Positions 1 through 64,000 of a DNA stretch of 64,000 bases are shown one piece after another (within the stretch, counting starts at the first letter, position 1; each line of letters starts with the position of its first letter). The notes beneath the pieces were generated by a model. That model was not told where the DNA came from, ran no database searches, and saw only the letters and a program-made list of their open reading frames with translations. The stretch spans positions 1,984,001 through 2,048,000 of the forward strand of contig NZ_CP042431.1 of NCBI RefSeq assembly GCF_007970185.1, read 5' to 3'. Source of the DNA: Pseudobacter ginsenosidimutans. GTDB taxonomy: Bacteria > Bacteroidota > Bacteroidia > Chitinophagales > Chitinophagaceae. A program made the translations under genes and the position numbers.

Positions 1-188
1 TTTTTTTGAGCGCTGAACCAATAGTCGTGAAACCCAAGATCTGTGAACTGCTTGTAGTCCACATTATCGCGATGGGCCTTGGTTTCCTGCAGGCAGATCA
101 CATCGGCGGGATCGGTTTTCAACCAATCCATCAGTCCCTTATTCATTGCAGCCCGGAGGCCGTTCACATTATAACTGATGATGCGCAT
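1..188 (-). CDS. xth: Exodeoxyribonuclease III, N-terminal part (runs off the left edge)
   Basis: Reading the minus strand from the ATG at 186-188 gives an open frame of about 62 residues to the window edge. It opens with MRIISYNVNGLRAAM, then CLQETK near residue 32 and FHDYWFSAQK at the edge. The Asn of SYNVNG and the Glu of QETK are the metal-binding residues of the exonuclease III/AP-endonuclease fold. The enzyme cuts DNA at abasic sites and degrades 3' ends in base excision repair in the cytoplasm. Only the N-terminal quarter is present. It is divergent from the LOG-family gene that starts 42 bases away, so the gap between them must hold both promoters. The family call is firm; the remainder of the protein is not visible. 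Confidence 0.93.
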   Translation of the reverse strand, partial: MRIISYNVNGLRAAMNKGLMDWLKTDPADVICLQETKAHRDNVDYKQFTDLGFHDYWFSAQK

Positions 189-229
189 GGGAATATTCTT
201 TAATTTGGCCGGCAATTTACACCTTTGGT

Positions 230-982
230 ATGGAAGCAGCATCAGCAAAAAAACGACAGGTAGTACCCATCATCCCTCCAAAAGAGCATGTGTACCTCGA
301 CGGGCCGAAGAGCCGCGGATATGAGCTCAAATTCATCTGGAAAGTGGCGATGCAGTTCCTGAAATCCTTCAGGACCCTGCACTTTGTGGGACCCTGTATC
401 ACAGTATTCGGATCAGCCAGATTCAAGGAAGATCATCCTTATTATAAAGTGGCGAGGGATTTCGGGCAGCGTATCGGCGAACTGGGATTTACCACTATGA
501 CCGGTGGCGGACCTGGCATCATGGAGGCCGCCAATCGCGGAGCATTCGAGCATGGATACCAGTCTGTGGGTTGTAATATCATGTTGCCTTTCGAACAACA
601 TGCCAATCCCTACCTGCATAAATCCCTGATGTTTGAACATTTCTTTGTGCGCAAGGTGGTGATGGTGAAATACTCCTACGCCTTTATCATCCTTCCCGGA
701 GGATTCGGCACCATGGACGAATTCTTTGAAACCCTCACATTGGTACAGACCCAAACCATTACACAGTTCCCCATCGTATTATTTGGAAAAGTGTACCACC
801 AGGAACTCTGGGATTACCTGGAATTCATGGCGGAACAGGGAACCATTGCAAAGGAAGATCTCAACCTGGTACTGCTTACAGACGATATGGACGAAGCCAT
901 GCATCATATCCGGTCCTATATCACATCCAATTTCAAAGTAAAACCACGGAAACGTCAATGGTGGCTTCTTGAGAAAAAGTAA
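230..982 (+). CDS. LOG-family (lysine decarboxylase-like) Rossmann protein
   Basis: This 250-residue protein belongs to the TIGR00730/LOG family, nucleoside 5'-monophosphate phosphoribohydrolases that release a free base from its ribotide (cytokinin activation in plants, probably nucleotide salvage or stress metabolism in bacteria). The family signature is clear: GGGPGIMEAANRGA around residues 91-104 and PGGFGTMDE at 156-164, the PGGxGTxxE active-site motif. A GSARF segment lies near residue 61. The protein is longer than minimal LOG proteins (about 190 aa) because of a basic N-terminal extension of some 50 residues. It has no signal peptide or membrane segment, so it is cytoplasmic. The exact substrate cannot be read from the sequence. 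It stands alone, divergent from exonuclease III. Confidence 0.9.
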   Translation: MEAASAKKRQVVPIIPPKEHVYLDGPKSRGYELKFIWKVAMQFLKSFRTLHFVGPCITVFGSARFKEDHPYYKVARDFGQRIGELGFTTMTGGGPGIMEAANRGAFEHGYQSVGCNIMLPFEQHANPYLHKSLMFEHFFVRKVVMVKYSYAFIILPGGFGTMDEFFETLTLVQTQTITQFPIVLFGKVYHQELWDYLEFMAEQGTIAKEDLNLVLLTDDMDEAMHHIRSYITSNFKVKPRKRQWWLLEKK

Positions 983-1082
983 GCGTCTCACCGTCACCAA
1001 TAACCTACATCCTGACCGGCTACATTGATCCAATTTTGTGTTAACTTCGGAACGACCTTCACTCGTACCCGCAGTTTACTTC

Positions 1083-1090
1083 TACTTTTG
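1083..1090 (+). promoter_or_regulatory. Possible Bacteroidota -7 element upstream of the AsmA-like gene
   Basis: TACTTTTG fits the Bacteroidota sigma-A -7 consensus TAnnTTTG and sits 37 bases before the ATG of the AsmA-like gene. I see no good -33 TTTG at the usual 19-21 base spacing, so this is only a weak candidate. Confidence 0.3.
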
Positions 1091-1126
1091 CTGCCTTTTA
1101 ATTTTAAATAACTCCAACTCACCGTT

Positions 1127-4100
1127 ATGCGTAAGTGGCTGTTGAAGCGCTTGATGATTGCAGGATGTACGTTACTGGGATTAATTCTGATCACTTTCCT
1201 CCTGCCTTATTTTTTCCCTGAGTTCGTGGCTAAAAAGATCAAGATCTGGTCAAACAAGGCATTGGCCACTGAAGTGAATTTCTCTAAAGCCAGGTTAAGT
1301 TTCTTTAACCATTTTCCATCGCTCACACTCACCCTGCACGATTTTACCCTGAAAGGTTCCGCGCCATTCAGTAATGCCAATCTCGTAGCAGCCGATGAAG
1401 TGGCGCTGGGCATCGATCTCCGCTCTGTTTTTGCCAGCCAGATCAATATCAACCAGATCTTTCTCGACAAAGGCAAGATCGATATCCAGATTTCTGAAGA
1501 TGGACAACCTAACTACAATGTATATAAGGCGGAGCCCGATACTGCTACGGTTACTACCAATGTAGATTCTGCGGGCGCCTCCCTCAAGCTCGAAAATATC
1601 CACCTGGATGAAACAGAGCTGGTGTACAATGATCGCTCCCTGCCACTAACGGTAACGGCCAAGGGATTCCATTATACCGGTTCCGGCGATCTCAGCAAGG
1701 CCATCTTCGATCTCCATTCCGAAATCAAGGCCGATAGCTTCAAACTCAGCTACGGTGGAGAAACTTATATCACAGACAAAAAACTACAGGCCGATCTGAT
1801 CACCAAGATCAATACCAACTCGCTGACCTTGTTGTTTGAGAAGAACGATCTGCTGATCAATCGCCTCCCCGTTCAATTACATGGAATTTTCGAATTCCTG
1901 AAAGATGGATACAATATGGACTTCAACCTCCGTTCCAAAGAAACGGACCTCCATGATCTGATCACCGCCCTACCACAGGAATACCTTAAATACTTCGACA
2001 ATACCGAGATCAAAGGCCACACGGAAATAGAAGCATCGCTCAAAGGCAATTACAGTGCAGCCACCAATGATATGCCCAGCCTGCTTTTCAAGATGATCGT
2101 GAAAGATGGATTCGTATCGCATAACAAAGCAGCCCTACCGGCAAAGAACCTCCGTCTCAACCTGGATGCAAGGCTTCCAAAGCTGAATACAGACAGCCTC
2201 TATATCAGCATCGATTCTTTCTTCTTCAATATCGAAAAGGATTATTTCAACTCTGTGATCCTGGTGCGCGGATTGAATGTACCCTATCTGAAATCCAGCC
2301 TCCAGGCCGATATGGACCTCGGGAATATGGCCGCAGCATTCGGATTGAAGGATATGGAATTCAAAGGCAGGTATAAGCTTAATTTCAATGCAGACGGCGC
2401 TTACACAACAGGACAAAGAAAAGGCAGTCTCCGTAAAGACACCGTGATCACCAGCATTCCCAAATTCAACCTGGAATCATCGCTCACCAATGGCTTTATC
2501 AAATTTGCAGCATTGCCACAGGGAGTGGAGCAGATCAGCCTTAAACTGAATGCTTCGTGTAAGGATGGTATTTATGAACACACGCAACTGAATGTTGAAG
2601 ACATCAATGCCAAGGTTCTGTCGAATTTCATCAAGGGCCATTTCAAGGTCACCAATGAAGCAGATTTTCCGTTGGAAGGCCAGTTGCAGACCGTGTTCCA
2701 TCTCTCCGACATCAAACAGTTCTATCCGCTCGACAGCCTGGATTTGAATGGAGATCTGAATATCGATATCAATACCAAAGGCAGGTACAACCCAGCCAAA
2801 AGTCTGTTCCCTGTTACTACTGCTTCGCTGAAACTCGACAACGGATCGATCAAAACCAAATACTATCCTTCGCCTTTGCAGAAGATCAATGTAGATGCTA
2901 CCGTGATCAACAACACTGGTAAAATGAATGACCTGAAAGTGGAGCTGAAACCGGTTTCCTTTGAACTGGATAATCTGCCCTTCACCGTGCAGGCTTCCTT
3001 ACAGCAGTTCAGTGACCTCCGTTACGCCATCGCGTCCAAAGGCACGCTGGACCTGGGTAAGATCTATAAAGTATTTGCCATTGAAGGATACAATGTGAAT
3101 GGTTTCATTCAAACTGACCTCTCGCTCCGCGGCCGCCAGAGCGATGCCACAGCAGGCCGTTATGAAAGGCTCTTCAACAAGGGAACAATGAAGGTCCGCG
3201 ACATTGCCCTCACCACGGAAATGCTGCCCAAGCCTTTCTTCATTAACAACGGCCTTTTCCGATTCGACCAGGATAAGATGTGGTTCGATACTTTCAAAGC
3301 CAAATATGGTAATACCAATATGGTGATGAATGGATATCTCTTCAATGTGTTCAACTACGCATTCAAGCCAAAGGAAGCGCTCAAGGGCAAATTCGAACTG
3401 AGCACTCCGCGTTTCTATGTAGACGAATGGATGGTGTTCTCCGGTACTCCTGATGCTTCCTCTTCTGGCAGTAGCAGTGCTTCCGGTGTGGTTGTGATCC
3501 CCGCCAATCTCGATCTCAATTTCACCGCCAGTGCCGGCAAAGTACTGTACCAGGGCATCGAGCTGTATGATTTCAAGGGCGGGCTTACTGTTGCCAATGG
3601 CGAACTGGCCTTACAGGAAACAGGTTTCACACTGGTGGATGCACCCATCGTGATGGATGGCACTTACAAAAGCAATTCACCTTACAAAGCTTATTTCGAT
3701 TATCATGTGAAAGCTGAAACCCTGGATGTGAAGAAAGCATATAATGGTATCGATATTTTCCGCCAGATGGCTCCGGCGGCAGCGAAGGCTGAAGGACAGA
3801 TCTCCCTGGATTATAGTCTCAGTGGCCGTTTGAACGCAAGCATGATGCCGGTCTATCCTTCCCTGAAAGGCGAAGGCGTGATCTCCGTTCAGAAAGTGAA
3901 GATGAAAGGATTTCGATTGATGAATGCCGTTAGCGATGCCACCGGCAAGGAAGGCATCAAGGACCCGGACCTTTCCAAAGTGGATATCAAAACGAAGATC
4001 GCGAACAATATCATTACCATCGAGCGCGTGAAAATGAAAGTGTCCGGATTCCGTCCAAGGTTTGAAGGACAAGTGAGTTTTGATGGCAAATTCAATTTGC

Positions 4101-4276
4101 ATGGACGCCTGGGCCTGCCGCCATTCGGCATCATTGGAATTCCGTTTTCGGTTACTGGAAACAGGGATAATCCGAAAGTGAAGCTGAAGAGAGCGAAGGA
4201 AGGGGATGAATTGGAAGAGGAAAGGGATGAGGAGGGAGAAGAGGTGAAAATGACGGATTCTACTAATAATCAGTGA
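1127..4276 (+). CDS. AsmA-like envelope protein (1049 aa)
   Basis: A very large protein with one N-terminal membrane anchor (residues about 8-30, WLLKRLMIAG...LILITFLLPYFF) followed by about 1000 residues of periplasmic beta-rich repeats. The early stretch FSKARLSFFNHFPSLTLTLHD and the C-terminal block GRLGLPPFGIIGIPFSVTG ending NPKVKLKR are typical of the AsmA/YhdP/TamB-like class. Members form long beta-taco bridges thought to carry phospholipids between inner and outer membranes. A Ser-rich linker (SSSGSSSASG) lies near residue 780 and the extreme C terminus is a highly charged Glu/Arg tail (EELEEERDEEGEE type). It is monocistronic: the neighbour downstream is a broken ATPase gene. The class is well supported; lipid transport is inferred from studied homologues. 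Confidence 0.85.
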   Translation: MRKWLLKRLMIAGCTLLGLILITFLLPYFFPEFVAKKIKIWSNKALATEVNFSKARLSFFNHFPSLTLTLHDFTLKGSAPFSNANLVAADEVALGIDLRSVFASQININQIFLDKGKIDIQISEDGQPNYNVYKAEPDTATVTTNVDSAGASLKLENIHLDETELVYNDRSLPLTVTAKGFHYTGSGDLSKAIFDLHSEIKADSFKLSYGGETYITDKKLQADLITKINTNSLTLLFEKNDLLINRLPVQLHGIFEFLKDGYNMDFNLRSKETDLHDLITALPQEYLKYFDNTEIKGHTEIEASLKGNYSAATNDMPSLLFKMIVKDGFVSHNKAALPAKNLRLNLDARLPKLNTDSLYISIDSFFFNIEKDYFNSVILVRGLNVPYLKSSLQADMDLGNMAAAFGLKDMEFKGRYKLNFNADGAYTTGQRKGSLRKDTVITSIPKFNLESSLTNGFIKFAALPQGVEQISLKLNASCKDGIYEHTQLNVEDINAKVLSNFIKGHFKVTNEADFPLEGQLQTVFHLSDIKQFYPLDSLDLNGDLNIDINTKGRYNPAKSLFPVTTASLKLDNGSIKTKYYPSPLQKINVDATVINNTGKMNDLKVELKPVSFELDNLPFTVQASLQQFSDLRYAIASKGTLDLGKIYKVFAIEGYNVNGFIQTDLSLRGRQSDATAGRYERLFNKGTMKVRDIALTTEMLPKPFFINNGLFRFDQDKMWFDTFKAKYGNTNMVMNGYLFNVFNYAFKPKEALKGKFELSTPRFYVDEWMVFSGTPDASSSGSSSASGVVVIPANLDLNFTASAGKVLYQGIELYDFKGGLTVANGELALQETGFTLVDAPIVMDGTYKSNSPYKAYFDYHVKAETLDVKKAYNGIDIFRQMAPAAAKAEGQISLDYSLSGRLNASMMPVYPSLKGEGVISVQKVKMKGFRLMNAVSDATGKEGIKDPDLSKVDIKTKIANNIITIERVKMKVSGFRPRFEGQVSFDGKFNLHGRLGLPPFGIIGIPFSVTGNRDNPKVKLKRAKEGDELEEERDEEGEEVKMTDSTNNQ

Positions 4277-4290
4277 TTTAAGATAAATTC

Positions 4291-4331
4291 ATCCTTGCTA
4301 ATTTAAAACATAATTTTAAATTAGCAAGGAT
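4291..4331. repeat. Perfect 18-bp inverted repeat over a start codon
   Basis: Arms 4291-4308 and 4314-4331 are exact reverse complements with a 5-base loop. The right arm contains the AAGGA ribosome-binding site and the A and T of the start codon of the following ATPase pseudogene. As RNA it would hide the start site of that gene. It could also end transcription of the AsmA-like gene, but it lacks a U-tract, so control of translation or a protein-binding site is as likely. Confidence 0.7.
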
Positions 4332-5341
4332 GATTAAACGCAAAGTTGAAAAAGAAATAATGCAATTGCTGAAACAGTTTCCGGCAGTTGGCTTATTGGG
4401 AAATTCAAAGAGTGCCTGAAATCTTTGCAACTCTTCGGGGAGTCATTGACCGGCGAAGAAAAAGTGGACATCGGACAGGGCAGTTCCTTATTCTTGGTTC
4501 TGCAGCTTTAGATCTTCTGAGGCAATCCTCTGAAACCCTTGCAGGGAGGATAGCTTATAAAGAGTTAACTGGCCTTCTAATAACCGAGATAGATAAAGAT
4601 AAGCTTGATCAACTCTGGCTTCGTGGAGGCTTTCCTGATAGTTTCCTTGCAAACTCTGATGAAGACAGCTTCCGTTGGAGAGAGAATTTTATCAGTACCT
4701 ATCTTGAGCGTGATGTTCCCCAGCTTGGTGTTCGAATACCTGCAACCAGTCTTCGATTATTATGGACAATGCTAGCGCATAATCAGGGCGGACAAATAAA
4801 CATTTCTCAATTGGCTGCTAATCTCGGCATAACATCACCTACGGCAAAGAAATATGTTAAACTTTTAGAAGATTTACTTCTGGTCAGGTCTTTGAGGCCA
4901 TGGGCTGGAAATGTAGGTAAGCGACTTGTAAAAGCTCCAAAAATATATATCCGCGACAGTGGTCTTACACATGCCTTATTAGATATTGACACGTTTGACA
5001 AATTATTAGGTCATCCTGTAATAGGAACTAGCTGGGAAGGATTTGTGATTGAAAACATACTTTCCATTTTGCCCATGGCGTCAAGTGCCTGGTTTTATAG
5101 AACAAACGCTGGGGCAGAAATTGATTTGATCATAGAGAATGGCCCTAAAAACAGGATCGCTATCGAAATAAAAAGATCCCTGGTTCCTAAAGTCTCTAAA
5201 GGATTCTATCTTGGCTGCGAAGACATTAAAGCAACTCGTCGATTTGTTGTCTATCCGGGAAATGAGAAATTCCCCATTGGTGATAATACAACCGCGATTT
5301 CCTTGCTGGAAATAATGGATATAATTGAAAGGAAGAATTGA
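4330..5341 (+). pseudogene. AAA/DUF4143 ATPase with internal deletion of the P-loop
   Basis: The reading frame from ATG 4330 gives MIKRKVEKEI and then LLKQFPAVGLLG, the normal beginning of this Bacteroidota ATPase family, but it breaks at 4407-4417 into a stop. A second frame picks up at 4398 with EIQRVPEIF, which in intact members lies after the Walker B Asp. Everything between, namely the Walker A GPRxxGKTT loop and the D-E of Walker B, is missing. The C-terminal part (sensor region LILGSAALDLLRQ, winged helix, DUF4143 nuclease-like domain with AEIDLIIE and AIEIKRS) is intact to the stop. The encoded protein could not hydrolyse ATP. I read it as a deletion-inactivated gene. Intact members are single-gene, often toxin-like or mobile, with no settled function. 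Confidence 0.85.
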
Positions 5342-5395
5342 AAGTGACTACTATCAGTCTCAATTCTTATTTGGTAACCACAGCTATGTTAAAAT

Positions 5396-5426
5396 AAAAT
5401 ACGGCCTGGTAAGAGAGCCGTATTTT
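5396..5426. terminator. Bidirectional terminator between the ATPase pseudogene and metH
   Basis: Ten-base arms 5396-5405 and 5417-5426 pair perfectly (AAAATACGGC with GCCGTATTTT). The A/T-rich ends give a U-tract in both directions, so it can serve the convergent ATPase remnant (+) and metH (-). Confidence 0.8.
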
Positions 5427-5448
5427 ATTCAATTTGTTAATGATTTTC

Positions 5449-7074
5449 TTACGCTTCATATTCCAGCACGGGCCTCAGCCAGCGTTCCACATCTTCGATA
5501 CTCATTCCTTTACGTTTCGCATAGTCCACTACCTGATCTTTCTGGATCTTACCGATTCCGAAGTACTGGCTCTGCGGATGTGCAAAGTACCAGCCACTCA
5601 CGGAAGATGCGGGATACATCGCCAGCGATTCAGTGAGCGTGATGCCTGTAGCGGCTTCACCACCCAGCAGATCGAAGAGTTTGTATTTCTCGGTGTGATC
5701 AGGACAGGCAGGATAACCCGGGGCCGGACGGATACCGGAATATTTTTCGGTGATCAGTTCTTCATTGGTGAAATGCTCGTCAGATGCGTAACCCCAGTAT
5801 TCTTTGCGCACGCGCTCATGCAGGTATTCTGCAAAAGCTTCCACTAACCTGTCTGCCAAAACCTGCACCATGATCTTGTTGTAATCATCGTGCAACTGAA
5901 TAAATCTTTCCAGGTGTGGTTCGATGCCTTTGATGGTAACAGTGAATGCGCCCATGTAATCGGCAAATGGCTGAGCAGCGATGGACGCGGGTTTGATGAA
6001 GTCTGCCAGGCTGATATTCGGTTGATCGGCTGCTTTCTTGATCTGCTGGCGGAGGAACTCCAGGTTCACTACCTCATTGCCGTTCTTCAGCTCTACTGTA
6101 TCGGGAGCGGTCTGCTGCGCTGGCCAGAAGCCGATCACACCTTGTGGCGTAAGCCATTTTTCATCGATGATCTGTTGCAGCAGTTTATTGGCGTCATCAT
6201 ATAATTTGGTGGCTTCTTTTCCTACCACTTTATCAGTGAGGATGGCCGGGAATTTTCCATGCAATTCCCAGGCGATGAAGAAGGGGCCCCAGTCGATATA
6301 CTTTGCAATGTCTGCCAGTGGCACATCCAGGAACTGCCTGGTGCCGGTGAAAGTGGGAGCGATGGGCTGGAAGGAAGGCCAGTTGATCTTCACAGGGTTT
6401 TGCTGTGCCTGTTCGAAAGTAAGATACTGCTTCACGGTTTTCTTACTGGCGAAATCTTCCTTGAGCTTTACGTACTCTGTTTTTATTTTATCGAGGTAAG
6501 GCGCTTTCTGTTCTTCACTCAGCAGGGAGCCGGCAACGGTAACACTGCGTGATGCGTCCAGCACGTGTACTACACCCAGGTCATATTCGGGAGCAATTCG
6601 CACTGCGGTGTGCATGCGAGATGTGGTGGCGCCTCCGATGAGCAGTGGCTGCTTCATGTTGCGGCGTTTCATTTCACGGGCTACGTGCACCATCTCATCC
6701 AGTGAAGGAGTGATAAGGCCGCTGAGACCGATGATGTCCACTTTTTCTTTTTCTGCTGTTTCCAGGATCTTATCGGCGGGCACCATCACACCGAGGTCGA
6801 TGATATCATAGCCATTACAGCCGAGTACCACGCCTACGATATTCTTACCGATATCATGCACATCGCCTTTCACTGTGGCCAGGAGGATCCTGGCGGCACC
6901 GCCCTGTTGTGCATTCGGATTATTTCTTTTTTCTTCTTCGATATAAGGAGTGAGGATGGCAACGCTCTTTTTCATTACGCGCGCGCTTTTCACTACCTGC
7001 GGGAGGAACATCTTTCCACTTCCGAAGAGGTCGCCCACTACGTTCATGCCGTCCATCAATGGTCCTTCGATCAC
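5449..7074 (-). CDS. metH: Methionine synthase, cobalamin-binding and reactivation part (frameshifted from the next frame)
   Basis: This frame carries the C-terminal modules of cobalamin-dependent methionine synthase: the four-helix cap ([23 protein letters not shown]), the B12 Rossmann domain with DVHDIG near residue 71 (His73 is the lower axial ligand of cobalt), and the S-adenosylmethionine reactivation domain ([15 protein letters not shown], then [14 protein letters not shown]). Translation as shown would begin at GTG 7074 inside what should be continuous coding sequence. The natural protein continues from the upstream frame, which hits TGA at 7071-7073 because a C run (G run at 7080-7083 on the + strand) is one base short. 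Restoring one C gives [10 protein letters not shown], exactly as in homologues. It is either a sequencing error in a homopolymer or a real lesion. The GTGA overlap could in principle allow reinitiation. Confidence 0.9.
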
Positions 7075-8150
7075 TTCGAGGGGCGTGCATATTTCTGACG
7101 CGCTTCTTCCGTGTCCTGATCGATAAAATCTGTGATACCATTTACCAGGGCGTGTTTGAGGCGTTCTTCCACGGAGTTGCTGCGCCAGGCTTCGTCCTTA
7201 ACTTCCGTCTTGTCTTTTGCTTTTACCGTTTCTGCGAAAGTGATAAGACGATCGGTAGCGTCCGGGCGTTTGTTGAAGATCACATCTTCACAAAGTTCCC
7301 TGAGCTGTGGTTCGATCTCATCATACACTACCAGCTGTCCGGCGTTTACGATGCCCATGTCCATCCCTGCCCTGATGGCATAGAGGAGGAATACGCTGTG
7401 CATGGCTTCGCGTACGGGCTCGTTGCCACGGAAGGAGAAGGAGATATTACTTACACCTCCGCTGATCTTGGCCAGTGGCATGCGTTGTTTGATCACACGC
7501 GTGGCTTCGATGAAGTCGATAGCGTAGTTATTGTGCTCTTCGATGCCGGTGGCGATAGCGAAGATATTGGGGTCAAAGATGATGTCCTGCGGATCGAAGC
7601 CTACTTCTTCTGTGAGGATCTTGTAGGCTTTGGTGCAGATGTTGACGCGCCTGTCGAATGTATCGGCCTGTCCCTGTTCATCGAAAGCCATCACTACCAC
7701 GGCGGCTCCGAACATGCGGCAGATCTGTGCTTCGCGAATGAATTTCTCCACTCCTTCTTTCATGGAGATGGAGTTCACGATACATTTTCCCTGTACGCAT
7801 TTGAGTCCTGCTTCGATGATCTCGAACTTGGAGCTGTCGATCATGATGGGGATCTTGGCAATATCCGGTTCGCTTTGCAGGAGATTGAGGAAGGTGGTCA
7901 TGGCTTTGACGCCGTCCAGGAGGGCGTCGTCCATGTTCACGTCCAGGATCTGTGCTCCGCTTTCCACCTGCTGGCGTGCAACGCTGAGGGCTTCTTCGTA
8001 TTTGTTTTCGCGGATGAGCCGGGCGAATTTCTTCGATCCGGTTACATTCGTTCTTTCACCTACGTTTACAAAGAGGGTTTCAGGACGGATCACCAGTGGT
8101 TCTAATCCTGATAAACGCATGTATGGCTTGATACTAACGGTGTCGCTCAT
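7071..8150 (-). CDS. metH: Methionine synthase, folate-binding part (frameshifted at its end)
   Basis: This 359-residue frame is the pterin-binding domain, the TIM barrel that presents methyl-tetrahydrofolate to cob(I)alamin. Signature stretches are [16 protein letters not shown] (residues about 28-43), [19 protein letters not shown] and [18 protein letters not shown]. It ends in the linker [10 protein letters not shown] and then breaks into S-K-stop at 7071, where homologues continue into the B12 cap. With the downstream frame it makes about 900 residues, the usual size of the second polypeptide when MetH is split. The first polypeptide is encoded just upstream (8224-9234). Start ATG 8150 opens with a short leader before the domain. 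Confidence 0.92.
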
Positions 8151-8223
8151 TTCTAAAATTTAAGGAGCTGCTTTTACAGCAGGTCCGGCTTCTTCAAAGA
8201 TGGATCGATACTGCCCGGGCTTC

Positions 8224-9234
8224 TCAGAGGGAAGGCTCCAGTACCGGCAGCTCTCTTGGTTTAAATGATTTCACATGTTCAGCAATATGACGGATATGGT
8301 CAGGCGTAGTGCCGCAACATCCGCCTACGATGTTCACAAACCCCTGCTGGGCCCATTCTTCAATGAAGTGGGCAGTTTGCTCAGGTTGTTCATCGTATTC
8401 TCCCATGGCATTGGGAAGCCCGGCATTGGGATAGGCCGATGTATAGCAGGCGGCGATCTGGCTTAGCTCTTCGATATGCGCACGCATATCGTTGGCGCCG
8501 AGTGCGCAGTTGAGGCCGATGCTGAGCGGCCTTGCATGCATTACGGAGGTATAGAATGCTTCCAGGGTTTGGCCGCTCAGGGTTCTGCCGGATGCATCGG
8601 TAATAGTACCGCTGATCATGATGGGCAGTTCCGGGAGCTTTGTATCGTGGAAGAATTTCTTGATGGCGAAGATGGCCGCCTTCGAGTTGAGGGTATCGAA
8701 GATGGTTTCGATCAGCAGCAGGTGAACGCCGCCTTCCACCAGGCCTTTGACCTGATCATAGTAACCGTTCATCGCTTCATCGAAAGTGAGGGCGCGATAG
8801 CCGGGATTGTTCACATCGGGAGAAAGGCTCAGCGTTTTATTGAGCGGTCCGATGGCGCCGGCAACATAACGGGGTTTGGAAGGGTCTTTGGCTGTGTATT
8901 CATCGGTAGCTTCGCGTGCGATGCGCGCTGATGCAACATTCTGTTCGTACGCAAATTCCTGCATGCCATATTCACCCTGCGCAATAACGGTAGCAGAGAA
9001 AGTATTCGTTTCAATGATATCGGCTCCTGCCTCCAGGTATTCGCGATGAATGGCCCCGATGATCTGGGGCTGTGTGAGGGAAAGGATCTCGTTGTTTCCT
9101 TTGATGTCTGAGGGCCAGTTTTTGAAACGCTCTCCGCGATAGTCTTCTTCTGTGAGCTTATACCGCTGGATCATGGTTCCCATGGCTCCGTCGATGATAA
9201 GGATGCGTTTTTTCAGCTCATTTCTAATGTCCAT
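8224..9234 (-). CDS. metH: Homocysteine S-methyltransferase half of methionine synthase
   Basis: A 336-residue homocysteine-binding barrel, the N-terminal module of MetH encoded as a separate protein. It begins [21 protein letters not shown] and carries the zinc ligands: a Cys in [10 protein letters not shown] (residue about 240) and the vicinal pair in [12 protein letters not shown] (about 303-314). It takes the methyl group from methylcobalamin held by the second polypeptide. The gene is 73 bases upstream of the folate/B12 gene in the same direction, so the two form an operon. Splitting at exactly this domain border is common in Bacteroidota. Start ATG 9234 is the only one that preserves the family N terminus. 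Confidence 0.93.
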
Positions 9235-9367
9235 ACCTTACAATATTTAATTGTACAACAATCCGGACTATATGCTAACTGCATACGCCGTCAATCAAAG
9301 TAGAACTGGTATAAACGTTGGGAAATTATGAGGTGTTTTTCCTTGCGTTCATTAGTTCCGTTTTTTA

Positions 9368-9393
9368 TGTCCTGCCCGCGATGGCGGGAGACA
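9368..9393 (-). promoter_or_regulatory. Stem-loop in the metH leader
   Basis: CCCGC-GATG-GCGGG (9375-9388) plus outer TGTC/GACA pairs (9368-9371 and 9390-9393) form a strong hairpin about 135 bases upstream of the metH operon start. I compared it mentally with known SAM and cobalamin riboswitch cores and recognise neither; it may be a transcription terminator of recR or an undefined leader element. Confidence 0.35.
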
Positions 9394-9473
9394 AACAGGC
9401 CGAACAATAAACAAATCCGCCTGTGAATTTTACAAATTTAAGGTATCCCTGCTTAATAACAAAGGGCATGCCA

Positions 9474-10094
9474 TCAGCGGTTGCTGACGTAGCTTTCAAC
9501 GGGTAAGCGGTTGGAGATGGATCGTGCCAGGGTCATTTCATCGGCATATTCCAGTTCACCTCCGAAGGAGATGCCACGGGCGATGGTAGTGACTTTCACC
9601 GGCAACGAGGCCAGTTTCTTCTGAATATAGTAAATGGTGGTATCGCCCTGGATATTTGGGTTGAGGGCGAAGATCACTTCTTCAGGCTGGTCATTTTTGA
9701 TACGCTGCACGAGGGCTTCGATATTGAGCTGGTCGGGTCCGATGCCATCCAGCGGGGAAATGATCCCTCCGAGAATATGGTAAGTGCCGCTGAACTGCTG
9801 GGTGCTTTCGATAGCAATCACATCCCTGATACTTTCCACTACGCAGATGAGGTTCTGCTTGCGAAGGGGATTGGAGCAGATGGCGCAGATATCTGTATCG
9901 GATACATTGAAGCAGCGCTGGCAGAATTTGATCTCCTGGCGCATGCGCACAATGGCTTCTCCGAAGCTTTCCACTTTTTCTGTTTCTGTCTTGAGTAAAT
10001 GCAATACCAGCCTGAGCGCGGTCTTCTTACCGATGCCCGGGAGCCTGGCAAATTCATTCACTGCATTCTCTAATAATTCGGACGAAAATTGCAT
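9474..10094 (-). CDS. recR: Recombination protein RecR
   Basis: A 206-residue protein with the standard RecR layout: helix-hairpin-helix at ARLPGIGKKTALRLV (residues 16-30), a C4 zinc finger at Cys58, Cys61, Cys70 and Cys73, then the Toprim domain (LICVVE near 82, ILGGIISPLDGIGPDQL) and the Walker-like C terminus with ARGISFGGELEYADEMTL. RecR works with RecO and RecF to load RecA on gapped DNA. Length and all motifs are normal. It follows the Ig-like lipoprotein gene in the same direction with a 45-base gap, so they may be co-transcribed. Confidence 0.97.
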   Translation of the reverse strand: MQFSSELLENAVNEFARLPGIGKKTALRLVLHLLKTETEKVESFGEAIVRMRQEIKFCQRCFNVSDTDICAICSNPLRKQNLICVVESIRDVIAIESTQQFSGTYHILGGIISPLDGIGPDQLNIEALVQRIKNDQPEEVIFALNPNIQGDTTIYYIQKKLASLPVKVTTIARGISFGGELEYADEMTLARSISNRLPVESYVSNR

Positions 10095-10139
10095 AGTACA
10101 AAGGTACGCATTTGATGCCTGCCTTTAGTGGAAATGAAG

Positions 10140-11555
10140 CTATAAAGTGATGTCGATCTCATTGTCCCAATTAGCCTTCACCGTTACTTTCCGCGGCACT
10201 GAGATCACTTTCTCAGGTTGGATATGTTTGCCGAAAAATTCGCCGGGATCGTAAATGCCGTTCTTATTGTCGTCGAAAAGGATACGGAGGTCATAATCGC
10301 CAGGCTGGAAGAGTTTGGCATAGAAATCACGACTGGTGAATGGATAGGAGAATTTCACTGCATTGTTCTGTACAAACAGGAGAACAGGGTTCTTGCTGAG
10401 GTCCAGGTTGATGAATCGAAGTCTTACCATCCCGTACTCACTGTTCTTCCTGGTGCGGAAATTCAGTGTGTCGGATTTGAGTACTTCTTTGCCGAGTGTG
10501 TCTGTGGCAAAGCCGGGATAGAAGAGCATTTTGTAAGCAGTGTTCTCGGTCCAGGGATAATAGATCGAAACGAATTTATTGCTGGTGTCCCGCACGATGG
10601 TGTAGCCTTCCAGCGGTTCGTTCTCTTCATTGGCGAGGACCAGTTTGGTGGAATCATAAGATTGCACAGGAGCCTCTCTGAACGTGAGTCTCAGCGTATC
10701 CAGCAGATCGAATGAGCCACCGGATGCATTGACATCGAACTTCAGTCTTTTGTCTTTGGGATCTGATTTTGCCGGTTGTTTTGCAGGCGGCGCTTTTTTA
10801 GGCTCAGCGGTATCTTTCTCTAAATATGCGTAGAGAGTGATATCGCTGGGCTCAGTTGTTTTGACGGGCTTGTCTGCAAAAGCAAAGAGCTGTGCATTGC
10901 TCATGTATTTTCTCTGTCCGCCTTCATCCTTCAATGCAAAAAGATTGAAAGTGCCGGGAGGAAGATGATGGAAAGTGAATTTTCCTTCTTTATCCAGTCG
11001 GGCCACGTAGCGCGGACGATCCTTGATCACAGCGGAATCCTCCAGGCTGCTGTGCAATACCACAATCAGTGTTGAATCCGGCATACCCGTTTCAGCAAGG
11101 ATCACATTACCGCTGACGGTAAGTGAATCCAGTGTTGTGCCCGTGGTAAATACGTAAGTGAAGTTCTTATATACGTTGCCCTCATTGATGTCTTTGACGG
11201 CATTGCCGAAATCGAAGGCATAGGTGGTATTGGGTTCCAGTGTATCCTTGATGGTTACGGTAATTGTTCTGAGCTTATTGGTAACCGTAGGGTTGATCTT
11301 GGGTGTAGGTGATACCAGGAGATTTTCCTGCACATTATCCACTTGTACATATTCATCAAATTCGAATACTACTTTCTTGCTGTTGAAGTTGCGGGAGGAA
11401 TCACCGGGCAATGCTCTTACCAGCCTGGGAGGAAGAGAGTCCCTCGGTCCACCGGTGGGTGGAGCGATGTTAGCACAACCTGGACTGCTTACCATACTAA
11501 CTGCGATAGCGAATACTACCAGCGCAGCAACAAACAAATTATTGATCTTACGCAT
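10140..11555 (-). CDS. Ig-like domain lipoprotein (SbsA-Ig type)
   Basis: This 471-residue lipoprotein starts with a signal peptide ending in the lipobox SSPGC (Cys27), followed by ANIAPPTGGPRDSLPPRLV, a very common opening for Bacteroidota exported proteins of the 'Ig-like domain-containing' class. The first domain (residues about 30-130) is the bacterial Ig-like SbsA fold (VFEFDEYVQVDNVQENLLVSP, TYAFDFGNAVKDINEGN). A carboxypeptidase-regulatory-like beta sandwich follows (GKFTFHHLPPGTFNLFALKDEG). A Lys/Pro-rich linker (about 250-272) separates it from the C-terminal half, which ends with a second DDNKNGIYDPGEFFG calcium-loop-like segment. It is probably anchored in the outer membrane or facing the periplasm. 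The function is unknown. Confidence 0.85.
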   Translation of the reverse strand: MRKINNLFVAALVVFAIAVSMVSSPGCANIAPPTGGPRDSLPPRLVRALPGDSSRNFNSKKVVFEFDEYVQVDNVQENLLVSPTPKINPTVTNKLRTITVTIKDTLEPNTTYAFDFGNAVKDINEGNVYKNFTYVFTTGTTLDSLTVSGNVILAETGMPDSTLIVVLHSSLEDSAVIKDRPRYVARLDKEGKFTFHHLPPGTFNLFALKDEGGQRKYMSNAQLFAFADKPVKTTEPSDITLYAYLEKDTAEPKKAPPAKQPAKSDPKDKRLKFDVNASGGSFDLLDTLRLTFREAPVQSYDSTKLVLANEENEPLEGYTIVRDTSNKFVSIYYPWTENTAYKMLFYPGFATDTLGKEVLKSDTLNFRTRKNSEYGMVRLRFINLDLSKNPVLLFVQNNAVKFSYPFTSRDFYAKLFQPGDYDLRILFDDNKNGIYDPGEFFGKHIQPEKVISVPRKVTVKANWDNEIDITL

Positions 11556-11610
11556 ATATCTGGGATACAGTCTGCAAACTTAGTTGGTTTATTGATAAGA
11601 TTGTGCTAAA

Positions 11611-11670
11611 CATCGGAGGGTTGGCAGTGATTCATCGGAGGGTTGCCAGTCGCGGGGAGGCGAGCGACTG
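11611..11670. repeat. Short direct repeat and hairpin between the helicase and lipoprotein genes
   Basis: An 18-base unit (CATCGGAGGGTTG, then G or C, then CAGT) occurs twice, at 11611-11628 and 11633-11650. The second copy runs into a CAGTCGC/GCGACTG stem (11647-11653 with 11664-11670). It lies between two same-strand genes and may act as the end of the lipoprotein leader or be an intergenic repeat of the genome. Confidence 0.55.
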
Positions 11671-11681
11671 CCAGCACCTTG

Positions 11682-14600
11682 CTATTCCAGTTCATCTTCC
11701 GTCTTAAGCTCATGCAAGGCAATGGCGAGATTATTGGTTTTTACAAAATTGCACCAGTGGCAATCTTCTTTACCACACCCGGTATAGAAATCGCGCGCAT
11801 GGATCTTGTCCCACACGGTTCTGATCTGTTGTGTAACGGTAGTGATGTCTTCCGGCCTGATCACCACAGTTTCCTTATGGTATCCTTTTTTCTTTTTGCT
11901 GGGCTCGATAAAATCGAATTCAGTACTGACCACTGTCCATTCTTTCTTATCGTAATTATCCACCAGTAATTTGTAGAAGACAGCCTGACGCCAGTAATCG
12001 CCGCCGTGCGGGCTTTTATCGGGCTTCTCACCGAAGCGCAGGAACTTATCTGCGTTCTTATCAGGATCACCCGTTTTATAGTCCACTACATTCACTTTCT
12101 TGCCGTCGAATTCCATTTTATCCAGCTTCCCTTTGAGGGGAACGCCTGCCACTACCACATTGCGGATATTTTGTTCGATGGTTACCACTTTGCTCCAGCG
12201 GAAGATGTATTCATCGTAATAATTGCTGAGCACTTCAAGGCCGTATTCAAATCTTCTTTCGAATTGTTCACGGGTGAAGCTTTCGCGGTGGCGGTTCATG
12301 TACCATTTGAAGTCTTCCAGGAACACTTCTTTGAGCGGGAACTGTTCTCCATTAGCTTTCATCTTGCGGAAGAACTGTTCCAGCGCATGGTGAACGGCCG
12401 AACCGAATTCCGTGTTCTCATTCTTCGGCGCGGGAATGCGCACCAGGTTCTTGAAATAGAATTCCAGCGGGCATTTCAGGTAATTGTTGAGGGCGGTGAG
12501 GTTCATCACGAAAGCATTCAGTCTTTCTGAAATGAACCCTTCTTCCAGCTCTCCTATTTCCGGGGCTGCATTCCTGCTAAGCAATAGTGCCTGGAACTCG
12601 GCCTGCACTTCATCGCCCACAAATACTTTTTCTACCGGAATATCATGGTGCTCCAGGATCTCGGCAATGAACATGGAAGGCTCCAGTTCACGGCCATCCG
12701 ATTTGAAGCGACTATACGAAACAGTGAGGTATTGCTCCGCGCGCGTCAATGCTACGTAGAAGAGGCGTCGCAGTTCTTCGTCGTCACCTGCTTCCTCTTT
12801 CACCGTGGATTGCGACGTGGCTGTGAAGATGGTATCCGGCAGTTTGTAACCGCCGCCCGGTTTTCTTTTCTTTTCCCAGAAGGCGGCATTGGCACCTGCA
12901 ATGAATACATGTTCAAACTCGAGGCCCTTGGAGCCGTGTGCTGTGAGGAGGTTCACGCCTTTATCGCTGCCGCTCACGCGAACGAGTGGTAAAGGCAATC
13001 CTTCGCGTTCCATCAGATCGATGATATTCACGAATTGCTGCACAGACATATTTGGCTGGCGTCTTCTTTCTTCCTGTACAAAATCGAAAAGGCCGGTGAT
13101 CACCTGCAGTTCCCAGATCTTTTCCTCGCTTTCCATTACACGGGCCAGTACACCGGCTTCGCGGATGATCAGCTCGAACATCTGTTGTAAAGTAAGATTG
13201 GAAATACCACGCACCATCTTCTCAAGGATCATGCTGGCCTGCTTCAGGTGCGGGTCTGGCGCAACAGTGAAAAGATCTTTCGGTGGGCGGCTTGTTCTCT
13301 CGAACAGCAGCCTGCGGAGGGAGATCTTCTCGCTGGTGAATTGTTTATCGGCTACTTCCGAACTGAGTTTAGCAATTTCGATGGGATGGATATTGAACCA
13401 GTCGAAGTGCAGGATCTCGAAGAGCATTTCATCCCCGCTGTAGGGAATATCATGTTCGGTGGCCAGGTAGCGGAGCAGGAGCATCAGCTTATTCACCAGT
13501 GGCAGTTCGAGAATATTGATATTTCGTTTACTGTATACCGGTATATTCTGCAAAAGCAGGTAAGTGGTGAGCTCTTCTCCGTATTTGTTCTCTTTATAGA
13601 TCACGCTGATGCGGCCGGGCTGAACGCCTTGCAGCAGGAGCGTTTTGATCTCTTTGGTGATGCCGATCATTTCCTGCCGCTGCGATTCATACTCCTTGAT
13701 GGACGGCATATGTTCCAGCCCCATCATTTCAGGATGCGAAGCGCGCAATTCCTTGGTGAGGCCGGGGATCTGTCGGATCAGTCTTTCATTGTTGCGGTTG
13801 ATGAGCGATTGTGCTACATTCAGTATCGGCTGGGTGGAGCGGTAGTTCTTGGTGAGCACCACTTTCAGCAGATCATCTTTATAGGTATGCGCCAGGGATA
13901 ACATGTTTTCCACGTTGGCGCCCTGGAAGCGGTAGATACTTTGGTCATCATCGCCCACCACAAAGATATTGGGTGTATCCCAGAAGCTGAGAAGCAGTTC
14001 CACCAAACGGTTCTGCGTACCCGAAGTATCCTGGTATTCGTCCACGAGGATGTAAAGGTATTGTTCCTGGTAACGGGCCAGCAGGGTCTTGTTCTCTTCG
14101 AAGCTGCGGATCACCCAGTTGATCATATCATCGAAGTCGTACCGGTTGCGGGCGCGCATGAGTTGTTGAAAATTGTCGAACTCCATCACGGCTGCGCGGA
14201 GTTTTTCCATTTTTTCTGTTTCCTCATCGATCCTGTTCTGGTTGAGATCGCCGGGCTTATGTTGTTTGTAAGCGCGTTTGTAGGTGAAGCCATCGCGATT
14301 GGGAAGATCTTTGAGGTATTCATCGATCTTTTCAATAATGAAGGCGGAAGTCCAGCCTTCCTTTTTCATCGTACTGAAAAGACTCTGAAGGTTTTTTATT
14401 TCGAAATACACATCGCCACGATATCTTTTCAGCGGGTGTGCCTTGGGGAAAGCATCGATCAGTTGCGTGAACATTTCGATCCTCTCCAGGTCAGACACCG
14501 GATCCAGTGCCGTTTTCTCGAACAATGATAAATTCTCCTGGATGATATCGTTACAAAAAGCGTGGAAAGTATAGATGTTCACTTTGTAGGCGTCCGACCC

Positions 14601-14861
14601 GATAAATCTTTGAAGTCTTTTGCGCATAGCCACCACTCCTGCCTCCGTATAAGTGAGACAGAGAATATTCTGTGGTAAAGAGTCAGTTTCCAGCAGGATC
14701 TTTCCGATGCGGCTGGCCAGGATCTGTGTTTTTCCTGTGCCCGGGCCGGCAATCACCATTACGGGGCCTTCAATAGTATCTACTGCCAGTTTCTGCTCTT
14801 CGTTCAGATGGGCGTATTCTGCCTGGAATTTTTCCAGGAGTTGCTCTCGGCGTATGGACAT
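11682..14861 (-). CDS. UvrD/Rep-type helicase fused to a PD-(D/E)XK nuclease
   Basis: A 1059-residue superfamily 1A helicase. Walker A is GPGTGKT at residues 39-45, motif II is the VDEYQDTSG stretch, and GDDDQSIYRFQGA and LLTAHGSKGLEFEHVFIAG are motifs III and V. After about residue 800 comes a RecB-like nuclease: GSAVHHALEQFF, GKLDKMEFD, VVDYKTGDPDK and RQAVFYKLL supply the H, D, D-x-K and Q residues. A Cys in KCPLEFYFKN together with CGKEDCHWC at the end resembles the AddB/Cas4 Fe-S cluster set. The protein should unwind and trim broken DNA ends, as AddAB-type enzymes do. It has no partner gene nearby. Start MSIRREQ has no competing upstream start. Confidence 0.92.
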   Translation of the reverse strand: MSIRREQLLEKFQAEYAHLNEEQKLAVDTIEGPVMVIAGPGTGKTQILASRIGKILLETDSLPQNILCLTYTEAGVVAMRKRLQRFIGSDAYKVNIYTFHAFCNDIIQENLSLFEKTALDPVSDLERIEMFTQLIDAFPKAHPLKRYRGDVYFEIKNLQSLFSTMKKEGWTSAFIIEKIDEYLKDLPNRDGFTYKRAYKQHKPGDLNQNRIDEETEKMEKLRAAVMEFDNFQQLMRARNRYDFDDMINWVIRSFEENKTLLARYQEQYLYILVDEYQDTSGTQNRLVELLLSFWDTPNIFVVGDDDQSIYRFQGANVENMLSLAHTYKDDLLKVVLTKNYRSTQPILNVAQSLINRNNERLIRQIPGLTKELRASHPEMMGLEHMPSIKEYESQRQEMIGITKEIKTLLLQGVQPGRISVIYKENKYGEELTTYLLLQNIPVYSKRNINILELPLVNKLMLLLRYLATEHDIPYSGDEMLFEILHFDWFNIHPIEIAKLSSEVADKQFTSEKISLRRLLFERTSRPPKDLFTVAPDPHLKQASMILEKMVRGISNLTLQQMFELIIREAGVLARVMESEEKIWELQVITGLFDFVQEERRRQPNMSVQQFVNIIDLMEREGLPLPLVRVSGSDKGVNLLTAHGSKGLEFEHVFIAGANAAFWEKKRKPGGGYKLPDTIFTATSQSTVKEEAGDDEELRRLFYVALTRAEQYLTVSYSRFKSDGRELEPSMFIAEILEHHDIPVEKVFVGDEVQAEFQALLLSRNAAPEIGELEEGFISERLNAFVMNLTALNNYLKCPLEFYFKNLVRIPAPKNENTEFGSAVHHALEQFFRKMKANGEQFPLKEVFLEDFKWYMNRHRESFTREQFERRFEYGLEVLSNYYDEYIFRWSKVVTIEQNIRNVVVAGVPLKGKLDKMEFDGKKVNVVDYKTGDPDKNADKFLRFGEKPDKSPHGGDYWRQAVFYKLLVDNYDKKEWTVVSTEFDFIEPSKKKKGYHKETVVIRPEDITTVTQQIRTVWDKIHARDFYTGCGKEDCHWCNFVKTNNLAIALHELKTEDELE

Positions 14862-15115
14862 ATATTAACAAAGATAGGTAGAATCGATTGTTACATAGGC
14901 GATTCCAAAATCTGGTGGAAAGCATGTGCTTATTGTAGGGATCACATGGTTAAATATGACTTCAACTAATTGAATTCCAACGCAGAGATTTTTCTAACAA
15001 TTGATACCAAGTAGCTTACGATTGAAAATTTATGCTTATTTTAGAAAAGGGAAAGATTCTAATTCCGGGAATATTTTCCAGCCTTTTACGTTTATTGATC
15101 AGTTAATCCAACACA

Positions 15116-16480
15116 ATGAAAAATCAGAACGCACTCAGGATCTTTATCCTTGAAGATGATCTGTGGTACGGTTCTATGCTGCAGCATTATCTTTCATTGA
15201 ATCCTGATTACGAAGTAAAACGATTTGACAAGCCAGGAGATCTTTTCAACCAACTGCACGAGAACCCCGATGTTATTACCCTCGACTATTTCATGCCTGA
15301 TATGGACGGCAGTGTGGTATTGAAAAAAATAAGGGAGATCAATCAAGACATTAAAGTTGTGATCATTTCAGGTCAGGAAGACCTGCGTACTGCTGTGAGC
15401 CTGGTTACGGGCGGTGCTTTCGATTATATTGTAAAAGATGAAGACACCAAAGACAGGCTTTGGAATGTATTGCTGCACCTGAAAGAGATTGTGGGCCTGA
15501 AGAAAAAGATTGCTGTGCTGGAAGAGGAAGTAAGTAAAAGGAATGATTACTCGAAGTACCTGATCGGCAAAAGTGAATGCATGGAGAAAATTTTTGCGTT
15601 GATCGGTAAAGCTTCCGGCTCCACTATCACTGTGTCTGTTACAGGAGAAACAGGAACGGGTAAAGAGATGGTGGCCAAGGCCATTCACTTCAATTCCGAT
15701 CGCAATAAGAAGCCATTCATTACCGTGAATATGGCAGCCATTCCCCGGGAGCTGGTGGAAAGTGAACTTTTTGGTCATGAAAAAGGTGCTTTCACGGGCG
15801 CGGTTACACGAAGAATCGGTAAATTTGAAGAAGCGCATATGGGAACGCTGTTCCTGGACGAGATCGGTGAGCTGGATATCAGTCTGCAGGCGAAGCTGCT
15901 TCGGGTATTGCAGGAGCGCGAGATCACCAGGATCGGAAGCAACGAAGTGATCCCAATTAACGTAAGGATAGTGGTGGCTACCCACCGCGATCTGATGGAA
16001 GAAGTGCAAAAGAAGACATTCCGGGAAGACTTGTATTATCGTTTGATCGGTCTTCCCATCAAGATGCCGCCGCTGCGTGAGCGGGGCAATGATATCCTGA
16101 TATTGGCAAAGTCTTTCCTCGATCAGTTCTGTGATGCCAATAAAATCTCAAGAAAGAACCTCTCTCCCGAAGCCGCCAGAAAGCTGGTACAGTATGAATT
16201 CCCGGGTAATGTGCGTGAACTGCGTTCTATAATGGAGCTCACGGCCGTGATGTCTGAAGGTGATACTGTACAGCCGGATCATATCATGATCAACACGCCA
16301 CCGGTGGCGGTACATCCGATGAATGGAAAAGAACGTACGCTTCGCGAATATGAAGTGCAGATCATCCAGCATTTTTTAGACAGGTACGACAAAGATGTGT
16401 TGCTGGTGGCGCGCAAGCTGGAAATGGGAAAATCTACGATCTATCGAATGATCCAATCCGGAGAGCTGAGAACCAAATAA
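15116..16480 (+). CDS. Sigma-54-dependent response regulator (NtrC class)
   Basis: A 454-residue regulator in three parts. The receiver domain has Asp57 as the phosphate acceptor (VITLDYFMPDMDG). The AAA+ domain carries Walker A GETGTGKE at 177-184, the sigma-54 contact loop GAFTGA at 224-229 and Walker B TLFLDEIGE at 244-252, plus the arginine-finger region LYYRLIGLPIKMPPLRER. A Fis-type helix-turn-helix closes the protein (VARKLEMGKSTIYRMI). It activates RpoN promoters when phosphorylated. It is followed 13 bases later by a REC-HPt protein, suggesting one phosphorelay. No histidine kinase is encoded nearby, so the signal is unknown. Confidence 0.95.
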   Translation: MKNQNALRIFILEDDLWYGSMLQHYLSLNPDYEVKRFDKPGDLFNQLHENPDVITLDYFMPDMDGSVVLKKIREINQDIKVVIISGQEDLRTAVSLVTGGAFDYIVKDEDTKDRLWNVLLHLKEIVGLKKKIAVLEEEVSKRNDYSKYLIGKSECMEKIFALIGKASGSTITVSVTGETGTGKEMVAKAIHFNSDRNKKPFITVNMAAIPRELVESELFGHEKGAFTGAVTRRIGKFEEAHMGTLFLDEIGELDISLQAKLLRVLQEREITRIGSNEVIPINVRIVVATHRDLMEEVQKKTFREDLYYRLIGLPIKMPPLRERGNDILILAKSFLDQFCDANKISRKNLSPEAARKLVQYEFPGNVRELRSIMELTAVMSEGDTVQPDHIMINTPPVAVHPMNGKERTLREYEVQIIQHFLDRYDKDVLLVARKLEMGKSTIYRMIQSGELRTK

Positions 16481-16493
16481 CAATCCATAATCC

Positions 16494-17291
16494 ATGTTGC
16501 AGGAAATCAACTACCGTAGCCTGGGCAAGCGAAAGATACTGGTAGCGGAAGACACCAGCGTTAACCAATTCCTCGTACGCAGGATCATCGAGGGCTGGGG
16601 ACTTGAAGTGGATATCGCCAATAACGGGCAGGAAGCACTATCGATGGTGCAGGAAGGTGAGTACGACCTGGTGCTGATGGACATCCAGATGCCCATTATG
16701 GATGGCATTGAAGCCACCAGGCATATCCGGCAGTTGCCGCAAAGTATCAAGGCCACTATTCCTATTGTGGCGCTCACTGCTAATTTTCTCAAAGGTGATC
16801 GGGAGAAATATCGCGCAGCGGGCATGAACGATTTCTTGCCAAAGCCATTCAATGAATCAGCCTTATTTGTGGTGGTATCCAACAATCTGCAGCAGCAGGG
16901 TGTTCCTATCAAACCGAAAGTACCGATCCTTGAAGAGCGCCCTGCAACTAATGATCAGCTTTATGATCTGAGCAGTCTGAGAGGAATGAGTGGCGGCGAT
17001 GAAGGGTTCGTGAACAAGCTGGTTCAGTTGTATATCACGCTCAGTTCTGAATCGCTTTTGTTGATGAAGGAGGAGTTGAGGTTGGAGCGGTATGAAGAAG
17101 TAAGTAAACTGGCGCATAAGATGAAAGCGCCTGCAGGCACCATGCGCATCAGTTCGATCAAGCATATCATCTGTTCCATTGTTGACCTGCCTTTGCAGGA
17201 TGCACCGGCAAAAATGCCGGAACTGGTAGAGCGGCTGGACACAGCCATGCAAAAATGCCTGGATAAGCTGCGAATGGAATTCCCTGACTAA
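16494..17291 (+). CDS. Response regulator with C-terminal HPt domain
   Basis: This 265-residue protein joins a receiver domain (Asp63 in VLMDIQMPIMDG, Lys117 in PKPF) to a histidine phosphotransfer domain with the active His208 in KLAHKMKAPAG. Such REC-HPt proteins are usually the tail of a hybrid histidine kinase; here the kinase part is absent and a free-standing shuttle is encoded. It probably passes phosphate to or from the sigma-54 regulator encoded immediately upstream. The gene ends 4 bases before the SRPBCC gene, so three genes form one transcription unit closed by the strong terminator at 17.8 kb. ATG 16494 fits the family start. Confidence 0.9.
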   Translation: MLQEINYRSLGKRKILVAEDTSVNQFLVRRIIEGWGLEVDIANNGQEALSMVQEGEYDLVLMDIQMPIMDGIEATRHIRQLPQSIKATIPIVALTANFLKGDREKYRAAGMNDFLPKPFNESALFVVVSNNLQQQGVPIKPKVPILEERPATNDQLYDLSSLRGMSGGDEGFVNKLVQLYITLSSESLLLMKEELRLERYEEVSKLAHKMKAPAGTMRISSIKHIICSIVDLPLQDAPAKMPELVERLDTAMQKCLDKLRMEFPD

Positions 17292-17295
17292 TTAT

Positions 17296-17790
17296 ATGGC
17301 CCATCATTCTATCAAGGCGGTTCAGCGTATACCCATCAGCGTTGATGAAGCCTGGCGATTTTTTTCCGTACCGGAGAACCTGGTGCGGATCACTCCTGCA
17401 GATTTTTCTTTTCAAATTATTTCCCATCATCATGGCGGGCAGATCTATCAGGGGCAGATCATCGAGTATAATGTGCGTCCGCTCTGGAATATCCCCTGGT
17501 ATTGGATGACGGAGATCACACATGTGCAGCCTCAGCAATACTTTGTTGATGAACAACGCTATGGTCCGTTTGGGATCTGGCATCACCAGCACCATTTTGC
17601 TCCGGTAGATGGTGGTGTGGAGATGACGGATATTGTACATTACAGTGTGCCCGGTTGGTGGTTCGGTAGCCTGGTGAACAAATTGGTGGTGGGGAAGAAA
17701 TTGGAAGCGCTGTTCAGGTACAGGTTTGGTGAGATAGAAAAGATGTTCGGGAAATGGGAAGGACAATCTTGTAATGTAAAAATGTACTAG
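17296..17790 (+). CDS. SRPBCC (START-like) family protein
   Basis: A 164-residue soluble protein of the SRPBCC/polyketide-cyclase-like fold. The opening VQRIPISVDEAWRFFSVPENLVRITP is the characteristic first strand and helix. A run of aromatic residues follows (RPLWNIPWYWMTEITHV, YGPFGIWHHQHHF), and the domain ends in a long helix (LVNKLVVGKKLEALFRYRFGEIEKMF). These proteins bind hydrophobic ligands in a deep cavity; the ligand is not predictable. It is the last gene of the response-regulator unit, which links it only by position. Confidence 0.85.
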   Translation: MAHHSIKAVQRIPISVDEAWRFFSVPENLVRITPADFSFQIISHHHGGQIYQGQIIEYNVRPLWNIPWYWMTEITHVQPQQYFVDEQRYGPFGIWHHQHHFAPVDGGVEMTDIVHYSVPGWWFGSLVNKLVVGKKLEALFRYRFGEIEKMFGKWEGQSCNVKMY

Positions 17791-17791
17791 C

Positions 17792-17839
17792 TGTATAAAA
17801 GAAAACCCGGCTGATGAGAGCCGGGTTTTCTTTTATACA
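17792..17839. terminator. Strong bidirectional terminator
   Basis: Perfect 21-bp arms 17792-17812 and 17819-17839 around a 6-base loop, with a CCGG core and A/T-rich flanks on both sides. It separates the convergent SRPBCC (+) and TPR (-) genes. Confidence 0.92.
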
Positions 17840-17853
17840 TTTTGGATGGGGTT

Positions 17854-18507
17854 TTATCCCGGGATCCTGGCGATATATTTTTCGATTTCTTTGATTTGTC
17901 CAACTACTTCCGGGTTGGTAGGTTTTAAGGCCTTTGTTTTGCGGAAGAATTCTTTGGCGGCACGGAACTCGCGTTTGTTCATCATGATATTGCACATCTG
18001 GAGATAGGCAACAGCTTCTGATTCTTTATCGTTGATACCTGCGCGGAGTGCTTCGCGGATATATTTTTCACCTTGTCTGAAATCACCTTTTTGGAGAGAG
18101 ATCATGCCCATCTGGAGGAAGTTGGCTCCTTTCATGTCGGCAGTCATTTTGGTGGTGAGCGACATACCTTTTTTCATGCTGGCTTCGGCGGCATCGAAAT
18201 TCTGGTTGGCCATTTCGAGCTGTCCTTTTATGGTAAAGTAGGCGGAGCGGACAGGTTTGATGAGGAGTCCGGGGAATTTCACGGAGTTCACTACACGCTG
18301 CGCGCCTTCGATATCACCGGCTTCCATGTATTCCTGCACCAGCCTGAGCGGTCCGATCAGGAAATGGCTGAGGAGGAGGATCAATCCAACAAAATATAAT
18401 GGGAATGCGGGCCAGAACGAAGAATACACATTGGCGGCCACGCCTCCGAGAATCAGAATAATTCCGACGTAAAATCTATAACGGATAATCCAGGAGTAAA
18501 ACTTCAT
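17854..18507 (-). CDS. TPR membrane protein
   Basis: A 217-residue protein with two N-terminal membrane segments (residues about 9-29 and 33-52: FYVGIILILGGVAANVYSSF, then FPLYFVGLILLLSHFLIG) and a cytoplasmic region of tetratricopeptide-like helices. Repeat-like blocks are FDAAEASMKKGMSL, ANFLQMGMISLQKGDFRQGEKYIREAL and AYLQMCNIMMNKREFRAAKEFFRKTKAL. TPRs mediate protein contacts; the partner is unknown. It is a stand-alone gene ending at the shared terminator. Homologues of the same design seem widespread in Chitinophagaceae, but I cannot name a function. Confidence 0.8.
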   Translation of the reverse strand: MKFYSWIIRYRFYVGIILILGGVAANVYSSFWPAFPLYFVGLILLLSHFLIGPLRLVQEYMEAGDIEGAQRVVNSVKFPGLLIKPVRSAYFTIKGQLEMANQNFDAAEASMKKGMSLTTKMTADMKGANFLQMGMISLQKGDFRQGEKYIREALRAGINDKESEAVAYLQMCNIMMNKREFRAAKEFFRKTKALKPTNPEVVGQIKEIEKYIARIPG

Positions 18508-18697
18508 AATCTATGCTTGATAAATGGGCGCCAAAGATAGGCCAAAGAAACATAGGTTTGACGGGGATTTTCAGGAGGTTAGGCTGGATTTTTTACAGAA
18601 GATTCTGAAAGAGTGTAAGATATGGTAGGAGCGAATGCCAGAAAACATTACTTTTGCGGAAATTGATCCGGAGAGGTAGATTTCCGGGGATATTTTT

Positions 18698-18772
18698 GGT
18701 CCTGTAGTTCAATGGATAGAATAGAAGTTTCCTAAACTTTTGATACAGGTTCGATTCCTGTCAGGACTACCA
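18698..18772 (+). tRNA. tRNA-Arg (anticodon CCU), integration site
   Basis: A full cloverleaf can be drawn: acceptor stem GGTCCTG with CAGGACT (one G-T pair), TA at 8-9, D-arm GTTC...GAAT, anticodon stem GAAGT/ACTTT around loop TTCCTAA (anticodon CCT), T-arm ACAGG-TTCGATT-CCTGT, then A and an encoded CCA. It reads AGG codons. The 3' half is shared with the end of the serine recombinase gene on the other strand, which marks it as the attachment site of the island to the right. Confidence 0.95.
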
Positions 18773-20288
18773 TACCGGAAAGCAGCAAATTTTTGCCTGT
18801 TTTCCGGTTTTTTGTTTTGCTGAAACCCGCGTCCAGCATGCATATCCGCGAAACCACTTCATTGAGCCGAAGAGTTCGATGTTGGGTTCCGTCAAAAATG
18901 AGTTTTCCGGGGAACATCGAACTCACGATGTTGCGTTTTTCAGGGATGGTTCCGTTGATGTAAGCCTGGTCAATGGCAATTAAGTTGTGAATCCCCTTCT
19001 GGAGCAGCCCTTCAATTCCCTTCTCCCGTTCAGGAAGTTTCGATAATTGTTTCTCCAGCTCGGTTATCTGCTTGGTACATTCCGTTTTGACAATCTGGAA
19101 GTCTTCATAGGAGAATTGGTTATCGGCTGCTTTGTTCCGGGTGGTGTTGATGCGGGTGGTCAGCTCTTCGATTTGAGAAAGAACTTGTCTTCGTTCTATG
19201 CTCATACTGCTGGTTTGTTGCTTATATGCTTCGTGAAGAAGTTCTGCATACAGATCGCAGTAAGCTGGATTGGGTGCATATTTCTTTAGTTCTTCGATGA
19301 AGCGTTCATTCGCATCTTCAGCTTTGAACCTGCATCCGCAGGAGGAATTACAATGATAATAATAGTAAACACTGTACGTCCCTTTTGAGCCACTTCCGGT
19401 AAGCATTTTGCCGCAGTTAGGGCAAATGAGAAAACCACGAAGGGGAAGCTGATCTGGAACAATCACTTTGGTTCCGGGCCTGCTTTTACGGTTCTTTCCG
19501 CAAAGAATGTCCTGCACTTCGTAGAACAAACTTTCAGAAATGAGTGGTTCATGTTGCCCATTTACTGTTATCGGATCTTCATCTTTGAATTTAGGAATTT
19601 GAATTTTACCACAGTAGACCGGGTTCCGGATCACATTCCAAAAATTACTCCTACTGCACTTCAATCCCTTCTTGTTTGCTTCCTTTCGAATCTGATCGGC
19701 GGCAAAATGCCCTTTGGCAAGCTCTTCAAAAACCCTTCTAAGAATAGTGGCTGCTGGTTCTTTTGGCGCAATATATTTCCGACCATCTTCGGTTATCTTG
19801 TTGGCATAGCCTATCGGTGCAGTTGCCATCCATCGTCCCTCCTTTTTTGCTCTGCGCATTCCGTGGAAGACATTTAAAGCTCTCCTGTCATTCTCGACTT
19901 CCGGCGCGGCGAGATAGAAAGCAAGCATCATTTTGTTTTCAGGAACGGAAAGATCGAGCGGCTGCTCAACAGCCTGCGGCTCAACTCCCATTCTTCGCAA
20001 TGTGCTGATCATTTGGTAAGCATCGCCGGCATTGCGGCTAAAGCGATCCCATTTGCTGAAAAGAACAAGATCACTTTTGCCTTTTCTCTTGCTGAGGTCG
20101 CTCAATAGTTTTATCCATTCAGGGCGATTGAATGTTTTAGCTGAGTGGTCTTCAAAGACTGTTTTCCTTACTTGTATGTTATTGACCCTACAATAGTTTT
20201 GTAGCATTTCTTCCTGGTTGCGCTGTGAATAGCCTTTGTCAGCTTGTTCATCAGTACTCACCCTGATATACAAATCTGCTATTTTCAT
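18732..20288 (-). CDS. Large serine recombinase (site-specific integrase), intact
   Basis: About 518 residues from ATG 20288 (a longer frame exists, but MKIADLYIRVSTDEQ is the family start and lies 10 bases after the small gene upstream). The resolvase domain has the catalytic Ser in YIRVST and conserved Arg residues in KWDRFSRNAGDAY. A recombinase domain follows (PIGYANKITEDGRKYI, GLKCSRSNFWNVIRNPVYCG). A zinc ribbon (CPNCGK with CNSSCGC) and a coiled coil complete the protein. Its last 12 codons are the antisense of the tRNA-Arg 3' half, so insertion at the tRNA supplies the gene's own end. It should integrate and excise the element to its right. It is the only intact one of three related copies in the window. 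Confidence 0.95.
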   Translation of the reverse strand: MKIADLYIRVSTDEQADKGYSQRNQEEMLQNYCRVNNIQVRKTVFEDHSAKTFNRPEWIKLLSDLSKRKGKSDLVLFSKWDRFSRNAGDAYQMISTLRRMGVEPQAVEQPLDLSVPENKMMLAFYLAAPEVENDRRALNVFHGMRRAKKEGRWMATAPIGYANKITEDGRKYIAPKEPAATILRRVFEELAKGHFAADQIRKEANKKGLKCSRSNFWNVIRNPVYCGKIQIPKFKDEDPITVNGQHEPLISESLFYEVQDILCGKNRKSRPGTKVIVPDQLPLRGFLICPNCGKMLTGSGSKGTYSVYYYYHCNSSCGCRFKAEDANERFIEELKKYAPNPAYCDLYAELLHEAYKQQTSSMSIERRQVLSQIEELTTRINTTRNKAADNQFSYEDFQIVKTECTKQITELEKQLSKLPEREKGIEGLLQKGIHNLIAIDQAYINGTIPEKRNIVSSMFPGKLIFDGTQHRTLRLNEVVSRICMLDAGFSKTKNRKTGKNLLLSGMVVLTGIEPVSKV

Positions 20289-20298
20289 ATGCAATGTT

Positions 20299-20454
20299 TT
20301 ATTTGTTTTCCTCTCGTAGATATTGGGCAACTACAATGTTTGCTAGTGCCCGGAGAAATGAAATAATAGCGGTTGCTTCCTCGATTGTTAGCTCTATTCC
20401 TTTCTTCTGGAATAAGGCAATCACCTTTTGTGGAGTTAGAGAACTTTCCTGCAT
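20299..20454 (-). CDS. Small protein upstream of the serine recombinase
   Basis: A 51-residue frame starting ATG 20454: MQESSLTPQKVIALFQKK, then GIELTIEEATAIISFLRALA and a C terminus NIVVAQYLREENK. It is 10 bases upstream of the recombinase and clearly co-transcribed. I recall small proteins of this pattern (a helix, 'ELTIEEA', then 'LRKLANIAVNQYL'-like) next to Bacteroidota recombinases, which makes coding likely; the role, possibly as a recombination accessory, is unknown. Confidence 0.65.
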   Translation of the reverse strand: MQESSLTPQKVIALFQKKGIELTIEEATAIISFLRALANIVVAQYLREENK

Positions 20455-20684
20455 TTCACCTCTTGTTTCATTAGCTGCAAATCAATGCTACAAAGCATCT
20501 TGGCAATACCAATGTACAAAACAGTGATAGCGGGAATTCACTAAACGTCCCCTTTAGTGAAAAATTGAAGTCAATGAAACTGAAAATGTCTGAAGGAAAA
20601 CTGACGAAGCAAATGCGGATATAATGCTATAATAAACCTTGTGAAAGTTACGGCAATTTTCAAATGGAGGATGGAGAAACTAAC

Positions 20685-21047
20685 CTATTTCTTTTTCTGT
20701 GTTCTTTCTTTTTTGGCTTTTGACAGTTCAAGTTTGTAAGATGTAATTTGGCTGTCGGTGATATTGTCGTAGATTTTTCCGAAATCGGAAAGAGAAAGAT
20801 CGAAGGCAGCAAGAATCGCAGCAACTGAAGGAAACTCTGCTTTTCGTTTAGCTGAAACGATATCAACGATCGTTGCCTTCCGTAAGCCTGTGTTGGTTTC
20901 CAGCTTTCCAAAGCTGGAGATAAGGTTAGGGTCTTTAATACCTTTCTGCTTATTCTCTTCAGCTATGGCTTTGTTCTTGTCAAGGATGGTTTTCAGCGCC
21001 AATCCTAGCTTGTATTTGGCTGCTTCTGATTCTTTCTTGTCAATCAT
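20685..21047 (-). CDS. Helix-turn-helix regulator of the island
   Basis: A 120-residue, Lys-rich protein with a predicted XRE-like helix-turn-helix in the middle (SFGKLETNTGLRKATIVDIVSAKRKAEFPSVAAILAAF), the layout of a phage-repressor-type DNA-binding domain. The C-terminal 15 residues are almost all Lys, Glu, Thr and Arg. It is encoded on the same strand as the recombinase, 230 bases further upstream, and a perfect 22-bp palindrome lies 32 bases before its start. It is probably an autorepressor that also controls the small gene/recombinase pair or the genes to the right. The fold call is from pattern, not from alignment. Confidence 0.7.
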   Translation of the reverse strand: MIDKKESEAAKYKLGLALKTILDKNKAIAEENKQKGIKDPNLISSFGKLETNTGLRKATIVDIVSAKRKAEFPSVAAILAAFDLSLSDFGKIYDNITDSQITSYKLELSKAKKERTQKKK

Positions 21048-21078
21048 AGCAACAAGAACTCGAATTTTTCAAAATTTA

Positions 21079-21100
21079 TCGGTACGATATATCGTACCGA
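21079..21100. promoter_or_regulatory. Perfect 22-bp palindromic operator
   Basis: TCGGTACGATA followed by its exact reverse complement TATCGTACCGA. On the minus strand it lies between a TTTTG (-33-like) and TAAATTTTG (-7-like), although their spacing of about 24 bases is longer than usual. Position and symmetry fit an operator for the dimeric regulator encoded from 21047 downwards. Confidence 0.75.
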
Positions 21101-21252
21101 CTCAAAATAATCCTTATATTTACACTGTCCTTCGCTTTGCAACCTGCAAAACGGAGGGGAAACTGAAGTAATGCGTTTATAATTCTCGCCAGACAAATCT
21201 GACAAATTTCAACTGAACACGAGAGTAAGTAAGCGCCCGGTCCCTATATTGC

Positions 21253-21364
21253 ACTATAGGGTTGGGCCTATTTACATCCTAACGTTCAGCAGTCGCAAGA
21301 CTGGGGCTTTGTCAGAGCCTGTCTGGATAGGGGTAGGTAGGTTTCCAACCCTATAGTCTTTTTA
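21253..21364 (+). ncRNA. Candidate structured RNA with closing stem and U-tract
   Basis: Thirteen-base arms 21253-21265 and 21345-21357 pair perfectly (ACTATAGGGTTGG with its complement) and enclose about 80 bases. Inside are CAGTC-GCAA-GACTG (a GNRA tetraloop hairpin at 21290-21303) and a GGCT/AGCC stem just after it. The outer stem is followed at once by CTTTTTATT, as in a Rho-independent terminator. No reading frame of substance covers it. It could be a small RNA or the leader of the short gene at 21459. The strand is chosen from the U-tract; no known RNA family is recognised. Confidence 0.45.
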
Positions 21365-21458
21365 TTACCCCTCCGCCTACCTGCCTTTTTTACCTGTTCA
21401 AAACTAAGTGTGGCATGGCCATGACTTAACCATTTCTTATACGTTTAAATCTTTCTTT

Positions 21459-21737
21459 ATGGTGAACAAGTCAAAAACAGATCAAGCTTTATCAGATTGT
21501 ATGATGACCTCTGAAATGCAATCCGATCCATTACTTGCAATTAAGCAGTTCTTCAATGGAGATCCGATTGAGAAAGTTCGAGCGGATCTTGAAAATCTCC
21601 GCGACACTACGATTACTGAATCTTTTGGTGATTTGGATAAGAATGATAAGTGGCTTTTGGTTGAATTTCTTCAGCGAATTTCTGGATTGGTCGAAGCTGC
21701 GAATGTGATCAATAGTAGTCAAGCGGCATTGGGTTAA
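21459..21737 (+). CDS. Small hypothetical protein
   Basis: A 92-residue acidic protein; I take ATG 21459 (MVNKSKTDQALSD) because upstream codons read through a region that looks untranslated. Recognisable features are only helical stretches (DPLLAIKQFFNGDPIEKVRADLENLRDT and KWLLVEFLQRISGLVEAANVI). No domain is recognised. It is the first rightward gene of the island, downstream of the candidate RNA, and could be a small partner of the repressor or of the HEPN protein 230 bases beyond. Confidence 0.55.
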   Translation: MVNKSKTDQALSDCMMTSEMQSDPLLAIKQFFNGDPIEKVRADLENLRDTTITESFGDLDKNDKWLLVEFLQRISGLVEAANVINSSQAALG

Positions 21738-21970
21738 AACTACAATATCTTAAATCTCCCTTGAGTTTTTGTGTTAGAAGATGGACTGCCATCAAGGTGG
21801 TTGTCTGCCCATTCCCTTTTAATTATTGCTTTGAATGTGTGATGCCAGGTTGATGTATGGCTAAGGAATGTTCATGTAAATAACCTGATTGGCCACCATT
21901 TGAAATAAATAGGTAGGAGTCTCTATGCGGGTAATGACATTTAGAACTCAAATGAAAAAGAGTAAGTAAA

Positions 21971-22804
21971 ATGGAACTCCATCCAGCATTAATTGAAATT
22001 GTCAAGGTGATTTTGGGTGTGAATGCTTTGTCGCCTGATAGAATTATTTTACTCGGTTATATCAACGCTGAAGGGCAAAGCTTTTCAATCTTAAACGGCT
22101 TCTGCGAAGAGGTAACAGATTTTGTGGATGTAAATCTGCTGGTAATCTCAGAAAATGCTAATGCAGATAGGCTACGATACATTGATATGATCGAGCAACG
22201 ATGCAAGCCTTTTGCCAGGATTATCTGCATTATTTTATCTCGCTCGGATATCCAAAGTCAGATGGAATACGGAAATCGTTTAGCGATAATTGCGCTTCAA
22301 TCGGGCAAGGTTTTATATCAAAAGTGGGAAACGGCACCACATATTCAGAAAGCCATTTATGAGGCCGTAATTAAGGAAGGAAAAGAAGTTGAGCTGGTTT
22401 CTTGGTATAAACGGTCACATTTATTCCTTCAAATGGCAAAGGTCCAATTCAATTTAGGAAACTGTGGTATGGCTGCTTTTTGTATTCATCAGTCTTTAGA
22501 ACAGGTACTAATAATGCTTATCATCTCTGTCTGTGGTTATAGGATGGGCATTCATAATCCAGATCGATTGCTTAGAATGTTGCGCTTTCATAATGATGCG
22601 GTTGCTGACATATTCCCTAATAAAACAGCAGAAGAAAAAGGACGGTTGTGCTTGTTAAAGAAGGTTTACATTAATTACAGGTATCGAGTCGAGCTGGAGG
22701 TTACTGAGGACGATATTCGATATTTTTTCACGGAATTGGGAAAGCTTCACGCAATGGCAGATCGGATTATATACCCTAAAATCACTGCACCGATTCTCAT
22801 TTGA
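21971..22804 (+). CDS. HEPN-domain protein with nucleotidyltransferase-like N terminus
   Basis: This 277-residue protein has two parts. Residues 1-130 look like a minimal nucleotidyltransferase fold (IILLGYINAEG, later DFVDVNLLVIS), but the GSxxxxxxxDxD signature is damaged: no Ser after the Gly and only part of the Asp pair. Residues about 145-270 are a HEPN domain (KRSHLFLQMAKVQFNLGNCGMAAFCIHQSLEQVLIML, then YRVELEVTEDDIRYFF), with an Arg-rich segment RMLRFH that may stand in for the Rx4-6H ribonuclease motif. HEPN/MNT pairs form toxin-antitoxin and other defence modules; a fused, partly degenerate version is frequent in Bacteroidota. Its position beside the defence operon fits such a role. 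Confidence 0.7.
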   Translation: MELHPALIEIVKVILGVNALSPDRIILLGYINAEGQSFSILNGFCEEVTDFVDVNLLVISENANADRLRYIDMIEQRCKPFARIICIILSRSDIQSQMEYGNRLAIIALQSGKVLYQKWETAPHIQKAIYEAVIKEGKEVELVSWYKRSHLFLQMAKVQFNLGNCGMAAFCIHQSLEQVLIMLIISVCGYRMGIHNPDRLLRMLRFHNDAVADIFPNKTAEEKGRLCLLKKVYINYRYRVELEVTEDDIRYFFTELGKLHAMADRIIYPKITAPILI

Positions 22805-23263
22805 TGTTGTCCAAAAGATGCGAACTAAAGCAAGTTGCATTGAGTAATGTTGCCCTATGTTGCTGCGCAGGCTTGCACAATTCGACCAGATGCTTTTGCG
22901 ACTGTAGAATAAGTCTCAGCTGCAACAGAAAAGCATCTGTTCAAATTGCGCCAGACTTTCTAAAGTCCGGCAACTCTATTCCATAAATCTGACTGAATGC
23001 GGTTGAAGGATACTGCAGGCTGTATCCAGCAAGTAATACCGTTGTATGACAACGGGGAAGAACATTTTATGAAACCTCTATTTCTCCGAAGTCGAAATAG
23101 AATAGAATCTTGAATTCTTGCCCACTTCTATTTTTTGGAATTTTTCTCAAATCACGAATTATTAAACCAAGTAGGAATAGATATGAGGTACAGGAGAATT
23201 ACTAGAGTGTTAATAGTAGTACAGATAGGAATGCAGGACTTTCAGGTGCTGTTTATTTGGGCC
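22805..23263. other. Intergenic stretch with a long imperfect inverted repeat
   Basis: No gene is seen here. Arms 22875-22897 and 22929-22951 match as reverse complements at 20 of 23 positions, enclosing 31 bases; a second small stem (GACTT/AAGTC) follows at 22961-22974. A CTATTTC/GAAATAG stem lies at 23078-23100. These may end the HEPN transcript or the converging methyltransferase transcript, or be part of a non-coding RNA. Confidence 0.5.
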
Positions 23264-24448
23264 TTATTTTCGCCTATCACCTCGCTTCTCTTTCACCAAA
23301 TGACCATTGATTTGTTTTGGATTTAATGATAGCTTTTCCTTTAAAAAAAATTGCATGGCTAAAGCAACAGCCTGTGCCATAGGAACAGGTACTCCATTAC
23401 CAATCATCTTAAATTTCTTAGACAAAGGTAGTTCTGGGGGCAAAATATATTCTTCGGGAACGCCTTGTATCCTAAGAGCTTCTCGGACAGATATTCTTCT
23501 GTGCTGATAGGGGTGTAAATGCACTTCATTGTTACCATAACAAGCTGTTGGACTAAATCTAAACCTATGCAGCCGCTTGAATGAGGGACGGTTAGTTTGA
23601 CCTTCCTGTATTTTTGCTAATTTATCTTTATCAGAATATAAATTAAAATATTCCTTTGCGTTTGCCACCTTATTTAAATCATTGATGGGCACAAGACAGC
23701 TTTCAACGCATAATTCTATCGGGATTTTCTCGGAATTTACTAACTGTTTGCCAAAATCATCAGCAATTGGCCAGTTATATTTAGTAAAAGCATTTTCATA
23801 TTTGCTGTTGACAGGCCACGTAAACCAATGACCATCCTTCCTTTTTTTAACGGAATCTTTATTGACATTATCCTTCTTTATCCCAGTAAAAAACACACGT
23901 TCACGGAATTGCGGCACCCCAAAATCAAGCGCATTTAAAGTTTTGTAATCAATGTGATAGGTTCGTTTTACCTTCCGTAAGAGTTTAATTAAATACTCTT
24001 TGTTTGATTTTTGCTTTATCAGGCCAGTGACATTTTCCATAACGAAAAATGTTGGTTGCAATTCAAGGATTTTATTAAAGAACTGGATTGTAAGCTTTCC
24101 TCTTTCCCCTTTAAATCCCCCCCTGTTTCCGTAGACGCTAAAGTCTTGGCAAGGAGGGCCTCCAATAACGCCAAACTTTTCCGGCTTTCCACTGGGAAAA
24201 GCTTCCTGTATTATGGACGGCACTGTTATATCAACTATGGATTTGCTATTGAAAATTTCCGCCCTGATGCCATTACCTTTTGATTTCCTCCAAGAAGTAA
24301 TACCAGCAGAATGAAGCTTTGCAAAAAGTTCATTATTTTCATTTGTCCAAACAATTTCAAAGCCAGCCTGCTCAAACCCCATATCAAGGAAGCCTCCTCC
24401 TGAATAGAACGAAATGACGGGGATTCTATTTTCCTTCTTCTTACTCAT
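23264..24448 (-). CDS. druM: C5-cytosine DNA methyltransferase of the Druantia-type operon
   Basis: A 394-residue Dcm-type enzyme. Motif I is FYSGGGFLDMGF (14-25), motif IV GGPPCQDFS with catalytic Cys100, motif VI MENV with Glu138, motif VIII near DFGVPQFRERVFFTG, and motifs IX-X are RRISVREALRIQGVP and MIGNGVPVPMAQA. The target-recognition region between VIII and IX is short. It methylates cytosine in an unknown motif. The start overlaps the end of the nuclease gene upstream by 8 bases, so it is the last gene of a four-gene operon. A C5 methylase beside a DUF1998 helicase is the mark of Druantia type II (DruM) and also of DISARM class 2; the helicase form favours Druantia. Confidence 0.9.
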   Translation of the reverse strand: MSKKKENRIPVISFYSGGGFLDMGFEQAGFEIVWTNENNELFAKLHSAGITSWRKSKGNGIRAEIFNSKSIVDITVPSIIQEAFPSGKPEKFGVIGGPPCQDFSVYGNRGGFKGERGKLTIQFFNKILELQPTFFVMENVTGLIKQKSNKEYLIKLLRKVKRTYHIDYKTLNALDFGVPQFRERVFFTGIKKDNVNKDSVKKRKDGHWFTWPVNSKYENAFTKYNWPIADDFGKQLVNSEKIPIELCVESCLVPINDLNKVANAKEYFNLYSDKDKLAKIQEGQTNRPSFKRLHRFRFSPTACYGNNEVHLHPYQHRRISVREALRIQGVPEEYILPPELPLSKKFKMIGNGVPVPMAQAVALAMQFFLKEKLSLNPKQINGHLVKEKRGDRRK

Positions 24449-25514
24449 AGATGATAGTAGTCTTAGTAGCTGTATAAATATTCCCTGACATACTTTTATT
24501 TAAATTAAAGATGTTCAATGTCTTCCCCTTGCAAAGGTTTAAATAATTAGATTTTTCTTCTCCAAACCCCGTTATAGTTATTTTTTCACCATTACAATCC
24601 AAATCAATTGAGATGTTTCCATTCATGTATGTCACCGTATTAGTAACTACACCTGTCACGTCATTAAAACTTTTATCAATTTTAAGGTATTCAATATAAT
24701 AACTGCATGCCGGTCGGAATAAACAAAACCTGCAATTTTGGGCAGAGGGATTTGCAATCGTTTCAAAGCGGAGTTCGCTGATCGTTAAATTAATCTTATC
24801 TAAAAGGCCTCGTGCTTCTTGATAAAGAACCGAGCACTCTTCTGGTGTAAAATCTACACTGTACTTTTGCTTTGCTAAATTGACGAGATTCAACTTCAAT
24901 GAAGTTCTTTTTGTAGATTCTGAATATAAAAAGGCATATAATTTTATTTGTTCCTGGTATTCTTCTTTGACATGATAAACAATCTCGCCATCGTCATCTA
25001 AACTTTCCATAGTAATGGAGCCTGTCTTGAAATCTATGATTTCTGTTTCATCATTGTCTTCTATGATCAAGTCTATCTTTCCTCCTAAAACTCCATCAGT
25101 CGTTTGAAACCATTTTTCAGAGATATACTTTTTATTGGCTACAAATGTACCCGTAGGCAGAGTCAATAGGTATTTTTTAAGTTGAATCTTTTTTATCCCA
25201 AAATCCTTAACATTGTTTTGCAAAGGCGTATAAAAGCCATTCCCTTCCAAAATTAATTTCTCTTCCATTGTTTGGAGTTCCGCAGAAAATCTTTGGTTCA
25301 ACTCATCCTCCGTCTTTATTTGATGTCTAGTAATTTGCTCGAGTAATTTATGGAAGAGGGTCCCCAAATACGCATTAGGGGATAAGGGCAAAAGATATCT
25401 TTTGTCAAACGCTTCTGCCAGCACAAGCTTATAGGCGCAATTTTTCATTGCGCTGAATTGACTTGGCGAAATTCTTTTTATTTGATTATATCTTATTGAG
25501 GTAATTTTATTCAT
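24441..25514 (-). CDS. RecB/Cas4-like nuclease of the defence operon (candidate DruF)
   Basis: About 357 residues from ATG 25514, which overlaps the helicase stop by one base (TAATG); an extra in-frame start lies 10 codons upstream. The PD-(D/E)XK core is complete: His55 in GTLFHKLLEQ, Asp148 in GGKIDLI, Asp161 and Lys163 in IIDFKTG, Gln189 and Tyr193 in QEQIKLYAF. Cys26 near the N terminus plus Cys261, Cys264 and Cys270 (CRFCLFRPAC) form the four-cysteine pattern that holds a [4Fe-4S] cluster in Cas4 and AddB. A beta-rich tail of about 85 residues follows. It should cut or resect DNA. By position it would correspond to DruF or DruG; I cannot tell which from memory. Confidence 0.85.
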   Translation of the reverse strand: MNKITSIRYNQIKRISPSQFSAMKNCAYKLVLAEAFDKRYLLPLSPNAYLGTLFHKLLEQITRHQIKTEDELNQRFSAELQTMEEKLILEGNGFYTPLQNNVKDFGIKKIQLKKYLLTLPTGTFVANKKYISEKWFQTTDGVLGGKIDLIIEDNDETEIIDFKTGSITMESLDDDGEIVYHVKEEYQEQIKLYAFLYSESTKRTSLKLNLVNLAKQKYSVDFTPEECSVLYQEARGLLDKINLTISELRFETIANPSAQNCRFCLFRPACSYYIEYLKIDKSFNDVTGVVTNTVTYMNGNISIDLDCNGEKITITGFGEEKSNYLNLCKGKTLNIFNLNKSMSGNIYTATKTTIIYE

Positions 25515-28500
25515 TATTTCATGATGAGTTTTTCGTAACACCACCCTGGTCGCCTGTGCAGGTTGAAGGAATCTATAATGCTTAATCGCCCTCCTGATGT
25601 TCTTATATAGTCGTCAATTTCCATTTTTATTTCAGCTAACCAGTTATCCACCCTTATATTCTTAAGATCCCAGAAAGGGTGAACAAACATTATAACATTT
25701 CTTTTTCTTGCCCCCCATTTAAGTACCGGCAAGCCGTTGAGTTCTTCGCACGATCCTAGGTCAAAACTTGAGGCAAAAGTGTTTCCTGCTTTTTGAATAA
25801 AAATAAGCCAGTCATTTAATTCCGTAAAAGGAGAAAATCTTTGGTCTGTACCGCATTTATATTCAGAATTGGTGAATAACCGTAAAAGGCCCAGTCCTAA
25901 TCTCCAATCAAGCAAACTGTGATAGTTCATATTCCTGTAAACCTTCAAACATTCGTAACATGCATCACTACAATTATCCTTGTGTCTTTGTGAATGGATT
26001 TTTCCTGTGTAAGATGATATGTTTGCAGGTGAAAGTGCGTCATTTACAATTGAGCTAAAGTTGTCAAATAGATATCTAACAAAACCAGAGCCGTTGGGTA
26101 ATTCATCAGTAAGAACGATTTCTGCGGTTCTTCTATCTGTACCGTCATCCACTTTCTTTAAGGTGATGTCAGCAATTTCAATTTCTGTCGGGTCAATGTC
26201 CAATTTGTCAGCAAGTATGCGCTGTATCAGAAAAGCTGCAGAGTAAAAAGCCGATCTCACACCGTATGACTGAGCCTTCACATGCATTTCATCAGTGTCT
26301 TTTGCAAACATATTCAGGTCCAATTCCAGTGGTACGGTTAACGGGGACAATCGAAAAATTTCAGTGGTCTTATTATTGGCCAAGGCGATTTGCTGTTCCT
26401 GCGAATTGGGTAGCGGGCTAAAATAACTTGAGTATCCGTTATTGTTAAACCCATTTGCTAGGTCGCTCAATATCCATTGATTATTGAATGAGAAAGTTTG
26501 GCCAGTAGGGAATCTGTTATTGGTGTTGAACATTTTACCATAATAGAAACGATCCGAATTGGTATTAATCCTCCAAGTGACATCCTTGTCAGAAAGGATT
26601 AAGACAGCGTTATCTACTAACTTGTTAGCGTCCGGATTTGCTGGATCTTCTACTTTTTCAGCAAAGACTGGTGGCCTGGAAATCATTAATTCTGAATCGT
26701 CTTTGACATCGCTTCCTAGGGAAAGGTTAGTTCTGTAGGCCCTTGGAGTTTTAATCATGAATTTGGCAAAAGTTGATGTGTTTTGGTTGCCACAATTAGG
26801 GCAAGCATCACTTTGAGGCTCATTATCTTCTGAATAAGTCTGATTAAACCCACATGATTTGCAGCGTACCATCCACCGATTTAAGGAGAAAGGCAATGCG
26901 TTTGAAGTTGCCACATTTGTCACTGTTTCAACTCCAGCTCTTCTGGTTTTGATAAAGTTGCTTGTGAAGCCAATGACTGTATGAATGGCCTTATCTTTCG
27001 TTTTTTGCGATCCCGGCGCAAACTCATATATAGCCATAGCTTGCGGCCTATCAATTGCAAGAAGCCCCAATCTTTCATTTATACCGTGATATAAATTCTT
27101 AACGGTTGTTGGCATACCGAACATCGGGAGGATGCCGCCTTCAGCAAGCTTTTCCGAAATGTCATTTGTGGCTATTTCATCATTATTTACTATAGTATTT
27201 ATTTTTCCAATAAATCCACTTGCCGAATTAAGGTCACATATCCAATCAACAAAATCACTTTTGTTGATTAACAGGATTGGGGTTATGAGAGTGTCAACTG
27301 TACTTTCGATTTTTTTCCTGTTATTAGTGACCCAAGCTCTTAATTGTATTTCGTAATTGGGCCAATTATCAATTTTGCCAAAGTCTCCGTGAACGCTCGG
27401 CTTTTCCTCATCATTATTCACATTTGTTTCAATTGTCAAAAATGCTTTTCTAAGAATTTCCTTTGACAACAGTCGTCTGAATATTCGCGGCTGTCCCATA
27501 GTAAGAAATGGTGTAGGCGGCGCATCTCCGGTAATCTTTTGAGGATTTGAAAAATAGTACTCGTCATGACTACGGCCTCGGCAAAACGTCAGGATGACGG
27601 AATATGCTTGGCCCCTTCTTCCTGCACGCCCGACACGTTGCTGATAGTTAAACCTCTGTGGAGGCATATTGCCAAGCATCACAGCTTGCAGAGCACCAAT
27701 ATCAACACCGACTTCAAGGGTCGTGGTCACGCTTAACAGGTCAATGATCTTGACCTTCTTATATCCTTCATCAGGTAAAATAATATTTCGAAAATGCCTT
27801 TGCCTAGTGAATTGGTCATCTGTTTGCCCGGTCAACTCCTCACAATGTAAGCGGATAGGTGGTCGTTTTTCGATTATTGCATTATAAGATAAATAGTTTT
27901 GTTCCCATATATTTTGACATACTTTGTCATTTGAATTATTCAATACAGTCAACGAGTAAGTACATATACCACCAGAGAAATGTAAGTGTGGCCGATTACC
28001 CCTTGGACTTGTCCAAACTGGGTCATTTGATGTAGCGATCTTAATAAAGAGTTCCTCGATAATAATTCCCCGGTCACCTCGCAACACGCCGATTCCTGAT
28101 AATGTATTAAAGCAGGCATCACCTAAAGCAGTTTCGTCTATTCCGTTTCTCTCAGCTACGCGCTTGATAAATTTCTTTAGATGACTTGGCAGTCTAGTAA
28201 AATCTGTGAAATTAAATGGGTCGGTGTCATCACTGTAATTATGTTTGTATTTATCGCCTAATATCCTGATACAGGAACTTAAGATTTGTGTGAACATTTC
28301 TTTGGAAACTCCTAATGAAGAGGCTTCATCTACGATTCTTTGACGTTTTGCATCAATAGTAATATAACCTAAAGCCGATGACTCAAATGAGTAAAACAAT
28401 GAGCGGAAAAATATATTTGCAAGGTTTGAAAATGTGCCACTTTTTATGTCGGCAATATATGTGGAGTCTGCACCTGAAGCCCATCTAAAATTGGGGAAGT

Positions 28501-31500
28501 CAATAAGATCATACCATGGAACAAATTGGTTGTTAAGAAGCCTTGATTGGATAGAAAGGTCTTGCCCTCCAGGATTAATCCCCAAAAAAGCAAAACGTCG
28601 TATTAGTGGGGCGAGGTTTATTGAGTTTGTAATATCAACAAGTTCCCTGGCATTAATGATCCTTGCCCTGTATTGATTCAGAGCGGTTATCGAATCTGCT
28701 TTTTCACGAAGCTTCGTTGTATTTGCTTCGGAATAATTTGATTTGTCAAACAAATCTTCAACGTCATCATATACTTCTTCATTTTGAGCACGCAACAATG
28801 CTTTTTGGGACTCATTATTAGCATCTAGTGCTTCAATAACCTGAAAACGAAATAAAAGATTAGAATGTAACTCTGTTACTAAAATCTCTCTAAGTAAATC
28901 TATAAAATGATTACGTTCTATACCGTTTGCTATTTGAGCTGCGTCCTCCCTGCTGTCAGAAAATACAATTAATTTTCTTTCTTTTTCACCAGCGGGCAAA
29001 CGATACATTAGTTCCTTTGCAAAAATTTGGGTCGTTTTGGCGAAACCTGTCCTAAATCCTCTGACAGGACTTGTTTTTGATTTTTGATGATCGTTTTGCC
29101 GCTTTTGATGATTAATTCCGCAAGCAGGGCAAACACAGGGTAACCCGCGGTGCGTTTCCACCATGTTACCGGCAAGTGCCGGAATATTTGCAATATCATT
29201 TTTTGTACCATCCTTGACAACAAATAATCTTCCTTTTACCCATTGATCTGGTTCCTGTTCAGCCTTTTCATTACTCATATAGACATCACCTGAAAAGACA
29301 TTTAATGAAGCAGGTTCCCAATAAGCCTCGAAATTTGCTTGATCAATTCCACCGACCGTGGTTTGTCGCCAATAGCCACTAGGCCAGTCTTGTGGGACAT
29401 ATTCCTGTTGGCCTTGGGGCCAAAAAACAGCAAATTCCTGATAGCTTCTTTTCTCAACAAGTTTGCCAGGGGTCTTTTCAGGTATGCCTTCAATATTAGG
29501 GCTGATAGGTAACAGTTCAAATGAATTATTTACGCCAGTCAGCCTGCTTCCACCAAAAAAAGTTGTTCCGCAATTATCACAATACAAAAGTTCCAACACC
29601 CTATATCCTTCGTCCGATTTGATTCTTGTTGCTGGGTATAATCTACCCGCCGTCCTTTGGATATCCGAAAACGCGTTTTCGGTTTCATTTGCTTTGACCG
29701 AAGCCCAAATACCTTCAATGTTCCTGAAAAAATAATGAAAACGGAAACGTGGCAATTTGGTAAGTGGATGCTTGGTTTCTATGTGTTTATAAGCAGGTTC
29801 ATCCAACATTGCTCTTGAAATCAATAGACCTCTTAAAGCTTTTCGAACCATATGTTGGTCTAGGCACTGTTCAAAAACCGACTCCGAAAAATATATTCCT
29901 TCTCCAGTGTCTCCCATTGCACGTATTGTACAGACTGCTCTGAAAATGCCGTCAATCTTACACGCCGAATAAAGTCGCTCCCTCAATTGGACTGACGGAT
30001 GAATAAGAGTTTGTAAAAGCCGGTGTGCTCCGAATTCGGTTGATGCTGGTATTCCTAATGTTAGTGACAACTCATTTGCACTTTGTTCGCATATAGCTAT
30101 GAAATGCTCATCATTTACATTCTCTCCAGCTCGATCATAAGAATCAGCGATGCTTATGAATGGGGCCAAAGGTAATTTTTGTTCTGCTTCTGTAATTTCA
30201 TTCACCGGATTGTTCTTGCCAGATACAATCTTGAATGGCTTCACATTGTTGTCAACTCCAAAAAAATCTTGTAAAAATTTTACACTTTCTTCTTTCCCTG
30301 GCTCCAATGAAGCACTCGACGCCAATATCCTAAGCTGAGGATGATGCGGATGCAAGCCAATTCTGTCCAGAACGAGTTTCAGTAGGTAGGCAACCTCAGT
30401 TCCTTGAGTACCCCGGTATAAATGCAATTCATCGATAATGAGATGAAAGACTCTTTTTTTCTTCTCCTGCTCAACGGCTGCATGTGGTAAATCCTCGCAT
30501 GCGAGCCATGATTTCGTCTGTTGAAAGATGCCAGCGTCTACATCCCTCATTAGCATAATACTTAACATTGAATAATTAGTAATAAAAATGTCTGGTGGCG
30601 AAACTTGCATATCAAAACGACATCGCATTTCACCTCCATCCAAACGCTGAAAAAATGATTTCAATTCAATTGCTTCATTACCGGTAATTCCATTTTCTTC
30701 GATATACTGCGCAACTCTGGTGGCATCCCTCTCGATAAATTGAAGTTTGTCTTTGAGTTCGTTTATTTTATTAAGATTAATTCCAACAGACCCATCATCT
30801 TTGGTGACTTTTAACTCACCAGGAATTGGTGTGTCGCCATTATATCTGCCGAAGTAAATAGAATTTCCTTTTGCTGATTCGTTCAGCCACATTCTGGTTT
30901 CGTCCGAGTCCAGTGCCTTACGGAGCCTTGACATTTGGTCTTCTACCAAAGCATTCATTGGGTATAATATCAACGCACGTATTCCGGCAGGCCGTGTCTC
31001 ATGGCTTCTTTGTTGAGCATTAGTCGAAAGCTTATAATCATTTGTGGGGTCTGCTATCTGTCTTGGAGTTAATTGATTCCACCAATTATCTGTATTGGCA
31101 CCTTTTACCCCGGAAGGGCTCCAAGAGGTTAACTCCCTAGCAAGTTGAGCAAATAAAGGAAGGAGAAACGATTCTGTTTTTCCCGAACCTGTTCCGGAAG
31201 TAATAATACAATTATGGCCTGCTAATGATTCTCGCAACATTTCTGTTTGGTGGTCATATAGTTTACCATCAGCTGGGAATAGCCCTTTTTTTACCAACTC
31301 TTTAAAACAAAACAGTTCTTGTTCTGTCAGGGCATTTGACAGGTCACCTATGGTTAAGTCATCTATTACTTTATCACTCGATAAATAGTCTGGAAGTGGT
31401 TCTATCCAAGGTTCCCTATATAAAACTTTATCGAAATTCAGTAGATGATATCTTTCATTTTCAATACCTGTGAACTTTGTTCCAAAAGCTGTTTTTACAT

Positions 31501-31555
31501 ATCTTATGAAGTTTTCCTTGATTATGTCAAATGAGCCTACTGGATCTTTCATCAT
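25514..31555 (-). CDS. druE: Giant DEAD/DEAH-like helicase with DUF1998 domain (DruE-like)
   Basis: This 2013-residue protein has a superfamily 2 helicase in its first 1450 residues: a Q-like LYDHQTEML, Walker A SGTGSGKTES (120-129), motif II IIDELHLYRG (DELH rather than DEAH), SSASL as motif III, TTTLEVGVDIG and QRVGRAGRRGQAYS as motifs V and VI. A four-Cys zinc site (CKSCGF...CPNCGNQ) sits near 1585. The C terminus is the DUF1998 region with a Cys cluster (CSDACYECLKVYRN). Size, motif spellings and the C-terminal Cys cluster are those of DruE, the shared protein of all Druantia types. The start lies 8 bases after the 942-aa gene. Confidence 0.9.
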   Translation of the reverse strand: MMKDPVGSFDIIKENFIRYVKTAFGTKFTGIENERYHLLNFDKVLYREPWIEPLPDYLSSDKVIDDLTIGDLSNALTEQELFCFKELVKKGLFPADGKLYDHQTEMLRESLAGHNCIITSGTGSGKTESFLLPLFAQLARELTSWSPSGVKGANTDNWWNQLTPRQIADPTNDYKLSTNAQQRSHETRPAGIRALILYPMNALVEDQMSRLRKALDSDETRMWLNESAKGNSIYFGRYNGDTPIPGELKVTKDDGSVGINLNKINELKDKLQFIERDATRVAQYIEENGITGNEAIELKSFFQRLDGGEMRCRFDMQVSPPDIFITNYSMLSIMLMRDVDAGIFQQTKSWLACEDLPHAAVEQEKKKRVFHLIIDELHLYRGTQGTEVAYLLKLVLDRIGLHPHHPQLRILASSASLEPGKEESVKFLQDFFGVDNNVKPFKIVSGKNNPVNEITEAEQKLPLAPFISIADSYDRAGENVNDEHFIAICEQSANELSLTLGIPASTEFGAHRLLQTLIHPSVQLRERLYSACKIDGIFRAVCTIRAMGDTGEGIYFSESVFEQCLDQHMVRKALRGLLISRAMLDEPAYKHIETKHPLTKLPRFRFHYFFRNIEGIWASVKANETENAFSDIQRTAGRLYPATRIKSDEGYRVLELLYCDNCGTTFFGGSRLTGVNNSFELLPISPNIEGIPEKTPGKLVEKRSYQEFAVFWPQGQQEYVPQDWPSGYWRQTTVGGIDQANFEAYWEPASLNVFSGDVYMSNEKAEQEPDQWVKGRLFVVKDGTKNDIANIPALAGNMVETHRGLPCVCPACGINHQKRQNDHQKSKTSPVRGFRTGFAKTTQIFAKELMYRLPAGEKERKLIVFSDSREDAAQIANGIERNHFIDLLREILVTELHSNLLFRFQVIEALDANNESQKALLRAQNEEVYDDVEDLFDKSNYSEANTTKLREKADSITALNQYRARIINARELVDITNSINLAPLIRRFAFLGINPGGQDLSIQSRLLNNQFVPWYDLIDFPNFRWASGADSTYIADIKSGTFSNLANIFFRSLFYSFESSALGYITIDAKRQRIVDEASSLGVSKEMFTQILSSCIRILGDKYKHNYSDDTDPFNFTDFTRLPSHLKKFIKRVAERNGIDETALGDACFNTLSGIGVLRGDRGIIIEELFIKIATSNDPVWTSPRGNRPHLHFSGGICTYSLTVLNNSNDKVCQNIWEQNYLSYNAIIEKRPPIRLHCEELTGQTDDQFTRQRHFRNIILPDEGYKKVKIIDLLSVTTTLEVGVDIGALQAVMLGNMPPQRFNYQQRVGRAGRRGQAYSVILTFCRGRSHDEYYFSNPQKITGDAPPTPFLTMGQPRIFRRLLSKEILRKAFLTIETNVNNDEEKPSVHGDFGKIDNWPNYEIQLRAWVTNNRKKIESTVDTLITPILLINKSDFVDWICDLNSASGFIGKINTIVNNDEIATNDISEKLAEGGILPMFGMPTTVKNLYHGINERLGLLAIDRPQAMAIYEFAPGSQKTKDKAIHTVIGFTSNFIKTRRAGVETVTNVATSNALPFSLNRWMVRCKSCGFNQTYSEDNEPQSDACPNCGNQNTSTFAKFMIKTPRAYRTNLSLGSDVKDDSELMISRPPVFAEKVEDPANPDANKLVDNAVLILSDKDVTWRINTNSDRFYYGKMFNTNNRFPTGQTFSFNNQWILSDLANGFNNNGYSSYFSPLPNSQEQQIALANNKTTEIFRLSPLTVPLELDLNMFAKDTDEMHVKAQSYGVRSAFYSAAFLIQRILADKLDIDPTEIEIADITLKKVDDGTDRRTAEIVLTDELPNGSGFVRYLFDNFSSIVNDALSPANISSYTGKIHSQRHKDNCSDACYECLKVYRNMNYHSLLDWRLGLGLLRLFTNSEYKCGTDQRFSPFTELNDWLIFIQKAGNTFASSFDLGSCEELNGLPVLKWGARKRNVIMFVHPFWDLKNIRVDNWLAEIKMEIDDYIRTSGGRLSIIDSFNLHRRPGWCYEKLIMK

Positions 31556-31563
31556 GATTGTAT

Positions 31564-34392
31564 TTAAAGTGATTTCAATTCTACGGTTTGACCAAGTTTC
31601 ATAAAAAAGTTTTGAATAAAAATACTTGGCACATTCTCATGTAAAACATACCACAATTGCCGACCATCGAGGTTAAGAGATTTAGTTAAGGGCATTCTTC
31701 CGCTAAGTAAAGCGACTGATTCTGCAAATAACCTAGGTAAAGGCAAGGAAGCAGGAATCGCCACTATTTGTTTTGAAGAATCATAAAATATTACTTGTCT
31801 GCCGGCCCACTTAATTGCCATGTACCGAGCCCAGTTCTTATCAACATTAAAGCATTTTCCGTTAACCCAAAGCTTGTGATAATATTCCCATTCCCTCAAT
31901 TTATACTCAACTAACGTATAGCTTGTGTCAAAATCAATAGAGCTTTCTTTTTCAAACCTTAAAGTTTGTGGATTGAATATCTTTCTCGCCCAATTGTAAT
32001 CTTCTGGAAAAGTTTCATTATTTGTAAATACGAACCGTTCGTATTCATCAATGCTAGCGGAAAATTCTTGCAACCCAAATTGCACAATCTCTTGTGAGTT
32101 GAAAATGATTCTTAATTCATTACACAAAGTTTTGAGCTCTCTCACTCCGTAACCTGTTTGTGGAGGCATACTTGCTGAAATGGTGATTGTATCTGGAATC
32201 AGAAATAAAGAGTTAGCTTCCTGTTGCTGATATATATCAACTACTAGGCCTAGTCTGGATGCCTTGCTTATTATTTTATCAATAAATACTTTATCTCTTC
32301 CTCCAATTAATAAGGTCTTTCTTCCTTGTTTTGTAGGAATAAGAATCAGTTGTGGTGGATTAACAACAATTCTATTGGACTGGTAATCGTAATCGAGGTA
32401 TCCGAGAAAATCATAAAGGCTAAGCGAAATTCTTTTTATCCGGGAAGGATTAATTGAATATTCTGCTTCATTTCCTGTTAATCCTATGCCATTTATATTT
32501 TCAAATACATCGTAAAATTCAAGGGTAGTAGCTTCTTTTTTTACCGTTAGATAGTTTAATAAGAGGTTTCCCCTTTCATTGAAGTACTCGGAAGCGGTAG
32601 GCATTGTTGAGGAGGGAAGCGAAATTGGCATGAAGTCAGGGACAAAACCCTGTTGCATTTTCCAGTTTATCCCAAAAACGTTACTTCCTTCAGCATATAG
32701 CTGCGTATTTCCATTGATAACTCTTCCAAATAAATCTCTTTTAGACAATAAGGAAGAATCCAAGCTCATGCATGCATTGTTGGCATTGATCACAGAATAT
32801 GCGATCTCGGGTCCAGGTAGAATTTCCTTTTGAAGGCGGATATAAAACTCTGCTTCAAGTTCGATGTCGTCAGGTAATTGCCATTTGTTTTCGTTAGTGA
32901 TTTTTTTGCCAAGGGTTATTCTATTTCCAGATTGTCGGAATTCAATATAAACTTCCTCATTGCCATCTGCATTTATCAACTCCACTTCTGGCAGATTTAA
33001 ATTCAGATAAGTCCTGAATCCAACCCGTAGGCCGCCAGCTAATTGTATTAATTTTCCTGAAGGTATGCTAAGTTGGTATATCTCAGGATGGCTTTTGGGT
33101 GGATATTGAAAAAAGAACAATTCATATCCATCCGGTAATCCTTCAATATCCAATTTCTCAAAATTGCTTGGTTTGAAGCATTTACCCCATTCGGTAATCG
33201 AATCGCCTAACTCTGTTCTGCATAATAAATACATTTTATCAGTCTTTGACAATACATCACTTTCAACCCAATATTGATTACTTAATTGGATACTTGCTCC
33301 GCTTCTAAAAAGGCGAATTTCTTTAGAGGGAAACCTGGCAATCCATCTATTAAATTCATCTTTTAACTCAAATTTTTCTCGGAACGGAAGCTTAATGGTT
33401 TTAGACCATCCTCGAGTTTCATAAATATTTTCAAGCCCATCGAACTTTAAGTCTACTGGGTAGTCATTGGAAGAATAGAGCCTGTACGAGAAATTTATTG
33501 TTTCTGTATTTTGATGTATTTCAAATTGAAGAAATAAGGGAGCAACGGTATAATTTCGTTTGATCTTTTCATCAGCCCCATTTTGTATAAGTTGATGGGA
33601 TTCTCCTTTCCATTTTTTGTACTCTCGGCTTGTTATTTCAATTATAGAATGCCCCAATTCATTTCTTTCATCATTTAGTAGGCGTAAAGTGCTATCATTT
33701 ACTCCTAAATATGTTTTTCCAAATTTCAGGAGTATCTTTTTTATCTGTTCTTCTGAATAAGTTGAACCAGGAACTAAGCCGGCCTCCAAGAATAACTCAG
33801 GTAACTTTCTAATCTCTTTGGGTGAAAAAAGACATTGTGAAAGAGGTTTGCCAACATATATCCAATTTGGATTGCCAAACTTTTTTAATTCAAAAATTCC
33901 AAGGTCGCAATTCTTTGTAATTATAGACCATTCTTCCAAGTTGTTCCATAGGTGGGAAATTTTTTGAAAATTGACGGAGGTTATTTTTTTTTGGACACGC
34001 TCGTTTAATACCCCGTTTTTCCTAAGAAATTCGTTTATCCGGCCATAATAATTGTTAGAATTGAAATTGCCGTTGTCAGATTCGGTCAAGGGGATAATAT
34101 ATAAAACCAGATAAGCGATATATGGAGGGAAAGATTGCCCGTCCCAACTTGCTGCAAGTTGTAAGGGACGGTCAATAGGAGAATAAGGCGATTGGGTTGT
34201 GCTAACGTGCTCATCGAATTTTATGGCATTTATGTAATCCTCCCAGATATCAGTATCATTGTTTTCTGGAAGATATTTCCTGCCAAGGTTTATCAAGTCA
34301 GACTTTGTTAAATAGAAATGTATATTCTTCCCTGCATTAGCAAGGGAAAAAAAATATCGGCTGATACAATCGTTCCAATCAAGATATTTCAT
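31564..34392 (-). CDS. Large protein of unknown fold in the Druantia-type operon (candidate DruG)
   Basis: A 942-residue soluble protein, first gene of the four-gene operon. No signal peptide, membrane segment or enzyme motif is visible. The first 200 residues are helix-rich and Tyr/Trp-rich (MKYLDWNDCISRYFFSL, then DRPLQLAASWDGQSFPPYIAYL), the middle is beta-rich, and the end has YKLREWEYYHKLW and KWAGRQVIFYDSS. Gly-rich nucleotide loops are absent. In Druantia type II the companion proteins DruF and DruG have no assigned activity; this is the better match for a purely structural or sensing partner. The low-G+C composition matches the rest of the operon and contrasts with the core genome on the left. 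Confidence 0.75.
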   Translation of the reverse strand: MKYLDWNDCISRYFFSLANAGKNIHFYLTKSDLINLGRKYLPENNDTDIWEDYINAIKFDEHVSTTQSPYSPIDRPLQLAASWDGQSFPPYIAYLVLYIIPLTESDNGNFNSNNYYGRINEFLRKNGVLNERVQKKITSVNFQKISHLWNNLEEWSIITKNCDLGIFELKKFGNPNWIYVGKPLSQCLFSPKEIRKLPELFLEAGLVPGSTYSEEQIKKILLKFGKTYLGVNDSTLRLLNDERNELGHSIIEITSREYKKWKGESHQLIQNGADEKIKRNYTVAPLFLQFEIHQNTETINFSYRLYSSNDYPVDLKFDGLENIYETRGWSKTIKLPFREKFELKDEFNRWIARFPSKEIRLFRSGASIQLSNQYWVESDVLSKTDKMYLLCRTELGDSITEWGKCFKPSNFEKLDIEGLPDGYELFFFQYPPKSHPEIYQLSIPSGKLIQLAGGLRVGFRTYLNLNLPEVELINADGNEEVYIEFRQSGNRITLGKKITNENKWQLPDDIELEAEFYIRLQKEILPGPEIAYSVINANNACMSLDSSLLSKRDLFGRVINGNTQLYAEGSNVFGINWKMQQGFVPDFMPISLPSSTMPTASEYFNERGNLLLNYLTVKKEATTLEFYDVFENINGIGLTGNEAEYSINPSRIKRISLSLYDFLGYLDYDYQSNRIVVNPPQLILIPTKQGRKTLLIGGRDKVFIDKIISKASRLGLVVDIYQQQEANSLFLIPDTITISASMPPQTGYGVRELKTLCNELRIIFNSQEIVQFGLQEFSASIDEYERFVFTNNETFPEDYNWARKIFNPQTLRFEKESSIDFDTSYTLVEYKLREWEYYHKLWVNGKCFNVDKNWARYMAIKWAGRQVIFYDSSKQIVAIPASLPLPRLFAESVALLSGRMPLTKSLNLDGRQLWYVLHENVPSIFIQNFFMKLGQTVELKSL

Positions 34393-35071
34393 GGTAAGGT
34401 TCGAAGGATAGTTAATGGAACTAGTAAGTTAAGGATTTTTTGTATTGTTTTAATAATCAAGTGCTTGAAGACTTCAGCTTCTTAAAAAAATCAAATTAGT
34501 CAATAACTTCAGCAATTTTTTAGATTGACTATGTCTTAGGCGCTATACAAAAAGAAAAAATATCTTTAATCTTACCCTTAATATTAGAAAATGAAGTTTA
34601 GTATTAATCTACTTGAATAGTATGATAAATGTCCTGCCAAACTACCAAACCGAAAAGGTGATTAAAAAAATCTTTTGTCCGATTTTTTTATAGGCTGAAA
34701 TGTAGGCTGGTGATGTATATGCGGGCAATGGCTTCATTGAGTCGGGAGGTTCGAGTATATGTTCCGTCAAAAGTGAGTTTTCAGGGAAAATTGAAGCAAT
34801 GAAAGTTCGTTTCGTGAATGTTTTTACGGACGTAGGTTTCGTCAATAACCAAGGGTTTTTCCACTTAATAACTCCTTGATTCCTTGCTCCTGCTCTGGTA
34901 GTTCAAATAGCTTTTTCAAATGCCGCAATGATAGGAAGACATTCTGCCTCTTTCTCCTATGCGATACTTCACGTGGTTAATTCAAGTATGAGACTCCTGA
35001 TCGAAAATGTCAAATAAATAATCGAATGGGTATGCGATTCCACGAATCCTTATTTATGATTTTTTGAAAAC
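34393..35071. other. A+T-rich junction with recombinase scar upstream of the defence operon
   Basis: 34393-34620 is A+T-rich with no coding sign and should hold the promoter of the defence operon, though I find no convincing -33/-7 pair. 34634-34660 is a decayed copy of the tRNA-recombinase junction (CTACCA-A-ACCG). 34650-34960 is the recombinase fragment described separately. 34960-35071 is featureless. Confidence 0.6.
34650..34960 (-). pseudogene. C-terminal scrap of a second serine recombinase
   Basis: About 300 bases match, with many changes, the last hundred codons of the recombinases at 18.7 kb and 38.1 kb: the minus strand shows the stretches for LPEQEQGIKELL, FTFDGTY-like and the 'NEAI' region, but frameshifts break every frame. 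It abuts a degraded tRNA-junction copy, as the other two recombinase genes do. I interpret it as the remains of a separate insertion event. Nothing of the catalytic domain is left. Confidence 0.75.
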
Positions 35072-36037
35072 CTAATAAACGTGGGCGAGATAACGGCTCA
35101 CAGTCCAAACATTATCTTCCATGTAAGTATTTTTACATGCTGCATGTATGCCTTGGTCGTCTGTGACCAATATCACCTTGGTACCATTATTTCTTTCCAG
35201 GAAAGTTTGATAGCATGCTGATGCCAAGATTTGAATATCGTTGAGAGTATTCCATTTCGGATTTGTGTAATCAGACAGCGCATCAACGCCATCTAGCATT
35301 TTCATAAATAAAGTTTGTAGGAGTACCAAAAGTGGTTCAAAGAATGTAAAAAAATCACTTAATGGCCGTTGAAATTTAGGATCAATATTTGTTATATCTA
35401 ATTTAATCTGGTGAACAGAATGCGCTCTATCTAACATGGAAAGGTTGAATAACATTAGTGCTTTTCCTGACCTAATATCTTTCAAGATTTTGGGTTTTGT
35501 TTTTTTATCTTTTTTGAAATGAGTCCAATCTACAATCCCGCCAGTATAGGATTTAATAAAATCTTCGAAATTATCTCTTATTTCCTTTTTATCATGTAGA
35601 ATCTGACTGCCTATTGCTAGTAAATTTTTCTTTTCTGGACTTATATTGTTGTCAGGATCTTTCGCAATTAATTCTAATGTTGCTAAAATTAGTCTATACG
35701 CCCCAAATAGAAGGGATGATTTCTGGAAATAAAATTCACTTAAAATTTCATTCAATGGAGGAATAAAAGAAATGCTGTTATTAGGCCCGCCTGGATTCGA
35801 TTGTGTATGATGATATTGAAGAATAAGAGCCTTCTTGCAATCCTCAAAATGTGGATCGGTTTCGTCACTAAGATGTCGCATCAATTCCATTGAAACTGTT
35901 ATACTCAAGAGGCTGGTACAATTGACACTTCTTTCTCTTATTCGCATCTCATTTGCGGTTGGGAGTATTTCTGCTTCTCTTTTTCCGGTCACCAGTTTTC
36001 TGTAAGCATTTGTATCAAGAATGAATTGAATGGCCAT
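35072..36037 (-). CDS. PIN-like domain nuclease (321 aa)
   Basis: The protein begins MAIQFILDTNAYRKL, giving Asp8 and Asn10 of the PIN motif. Glu51 (SMELMRHL), Asp267 (NDIQILASACYQT) and Asp293/Asp294 (VILVTDDQGIHAAC) complete the acidic set expected of a PIN ribonuclease. The helical insertion between residues 60 and 260 makes it far longer than VapC toxins (about 130 aa). It could cut RNA as a defence effector or stand-alone toxin. No antitoxin-sized gene is adjacent. It lies between two recombinase scars, so it belongs to an element of its own. Motif spacing is read by eye; confidence is moderate. Confidence 0.65.
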   Translation of the reverse strand: MAIQFILDTNAYRKLVTGKREAEILPTANEMRIRERSVNCTSLLSITVSMELMRHLSDETDPHFEDCKKALILQYHHTQSNPGGPNNSISFIPPLNEILSEFYFQKSSLLFGAYRLILATLELIAKDPDNNISPEKKNLLAIGSQILHDKKEIRDNFEDFIKSYTGGIVDWTHFKKDKKTKPKILKDIRSGKALMLFNLSMLDRAHSVHQIKLDITNIDPKFQRPLSDFFTFFEPLLVLLQTLFMKMLDGVDALSDYTNPKWNTLNDIQILASACYQTFLERNNGTKVILVTDDQGIHAACKNTYMEDNVWTVSRYLAHVY

Positions 36038-36666
36038 TTGATGAGCGATTGTTTAATAATTTAGATAAAAGGCTTGAGAGCTAAGATATCTAAAGTAAAC
36101 GATCCGAAGGTGAATGACTTTGGGGGTCATAAGTAGGCTAATCGACCCATATCATTCAAAAAATGGTTCGAGAACTGTTCCGTCAGGGCTACTAAGTAAA
36201 TTGAAGGCTTCAAGTGATTGTACTTGAGGCTTTTGTATTTTGAGGTGTTTTCCCTGAGTAATTATAATATTCTGATTCTCAAATTGGATCGGATTCGATT
36301 CTTTTCGGCTAGCTCTCCTAGTTATAACCATTGATCAGGTTTAGGTTAAAAACTCTTCGAAATTTTCAGGAGAAGTAATCGTGCTTGCAGTACCGGGATA
36401 ATTAGTTGTAAAAGTTTCAGGAAAGAGGGGCTTTACATTTTGCCTCATTTGAATTCAAACGCCAGCGAGCTGTCATAATATTTTTGGATTTCAATCCGAC
36501 TATATTATGATATTGTTGGATTTGCAAGAAAAGACGAGTACTTGATAAAGCACTTATATAACAATATAGGTGATTTTCTATTTCAATGCCCTCTTAGCAT
36601 CCTCTACTCCATTTGCCACTCAATGGAACGTACATTCGAAACCTATCTTTGATTATACAAATTATA
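36038..36666. other. Intergenic region with att-like motif and repeated hairpin
   Basis: No gene is found. 36165-36192 holds a GTTCGAGAAC...GGGCTAC motif also present at 44.27 and 47.29 kb, followed by a GCTTCAAGT/ACTTGAGGC stem ending in TTTTG (about 36208-36238). 36547-36577 is nearly identical to the terminator loop at 44.3 kb (AAAGCACTTATATAACAATA). The remainder shows nothing. Confidence 0.55.
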
Positions 36667-37659
36667 TCAATTATATCCATTGATCAGATTGACCACAACC
36701 TGCGTCATAATTTCTTTCTCATCCGGCTTACTTTCTGCGATCATAAGGGTTAGCGCCACCAGTGCATTATCAGCTATGCGTTTTGTCCCATCTTGTCGGT
36801 AAAGCAATCCGTTTTTTTCAAGGAACCAAACAAAAAGGAAAGCTGCAATACGTTTGTTGCCATCGGAAAAAGAGTGATTCTTGACTACGAAATATAAAAG
36901 ATTTGCTGCTTTTTCTTCAACACTGGGATAAAGATCAGCTCCGGCAAAGGATTGATAGATTGTTGCAATCGAGCTTTTGAACGATTCATCCTTTTCATTA
37001 CCGAATAGACTGCTGCCTCCGAATTTATCTTTCAGGCCATGGATAGCGGTTATGGCTTCATCATATGTTGCGACAAAGGATGGTTTCTTGTGCGTCGCTT
37101 CTATAGTTAGTGTGCGGTGATCGTATTTATCTAATACGTCAAGCGCATAGGTGTAATCAGTCAACACCTTCAGTAAGCCTGTGGCTTCATCCGATGTTAG
37201 GTTTTTTGTTTCCAGCACGTTTCCCAGCAACCGGACAGTTTGCTTCAAAGCGTCGAATTGTTGCGCCTGATCAGCCAGTAGTTTTTCATTAAGGGAATAG
37301 CCTTTAACAAGATAATCTTTCAATATGTTATTGGCCCATATGCGGAACTGGGTTCCGCGCAGGGAGTTTACCCGATAGCCAACAGAAATAATCATATCGA
37401 GGTTATAGCGGGTGATATTGCGTGTAATCTTCCTTTTTCCCTCTTTTTGAACTTGTGCAATTTTTGCACTAGTTGACAATTCATTTAATTCCAGTGACTT
37501 GTAGATATTTTTGATATGCTTGGTAATAGAGGTTCGGTCTGTCTGAAAAAGTTCTGAAAGTTGCTGCTGGTCAAGCCAAACTGTGTCATGATCCAATGAT
37601 ACGTCAATGGATGTCTGCCCATCAGGAGATTGATAAATAATGATATTTCCGTTTTCCAT
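36667..37659 (-). CDS. RhuM-Fic/Doc fusion protein
   Basis: This 330-residue protein joins an N-terminal RhuM (virulence-associated) DNA-binding-like domain (VWLDQQQLSELFQTDRTSITKHIKNIY, later RYNLDMIISVGYRVNS and GTQFRIWANNIL) to a C-terminal Fic/Doc domain. The Fic loop reads HSFSDGNKR at residues 262-270, with His262, Asp266, Asn268 and Arg270, the Doc-like form that phosphorylates or AMPylates target proteins. It is most likely a toxin-like or regulatory protein of the mobile region. No separate antitoxin (Phd-like) gene is adjacent, so self-inhibition or control by the RhuM part is possible. It reads toward the PIN gene, 629 bases away. Confidence 0.88.
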   Translation of the reverse strand: MENGNIIIYQSPDGQTSIDVSLDHDTVWLDQQQLSELFQTDRTSITKHIKNIYKSLELNELSTSAKIAQVQKEGKRKITRNITRYNLDMIISVGYRVNSLRGTQFRIWANNILKDYLVKGYSLNEKLLADQAQQFDALKQTVRLLGNVLETKNLTSDEATGLLKVLTDYTYALDVLDKYDHRTLTIEATHKKPSFVATYDEAITAIHGLKDKFGGSSLFGNEKDESFKSSIATIYQSFAGADLYPSVEEKAANLLYFVVKNHSFSDGNKRIAAFLFVWFLEKNGLLYRQDGTKRIADNALVALTLMIAESKPDEKEIMTQVVVNLINGYN

Positions 37660-38103
37660 GCGTTTTAATAATAGATAAAGTTAGCTGACTTGTAAACAGG
37701 ACGAACCAGGAAGAAAATAAAGGCCAAGAACGCTTAAAGTGTCACTCCGGCAGATTGGCGAAATCCTGTAAATCGGGCCAGAATTGGTTAGATATAGGTG
37801 CCATCGGCGGTTACTACACGGGATTCTCAGATAAACTGGAAACCCTCATTTTTGTTTCCTTCGGCATTCCGCTCGTTGCTCGTTTCTGCCATAAATCATA
37901 AATAATATAAAAGTTTGTTTTTTACAATAGACTTTAAATACACAGTACTTGGTACTTATGGGCGAATATAAATCAATACACTCGTCTATTGGGGTACTTT
38001 GAGCAACCCTTTTTTTCAACAAATTAATTCTAAAACTATACTGATAGGAATATCAAATCTGAAAAGTCAAATTCGATTTGGTTCGACTTCCCGCTCCTTG
38101 CCT
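37660..38103. other. Intergenic stretch left of the broken recombinase
   Basis: I see no complete gene. A short open stretch at about 37798-37902 (+) reads GAIGGYYTGFSDKLETL and stops; it may be a gene remnant but I recognise no family. 38076-38103 (TTGGTTCGACTT...CTCTAC) is the left flank of a copy of the island's tRNA-junction sequence. Confidence 0.45.
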
Positions 38104-38127
38104 CTACCATACCGGAAAGCAGCAAAT
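38104..38127. repeat. Direct repeat of the tRNA/recombinase junction (att-like)
   Basis: 24 bases here are identical to 18767-18790, the last bases of tRNA-Arg and the end of the recombinase gene (CTACCATACCGG and onward). The left flank is different (GTTCGACTTCCCGC rather than the tRNA T-arm). It is therefore a candidate attachment site of a further element integrated by the same family of recombinase. Confidence 0.8.
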
Positions 38128-39402
38128 GTTGTCTGCTTTCCGGTTTTTTTGTGCGCTGAAATGCAGACTGGTGGTGTAGATCCGCCCGACGGCCTCATTT
38201 ATTCTTGTGGTTCGATATTGTGTTCCGTCAAAAGTGAGTTTTTCAGGAAATATCGAAACAATGATGATGCGTTTCTCCTCAATGCTGCCACGGACGTAAG
38301 TTTTATCAATAGCCATGAGTTTTTCCACGCCTCTTTTTAACAACCCTTCGATTCCTCGCTCCTGCTCTGGTAGTTCAAATAGCTTCTTTTCTAATGCGGC
38401 AACGATAGGAAGGCATTCAGCTTTTGTTACTTTTTGGTCTTCCGGATCGAGCTTTTCTTCAGACACAATTTTGCGGGTATTGCTGATACGGTGATTGAGT
38501 TCGTCGATCTGCTTTATGATTTGTCTTCGACCTGATCCCATCTCTTTTATTTGCTCTTGATATGCTTCGTAAATGACGGCGGCAATTAAGTCAGCATATG
38601 CAGGATGAGGTTTTAACTTCTTCAGTGTTTCTACAAATAGCTCATTTGCTTCAGGAGCCTTGTACCTGGCTCCGCATTTGGAAGTACAGTGGTAATAGTA
38701 GTATACGTCTGCTCTTCCTTTCGAGCCGCTGCTGTGCGTTTATTTCTTTTTCGGCCACTGATCATATCCCGCACTTCATCAAATAAGGATTCGGAAATAA
38801 TCGGCTCGTGCTGGCCTTCCACAATCAGGGGTTCTTCTTCTTTGAATTTCGGTATCAGAATTTTCCCACAATACACGGGGCTCCTGATTGCATTCCAGAA
38901 ATTGCTTCGACTGCATTTCAGCCCTTTCTTGGTAGCTTCTTTGCGAATCTGATCTGCAACAAACTGACCTTTCGCTATTTCTTCAAAAGCCCAACGAATA
39001 ATAGAGGCAGCAGGCTCTTTCGGTGTAATAAACTTGCGTCCATCTTCAGTTGATTTGTTGATATAACCTATGGGAGCTGACGCCATCCATCGTCCTTCTT
39101 TTCTGGCTCTGCGCATTTTCGACTTCAGGTGCAGCCAGATAAAAGGCAAGCATCATCTTGTTTTCTGGGATGGAAAGATCAAGCAGTTGCTCTTCTGCTT
39201 GTGGCTCTATACCCAATCGTCGGAGTGTACTGATCATCGGGTAAGCGTCACCGGTATTGCGGCTGAACCTGTCCCATTTGTTAAATAGGATAATATCTGT
39301 TTTTCCTTTGTGTTGGCGTTGGTCGGATAAGAGTTTGCTCCACTCAGGCCGGTTGAATGTTTTTGCCGAATGATCCTCATATACAACAGTTGATTCGAGC
39401 AA
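38104..39402 (-). pseudogene. Serine recombinase, inactivated third copy
   Basis: Three frames together cover most of a recombinase about 60-70% similar by eye to the intact copy. The N-terminal 50 residues, including the catalytic Ser, are missing: readable sequence begins at VVYEDHSAKTFNRPEW. A 32-base deletion between AATG repeats (around 39112, between EVEN and MRRARKEGRW) shifts the frame, and a second deletion near 38738 removes the zinc ribbon CPNCGK region. The C-terminal frame ends in KADNICCFPVW at the repeated att-like site. It cannot be active. It shows that a related element entered here and then decayed. Confidence 0.9.
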
Positions 39403-40040
39403 CCAATGCTTTGGACTATTAGTAGTTACTTATTTTAAATATTTTTTAAAGGAGGCTTTTCAATCTGTAAAAGTATTTGGGAAAATCTCTCTTTCATGTG
39501 TAGCCTTAAGCGCAACACTCCGCCGACTTTGTAACAATTCCCGGCAATGTTTCCATGTTGCAGGTACCAAAATGAAACCAAGCAAACCCAGTCGAATTAC
39601 CTTGATGATCAGCCATCTCAAAAAATGACCACTCAACAGTTTAATGAACCAAACAAGGTATTATATATTGCAAGGTATAGTGCTTAAACTATATCTTTGT
39701 TATGCATGTGAATGGGTAAAGGGCCTTTAAAGGGATAAAAAACCATACTATCAAAAACAAAATGATTTCTGTCGTGGCTCCACAAAAAAAGAAAGCCCCT
39801 GTTTGTGTCTCACGAACAGGAATCATAAGATATAATGGCTTAAGGACATGGGTGAGGATAATATTGAATACGCGCTAAAATCGTACATAAAAATTGGTGA
39901 GGTTTTTTTGTGACAAAGGCGAGATCGATGTATATGCCTTTGTGGTTATGCCCAATCATGTACACTTGATTTGGAAAACAAATGGGACACGAGCCAGTGC
40001 GACCGGAGTGCATAGAATTCTATTGCCTAAAACCTTTGCT
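39403..40040. other. Junk-like stretch with a transposase fragment
   Basis: 39403-39760 shows nothing coding; it looks like merged remains of mobile DNA. A CCTGTTTGTG/CACGAACAGG stem lies at about 39799-39821. The REP-associated transposase fragment is described separately. The ABC ATPase begins at 40041. Confidence 0.5.
39894..40020 (+). pseudogene. REP-associated tyrosine transposase (RAYT) fragment
   Basis: The stretch KGEIDVYAFVVMPNHVHLIWK is the HUH-type motif block of RAYT/Y1 transposases (the MPNHVHL His pair binds the metal). Only about 40 residues survive. The frame runs by chance into the ABC ATPase gene, making a false fusion; I start the ATPase at 40041. Confidence 0.85.
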
Positions 40041-40916
40041 ATGAATAAATTACTGATCAAAAATCTAAACAAGACCTACTCCAATGGAGTAAAAGCCATC
40101 AACAACATTTCATTGGAAATAAGCAGTGGTTTGTTTGGATTGCTGGGGCCCAACGGTGCAGGGAAATCATCGCTCATGCGCACTATAGTTGGACTGCAAC
40201 ATGCCGATAGCGGCGAGATCATTTTCAACAACGTAAATGTTGTGGATGATCCTCTCTTCCTTAAAAAACAGTTGGGTTTTTTACCGCAAGACTTTGGTGT
40301 GTATCCTAAAATAGCTGCATATGACCTGCTGAACCACCTAGCTATTTTGAAAGGAGTTACCGACTCCCACGAAAGAAAGGAACAAATATTATCGCTACTG
40401 CAAAAAGTGAATCTATATGCTTATCGAAAAAAAGAAGTACATACTTTTTCAGGTGGCATGAAACAAAGATTTGGAGTTGCCCAGACATTATTGGGCAATC
40501 CGAAGATTATTATTGTAGATGAACCCACGGCAGGACTTGACCCCGAAGAGCGCAACAGGTTTAACAGTCTGCTCAGTGAACTGGGAGAAGACATCATCAT
40601 CATTCTTTCCACACATCTGGTGGAAGATGTTCGCAATTTGTGCTCGCAAATGGCTATCATTAATAACGGGTCTGTTTTGAAACAAGGTAATCCTAATGAT
40701 CTTATTGCAGGCCTTCAAGGGCGCATCGGACGAAAGCAAATAAAAAAGCAGGAGCTTGACGGTTATAAAAGAGATTACTGGGTAATATCCTCACAGTTCA
40801 TAACAGGCAATCTAAATATTCATATCATGGCCGATATGATGCCTGCTGGGTTCCAGCCTATATACCCCACCCTGGAAGATGTGTATTTCTCTATACTTAA
40901 CCAGAATTCAAATTAA
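40041..40916 (+). CDS. ABC transporter ATP-binding protein
   Basis: A 291-residue ATPase from ATG 40041 (MNKLLIKNLNKTYSNG). The upstream in-frame 49 codons belong to a transposase scrap and are excluded. Walker A is LLGPNGAGKSSLMR, the signature is TFSGGMKQRFGVAQ, Walker B IIIVDEPTAGLD, followed by the switch His in LSTHLVEDV. It is the drug/Na+-exporter class of ABC-2 systems. The gene ends two bases before the permease/peptidase fusion, so both form one complex in the inner membrane. The substrate is unknown; linkage to an M1 peptidase suggests peptides. Confidence 0.93.
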   Translation: MNKLLIKNLNKTYSNGVKAINNISLEISSGLFGLLGPNGAGKSSLMRTIVGLQHADSGEIIFNNVNVVDDPLFLKKQLGFLPQDFGVYPKIAAYDLLNHLAILKGVTDSHERKEQILSLLQKVNLYAYRKKEVHTFSGGMKQRFGVAQTLLGNPKIIIVDEPTAGLDPEERNRFNSLLSELGEDIIIILSTHLVEDVRNLCSQMAIINNGSVLKQGNPNDLIAGLQGRIGRKQIKKQELDGYKRDYWVISSQFITGNLNIHIMADMMPAGFQPIYPTLEDVYFSILNQNSN

Positions 40917-40918
40917 AT

Positions 40919-43900
40919 ATGACAGCCTTATTCTTATTCGATATAAAGCGTTTCTTCAAAAGATGGAGCACCTATGTATTACTGACATTGATAGTTGCAT
41001 TGGGCGTAGTGATAGGAAAAGATGCACATTTTACAATAAGCGAAAGTGTTTATCAAAATTCACCTTACCAAATTTCTTTTATCACCGCGCTCTTCAGTTT
41101 ATCAGCTATATTATTTTCAACCATTTTGGTAGCCCAGCATGCAAACAAAGAGCTGGACCATAATTTTCAGCAGATATTTTTCAGCACACCAATCAGGAAA
41201 AATCAATTTATTGGAGCAAGATTTGCATCATTGTTAACAATCAGCTTTTTCCTCACCGTTTTATTTACAGGAAGCTTTTTGTTTGGCCATCAATTATCGG
41301 CATCCAACCTAAAGAGTGAGTCTGTTTCATGGCTCTATTACATACAACCTGTTCTTTTGTTTACTTTCATCAACACGCTTCTTATAACGGCTGTGTTAAG
41401 CTTTGTCGGATGGATCTCAAAAAACAAACTGATCATATACGTGAGCGGACTATTGCTGTACATGATATATACGGTCACTCTCATTTATTCAGGTTCACCA
41501 TTAATTGCAGGGGCGCTGCCGCAATCAGAACAATCCAGGTTAATCAGTGCTGTTGTAGATCCATTTGGGATGTCCGCATACTTTTATCAAACATCATCCT
41601 GGACAGTTGAACAAAGAAACACACAACTGATTTCGATAAAGGGATTATTTGCCTTGAATAGAATGATTGTTGTACTCGTCTCTTTATTGTTTCTTTTTTT
41701 AAGTGTCAGAAAATTTAGTTTTTCAAAAAGACAATCAAGGACCCCATCCAAATCAAAAGAAAACACACACGAGAATAATTTGAGCTTCAGCTACAAACGC
41801 ACGCCTACACAACATAATGCCCAGGCACAAGCAAAATCCTTGCTTTCTTTTTCTAAAATACATTTAACCTATATTGTAAAAAGCATTCCATTTATATTGG
41901 CTTTATTGTGTGTCCTTTTTACGGTAGGAATGGAAATGTATGCTGCAATTGAAAAGGGCCTCAGAATTCCACAGCAATATGTGAGCTCAGGATTAATGAC
42001 CAATACCATTATTCAGCATTTTTATGAATTAGGTTTGATAATCGTATTGTATTATGCATTTGATATTTTTTGGCGAAGCAACTCTGTACGTTTTGACCTG
42101 ATTGAAAACAGTACCGCCAATACTTCAACCGCTTATTTTTCAAAGTGGATATCATTAACAGCGGTAGCATTAATTTTTACCATTGCATTAATTTTTGAAG
42201 GAATTGTATTCCAATTATTATACAACTATCCGGCCATTGAATGGAAAGTGTATGGGAACCTGCTTCTCTTTATCACGTTGCCATTGATTTTAATGAGCGG
42301 GTTTCTATTATTGATTAAGAAAATAATCAACCGGAAGTATGTAGGACTGGGTGTTGCAATATTATTCGTTTTAATAATGGCAACATCCATTGGTAAAAAT
42401 TTTATCACACATCCCCTGGCGAAAATACTCCACGTCGTTCAGGTGAAGTACAGTGATATGAATGGATTTGGTATATATGGTTCTGCGTATTTAAAAGGAA
42501 TATTCTTTGAGCTTTGTTGTCTGGTAGCATTACTCTGCATCTACAACCTGGTAAAGAAAACCAATAGAAGCTGGCAGGTATGGATGTTGTTGATCGGAGC
42601 TGTCTCTATATCTTCTTATACCGGCATAAAATTATTGGATGGATATAAGCCAAAAAGCGAAACAGCCGGTTTAACAGCACAGGCAAATTATGAAACGCAG
42701 TATCGTAAATACAGCAACCGTCCTCAACCAACTGTTACCAGCATAATTACAACTGTAGATTTGTTTCCGGAAGAAAACGCTTACCATATAAAAGGCAGCT
42801 ACACACTTGAAAACAAAACCAATTCAAACATCGACAGCATCCTGGTAAATTTTGCCAATGATTTTAAAATTGAAAGTGCAGCGCTCCAAATTGCTGATGA
42901 AATAATTAGAGTCAAAGATCAGTACCAGGTGCTTGCACTTCAGAAAGCGTTAATGCCAAATCAAAAGGCAACCTTTCATTTCAATATTTCCTACCAGTGG
43001 AAGGCGGTGAACGGCCATCAATCATTTAATGCCATTGTTGAAAATGGTTCCTTTATACGCATTAGCCGATACTATCCTCATTTTGGATATGTACTGGAAA
43101 ATGAAATTGAAGATGACGCAATCAGAAAAAAATACAAACTGGGTGCCATGTCGGCTACCACAAGATTTGACGCACCAAAGACTGCTAATGATGATTTCAT
43201 TACACTTGATATGACGATCTCTACATCAGGCAATCAAACGGCCCTTGGCATTGGAGAGTTAACCAAAAACTGGAAACAACAAAACAGGAATTATTTTCAG
43301 TACAAAACCAATGATCTTATTCCGTTTCGGTTTGGTATATCTTCTGCTCAATACGCGGTAAAAAAAGAAAACTATAAAGGCAAAAGTATTGAGATCTATT
43401 TTCACCCAACACATGCAGAGAATGTAGATCATCTCATGAATAATGCACGGTTAACCATGGATTATTGCGAAACAAATTTTGCAAACTATCCATTTGAAAC
43501 CATCCGGTTTGCAGAAGTATCGGGCTTTACCAGTGGCTTTGCAGCTACGGCTTATCCTACTACCATCTACATGACAGAAAACATGGTTTTTCACTCCAAT
43601 ATTAAAGCCGATAAGCAACAGGATGTGATCAATGAATTAGCTGGGCATGAATTAGCTCATTTGTGGTGGGGCAATAATCAAATAAATCCAGACGACAGAG
43701 ATGGATCGGCCATGCTTACCGAAACATTGGCCATGTACACCGAAATGATGTTGCTCAAAAAAATGCATGGCAAAGAAAAAATGTTGGATCGCATTAAAAT
43801 GCACCTCGATATTTATTCCTTCAGCAAAGGTTTTTCAATAGAACAGCCATTGTATAAGGTTCAGGCAGGAGAAACTCATATATCCTATTCAAAAGGAGCC

Positions 43901-44092
43901 GTGGTGATGTATCTTTTAAGTGAATTAATAGGTGAGCAAAAAATAAATGAGGTGCTGAGAAGTTTTATTGAGAAACATAAATTCCCGTATCCAAAACCTG
44001 TTTCAACAGATTTCTTAACGGAGCTATACCGTTTAACGAACCCCTCAGTTCATCCTAAAATAGATACATTATTTAAAAAATTGAGCCGCTAA
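40919..44092 (+). CDS. ABC-2 permease fused to M1-family aminopeptidase
   Basis: This 1057-residue protein begins with an ABC-2-type permease (MTALFLFDIKRFFKRWSTYVLL; about a dozen hydrophobic segments between residues 15 and 600) and ends with a gluzincin peptidase domain (about 610-1057). The zinc site is HELAHLWW with His910 and His914; the third ligand is in LTETLAMYTEMM, 20 residues later, slightly more than the usual 18 in M1. A GxMEN motif is replaced by SGFTSGFAATAYPTTIYM, so substrate binding differs from classic aminopeptidases. Such fusions are a recognised Bacteroidota arrangement. The likely role is transport coupled to peptide trimming on the periplasmic side; this is an inference. 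Confidence 0.9.
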   Translation: MTALFLFDIKRFFKRWSTYVLLTLIVALGVVIGKDAHFTISESVYQNSPYQISFITALFSLSAILFSTILVAQHANKELDHNFQQIFFSTPIRKNQFIGARFASLLTISFFLTVLFTGSFLFGHQLSASNLKSESVSWLYYIQPVLLFTFINTLLITAVLSFVGWISKNKLIIYVSGLLLYMIYTVTLIYSGSPLIAGALPQSEQSRLISAVVDPFGMSAYFYQTSSWTVEQRNTQLISIKGLFALNRMIVVLVSLLFLFLSVRKFSFSKRQSRTPSKSKENTHENNLSFSYKRTPTQHNAQAQAKSLLSFSKIHLTYIVKSIPFILALLCVLFTVGMEMYAAIEKGLRIPQQYVSSGLMTNTIIQHFYELGLIIVLYYAFDIFWRSNSVRFDLIENSTANTSTAYFSKWISLTAVALIFTIALIFEGIVFQLLYNYPAIEWKVYGNLLLFITLPLILMSGFLLLIKKIINRKYVGLGVAILFVLIMATSIGKNFITHPLAKILHVVQVKYSDMNGFGIYGSAYLKGIFFELCCLVALLCIYNLVKKTNRSWQVWMLLIGAVSISSYTGIKLLDGYKPKSETAGLTAQANYETQYRKYSNRPQPTVTSIITTVDLFPEENAYHIKGSYTLENKTNSNIDSILVNFANDFKIESAALQIADEIIRVKDQYQVLALQKALMPNQKATFHFNISYQWKAVNGHQSFNAIVENGSFIRISRYYPHFGYVLENEIEDDAIRKKYKLGAMSATTRFDAPKTANDDFITLDMTISTSGNQTALGIGELTKNWKQQNRNYFQYKTNDLIPFRFGISSAQYAVKKENYKGKSIEIYFHPTHAENVDHLMNNARLTMDYCETNFANYPFETIRFAEVSGFTSGFAATAYPTTIYMTENMVFHSNIKADKQQDVINELAGHELAHLWWGNNQINPDDRDGSAMLTETLAMYTEMMLLKKMHGKEKMLDRIKMHLDIYSFSKGFSIEQPLYKVQAGETHISYSKGAVVMYLLSELIGEQKINEVLRSFIEKHKFPYPKPVSTDFLTELYRLTNPSVHPKIDTLFKKLSR

Positions 44093-44212
44093 GTGTGGAA
44101 GTGCCTTTAATAGCGGAAAATTCTTTCAGGCAATAGTGTGTTTTGTTCGGTTTTACCGAATAGTTGCTGGGAAATTTAGAAATCGCCACACCGGTATTTG
44201 CTTTGTAAGACA

Positions 44213-44293
44213 GCTCTTCAACTGTCAAGAAATCCTTGATAGTAGAACCAAATCAGACCTGAAATAGTTCGAGAACTGCTCAGTCGGGGCTAC
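44213..44293. repeat. Dispersed repeat, copy 2 (att-like end)
   Basis: The segment matches 47226-47316: both carry CAACTGTCAAGAAATCCTTGA and then GTTCGAGAAC with a terminal GGCTAC or GCCTAC (here GTTCGAGAAC is 44267-44276). The second half also recurs at 36165-36192. Confidence 0.7.
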
Positions 44294-44298
44294 ATTTG

Positions 44299-44338
44299 AT
44301 AGCAAAGCACTTATATAACAATAGAGGTGCTTTGCTAT
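44299..44338. terminator. Bidirectional terminator (ATAGCAAAGCAC stem)
   Basis: Perfect 12-bp arms 44299-44310 and 44327-44338 around a 16-base loop, between the + strand permease/peptidase gene and the - strand gene that ends at 44338. Near-identical loop sequence occurs at 36547-36577. Confidence 0.75.
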
Positions 44339-45945
44339 TATTTAAACAGGGCATTAAAGTCTTTCGCCTTTGCAGACGTTGTTTCAAAAAAGCAACTCTG
44401 ATCGTTTTGTCCGGGGCTTCCTTCCCGCACCGTATTTTGAGTATGTTTCAGACACAGCGCATTGGCATTATTGCCCTGCCAGTATTCAAGAGAAAAAGGG
44501 TAAGTTATTTTTTCAAGTTTTCTTGTCGTCGTCTTCAATCGTTTTATCCTTGTTTCCAACACTTCCCTTACATGCTCTGCACTCATGCCGTTATTTATTT
44601 TACCTACACTCCATTCTTCATTGGTGCCTTTTAAAGGTGTAATGATAAGTTGGTTGCCATTTACAGCATAAGTACCAGTTTCGTATTGCAGTACATTTAC
44701 GGGGTTGGTTGCAAGTGCGGATGCAGCAGTATAAGCAAAATGGTAAGTTCCATCTGCATTGAATTTATATTGATATAACCAGAAACCTCCGGTATGGAAA
44801 CCGCTCATGCTTCCATAGGCGGCTCCATGTTTTTCCAGCGACTGAGCTTCCCATATTTTGCCGGCAAGGGGAGAATTAACTGTATTAGCAGATGCGGTGG
44901 CTGTTTTGTTTACAGCGCCTTCTTTAAATCCGGGCGGAGTAACTATTGCAGGGTTGTTATTGCTATTGCAGGGCTTAAAGGACCATCCGTTAGGATAATC
45001 GGGAATGCTGCTAAACGAACCCTCTCTTTCCGTTGATTTTACTGCTTGCAGAATTAAATTGGTTTCGTTGACGCCTGAGAAATAACGAAGCGTAAATACA
45101 TAGATAACTTTCTCTAATTTTCGGTTACTTGTTTTTAGCTGTTTCCCCCATTTATCGGGATGCGTTTTATCCTTGCTCCACTCTTCATTGGCGCCGCTTA
45201 GCGGCGAAATGGTCAACTGATCACCACTCACATGATAGGTGCCGCTTTCATACTGAAACAATAAAGTATGTATAGAGGAAGAAAAGAATTTGTGGCGGTA
45301 TGTATATGTTCCATCTTCTTTAAAATTGTATTGTTTGGTGGAATACCCAGGGGATAAACTACCATACTGACTTTCAGAAACAGAGTAGCTCCAGTTGCCT
45401 GCAATGGCCTTGTTTGCGACAGAGGAATTTTCGTTAGCTGTTGTGTTGGATGCAACTTTCGCTAATGCTAATGAATTTGTAAATGCCAGCAATTCATTTT
45501 GGTATTTATCTGTATTGCTCATCAATACCACGCTCGCCATTTGCCCGCCGCCGGTTGCTGTTATCAATGTAGCCAATCCTTTTTGTGCACCATTGGTATA
45601 GTGGGCAGTCCCCGAAATGATCTCCCATCCATTTTCTTTTGCGGGTTTCAGCATGATCGGTTCAGTATTTACCTGCACAGATCCTTTTATCAATTTATCC
45701 CAATTCATCTTAAAATTTTCATTCGCATCAGCATTTGATGCGATGGCGTTGGTAATAATGGCTATAGCATAAGCGTGAGTTTTATTGTCAATAACTGATA
45801 GTTGCACGCCACCTTCTTTTTGCTGTTGTTGCCAACCCTTTGGAGCAGTGTAGCTAACCATGTCAATACTTTGTTTTTGCGAATTGCCGCTTAAACTCAT
45901 TAATAGAATTGAATATAAAGCCAGTAATTTTTTTATCAGTGGCAT
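44338..45945 (-). CDS. Exported protein with duplicated lipocalin-like domain
   Basis: About 535 residues from ATG 45945, giving a signal peptide (MPLIKKLLALYSILLMSLSG, cut near NSQ). An earlier in-frame ATG at 45966 is possible. Residues 25-150 form one domain (MVSYTAPKGWQQQQKEGG, ending LLAFTNSLALAK). Two similar domains of about 150 residues follow: each opens with a Trp core (GNWSYS, GKIWEA), has a YxFxxDGTYxxxY strand, then YESGTYHVSGDQL or YETGTYAVNGNQL, xPLxGxNEEWS and a LEK-x-x-Y-x-F end. This is a lipocalin-like barrel pattern duplicated in tandem. It is exported, with unknown ligand. It is convergent with the ABC/M1 gene. Confidence 0.75.
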   Translation of the reverse strand: MPLIKKLLALYSILLMSLSGNSQKQSIDMVSYTAPKGWQQQQKEGGVQLSVIDNKTHAYAIAIITNAIASNADANENFKMNWDKLIKGSVQVNTEPIMLKPAKENGWEIISGTAHYTNGAQKGLATLITATGGGQMASVVLMSNTDKYQNELLAFTNSLALAKVASNTTANENSSVANKAIAGNWSYSVSESQYGSLSPGYSTKQYNFKEDGTYTYRHKFFSSSIHTLLFQYESGTYHVSGDQLTISPLSGANEEWSKDKTHPDKWGKQLKTSNRKLEKVIYVFTLRYFSGVNETNLILQAVKSTEREGSFSSIPDYPNGWSFKPCNSNNNPAIVTPPGFKEGAVNKTATASANTVNSPLAGKIWEAQSLEKHGAAYGSMSGFHTGGFWLYQYKFNADGTYHFAYTAASALATNPVNVLQYETGTYAVNGNQLIITPLKGTNEEWSVGKINNGMSAEHVREVLETRIKRLKTTTRKLEKITYPFSLEYWQGNNANALCLKHTQNTVREGSPGQNDQSCFFETTSAKAKDFNALFK

Positions 45946-45955
45946 TGCTAATGGT

Positions 45956-46120
45956 TTATGATACATACACTTCTTTTTTGAATGACTTTTCAGCGTTACG
46001 GTAAAAGTTTGCGCCAGCATCTACGCTGCCCTTTGCTCCCCTGTCAGATACCTGCGGGCTGCCGTTGGGCGATGTGCTGATGGTGATGTATTCTTTTGAA
46101 GATGCACCCACCGCCGATTG
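45956..46120 (-). pseudogene. Unidentified gene remnant
   Basis: A frame different from the downstream gene reads SAVGASSKEYITISTSPNG and ends FYRNAEKSFKKEVYVS before TAA at 45956. It has normal-looking coding composition but is closed upstream by TAG. I take it as the C-terminal tail of a lost exported protein; I cannot name the family. Confidence 0.35.
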
Positions 46121-46155
46121 CTAACATATTGCCTACCCAGAACGGAATCCCTGTT

Positions 46156-46194
46156 CATTTGCTGCATCAGCACAAAGTGATGATGCAGCAAATG
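46156..46194. repeat. Perfect 14-bp inverted repeat
   Basis: CATTTGCTGCATCA at 46156-46169 and its exact complement at 46181-46194 around an 11-base loop, between two minus-strand exported-protein genes. It could be a terminator without U-tract for the 274-aa lipoprotein gene. Confidence 0.6.
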
Positions 46195-46252
46195 ACAGAA
46201 ATATCATAAATAAGTATAGGACTGTTTTTTCATCCGGCTGCTTTTTGGGTAA

Positions 46253-47077
46253 TCACTTGTTGTAATAAGTATAAGCCGTGGTGTCAGTTTGAACTAACGT
46301 ATTACCTGGCTGGGTATACATATTAAGTATTCTCTTAGTTACTAATCCTATATCATCTGTCTGGTATTGGTATTCCATCGTTTGCCTGATGGCGTTATTG
46401 TTGAGTTTGTCGTAGTAAGTAGTCTTTTGCAGTAAATTCTTCGAGGGCTTTCCATAAAAAGATGCAGGCAACCCTCCTCCGTAAAAAACCGCACGATAGG
46501 GCAGATTGGCGATATACTCATACACCACAGAATCTAATGCGTAAGGAATGCCGGGGCTTATTGGTATGCGTTCAGAAATATAATATGTAGTTGCATTGTT
46601 TGTATAATAGTATTTGGCTTTATTGATATAGCCGGAAAAGTAGTTAGCTGCATTGGACAACATACCATCGGTTTGGTAATTGTATTTAGCAGATTGTGTA
46701 ACCGTACCGTTGTTCGAACTCCAACTGCTATCTATATATCCTGCAGCATTCAGTTTATCGTATGTTTTTTGGTTTGATAGAGTACCGTTGGTATACAGAG
46801 CAGATGTATAAATGCCATTACTGAGCGTGTGCGTAAAGCTATGTACACTTCCCATAGAGGTACGCCGGGTATACCGATAGGTACTGCCTTCATATATGTA
46901 GCTTGTTGTATCGGAAGATAGGCTTGAAGACATACCGCTGTAGTTTCTTAATGAATGCGTGGCCGTTTTAATTTTGTATTGGCTATAGTCCGTAACAGGG
47001 GGCTGGGTATCTTCCTTTTTACAGGCAAAAAGTACTATGCTTGTGAAAGCGAAAAGAAATATTTTTTTCATGTTCAA
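46253..47077 (-). CDS. Hypothetical lipoprotein (274 aa)
   Basis: It starts MNMKKIFLFAFTSIVLFAC, a lipoprotein signal with the acylated Cys at about residue 19, followed by KKEDTQPP, the charged +2 region seen in Bacteroidota surface lipoproteins. The rest is Tyr/Ser/Thr-rich with repeated YTNxT and YKYYYTNNATTYYISE-type stretches, and resembles RHS/wall-associated-like beta repeats (for example YQTDGMLSNAANYFS and YQYQTDDIGLVTKRILNMY). It is probably surface-exposed and beta-rich. No catalytic motif is evident. It shares orientation with the lipocalin-like gene 308 bases downstream. Confidence 0.75.
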   Translation of the reverse strand: MNMKKIFLFAFTSIVLFACKKEDTQPPVTDYSQYKIKTATHSLRNYSGMSSSLSSDTTSYIYEGSTYRYTRRTSMGSVHSFTHTLSNGIYTSALYTNGTLSNQKTYDKLNAAGYIDSSWSSNNGTVTQSAKYNYQTDGMLSNAANYFSGYINKAKYYYTNNATTYYISERIPISPGIPYALDSVVYEYIANLPYRAVFYGGGLPASFYGKPSKNLLQKTTYYDKLNNNAIRQTMEYQYQTDDIGLVTKRILNMYTQPGNTLVQTDTTAYTYYNK

Positions 47078-47225
47078 GTCTTATAGAGTAAAAATGGGGG
47101 GTAATTTGGAGGGGGACAATCATAGAAAACCATGATTTTTCGGATACCGGCCTCGAAAAATCATTAAAAAGAATGATGGGGACCTTTTGAAATACGCACT
47201 TTGGTACCTGTTTTGAAAAGCTGCT

Positions 47226-47316
47226 CCTCAACTGTCAAGAAATCCTTGACAGTTGATATTAGATAGTTGAACCAGATCAGGTCTGAAAACGTTCGAGAAC
47301 CGTTCATCGGGCCTAC
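47226..47316. repeat. Dispersed repeat, copy 3 (att-like end)
   Basis: Same layout as 44213-44293: CAACTGTCAAGAAATCCTTGACAG, then GTTCGAGAAC at 47291-47300 and CGGGCCTAC at 47308-47316, followed by a stem-loop. Confidence 0.7.
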
Positions 47317-47325
47317 AAGTAAGAC

Positions 47326-47352
47326 AAACCCGCTTTAAAACTTAGCGGGTTT
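47326..47352. terminator. Stem-loop terminator
   Basis: AAACCCGCT (47326-47334) pairs perfectly with AGCGGGTTT (47344-47352). It lies between divergent genes right after the repeat copy, as though carried with it. Confidence 0.65.
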
Positions 47353-47477
47353 GAGCCTTTACACACTTTGCCGGGTTATGTAACATTTATTAAACTTCTG
47401 CGTATAGATCATACGCGCTCAAGACCATTTTGAGTTGTCGTATAATCATTGATAGTTTTTTGCATATAAAATCGAAT

Positions 47478-48965
47478 ATGTTCACCAGACGCTTACTAAC
47501 CTTCTGCCTTCTATTTATCGGAACAGGGTTTGCCTATGGCCAGGACTGCACCTGTAGCACAGCTTTCCAATGGATGAAAAAGACTTTTGAGGAGAATGAT
47601 GCGGGATTTACATACATACTTTCAATAAAAGGACGGGCCGCATATGATTATCATAATCTAAAAATCCAGGAAAAAGTCAATGTAGCAAGAAGCAGGGAAG
47701 AATGCCGGCTTGTACTGCAGGAGTGGTTGCGTTTTTTTAGAAAAGGGCATGTTTACATAAAAGCACTTGAAACCGAAAAGGGAAACGAAACCCCGGCTCC
47801 TGCTCAACAATTAGATACGCTTTCTATCAAGAATCAATTTAAAGAATGGCCACGATTACAAATAGATCTTCCTGAATTTGAAAAATACCTGAGTAATAAG
47901 AAAACTCAGGACTTTGAGGGTATTTGGGATTTCCCTCCTTATAAAATTGCTATTAAAAAAACAGAAAATGGATATAAGGGTGTTCTAATAAATAAAGTTT
48001 CTCCTTATTGGGAATCAGGACAGATAAAACTGGAAATAATAAGAGAAGGTAATGAGTTAAAAGGGGTAGGTTACATGCGTGATCATTCCAAAGCTAAAAG
48101 CGATCAACTAGAAAGTATCGGTCAGAATTATTTACAAGTTGCCGGCTTTTGGTTGAAGCGGCTGGCGCCGGTTCTTCCTACGGAAACAGAAGTCCAGGAC
48201 TATTTAACATCACTGAATACCAAAAGCCCATTTATAAAACAGTTGGACAAAAACACACTGTATTTCAGAATCCCTTCATTTGATCCGAGCCAGAAAAAGG
48301 TAATTGACAGTGTGCTGAACGCGAACGATAAAATCCTGTCAACTATGCCAAACCTTATTATCGATATTCGGGGTAATGGAGGTGGTAGCGATTTTAGCTT
48401 TAGTAATATCATACCCTATTTAAAAACGAATCCAATATCAACTGTTGGAGTTGAATACCTGAGTACATCGATGAATAATAAAAGGATGTTGGATTTTCTT
48501 AATAAACCAGAATACAAAACTTTTTTTTCTAATGAACAAAAGGAATGGATAAAGAAATCATACGATACTTTACAGAAGCATTTGGGAGAATTTGTCTATT
48601 TGAACGAACCTATAAAAGGTAAAGAAGCGGAGGAATCTTTCACAAAAAAAGTATACCCCAGGCAAGTGGGTATAATAATAGATGGCGATGTAGGCAGCAC
48701 AGCTGAACAATTTGTGCTGGCGGCTAAACAAAGCAAAAAAGTAAAATTTTTTGGAACTCCTACTTTTGGGGCACTTGATATTTCAAATATGTACTCTATA
48801 AAAGATCCCTGCAACGAATATGAGTTAGGGTATTGTCTTTCTCGCAGTAAGCGAATCCCGCAATATATCTTAGATGATCGTGGTTTGCAGCCGGATTATT
48901 TTATTAGCAATGAAGTTCCGGGGTTTAAATGGGTCACATATGTGAAGCAAATTTTGGAACAGTAG
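47478..48965 (+). CDS. S41-family (tail-specific) peptidase, exported
   Basis: About 495 residues from ATG 47478; this start gives a clean signal peptide (FTRRLLTFCLLFIGTGFAYGQ) whereas the longer frame does not. The S41 core contains LIIDIRGNGGGSDFSF, the hallmark Gly-rich strand, and the catalytic Ser in DGDVGSTAEQFVLAAKQS followed by KKVKFFGTPTFGALD. The N-terminal 280 residues are of no recognised type and a PDZ domain is not obvious, unlike classical CtpA. It should degrade periplasmic or extracellular peptides. It is a single gene between scars. Confidence 0.88.
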   Translation: MFTRRLLTFCLLFIGTGFAYGQDCTCSTAFQWMKKTFEENDAGFTYILSIKGRAAYDYHNLKIQEKVNVARSREECRLVLQEWLRFFRKGHVYIKALETEKGNETPAPAQQLDTLSIKNQFKEWPRLQIDLPEFEKYLSNKKTQDFEGIWDFPPYKIAIKKTENGYKGVLINKVSPYWESGQIKLEIIREGNELKGVGYMRDHSKAKSDQLESIGQNYLQVAGFWLKRLAPVLPTETEVQDYLTSLNTKSPFIKQLDKNTLYFRIPSFDPSQKKVIDSVLNANDKILSTMPNLIIDIRGNGGGSDFSFSNIIPYLKTNPISTVGVEYLSTSMNNKRMLDFLNKPEYKTFFSNEQKEWIKKSYDTLQKHLGEFVYLNEPIKGKEAEESFTKKVYPRQVGIIIDGDVGSTAEQFVLAAKQSKKVKFFGTPTFGALDISNMYSIKDPCNEYELGYCLSRSKRIPQYILDDRGLQPDYFISNEVPGFKWVTYVKQILEQ

Positions 48966-49103
48966 CTGTACGTCCAAATGGTCAAAAAGCTGCATGAAAT
49001 TGTCTCTGCTCATTGGCAGGCTGTTTTCGAATTCTTCGGCAGCTTTTTTACTAAGGTTGCTGAGAATCTGTTTGCGGCTATTTTTCTCGAATTTGTCGGG
49101 CAT
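48966..49103 (-). pseudogene. Fragment of an unidentified gene
   Basis: From ATG 49103 the minus strand reads MPDKFEKNSRKQILSNLSKK and then AAEEFENSLPMSRDNF, MQLFDHLDVQL before running into the end of the S41 gene. The composition looks genuinely coding (charged helical start of a small cytoplasmic protein), but the gene is cut. I cannot name the family with certainty. Confidence 0.45.
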
Positions 49104-49479
49104 GATAAATACTTTATTGTTCTTGCCTTGAATCTATAATGTCAATTTACACAAGTTTTGCGGACGTCTTAATCAACTCTTGGATTGAAAATTTAGCACT
49201 TTCTTCCAAATGACCAATTTAAGTTTTCATATATTCGTGAAAATGTGTAACCACAAATTAAATAACCATTTGTTGGCTTCCGGGTTTCTTCAACTTACCG
49301 GAGTTACACCCTTTGCAGGTAAACGACTCTTCGCTTTCTCAAATCCAAAAGACTTTAATAAGTAATCCCCGGTCTCATTTGCATTCCGGGGGGTATAAAT
49401 TCTGATTTCGTTGCAAAACGAAACCGATATGCTATCTGCCGTATCAATTATCTTTTATACAACTTATTAAACATCTATA
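49104..49479. other. Leader region of the GreA-like gene
   Basis: No gene. Two stems lie upstream of the GreA-like start: CCCCGG/CCGGGG around 49367-49392 and TTTCGTT-GCAA-AACGAAA (49406-49423, GNRA loop). They may be leader structures of the following gene or the end of lost transcripts. Confidence 0.4.
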
Positions 49480-49875
49480 ATGAGCAATAACTTCATTCTC
49501 TTACAGGAAGATTTTCAACTGTTAACCTCAGCTCTCAATACTGATAAACATTATTTAGAACTTTCAGATGCAGAGAAAAATAAAATAAAAGACAAGCTGG
49601 CCAACGCCCAACAGGTAAGCGCTATAGACTTCCCGAACAATGTATCTCGCTTGTACGATGTTATTACCTTACGAAACATCAAGACCCGGCAAAATCTGCA
49701 ATTCAAACTGGTTCCACCTGCTGAAAGGGATAACTGGTCCGGAAAAATATCAGCTCTTTCTCCACTTGGTATCGCTTTGCTTGGAGTTATACAAGGACAA
49801 AGCGTTTCCTGGCAGGCTGGTAATAAGACGAATTATTACACGGTAATGGAAGTTCGCAATGCTGTATTTATTTAG
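49480..49875 (+). CDS. GreA/GreB C-terminal-domain protein (Rnk-like)
   Basis: A 131-residue protein with the C-terminal FKBP-like domain of Gre factors: SRLYDVITLRNIKTRQNLQFKLVPP, then GKISALSPLGIALLGVIQGQSVSW. The N-terminal helical hairpin is short (DFQLLTSALNTDKHYLELSDAEKNKIKDKLANA), without a visible acidic tip, so RNA cleavage stimulation is doubtful. It likely binds the secondary channel of RNA polymerase as Rnk does. Such short Gre-like proteins are common in Chitinophagaceae. It ends at a strong terminator. Confidence 0.85.
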   Translation: MSNNFILLQEDFQLLTSALNTDKHYLELSDAEKNKIKDKLANAQQVSAIDFPNNVSRLYDVITLRNIKTRQNLQFKLVPPAERDNWSGKISALSPLGIALLGVIQGQSVSWQAGNKTNYYTVMEVRNAVFI

Positions 49876-49891
49876 AGATGGTTATTTCAAA

Positions 49892-49926
49892 AATAATCCC
49901 CGAAACCAACGGTTTTGGGGATTATT
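49892..49926 (+). terminator. Terminator of the GreA-like gene
   Basis: AATAATCCCCGAAAC (49892 on) pairs with GTTTTGGGGATTATT to 49926 with a single mismatch and an AACG-type loop, closely following the stop codon. Confidence 0.85.
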
Positions 49927-50450
49927 CAATTATGAGCAGTTAGCAGTTTTATGGTTGTCCAGGTCTCATTTATTCCTTCCTGTATGATTTGGATATAGCA
50001 ATTGAACCTCGTCGCTCTGTATTATTGTTGAAGTATTGATTTCCATGGCAGACAATTTACCATGAAATCCTGCACCTGTATCCATGTTAATAACATTGCA
50101 TGCTTTCATTGGTATATCATAGTCATAAATTAACGTTGGCGTATGGCCTATATAGATCTCTTTGAATAATCTTAGTTTTCTTGGAAATAGCGCGTGACGA
50201 GCGGGGGGCTGGTCCAGGCAGAACTACAAGTAATTCCTTTATTACTGCGCAAGCAGCTATGAAACCTAGAATTTTTAAGAAAATGTTCTTCCTTTTTTTC
50301 GGAACTAGTTTGTACATGATAAGTAATGGTTAGTAATCTTCACATTGCTAATCAAAATTGCGAAGGATCACAAATGAGGAAAAATTTAGAAATATCCCAC
50401 CCTTCCCTTCACCCTAACCCGCCCTTTCTTTGTCAGTATTGCACCACAAC
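49927..50450. other. Scar region before the double protease
   Basis: It contains the metallophosphoesterase remnant described separately. A frame at 50123-50317 (minus) begins with a basic signal-like segment (MYKLVPKKRKNIFLKILGF) but then runs out of frame into the phosphoesterase fragment; I read it as chance or as a fused remnant. 50318-50450 shows nothing apart from the promoter region of the protease gene. Confidence 0.5.
49966..50190 (-). pseudogene. C-terminal fragment of a metallophosphoesterase
   Basis: Minus-strand codons give LRLFKEIYIGHTPTLIYDY, then INMDTGAGFHGKLSAMEI and VQLLYPNHTGRNK before TGA at 49966-49968. GHTPT with the invariant His and MDTGAGFHGKL with its His are the closing motifs of calcineurin-type serine/threonine phosphatases. 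The N-terminal two thirds, with the remaining metal ligands, are gone. It is a truncated remnant. Confidence 0.85.
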
Positions 50451-50459
50451 ATGCAATCA

Positions 50460-52160
50460 ATGAACATTTTCACCTCTCAAAAGTTCCGCGCCTGCCTGAT
50501 CGGATTGGGTTTACTCCTCAATACCAGCCTGGCTTTCACCCAGCAACTCGACTACAAATCCCTTCAATCCTCCATCCAGGCCGTTGTCAAAAAAGTTTCC
50601 GGCGCCACCGTTGCCGTATCTGACTATGATACCCTTAAAAACCGCGTAAGCGGGCTAACCTTCAGCGCTGTTGTTGTCAGCAAAGATGGAATCATCCTCA
50701 CAGCCGCTCATGCTGCCAAACCTCATCAGATTTACCAGGTAGCATTCCCCGATGGCAAAAAGGTATTAGCCATCGGCCTCGGAAGCAATAACGTTAACGA
50801 TGCTGCTATCATCAAAATAATGTCTCCGGGTAACTGGCCATACGCCGAAATGGGATGGTCGGGAAATCTGCTTCCTTTTCAGCCCTGCATCAGCATGGGC
50901 TATCCGCAAAATATGAAGCAAAGCGGACATCCATTAGTACGATTCGGTTATATCAACGAAAGTGATATCAACCCGGGATTCCTTTGCAACACTGCCCTGA
51001 TGGAACCAGGCGATTCCGGCGGACCTTTATTCGATCTGAATGGACGCGTGATCGGTATTCACAGCAGGATCGTTCAATCATTGGATGCGAATTTTGAAGT
51101 TCCCGTGGATATCTTCCGTAAGAACTGGGACAAACTGCTCGTGCAGCAAACATATATTTACCCGGACTCAAGCGATCAAAAAAAACTGGATAACCTCTCG
51201 CAAAACACAAGCAAGCCAATTCCCGCGCTGGAAAACATGCCTGAAAACTTCACGACAGTTTTATCGAAAATTGCACCAGCCGCTATAAACATTGCCAGCC
51301 AATTGAAGGGCGATGAATCCTCTGCCCTGGGGGCGCTTGTTGCCTTGCCAAACGCAGCATCCAAAAACAAATCGTACATCATCAGCAAAAGCTCTATCGT
51401 AGGCAACGATTCAATATTTGTTTCCATCAAAGAGGAATCTCTTCCCGCAACTGCCATTGCACGGGATTCCTTAAAAGACCTTGTACTCCTGGAAGTTGCT
51501 GCTGACCTTAAAAATGGAATCGATATCCTTGCGGGCTCCTACAGCAATGATATGTATAAAGATGCCGGTACATTCCTCCTGTCTCCTGGCACAAACTACG
51601 GCTCCAACAGGGTTAGTATTTTGAGCTCACCAACAATCGGTTTCATTCCCGCCGGCTGGAAATCATACCTGGGAGTGAGTTCGATAGAAAAGAACAATAC
51701 ACTCCTGATAAACCAGATCGATGCATTCGGTCCCGCTAAATCTGCAAAACTTAAACCCGGCGATAAGATCGAAAGCATCGATGGCGTGAAAGTAACTACC
51801 TGTTCAGATTTTGAATGGCTGGTATCAACCATCCGTCCTTCAACCACCATTCAGTTCAAAGGAAAAAGACGTTGGTTTGGCTACACGAAAAAAATAACGC
51901 TGAAACAGAAAGCATTCTCTCAACCCAGCCCTCAGCATATGGCGGAACAATTTGAAGGAGGAAAAAGCGAACGCAAAGATGGATTCAAAAAAGCGTTTAG
52001 TCATGATGCAAGATTATATCCCTCAGAATGCGGAGGTCCTGTATTCGACGGTGAAGGAAATTTTATGGGCATCAATATTGCGCGCATATCCAGAACAACT
52101 TCTCTCGCCATTCCTGCTGAAGAAGTGAGGCTGTTTTTGAAAGAGGCGCTGAAAAAATAA
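50460..52160 (+). CDS. Exported double trypsin-like protease with PDZ and a degenerate second half
   Basis: From ATG 50460 (566 residues) the protein has a signal peptide (IFTSQKFRACLIGLGLLLNTSLAF). The first protease domain is complete: His84 in ILTAAHA, Asp114 in NDAAIIKI, Ser186 in GDSGGPLF. A second domain of the same fold follows (from about residue 250): its His position reads SKSS, the Asp is kept in KDLVLLEV, and the nucleophile motif reads SECGGPVF with Cys524 in place of Ser. A PDZ-like domain is inserted before it (FGPAKSAKLKPGDKIESIDGVKV). The second half is probably not a serine protease and may bind or regulate. The protein should work in the periplasm, like DegP/HtrA-related enzymes. 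Alternative start ATG 50451 adds three residues. Confidence 0.88.
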   Translation: MNIFTSQKFRACLIGLGLLLNTSLAFTQQLDYKSLQSSIQAVVKKVSGATVAVSDYDTLKNRVSGLTFSAVVVSKDGIILTAAHAAKPHQIYQVAFPDGKKVLAIGLGSNNVNDAAIIKIMSPGNWPYAEMGWSGNLLPFQPCISMGYPQNMKQSGHPLVRFGYINESDINPGFLCNTALMEPGDSGGPLFDLNGRVIGIHSRIVQSLDANFEVPVDIFRKNWDKLLVQQTYIYPDSSDQKKLDNLSQNTSKPIPALENMPENFTTVLSKIAPAAINIASQLKGDESSALGALVALPNAASKNKSYIISKSSIVGNDSIFVSIKEESLPATAIARDSLKDLVLLEVAADLKNGIDILAGSYSNDMYKDAGTFLLSPGTNYGSNRVSILSSPTIGFIPAGWKSYLGVSSIEKNNTLLINQIDAFGPAKSAKLKPGDKIESIDGVKVTTCSDFEWLVSTIRPSTTIQFKGKRRWFGYTKKITLKQKAFSQPSPQHMAEQFEGGKSERKDGFKKAFSHDARLYPSECGGPVFDGEGNFMGINIARISRTTSLAIPAEEVRLFLKEALKK

Positions 52161-52185
52161 GCACAAACAAAAAACTATAAAGCGA

Positions 52186-52210
52186 GGGCTGACCATAACG
52201 GTCAGCCCTT
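52186..52210 (+). terminator. Terminator of the double protease gene
   Basis: AGGGCTGACC (52186-52195) and GGTCAGCCCT (52201-52210) pair perfectly around 5 bases and are followed by TTTGTGCTTTT. Confidence 0.85.
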
Positions 52211-52337
52211 TGTGCTTTTGGAACGTAAACACCCGCACACCCTCAGCGAGTGAAAACTCCCGACAGTTACCTTGACTTGATGTCTCAAAGAAAAATGGAA
52301 TTCTGTAAAGTTATTATCCCCTAAAAACGTGATTTCT

Positions 52338-52556
52338 CTACCATTCGATCTCCCACTGACTGGCGTCATTCACAAAGTAATTGAGGCCATTGCTCATATG
52401 GTGCAGCTCCTTTCCATCTTTCCGGAAGGAGGTTTTGAGCTCATATACGCGAACGCCATTATTGTCGCGCGTGAGGTAGTTGATCAGTGCGGGTAATGTG
52501 GGTGGCAGGTCATGGAGCCACTGTCCATCTTCCTCTTTAACGAATGCCTGGCTCAT
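52338..52556 (-). CDS. Small conserved-looking protein (72 aa)
   Basis: MSQAFVKEEDGQWLHDLPPTL is followed by a compact domain (ALINYLTRDNNGVRVYELKTSF, then KDGKELHHMSNGLNYFVNDASQWEIEW). The protein is acidic, soluble and codon-rich in the style of the core genome. I recall similar short proteins in Chitinophagaceae genomes but no function. It is a stand-alone minus-strand gene convergent with the double protease. Confidence 0.65.
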   Translation of the reverse strand: MSQAFVKEEDGQWLHDLPPTLPALINYLTRDNNGVRVYELKTSFRKDGKELHHMSNGLNYFVNDASQWEIEW

Positions 52557-52793
52557 ACATAATCATTTACTATAATAGTATAAAAATGATGCCGCAAGCG
52601 GAAAAGAGCCAATTCGTCAGACTTTGTTGAATAATCCCATGCAGCATTTTATTTGAAATATTTATCTTTATTACCGCCGATGCAATGGTGCTGTCCCTTC
52701 CGTGTCCATATTAATAAATGATCAACATTGCTTCCGGCTTCCGCAATTCAATTACCAAATAACTAATTTCGGCACCTTCAATCAACTCTATCA
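52557..52793. other. Promoter region of the sigma factor gene
   Basis: 237 bases, A+T-rich, between divergent genes. It should hold the promoters for both; I see no clear -33/-7 pair and no further feature. Confidence 0.35.
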
Positions 52794-53354
52794 GTGTTAA
52801 AGCCTCTGGAAAATACAGGCCTGCTCAATGCAATAGCGCAAAACGATGAACGCGCTTTCAGAGCTGTTTTTGATCAATACCATCAACAGCTGGCTGCCTT
52901 TGTTTTTTCCATTACAAGATCCAGAGAGCTTACGGAAGAGATCATCCAGGATGTGTTCCTCAAGATCTGGGAAGAAAGGAATTCACTTCCTGAACTGAAA
53001 AGTTTCACAGCCTATCTTTTTATCGTTACCCGGAACCATACCCTCAATGCAATCAGAAAGATCAGCCAGGTGAGAAAGAAACAGGAAGCCGTCAATCGGC
53101 ATCTCATCCAGACTGAAGAGGAAGAAATTCCCGTCGAGAATTATTATGCCCTGCTCGACAATGCCGTTGATCAGCTCCCGATGCAACAAAAAAGAGTCTT
53201 CCTTCTCAGGCAGCAGGGACTTAAGAATGCAGATATCGCCTACCAGATGAATATCTCCGTTCATTCCGTTAAAAAGTACCAGCAGTGGGCATTACAGGCT
53301 ATTGCCAGGCTGATCAAAACAGGCGCTTTCCTGCTTATTTCAATATTTTTTTGA
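52794..53354 (+). CDS. ECF sigma factor (FecI-like)
   Basis: A 186-residue extracytoplasmic-function sigma factor. Region 2 reads FDQYHQQLAAFVFSITRSRELTEEIIQDVFLKIWEER (residues about 26-62) and region 4 is LDNAVDQLPMQQKRVFLLRQQGLKNADIAYQMNISVHSVKKY (about 122-163). The hydrophobic end (GAFLLISIFF) is unusual but recurs in Bacteroidota members of this group. A GTG codon starts the frame at 52794. It is followed by its FecR-type anti-sigma partner and the SusC/SusD genes, so it directs transcription of this uptake locus when the signal arrives. Confidence 0.95.
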   Translation: MLKPLENTGLLNAIAQNDERAFRAVFDQYHQQLAAFVFSITRSRELTEEIIQDVFLKIWEERNSLPELKSFTAYLFIVTRNHTLNAIRKISQVRKKQEAVNRHLIQTEEEEIPVENYYALLDNAVDQLPMQQKRVFLLRQQGLKNADIAYQMNISVHSVKKYQQWALQAIARLIKTGAFLLISIFF

Positions 53355-53461
53355 TTTTTCCTTTTTTCCATATCTCCCTTTTTACACTTTTTGTGTCTTT
53401 AATCATAGAAGACCGGGAGTGCTGTATGCTTCACCAGTAACAGTTAACCTGCTTATCTAAT

Positions 53462-54673
53462 ATGGCCATATCAAGAATAGACATACTCATAGAGCGTTTC
53501 AGGAACGGATCGATCGGCGAAGAAGAACATGCTGAGCTCCTGCATCTTCTTTCAATGGAAGAACATGCCGCTATTGCCAGGAAATTCTTCAGGGAAGTAA
53601 TGGACCAGCAACCGGCAAACGCCTCTTTCTTCAACACAGGAGAAAGTAATCTGCTCTTTGGATCTGTTCAGCAAAAGATACAGGAACGTAAGCCAGTCTT
53701 ACGCAGGCTTCCCTGGTTGAAATGGACTGCCGCCGCTGCAGCAGCCTGCCTACTGGTCATTGCAGGTTACCAGTATTTCAATAAAACAGGAAATGGATCC
53801 AAAGAAACTGAACTGGCTGCTCAGCAAACTGTGAAACCGGATTTCCTGCCCGGCAAAAAGAACAAGGCCGTGCTGATCCTTGCTGACAACTCACAGATCG
53901 TGCTGGACTCCACCAATGCCGGCATACTCGGAAAACAAGGCTCGTCCATGATCAGGAAAGCTGAGAATGGAGAGATCATTTACGAAACGGGAATGGACCC
54001 AAACCAATCATCCGGCCCCGTTTATAATATCCTCGAAATACCCGTTGGTGGAGAATATTCTCTCGTGCTGTCTGATGGAAGCAAGGTTTGGCTGAATGCC
54101 GCATCCAGACTGAAATTTCCAGTAAAGTTCACAGGCGATTCACGCGAAGTGGAAGTAAGTGGCGAAGCATATTTCGAGATCGCAAAGAACAAATCAAAAC
54201 CTTTCCGCGTCCGCTTCAATAACTCAACAGTGGAAGTATTGGGCACACATTTCAATGTAAGCGCCTATGAAAACGATCATGTGCAGGCCGTAACACTCCT
54301 TGAAGGATCAGTGAAAGTGCTCAACCCATTGAGCCAGGTAATGATCAAGCCAGGTGAACAGGCAAGGCTTTCAACTTCCAGCACCATCAGTGTGAAGCAG
54401 GTGGATGCTGAAGAAGCAGTAGCCTGGAAGAACGGTTACTTCTCCTTTGCAGATGAAGACATCAAAAGCATCATGAAAAAACTCGCCCGCTGGTATGGCT
54501 TCTCAGCCGAATACCACGGCAATGTGGATGGTGAACGTTTTGGTGGTATGATCTCGAGATTCAAAAATATTTCTGAAGTGCTCAGTATGTTCGAGAGAAC
54601 AGGAACTATACAATTCAAACTGATACAGGGTGATGCTTCCGGAAAAGGAAGAAAGATCATCATAACAAAATAA
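53462..54673 (+). CDS. FecR-type anti-sigma factor
   Basis: A 403-residue inner-membrane regulator: a cytoplasmic N-terminal sigma-binding helix (SRIDILIERFRNGSIGEEEHAELLHLL), one membrane segment (WTAAAAAACLLVIAGYQYF, about residues 89-107) and a periplasmic FecR domain with VPVGGEYSLVLSDGSKVWLNA-type motif and VSGEAYFEI, LGTHFNV, LLEGSVKV. The C terminus ends in the DUF4974 domain (YGFSAEYHGNVDG...FKNISEVLSMFERTGTIQF). It holds the ECF sigma factor and releases it on contact with the signalling domain of the SusC protein encoded next. Confidence 0.95.
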   Translation: MAISRIDILIERFRNGSIGEEEHAELLHLLSMEEHAAIARKFFREVMDQQPANASFFNTGESNLLFGSVQQKIQERKPVLRRLPWLKWTAAAAAACLLVIAGYQYFNKTGNGSKETELAAQQTVKPDFLPGKKNKAVLILADNSQIVLDSTNAGILGKQGSSMIRKAENGEIIYETGMDPNQSSGPVYNILEIPVGGEYSLVLSDGSKVWLNAASRLKFPVKFTGDSREVEVSGEAYFEIAKNKSKPFRVRFNNSTVEVLGTHFNVSAYENDHVQAVTLLEGSVKVLNPLSQVMIKPGEQARLSTSSTISVKQVDAEEAVAWKNGYFSFADEDIKSIMKKLARWYGFSAEYHGNVDGERFGGMISRFKNISEVLSMFERTGTIQFKLIQGDASGKGRKIIITK

Positions 54674-54758
54674 GCCTTATTCTACTCCAGGTATTTCAAT
54701 AAAGTTTACTGAACAGATATTGGCATTCCCATTTAAAACCCCAAAACTAAAGAGGTAT

Positions 54759-57700
54759 ATGAGGTTTTATACAGACTCTCTATGTATAAACAATTCCGCA
54801 GGCAAAAAAAACAAGCACAACAATGCAATGCTGAAGATCTCAGCTGTTTTCGCTTTTCTATTTTTCAGCCTTGCCGGAAATGCACAGCGTGTAACGCTCA
54901 ACGAACGCAATAAGCCCATCACAACAGTGTTCCGGGAAATCCGGAAGCAAACAGGTCTGGATTTCATTTACAATGTGAAAGACCTGAAGAGAACAAACAA
55001 TGTAACCATTGTAGTGAACAATGAAGAACTCAGTGTTGCACTGAAGCAATTGTTTGCAGGTTCCGGTCTCAGTTTCGAGATCCGGGATAAAAGCATTGCT
55101 ATCAGGGAAATTGAAAAGAAGCCCGTTGAACAGGAGCAGGTACAGGTACAAGCGCCGGTACAAATCGCCATACGCGGACGCGTACAGGACAGTAAAGCTG
55201 TGCCGCTTATCGGCGCAACAGTAAGAGCCAAAGCGGCTAACCGTTCTGTTGTTACAAACGATGAAGGCGAATTCGTGCTGCCCAATATCGATCCAAAAGA
55301 TGTGATCGTAATTTCTTACACAGGCTATACTACCAGGGAATTCCCGGCCAGCTACAAATTTGCTGAGCCTATCGTACTCACAGAGCGCATGCAGAACATG
55401 AACGAGGTAGTAGTGGTGGGTTATGGCACACAAAAGAAAGTAAATCTTACCGGAGCTGTAAGCCAGGTAAGTGGCGATGATCTCAAACAACGCGCTACGC
55501 CAAATATCATCACTTCATTGCAAGGCATGCTGCCTGGTTTGAATATACAGTCGAATAATGGAAACCCTGTAGATATTCCCGAGATCAACGTGAGAGGATT
55601 CAACTCCATCAACGGAGGATCGCCATTGGTACTGGTAGACGGATTCCAGGGAAACATCAATCGTATCAACCCAGCTGATGTAGAAAGTATTACTGTGCTC
55701 AAAGACGCAGCTTCTTCTGCTATCTACGGAGCCCGCGGAGCTTTCGGCGTAATACTCATCACCACCAAAAAAGGGAAACAGGGGAAAATAGAGATCGATT
55801 ACTCCAACAATTTTGGATTTACCAGACCCGCATCTCGTACAGATTATATTACTGATCCCTACACTTATGGTAAAACTGTTGATGCCGCTCTCTACGGATA
55901 CAATGGCACCAACTATACAGGCTATTCTGATGAAGATTACGAAAGGATCAAACAGGTAATGAACGGAACGCTTGAGCCATTCAAAGAGAAACAAGCCAAC
56001 AACACTTACAAATTCTTCTACAATACAAACTGGTATGATTTCCTGTTCAGGAAAACACAGTTCTCGCAAAACCATAATATCTCTGTCTCCGGGGGCACCG
56101 ACAAACTGCAGGGATATGTTTCCGGCAGGATCTACAATACGCAAAGCATACAGAATATAGATGACGCCGAAATGAAACTGGTGAATCTGAGAGGAAGTGT
56201 GAAAGCAAAACCTGCAGAGTGGCTTGAGCTGTCGTACAATTCCATGATCAGCACCAGCAAAGACCAGGAGTTCGGTGGCGGCAGGGCTGGCTTTGGTGGA
56301 TTGTGGACCAATACAACCTGGTACTACCTGTTCCCCTTCCATCCTATAACTGTTGATGGCATTCCTTTCGATTTTTCTGGAAGCGGTGCACAGGGACCAC
56401 TGCTGGAGCGTTCGAACTTTTACAAGCGTCATACCGAGCAATACGTGAATATGCTCAGCACAAAGATCACGCCGCTGAAAGATCTTCAGTTCAATATCGA
56501 TTACAGCAGCACCGTCAATCATGCCGCCAGTTCCACCAGGTTAAACCAATACACCTATCTGACCGGCGACAGGATCATTTCAACTGTGGGTGGTGTAAAC
56601 AGGCTCACTGAAGCCAGAAGCAGAAGCTATCTCAAAGCACTCAACGTGTACGGAACTTATAATTACAGCCTGGCTAAAAAACACAATTTCAAATTGATGC
56701 TGGGATATAACCAGGAGGAATTCAATGATGATGTTGTGAATGCCGCACAGAATGGACTGCTGGCCGCCAATCTCTCCAACCTGAATCTCGGAACGGAGAT
56801 GTACCTGGCGGATGGTGAAGCAGAAGTCTGGGCGATCCAGGGATATTTCGGCCGCTTCAATTATGATTTCAAGAACAAATACCTGCTGGAAGTAAATGCG
56901 CGTTACGATGGTTCTTCCAAATTCCCTGAACATAGCCGCTGGGGCTTCTTCCCATCGGTGTCGGGCGGCTGGTATGTGAGCAAGGAGAAATTCTATCAAC
57001 CATTGAAAGATGTGATGAGTTCACTCAAACTAAGAGTGTCTTACGGGCAACTCGGAAACCAAAGTATCGCCAACAATACCTTTTCTCAATTGCTTTCCCC
57101 CAAACAGACTAGCTGGTTGATCAATGGTGCAAGGGCCAACTATGTTGATGCCCCATTACCATTGCCTAAAGTAGTGAGCTGGGAAAACTCACGCACTATT
57201 GATTTCGGTGCAGACCTCGGTTTCCTGAATGATCGTCTGACCGTTTCCTTCGACTGGTATGAAAAGATCGTTGAGCGTATGTATCTGCCCGGAGAGCCAC
57301 TTCCTGCTGTATTTGGCGCTGCCGAGCCTAAAGAGAATATCGCCACCCTCCGCAATCGCGGTTTTGAACTGAGTCTCACCTACAACAATACTTTCAATGT
57401 AGCAGGCAGCGATCTGAGATTCCGCGCTACTGCCAGCGTTTACAATTTCGAAGGTGTGATCACAAAATATCCCAATCCCAACGGACTCATGAACACATAC
57501 TGGGAAGGACAAAAGCTCGGGACCATTTACGGCTACAGGATCGGCGGCCAGTTCCAGAGCGATGAGGAAGCTCAAAAATATCAGAACAGCTTCACCAATC
57601 CTTCCACAAGTCTGGGACAGGTCTACAACTATGAATTGAACATCGTTCAGAATACCCAATGGAAAGGGCTTCGCGCAGGCGATATCAAATACCTGGATCT

Positions 57701-58328
57701 GAATGGCGATGGCGCTATCAACAAGGGAAAGAATACACTTGCTGATCACGGCGACCTGGATGCCATCGGCAATGCCATGCCACAATTCCCCTTCGGTTTC
57801 AATATAGCCGCCGAATGGAAAAACTTTGATCTGTTCATTGCAGGCGCCGGTATTGCACGTCAGGACTGGTACGCAACAGGAAATATCTACTGGGGATCTT
57901 ATGAAAGGCCCTATCTCTCCTTCATACGGAAAGACCTTATCAGCAATGCCTGGAGCCCTGAAACTCCCGGCAATACCTACCCGCAGATCAACAGGGGATA
58001 TGCTTCGCTCGGCAGCTTACGTTCACTCGGTGAAGTGAATGATTACTACCTCATCAATGTTGGCTACCTGCGGATCAAGAACCTTTCTGTGGGTTACACG
58101 CTTCCGGAAAGACTGACCAGGAAAGCGCAGATCCAAAAGCTAAGGGTTTATTTCAGCGGAGAGAATCTTTTCACCTGGCGTTTTGGTAACCTCACCAAAT
58201 ACATCGACCCTGAAATGGCTGGATCTGGTATCAACTATTCCGCTCCAGGGGCTGCTGTATCCCGCTCTCGCGCTGAAGATTATCCGATCGGTAAGATCTT
58301 TTCCGCCGGCATCAATATCACTCTGTAA
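54759..58328 (+). CDS. susC: SusC/RagA TonB-dependent transporter with N-terminal signalling domain
   Basis: About 1189 residues from ATG 54759, which has a purine-rich AAAGAGG site just upstream; a TTG start at 54720 is less likely. After a signal peptide (ISAVFAFLFFSLAGNAQ) comes a secretin/TonB short N-terminal domain (ITTVFREIRKQTGLDFIY, SVALKQLFAGSGLSFEI), the part that talks to FecR. A CNA-B-like domain follows (IRGRVQDSKAVPLIGATV), then the TonB box region MNEVVVVGYGTQKKVNLTGAVSQV, the plug (ALQGMLPGLNIQS-type, LVLVDGFQGNI, DAASSAIYGARGAFGVILITTKKG) and the 22-strand barrel. It imports a ligand captured by the SusD lipoprotein. Confidence 0.97.
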   Translation: MRFYTDSLCINNSAGKKNKHNNAMLKISAVFAFLFFSLAGNAQRVTLNERNKPITTVFREIRKQTGLDFIYNVKDLKRTNNVTIVVNNEELSVALKQLFAGSGLSFEIRDKSIAIREIEKKPVEQEQVQVQAPVQIAIRGRVQDSKAVPLIGATVRAKAANRSVVTNDEGEFVLPNIDPKDVIVISYTGYTTREFPASYKFAEPIVLTERMQNMNEVVVVGYGTQKKVNLTGAVSQVSGDDLKQRATPNIITSLQGMLPGLNIQSNNGNPVDIPEINVRGFNSINGGSPLVLVDGFQGNINRINPADVESITVLKDAASSAIYGARGAFGVILITTKKGKQGKIEIDYSNNFGFTRPASRTDYITDPYTYGKTVDAALYGYNGTNYTGYSDEDYERIKQVMNGTLEPFKEKQANNTYKFFYNTNWYDFLFRKTQFSQNHNISVSGGTDKLQGYVSGRIYNTQSIQNIDDAEMKLVNLRGSVKAKPAEWLELSYNSMISTSKDQEFGGGRAGFGGLWTNTTWYYLFPFHPITVDGIPFDFSGSGAQGPLLERSNFYKRHTEQYVNMLSTKITPLKDLQFNIDYSSTVNHAASSTRLNQYTYLTGDRIISTVGGVNRLTEARSRSYLKALNVYGTYNYSLAKKHNFKLMLGYNQEEFNDDVVNAAQNGLLAANLSNLNLGTEMYLADGEAEVWAIQGYFGRFNYDFKNKYLLEVNARYDGSSKFPEHSRWGFFPSVSGGWYVSKEKFYQPLKDVMSSLKLRVSYGQLGNQSIANNTFSQLLSPKQTSWLINGARANYVDAPLPLPKVVSWENSRTIDFGADLGFLNDRLTVSFDWYEKIVERMYLPGEPLPAVFGAAEPKENIATLRNRGFELSLTYNNTFNVAGSDLRFRATASVYNFEGVITKYPNPNGLMNTYWEGQKLGTIYGYRIGGQFQSDEEAQKYQNSFTNPSTSLGQVYNYELNIVQNTQWKGLRAGDIKYLDLNGDGAINKGKNTLADHGDLDAIGNAMPQFPFGFNIAAEWKNFDLFIAGAGIARQDWYATGNIYWGSYERPYLSFIRKDLISNAWSPETPGNTYPQINRGYASLGSLRSLGEVNDYYLINVGYLRIKNLSVGYTLPERLTRKAQIQKLRVYFSGENLFTWRFGNLTKYIDPEMAGSGINYSAPGAAVSRSRAEDYPIGKIFSAGINITL

Positions 58329-58351
58329 CCATCGATTCAAACGCACCTGAA

Positions 58352-60094
58352 ATGAAGAAGCTCAATTATATACTCATTGTTTATGTGGCGCTCCTGTCTG
58401 CATCCTGTAACAAGAACATGCTGGACACAACTTCAAAGGATCAGATAGATGCCAACAACTTTTTCAATAACGCAACCGACCTCCAGGTATACACGAACGG
58501 CTTCTATGAGATCTTTCCTACTTACCTGATTTGGACGGATGATGCTACTACGGATAATATGATCCCCCTCAACGTGGCTGATCGTGTGAAAGGGGCCAGG
58601 ATCGTTCCGGCTTCCAATGCCGGTACAAACTGGACCTGGGGTTCGCTTCGCTCCATCAACTACTTCCTGGAGAACTATCAGAAATGCCCGGACGAAGCAG
58701 CCAAACTCAAGTACGGCGGCATCGCGAAATTCTTCAGAGCATATTTCTATTTCGATAAAGTGAAAATGTATGGAGATGTGCCCTGGTATGGAAAAGTACT
58801 AGAAGCAAATGACCCGGAGCTGTATAAAGCCAGGGACTCCCGCAAACTGGTGATGGACTCCGTACTGGATGATATCAATTTTGCAGTAGCGAATATTCCC
58901 AAAGAGGTCCAGCTCACCAGCATTACAAAGTACACAGCGCTTATGCTGAAAGCACGCATCTGCCTGTTTGAAGGAACATTCAGGAAATATCATGCCCTCG
59001 GTGATCATGAGAAATTCCTGAACGAAGCAGCTTCAGCAGCGGAAGAGATGATCACACTCGGCGCTTATAAACTGTATACTGCAGGCGGCGCAAATAGTTG
59101 CTACCGCGATCTCTTTGCACGCAATGACCAGGACGTTACAGAAACCATTCTGGCAAGGGATTACAACCCAACCTTCGGTCGCCATGGCCTCAGCTATCTC
59201 ATGACGGCTCCCACTGCCGGCGTATACGGAATCTGCAAAGATGCGATCGATAGCTACCTGATGAAAGATGGCTCCCGCTTCACTGATCAGCCAGGTTACA
59301 AAACAATGGGCTTCTACGAAGAAATGCAGAACCGCGATCCCCGTCTCACACAAACCACGCCAGGCCCCAACTGGACGGCTTATAAAGAAACAAGTCCTGA
59401 ACCGGTGAACATCAATATCTCTACCACGGGATACAGACTGGTGAAAGCACTGGCCACCAAAGACCAATGGGCTTCCAACAACTCTTTCAATGATATCATC
59501 TTCTTCAGGTATGCGGAAGCGTTATTGATCTTCGCTGAAGCGAAGGCAGAACTGGGAACACTTACACAGGCCGACCTTGACAAGTCCATCAATAAACTTC
59601 GTGAGCGTGTAGGCATGCCTTTCCTCGATCTCGTTACTGCCAATGGCAATCCCGATCCTTATCTGGAAGCCATGTATCCCAACGTGGATCAAGGTTCCAA
59701 CAAAGGCGTTATCCTGGAGATCAGAAGGGAAAGAAGGATCGAAATGTTCAACGAAGGACTGCGCTGGGATGATCTCATGCGCTGGAAAGAAGGAAAGAAA
59801 CTGGAAAAACCAATGATCGGCATGTACTTCCCCAGCCTCGGCTCATTCGATTTCAATAACGATGGAAAAACAGATGTATACCTGCACAATGGCAATGCAG
59901 GTGGCGCGCCTCCCGGCACCAGCAGCATCGTGAATGTAAATCAGAAACGTCTGACCGACGGCACTTCTGGAAACTTCAATCCGATGTACAGCACACCCTG
60001 CAAATTCGACGAAACAAAAGACTATTACTATCCGATACCCCTTCAGGAAATCACACTCAATCCGAAATTAGATCAGAACCCGAATTGGAAATAA
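58352..60094 (+). CDS. susD: SusD/RagB outer-membrane lipoprotein
   Basis: A 580-residue lipoprotein with acylated Cys19 (LLSASC). It has the SusD TPR core: FRAYFYFDKVKMYGDVPWYGKVL (about 130-152), YTALMLKARICLFEGTFRKYH, and the C-terminal block FRYAEALLIFAEAKAELG...INKLRERVGMPF, then EIRRERRIEMFNEGLRWDDLMRWKEGKKL. The end YYYPIPLQEITLNPKLDQNPNW is the standard SusD closing motif. It captures the ligand on the cell surface and hands it to the SusC channel encoded 23 bases upstream. The substrate is not readable from the sequence. Confidence 0.97.
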   Translation: MKKLNYILIVYVALLSASCNKNMLDTTSKDQIDANNFFNNATDLQVYTNGFYEIFPTYLIWTDDATTDNMIPLNVADRVKGARIVPASNAGTNWTWGSLRSINYFLENYQKCPDEAAKLKYGGIAKFFRAYFYFDKVKMYGDVPWYGKVLEANDPELYKARDSRKLVMDSVLDDINFAVANIPKEVQLTSITKYTALMLKARICLFEGTFRKYHALGDHEKFLNEAASAAEEMITLGAYKLYTAGGANSCYRDLFARNDQDVTETILARDYNPTFGRHGLSYLMTAPTAGVYGICKDAIDSYLMKDGSRFTDQPGYKTMGFYEEMQNRDPRLTQTTPGPNWTAYKETSPEPVNINISTTGYRLVKALATKDQWASNNSFNDIIFFRYAEALLIFAEAKAELGTLTQADLDKSINKLRERVGMPFLDLVTANGNPDPYLEAMYPNVDQGSNKGVILEIRRERRIEMFNEGLRWDDLMRWKEGKKLEKPMIGMYFPSLGSFDFNNDGKTDVYLHNGNAGGAPPGTSSIVNVNQKRLTDGTSGNFNPMYSTPCKFDETKDYYYPIPLQEITLNPKLDQNPNWK

Positions 60095-60126
60095 CTCACC
60101 ATATTCCTCATCCTTAATGAATCAAA

Positions 60127-62148
60127 ATGAAAAAGATTGTTTCCCTGGGCATGCTATTAACAATAGCATGCTCAACTGCATGGGCCCAGTACACGCTCGA
60201 TTCCACCAGACGGATGTCGCCGGGCGTTGTCTACAGGCATTATAAAACCACCAGCCCTGCGCAGAAGCTCTATGTAATGGAGATCGATCTGGATGAACCT
60301 ACGGTTAGATTGCAAGCCGTGAAGGCAACGGATACCATCAACGGTGATCCGCAAACGGTGCCTGCCATGTATGCTGATCACGAAAGCATCAGGTATCATG
60401 AAGTAACAGCCGGCATCAATTCTGATTTTTTCACCAGCGGTGGACCGAAGTACAATCCGCGTCACATGATGATCGGCGATGGAGAGATCCTCTGGGATAC
60501 CATGCTGAACAGAACTGTATTCGGTATCACAGAAGCCAATGTTCCTTTCCTGGCAAAATTGAATGAGAGCTACACACTCACGGCTGGCGGCTCTTCTATT
60601 ACTATCAACAGCATCAACAGGCCGGCTACGGGAGATCAGCTGGTTTTGTACAATCGTTTTAAAGGTCCTTCTACCAAAACAACGGCTATGGGCAGAACAG
60701 AAATAAGAGTTGTTCCAGTGGGCGGCATCAATGCCTGGAAAGCCAATGCCACCGTGCCTTGTACCGTACTGGCCAAATCAAGTGCAGGGAACATGACCTA
60801 CACTGCAGGACAGGCAGTACTTTCCGGAACAGGCGCTGCCAAAACTTTTCTCGACAATATCAGTGTTGGTCAAACGGTGGACCTCAACCTGCAGGTGATC
60901 ACTGCCCCTTCCGGTATCACCAATATCAAACAGCTCACAGGTGGCTGGACCAGACTCGTTCTCGATGGCGCCAACTGCGTCACCACCAGTGTAGCCGATG
61001 AAGGCGGGCCTGTCCCCACCGACCTGGCTCCAAGAACGGCTATCGGTTACAATCAGACGAAAGACAAGATCTACCTGGTTGTGAACGATGGAAGGAATGC
61101 GGGAGTAAGTGAAGGCATGACCCTCACACAATTTGCAGACTTCATGCTATACATAGGCTGCTACCAGGCACTCAACCTCGATGGCGGCGGCTCTTCCATT
61201 ATCATGGGAAATGATATTGTACGAAATGACCCCTCCGATGCTGCCGGCCCCAGGGCCGTAGGCAGCGCACTGCTGGCCTATCTCACAACCCTCACACTCG
61301 ATATGTTTGAGAACACCCTGGGCCATTTCAATCGCGAACCAACATACAGTCCTACAACAGTGGGAGTTGCCACAACCTCCGTGGTCACAAATGCACTCAC
61401 TGCACATAGCGGAACGCATTCACTTATTGTAAAGCTCTACGACAACACAACATCTTCTGCTGCCTGGAAAGTAAGGCTCTTATCCGGCACAGGCTCACCT
61501 TCCAATAATCGAAGCTTCCTGAATACCGGAACCATCAGCTTCTATCTGAAAACCAATACCGCCAACACCAACGCGAAAGTTCGGTTATGGATAGATGATA
61601 ATGATGGAACAGAACTCAGTCCCACACTGGATATCATCAACGATAACCAATGGCATAAATATGTCTGGAGCCTGAGCAGTTACGCTGGAACCTCCACCGA
61701 TGGCGGCAATGGCGTGATCAACAGCACAACCGCTACACTGGACGCCATCGAATTCTCACAACCCAATACCAGCACTACCTGGTTCATCTTTGTAGATGAT
61801 CTGATGATGGATCCGCTTTCCACTGAAGGTACGCAAGTGAATGGCATTGCAAAACCAGTTGATCCATTGGTGACATTGACAGCGCAGGCGAATGAAGAGA
61901 AAAAAGAGAAAACAGGACTGACGGTTTATCCCAATCCGGCCAAAGGACGGTTCGAGATCAGGTTCAAAAAGAATGAAGTACAAAATTTTGAATTGCTGGT
62001 GGTGGACAATGCCGGTAGGACTGTTCACAAGAAAGCCTATACCGGTGGGTCACAATCTATCAACCTTTCATCTTTATCACCCGGGATCTACTATTGTTAT
62101 GTAAGCTCCGGCCCAATCGCTGAAACATTCAAGATCCTTATCAATTGA
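60127..62148 (+). CDS. Secreted phosphodiester glycosidase (NAGPA domain) with T9SS tail
   Basis: A 673-residue secreted enzyme: signal peptide (KKIVSLGMLLTIACSTAWAQ), a phosphodiester glycosidase/NAGPA domain (residues about 50-390) with EVTAGINSDFF, PRTAIGYNQTKDKIYLVVNDGR and QALNLDGGGSSIIMG, a jelly-roll domain (about 400-590), and a type IX secretion C-terminal domain (LTVYPNPAKGRFEIRF...SLSPGIYYCYVSS). The family includes the uncovering enzyme that removes GlcNAc from GlcNAc-1-phospho-mannose, and related exopolysaccharide enzymes. It follows susD by 32 bases and so belongs to the operon. It should cut sugar-phosphodiester bonds at the cell surface before import. Confidence 0.92.
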   Translation: MKKIVSLGMLLTIACSTAWAQYTLDSTRRMSPGVVYRHYKTTSPAQKLYVMEIDLDEPTVRLQAVKATDTINGDPQTVPAMYADHESIRYHEVTAGINSDFFTSGGPKYNPRHMMIGDGEILWDTMLNRTVFGITEANVPFLAKLNESYTLTAGGSSITINSINRPATGDQLVLYNRFKGPSTKTTAMGRTEIRVVPVGGINAWKANATVPCTVLAKSSAGNMTYTAGQAVLSGTGAAKTFLDNISVGQTVDLNLQVITAPSGITNIKQLTGGWTRLVLDGANCVTTSVADEGGPVPTDLAPRTAIGYNQTKDKIYLVVNDGRNAGVSEGMTLTQFADFMLYIGCYQALNLDGGGSSIIMGNDIVRNDPSDAAGPRAVGSALLAYLTTLTLDMFENTLGHFNREPTYSPTTVGVATTSVVTNALTAHSGTHSLIVKLYDNTTSSAAWKVRLLSGTGSPSNNRSFLNTGTISFYLKTNTANTNAKVRLWIDDNDGTELSPTLDIINDNQWHKYVWSLSSYAGTSTDGGNGVINSTTATLDAIEFSQPNTSTTWFIFVDDLMMDPLSTEGTQVNGIAKPVDPLVTLTAQANEEKKEKTGLTVYPNPAKGRFEIRFKKNEVQNFELLVVDNAGRTVHKKAYTGGSQSINLSSLSPGIYYCYVSSGPIAETFKILIN

Positions 62149-62156
62149 CAATAACC

Positions 62157-63026
62157 ATGAACTGTAAGCGCTCAATAATCCTTGCCCTGATCTTCTTTTC
62201 CCATTTGCCTGCACTTTTTGCTCAGCAGCCTTCTCTTCGGGTGATCACCTATAATATTTTCGAAGGGATGAAGCTGGATACAGCCGCAGGCAAACCTTCA
62301 TTTGTTGCCTGGATAAAGAAGATGGATCCCGATGTACTGGCGTTACAGGAAGTGACCAATTTTACACAGGCATCATTGGAAAAACTGGCGGAGCAATATG
62401 GACATCGCTATGCTGTATTGTTGATCGAAGGCGAGAAGTTCCCGGTTGCCATCACTTCCAAATATCCGATCCTGCATGTGCAGAAAGTCAGTGATAATAT
62501 GGATCGTGGCTTTATAACAGCCAGCATTCAGGGATACAATATCGTTTCCGTTCACCTTACCCCATTCGATTATCGCAAAAGGGCACAAGAGATAGATCTG
62601 TTGATGGCGCATATCAAAGCACAGCCTGTGCAACAGAAATGGATAGTGATGGGGGACTTCAATACTTTGTCGCCGGTTGATTCTGCAAATTACAGCGATG
62701 GACGAATGATCGCTAATTACCAGGCTTATGAAAAAAAGTATGCGCCCATCTTAAAACTGGCAGATGGAAAGATCGATTACTCCGTCATTGAAAAAGTACA
62801 CAAAGCAGGATTCACGGATGTGTTGCACAAAATGCATCCGGGTTTTGTAAAAACAGTACATCCGAAAAGATTTGAACCGAAAACAGGAAGCGATGTGTCT
62901 TCACGGATCGATTTTATATTTATTAGTAAGGATCTGCTGAAGAAACTGGCTACAGCCCGTGTGTTGACAGATGATTTTACGGATAACTATTCAGATCATT
63001 ATCCTGTTTTGTTTGAATTGAAATAA
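62157..63026 (+). CDS. Exported endonuclease/exonuclease/phosphatase-family enzyme
   Basis: About 289 residues from ATG 62157 (a TTG start 12 bases earlier is possible and would overlap the stop upstream). The signal peptide is CKRSIILALIFFSHLPALFAQ. The EEP fold is complete: ITYNIFEG, DVLALQEVTNF with metal-binding Glu, IVSVHLTPF, WIVMGDFNTL with the Asp-Asn pair, SSRIDFIFIS and NYSDHYPVLFEL with the final Asp-His. Members act on DNA, phospholipids (sphingomyelinase) or inositol phosphates; an exported protein in an uptake operon suggests a phosphodiesterase for a lipid or glycan head group. The 8-base gap ties it to the glycosidase gene. Confidence 0.92.
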   Translation: MNCKRSIILALIFFSHLPALFAQQPSLRVITYNIFEGMKLDTAAGKPSFVAWIKKMDPDVLALQEVTNFTQASLEKLAEQYGHRYAVLLIEGEKFPVAITSKYPILHVQKVSDNMDRGFITASIQGYNIVSVHLTPFDYRKRAQEIDLLMAHIKAQPVQQKWIVMGDFNTLSPVDSANYSDGRMIANYQAYEKKYAPILKLADGKIDYSVIEKVHKAGFTDVLHKMHPGFVKTVHPKRFEPKTGSDVSSRIDFIFISKDLLKKLATARVLTDDFTDNYSDHYPVLFELK

Positions 63027-63028
63027 CA

Positions 63029-64000
63029 ATGAAATACCAGCTTATCAGGATTTGTTTTTGCTGGCTCTTGCTGGCAACGGTTAGTGTACAGCTTGCTGCA
63101 CAATCGAAGAAAGAAAGTCTTTTACAGAGGAAGAATTTTTTCATGCTTTACCTGTTGGAACAGGAAGGCGTTCGCCCGGTTGGTCAGACCTTTGAGATTT
63201 TGCGCAGCAGATTGCAGCAGGATGCGCAACAGGCACTGATCAACTGCCAGGATGCCGCCTGTTTCGGCAGGGCGCTTTCGATCACTGAAAGTGAAATTGA
63301 ATCAGTCGGAAATGAACTGGTGCAATTGACACTCAGTAATGCAGCCTGGAAAAAACTGGTTGGACAGTTGCGGACTTCAGGAGCCTACAATCTTTTTGCA
63401 GCAGATGCGGATACAGGATTGGTACGCAAAGCCTGGCGCGCAGATGCGCAGGGAGTGAACTATGCGCTGGGCACTTATGTGGAAGGCAAAACACCTTTGT
63501 ATCCAAAGATCGATAGTATCAGTTTCGATAAAAATGATCAGGAATTCAGGAATGAGATAGCAGCCAAACTGCAAAAGCAGTTATCCCAAAAGAAGACAAC
63601 TTTCTATTCTCTTCCTCTTCAACTGGCATTGGATGCACTGCAATTGAATGGCCGCGATGAAGCTATCCGATACGAGCCATTGACCAAAAAGGAAAATGCT
63701 GCGGCTTACAAGAAAGCTGCAAAGATCAACTGGCAATCCTACAAATACAGCATGATCCTGGTGCCGGGCCTCGGTCCCGAACAACCGGGTGTAAAGCTGG
63801 ATCCCAACGGCGCCAAACGCTGCGACAGTGCCGCTGTCCGCTATCATGCAGGACTGGCGCCATTCCTGGTGGTTTCCGGAGGCCATGTGCATCCCAACAA
63901 AACGCCTTACTGTGAAGCCATCGAAATGAAAAAATACATGGTGGAAGTGCTGAAGATCCCTGCATCTGCAATTATCATTGAGCCGCATGCAAGACATACC
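63029..64000 (+). CDS. DUF218 (YdcF/SanA-like) protein, exported, runs off the right edge
   Basis: The frame opens at ATG 63029, two bases after the phosphatase gene, with a signal peptide (LIRICFCWLLLATVSVQLAA). It stays open for 324 codons to the window edge. The first 220 residues are helical and not recognised. From about residue 245 the DUF218 fold appears: YSMILVPGLGPE, DSAAVRYHAGLAPFLVVSGG, and EAIEMKKYMVEVLKIPASAI with IIEPHARHT at the edge. E. coli SanA, ElyC and YdcF are relatives, linked to envelope carbohydrate metabolism. The large N-terminal extension is unusual. Its place in the operon suggests work on the imported or cleaved product. Confidence 0.88.
   Translation, partial: MKYQLIRICFCWLLLATVSVQLAAQSKKESLLQRKNFFMLYLLEQEGVRPVGQTFEILRSRLQQDAQQALINCQDAACFGRALSITESEIESVGNELVQLTLSNAAWKKLVGQLRTSGAYNLFAADADTGLVRKAWRADAQGVNYALGTYVEGKTPLYPKIDSISFDKNDQEFRNEIAAKLQKQLSQKKTTFYSLPLQLALDALQLNGRDEAIRYEPLTKKENAAAYKKAAKINWQSYKYSMILVPGLGPEQPGVKLDPNGAKRCDSAAVRYHAGLAPFLVVSGGHVHPNKTPYCEAIEMKKYMVEVLKIPASAIIIEPHARHT

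Follow-up and report, generated by a model that had tools for sequence, protein, structure and literature searches.

What kind of anti-phage system is encoded by the compact four-gene operon at 23264-34392 of the window (the whole 64,000-nt stretch analysed here), and is it, as a sequence-only reading had proposed, a type II-like Druantia? The four open reading frames all lie on the minus strand and are adjacent or overlapping, in line with the co-directional, tightly packed layout of that reading. In the direction of transcription they are as follows.

31564..34392, minus strand: druFL, 942 aa, fusion of DruF (residues 1 to about 585) and DruL (about 605-942)
25514..31555, minus strand: druE, 2013 aa, YprA-family SF2 helicase with zinc modules and, at its C-terminus, a small alpha/beta domain
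24441..25514 from the probable ATG (ORF open to 25544), minus strand: druK, PD-(D/E)XK nuclease, 367 aa from the GTG
23264..24448, minus strand: druM, 394 aa, C5-cytosine DNA methyltransferase

The spacing, previously described as 8 bases or an overlap, is an 8-nt gap between druFL and druE, an 8-nt overlap between druK and druM, and a druE–druK overlap of 31 nt counting from the druK GTG. The probable start of druK is 25514, not 25544: in an alignment with mechanically called starts, eight of ten homologue rows open at an ATG 10 codons past the GTG. From that ATG the overlap with druE is 1 nt (TAATG), and a 1-nt overlap of these genes is seen in six further loci. Profile scores of up to 1801 bits, together with recurrence in other genomes, place the four-gene set beyond chance.

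Run on the four proteins, the PADLOC profiles for DruE, DruF and DruM all found a match and the profile for DruG found none. The Druantia part of the earlier assignment therefore stands (DruE2 1801, DruM2 511, DruF4 274, DruL4 160 and DruK 70 bits), whereas type II as published does not fit, DruG being missing. Type II comprises M, F, G and E, of which DruE, DruM and a DruF are present here, alongside a DruK that is not a described type II component. The order FL-E-K-M also differs, as had been suspected, from that of type II loci. Three of these (L056, L065 and L067) read M-F-G-E; L054 has that order too, but a restriction-enzyme gene separates its M from its F, and L064 carries F-G-E and has its M on the opposite strand. 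In the available part of the source, type II is reported in Proteobacteria only (PMC8565338), whereas the host of the window belongs to the Bacteroidota. Type IV shares DruE, DruF and DruL with the operon but is described, in the same available part, as being without DruM and DruG (PMC8565338); here F and L are fused and both DruK and DruM are present. Judged by gene content, the operon fits neither published type II nor published type IV and is a recurring DruK-bearing variant. The reading favoured here, at a probability of roughly 0.6, is that of a DruK-bearing anti-phage operon from the Druantia II/IV lineage that would work by the mechanism proposed below. DISARM, the competitor named in the sequence-only reading, was rejected, as DrmA reached at best 37 bits on the helicase against 1801 for DruE, and DrmB was absent among the 22 families listed for that protein.

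The first protein had been called an unknown of 942 aa; its length and coordinates were right, and by profile it is DruF fused to DruL, with DruF4 (5.6e-82) and DruL4 (2e-47) as its top profiles and DruF2 at 4.4e-74. DruF and DruL are separate neighbouring genes in L025, L026, L027 and the cyanobacterial loci. In profile comparison type II DruF is collinear with F plus L (Prob 86%, against 0.3% or less for four controls). Types II and IV thus seem to have a subunit in common, and on sequence comparison the main differences between them would seem to lie in G, K and M. If true, this relation would make the classification simpler, and DruF and DruL would be expected to act as a unit in types II and IV. 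That DruL might simply be a renamed DruG was rejected by the same method (Prob 0.1%), and neither the DruL nor the DruF profile resembles that of DruG.

An AlphaFold2 model of DruFL (mean pLDDT 82.4, pTM 0.73) predicts a helical N-part, a beta-rich middle and a mixed alpha/beta C-part. Fold searches of the PDB and of viral models returned nothing at E<=0.001. Of the 50 PDB rows listed, about half are, judging from their titles, strings of immunoglobulin, fibronectin type III or similar domains, the best at E 0.011 with a TM-score of 0.08, and an immunoglobulin-like reading of the model is a hint only. DruFL has no match in phage records, and a pattern scan of viral contigs, able to pick up only close relatives, was likewise negative. 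A weak match in G003 (L028) is taken as spurious, the protein bearing a secretion sorting tail.

The helicase carries the features earlier ascribed to it, namely Walker A (GTGSGKTE at residue 121), DELH and a C-terminal cysteine cluster matched as the zinc module MZB (Pfam, E 5e-7), which we take to be the renamed DUF1998. Walker A is kept in 27 of 27 rows, and helicase motifs are conserved in aligned homologues. Besides DruE2, PADLOC profiles DruE4, DruE1 and DruE3 score 1642, 549 and 290 bits, and the solved chain 9wae matches at 741 bits. DruE2 is the best profile for a cyanobacterial type IV DruE as well (1936 vs 1893 bits for DruE4), so its score does not separate the types. In a tree of 27 DruE rows (leaving out L004, cut at its 5' end, L026, with an interrupted frame, L035, in pieces, and the partial L062) the window falls outside the type II clade, and its sister group holds four cyanobacterial F-L-E loci without K plus the K-bearing L027. 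The DruE tail (residues 1875-2013; model pLDDT 76.3, pTM 0.71) has no PDB match at E<=0.001; the homing endonuclease I-Bth0305I, a Vsr-like enzyme, comes first (E 0.079, prob 0.90, TM 0.41), and the rows after it are unrelated. This model-based match fits the published statement that the C-terminal end of type I/II DruE is an inactivated Vsr domain. Phage records gave two weak partial matches to DruE.

The gene read earlier as a RecB-like nuclease matches Pfam PDDEXK_1 (E 1.6e-20) and PADLOC DruK (4.9e-20; PDLC00058-60 at 34, 59 and 70 bits). Its PD-(D/E)XK residues H65, D158, D171-x-K173, Q199 and Y203 are invariant in 11 of 11 rows including the window, as are C36, C271, C274 and C280 (numbering from the GTG). 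The arrangement C...CxxC...C is the Cas4/AddB/Dna2 pattern, and DruK is probably a Cas4/AddB-like nuclease with an iron–sulphur cluster, the four cysteines being the grounds for the cluster. Cas4 profiles reach 29 bits against DruK, and searching the PDB with the single sequence yielded no match at E<=0.1. With AddAB, Cas4 and Dna2 it shares the motifs H, D, D-x-K and QxxxY as well as the cysteines; unlike them it is free-standing, about 357 aa long and tied to a YprA helicase, with no UvrD fusion and no CRISPR genes around. PADLOC-DB already has DruK profiles, so its authors had grouped such a Druantia nuclease, and the literature searched contained no paper naming both Druantia and DruK. The Druantia family itself is already known; what is new is a DruK-bearing variant that pairs the helicase with a predicted nuclease and a methylase.

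The C5-cytosine methyltransferase call is upheld by PF00145 (E 1.2e-56) and DruM2 (PDLC00030, 4e-154), and C100, E138-N139-V140, Q180, R182 and R184 are invariant in 10 of 10 rows including the window. The DISARM methylase profile DrmMII scores 124 bits on DruM, which is taken as general C5-methylase similarity.

Separation of the genes in all relatives, which would have spoken against an operon, is not what is seen: FL (or F,L)-E-K-M on one strand is the order in all nine complete loci, fused in the window, L002, L003, L022, L023, L024 and L029 and split in L025 and L027. Junctions are mostly short or overlapping, reaching elsewhere 99 nt (K to M) and 154 nt (L to E in L027). L026 is the sole K-bearing locus without DruM, and its DruE frame is interrupted. 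Strong DruK (E<=1e-100) occurs in 7 of 395 genomes, from all seven of which rows of the DruK model were drawn, with DruE adjoining in every one. A DruE-type helicase is found in 13 of the 395, and the seven of these that also match DruFL are the seven with strong DruK. Two candidates per genome were scored in the DruFL and DruE searches and five in the DruK search, so weak copies can be missed.

Across 26 loci DruK and DruG never occur together, and DruM is present in 16 of the 17 that have either K or G vs 4 of 9 with neither. The Fisher p for this difference (0.0097) and the chance of the seven-with-seven coincidence (3.5e-15, assuming independent genomes) are both too optimistic because the loci are related. 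The count omits L030 (a fragment), L028, L031 and L032 (no DruE) and L059-L063 (DruE relatives in which F is not recognised), and it is a partial sample, with 12 regions examined (4 DruFL and 8 DruE matches) where DruE matched in 73 plasmid records (60 listed). Eight F-L-E loci and the broken L035 lack K, and L058 is F-L-E-M without K. Together with the 6 of 13 DruE-type genomes that have no strong DruK, such loci indicate that DruK is not necessary in every Druantia.

These distributions bear on the possibility that the operon is a type IV system (F, L, E) in which the nuclease and methylase are a passenger restriction-modification pair, not machine parts. The top DruF4 and DruL4 profiles of the first protein and the four K-less loci in the sister group are what it would lead one to expect, but that group also includes L027, K and M hold a fixed order behind E in nine of nine loci even though F/L identity drops to about 22% across them, overlaps are frequent, and strong DruK is found nowhere else in the 395 genomes. 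A passenger pair is on this evidence unlikely.

In the favoured DruK-bearing Druantia, DruFL would be the partner of DruE and most likely its sensor or scaffold, or a recruiter, the sensor role being suggested by analogy. DruE would load where phage replication exposes single strands in the DNA and would unwind phage DNA, a step suggested by its conserved motifs and by type III DruE biochemistry in the available part of PMC13192584. DruK may then cut the unwound DNA in trans, as its invariant residues and seven-of-seven association suggest, while methylation of host cytosines by DruM would let the nuclease arm spare self; DruM might be a bystander. Among the papers found, mechanistic dissection concerns, in the parts available, type III Druantia only (PMC13192584, PMC13316683). 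That DruH-DruE system shares the DruE core and a large partner with a proposed sensor role, but its DruE has its own predicted active PLD nuclease domain, as far as the available text goes, whereas here the cutter would be a separate gene. Because the nuclease would be encoded on its own and its active-site residues are clear, single mutants could test the effector step directly.

A broader and more tentative proposal, held at slightly under even odds, is that Druantia II and IV are one family, with DruL the C-terminal part of DruF in detached form and the real variation lying in an effector slot that can be filled by DruG, by DruK or by nothing. The DruK form would then be a defence helicase that took on a nuclease of the Cas4/AddB kind and a methylase, which would make it a methylation-gated, AddAB-like degrader of phage DNA.

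The methylase could instead be a decoy or regulatory enzyme, not a self mark, in a modification-dependent restriction system whose DruFL/DruE reads modified phage DNA. Druantia I and II are indeed grouped with CoCoNuT systems, a type IV restriction subclass, in the available part of PMC12458937. However, neither domain profiles nor the fold search found a base-recognition domain in DruFL, and the CnuB-like part (putatively DruG) is absent, which makes such a system improbable.

That absence would mislead if the operon were plain type II with a divergent DruG missed by profiles and DruK as an extra gene. The top scores of DruE with DruE2 and DruM with DruM2 suit this account, and PADLOC detects DruG weakly (E 2.3e-4) even in a type II locus of Rhizobium; a search of the window's own genome with PDLC00024 found no DruG, but no control genome matched either, so this result is weak alone. 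A DruG model built here, however, found G in five of five type II loci, four of which had supplied model rows (the fifth, L064, had not and was matched at 5e-55), and in none of 11 K loci besides the window, which was itself scanned with PADLOC. The four genes leave no space between them for another, DruE2 does not discriminate, DruL does not resemble DruG, and the DruE of the window branches outside the type II clade; plain type II is thus very doubtful.

A DNA repair operon (MrfAB or AddAB-like) can hardly be what this is, for although the YprA family has a repair-related branch (available part of PMC12458937), the solved YprA chain 6znp matches DruE weakly and a DruK profile search retrieves AddA, the distribution is patchy (DruFL in 8 of 395 genomes; DruE in its own genome only of six of the genus), DruE is nearer to defence profiles than to anything else scanned, and the setting is an island where a serine recombinase and also a candidate defence gene are close by.

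The operon as favoured here, a DruK-bearing Druantia, sits in a mobile island that lies at a tRNA-Arg gene and carries a serine recombinase, and the following features of the window mark the setting.

18698..18772, plus strand: tRNA-Arg (CCT), probable insertion site (ARAGORN; identity to the relative G731 ends at 18771)
18732..20330, minus strand: large serine recombinase, likely island integrase (Resolvase, Recombinase and Zn_ribbon_recom domains)
34642..34690, unstranded: degraded att-like repeat of family D3, 61% to 18767-18815
38104-38152: further D3 repeat copy, 82%
38631..39402, minus strand: second serine recombinase, broken, in two overlapping frames (Recombinase and Resolvase domains in separate frames)

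A 300-nt stretch of the second recombinase region is 73% identical to the first recombinase.

The operon is, judged from its sequence, a recurring DruK-bearing Druantia variant that lies between the published types II (DruM, DruF, DruG and DruE) and IV (DruE, DruF and DruL). Its four open reading frames occupy 23264–34392 on the minus strand, as first described, and encode in transcript order proteins of 942, 2013, 367 and 394 aa. PADLOC profiles of DruF, DruL, DruE, DruK and DruM matched across all four proteins, which bears out the Druantia assignment of the sequence-only reading; its choice of type II did not stand. The 942-aa protein had been called an unknown, a description that holds for Pfam, where no domain matched, and fails for PADLOC: a match to DruF4 (5.6e-82, residues 1–585) is followed by one to DruL4 (2e-47, residues 611–909), and the protein is therefore a DruF fused to a DruL (DruFL). 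The helicase, nuclease and C5-cytosine methyltransferase calls agree with Pfam (DEAD, Helicase_C and MZB; PDDEXK_1; DNA_methylase), and PADLOC matched these proteins to DruE (DruE2 1801 bits, DruE4 1642 bits, a difference that does not decide the type because a cyanobacterial type IV DruE also favours DruE2), DruK (4.9e-20) and DruM (DruM2 4e-154, 511 bits; the runner-up, a type II methyltransferase profile, 346 bits). The nearest solved helicase, chain 9wae, scored 741 bits against the window DruE and 1618 bits against a type II DruE and thus looks like a type II DruE; the DruFL profile matched no solved chain at E≤1. Of the DISARM profiles, DrmA scored no more than 37 bits on the helicase and DrmMII 124 bits on the methylase.

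The phylum sample and the class sample, of 395 genomes each, both yielded 8 genomes with a DruFL match, and four genomes (the window's own among them) are common to both lists. A DruE scan of named genome contigs gave five loci, one each in an Ignavibacteria, a Cyclobacteriaceae and a Bacteroidales MAG and two in Microcoleus-type cyanobacteria. These relatives and the sequence-only reading are the basis for assigning the window to Bacteroidota. Of the plasmid records, 4 matched DruFL and 73 matched DruE, and 12 regions from these matches were examined. Loci were annotated with phmmer and with HMMs built in this analysis, and a single gene order (FL, or F and L, then E-K-M) was found in 9/9 complete loci.

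Gene orders in the compared loci (F, L, E, K, M and G denote DruF, DruL, DruE, DruK, DruM and DruG)
Complete FL-E-K-M, F and L fused: window, L002, L003, L022, L023, L024, L029
Complete F-L-E-K-M, F and L split: L025, L027
E-K-M, locus cut: L004
F, L, interrupted E and K, no M: L026 (G221 contig 187)
Fragment: L030
Without K: L005 (M about 1 kb behind E), L006, L033, L034, L036, L055, L057, L058 and the broken L035
Type II with DruG, order M-F-G-E: L056, L065, L067
Type II, restriction-enzyme gene between M and F: L054
Type II, M on the other strand: L064
M, partial DruF, unassigned genes, E and a DruK relative (6e-16): L066 (Rubrobacter plasmid)

On a Hymenobacter plasmid, the Druantia locus L035 is broken into many frames and its divergent methylase lies on the opposite strand. 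A DruF 48% identical to residues 1–569 of the window DruFL (L031:3381–6759) has no DruE within the 19.5 kb around it and lies directly behind an AbiEi/AbiEii toxin–antitoxin pair and ahead of a 465-aa protein that matched nothing in Pfam or PADLOC; this DruF may work with a different effector or may be a leftover. L032:10223–13210, likewise with no DruE within 19.5 kb, encodes a 991-aa protein weakly similar to DruF (9e-20) and DruL (4e-9), about 1 kb from a reverse-transcriptase-domain protein.

In a 27-row DruE tree rooted on loci L061 and L063, eight FL/F-L-E-K-M rows form a group with support 1.0, and their sister joins the K-bearing L027 to four cyanobacterial F-L-E rows. The next branch holds type II and the K-bearing L066, and outside these fall more F-L-E rows, L036, L055, L057 and L058. 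Since F-L-E rows occupy separate places, type IV is not one clade here, and the presence of DruK on both sides of the tree implies that DruK is either old, with several losses, or was acquired more than once. The fused L024 and the split L025 are sisters, and fusion or fission therefore occurred inside the K clade.

The split arrangement can be related to type II. A four-row alignment of type II DruF matched the DruF alignment (Prob 87%, E 4e-6, columns 8–472 of 866), DruL (Prob 81%, E 1.2e-5, columns 527–825) and the whole of FL (Prob 86%, E 4.8e-6, collinear from 12 to 795). With moderate probabilities and small alignments, the argument that F plus L corresponds to type II DruF is of moderate strength and depends on both halves being collinear. 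Independently of this comparison, two long PADLOC DruF2 profiles, PDLC00016 and PDLC00023, align near their C-terminal ends with about 45 residues of a cyanobacterial DruL (3e-7 and 1e-5). DruL thus appears to be the counterpart of the C-terminal portion of type II DruF, and type IV resembles a type II that lacks DruG and has its DruF in two pieces. In control comparisons DruL and DruF each gave 0.1% against DruG, DruL 0.1% against DruK and DruF 0.3% against DruM; the idea that DruL might itself be DruG was rejected.

DruK follows DruE closely. Among 395 genomes, with up to five candidates scored per genome for DruK and two for DruFL and DruE, the DruK model matched 19 at E≤1e-10, in two groups with a clean gap between them. 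Strong matches (E≤1e-100) occurred in 7/395 genomes, always adjoining DruE, and these are the genomes matching both DruFL and DruE; as all seven contributed rows to the model, the informative part is that there were no strong matches elsewhere. The 12 weaker genomes (1e-13 to 8e-11; frames of 769–946 aa, mostly about 930) are taken to carry putative AddB-like proteins. A DruE-type helicase (E≤1e-20) was present in 13/395 genomes, and strong DruK was absent from the other six, including G032 (locus L058), which has a divergent F-L-E-M. Of 26 loci in which DruE accompanies F or FL (L004 counted as cut), 12 have K, 5 have G and none has both. M was present in 11/12 K loci, 5/5 G loci and 4/9 loci lacking both (Fisher p for K or G versus neither 0.0097, for K alone 0.046, and 0.0027 with L035 and L005 dropped). 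As the loci are non-independent, the sample partial and some flanks cut (L034, L057), this linkage is no more than suggestive.

Active-site residues were compared across aligned rows. In DruK, H65, D158, D171, K173, Q199 and Y203 and the cysteines C36, C271, C274 and C280 are invariant in 11/11 aligned rows (numbered from the GTG start), a pattern which we take to be the one shared by the 4Fe-4S cluster nucleases Cas4, AddB and Dna2. At E≤1 the DruK profile retrieved eight PDB sequences, led by AddA (1e-4), with UvrD/Rep-type helicases at 0.005–0.3; the single sequence gave no match at E≤0.1. DruM keeps C100, E138-N139-V140, Q180, R182 and R184 in 10/10 rows. The Walker A and DELH motifs first read in the helicase recur in the alignment, as GTGSGKTE in 27/27 rows and as DELH in 24 and DEAH in 3. 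This analysis adds the strict DruK association, the K/G exclusion in the sample, the conserved residues of the nuclease and the way in which F plus L relates to type II DruF. DruK is not an unknown gene, as the PADLOC library already holds profiles for it; a literature search, with most subscription papers outside its scope, nowhere found DruK named with Druantia and found DruL so named in one paper.

Beyond gene identity, we infer every step of the mechanism. According to PMC13192584, type III DruE unwinds DNA with 3' tails and contains a pair of PLD domains, of which one is predicted to be active, and DruH is a probable sensor with three Ig-like domains; PMC12458937 describes the C-terminal end of type I/II DruE as a Vsr domain, predicted inactivated. 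At its C-terminus the window DruE carries a small alpha/beta domain (first fold match I-Bth0305I, E 0.079). Given a Vsr end predicted to be inactive and an intact-looking nuclease gene directly behind DruE, DruK would be the natural cutting part. DruFL may by analogy be a DruH-like partner; its predicted model is helical in the N-terminal part, rich in beta strands in the middle and mixed in the C-terminal part, and has only weak fold matches. DruM, because of its linkage, would mark self. The sole K locus of the sample without M (L026; no DruM in its 14.4-kb contig) has a DruE broken by an in-frame TGA, a single, suggestive case that matches what self-marking predicts.

The tight packing originally noted was confirmed, with junctions of +8, −31 and −8 nt. 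The E/K junction of −31 nt becomes −1 nt if DruK begins at the ATG used by 8/10 homologue rows, where the DruE stop and this start read TAATG in the transcript. GC content in 2-kb windows is 35–41% across the operon, 43–52% left of 19 kb and 44–49% right of 50 kb. The tRNA-Arg(CCT) gene shares its 3' end with a serine recombinase, and further features are consistent with mobility:

18767, 34642 and 38104: att-like repeats
38631–39402: broken second recombinase

In the relative G731 (17.6 kb compared) identity to the window ends at 18771 and returns at 36180–38108. G732 has the tRNA and the recombinase end, and its 17.4 kb compared matched none of the operon; no DruE was found in the other five genomes from the genus, of which one is 88% complete. 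With the recombinase at the tRNA, the att-like repeats and the absence in relatives, the operon is probably cargo of an exchangeable island.

Between recombinase and operon, on the strand opposite the operon, 21971–22804 encodes a protein of 277 aa whose C-terminal part matches a HEPN domain (3.7e-5). The protein at 36667–37659 is a RhuM-Fic fusion with a PADLOC match to candidate defence family PDC-S23 (3e-146) and lies in a stretch common to the window and G731; the operon's segment was not found in G731. The 321-aa protein at 35072–36037 had no Pfam or PADLOC match, and by eye its ends are presumably PIN-domain-like.
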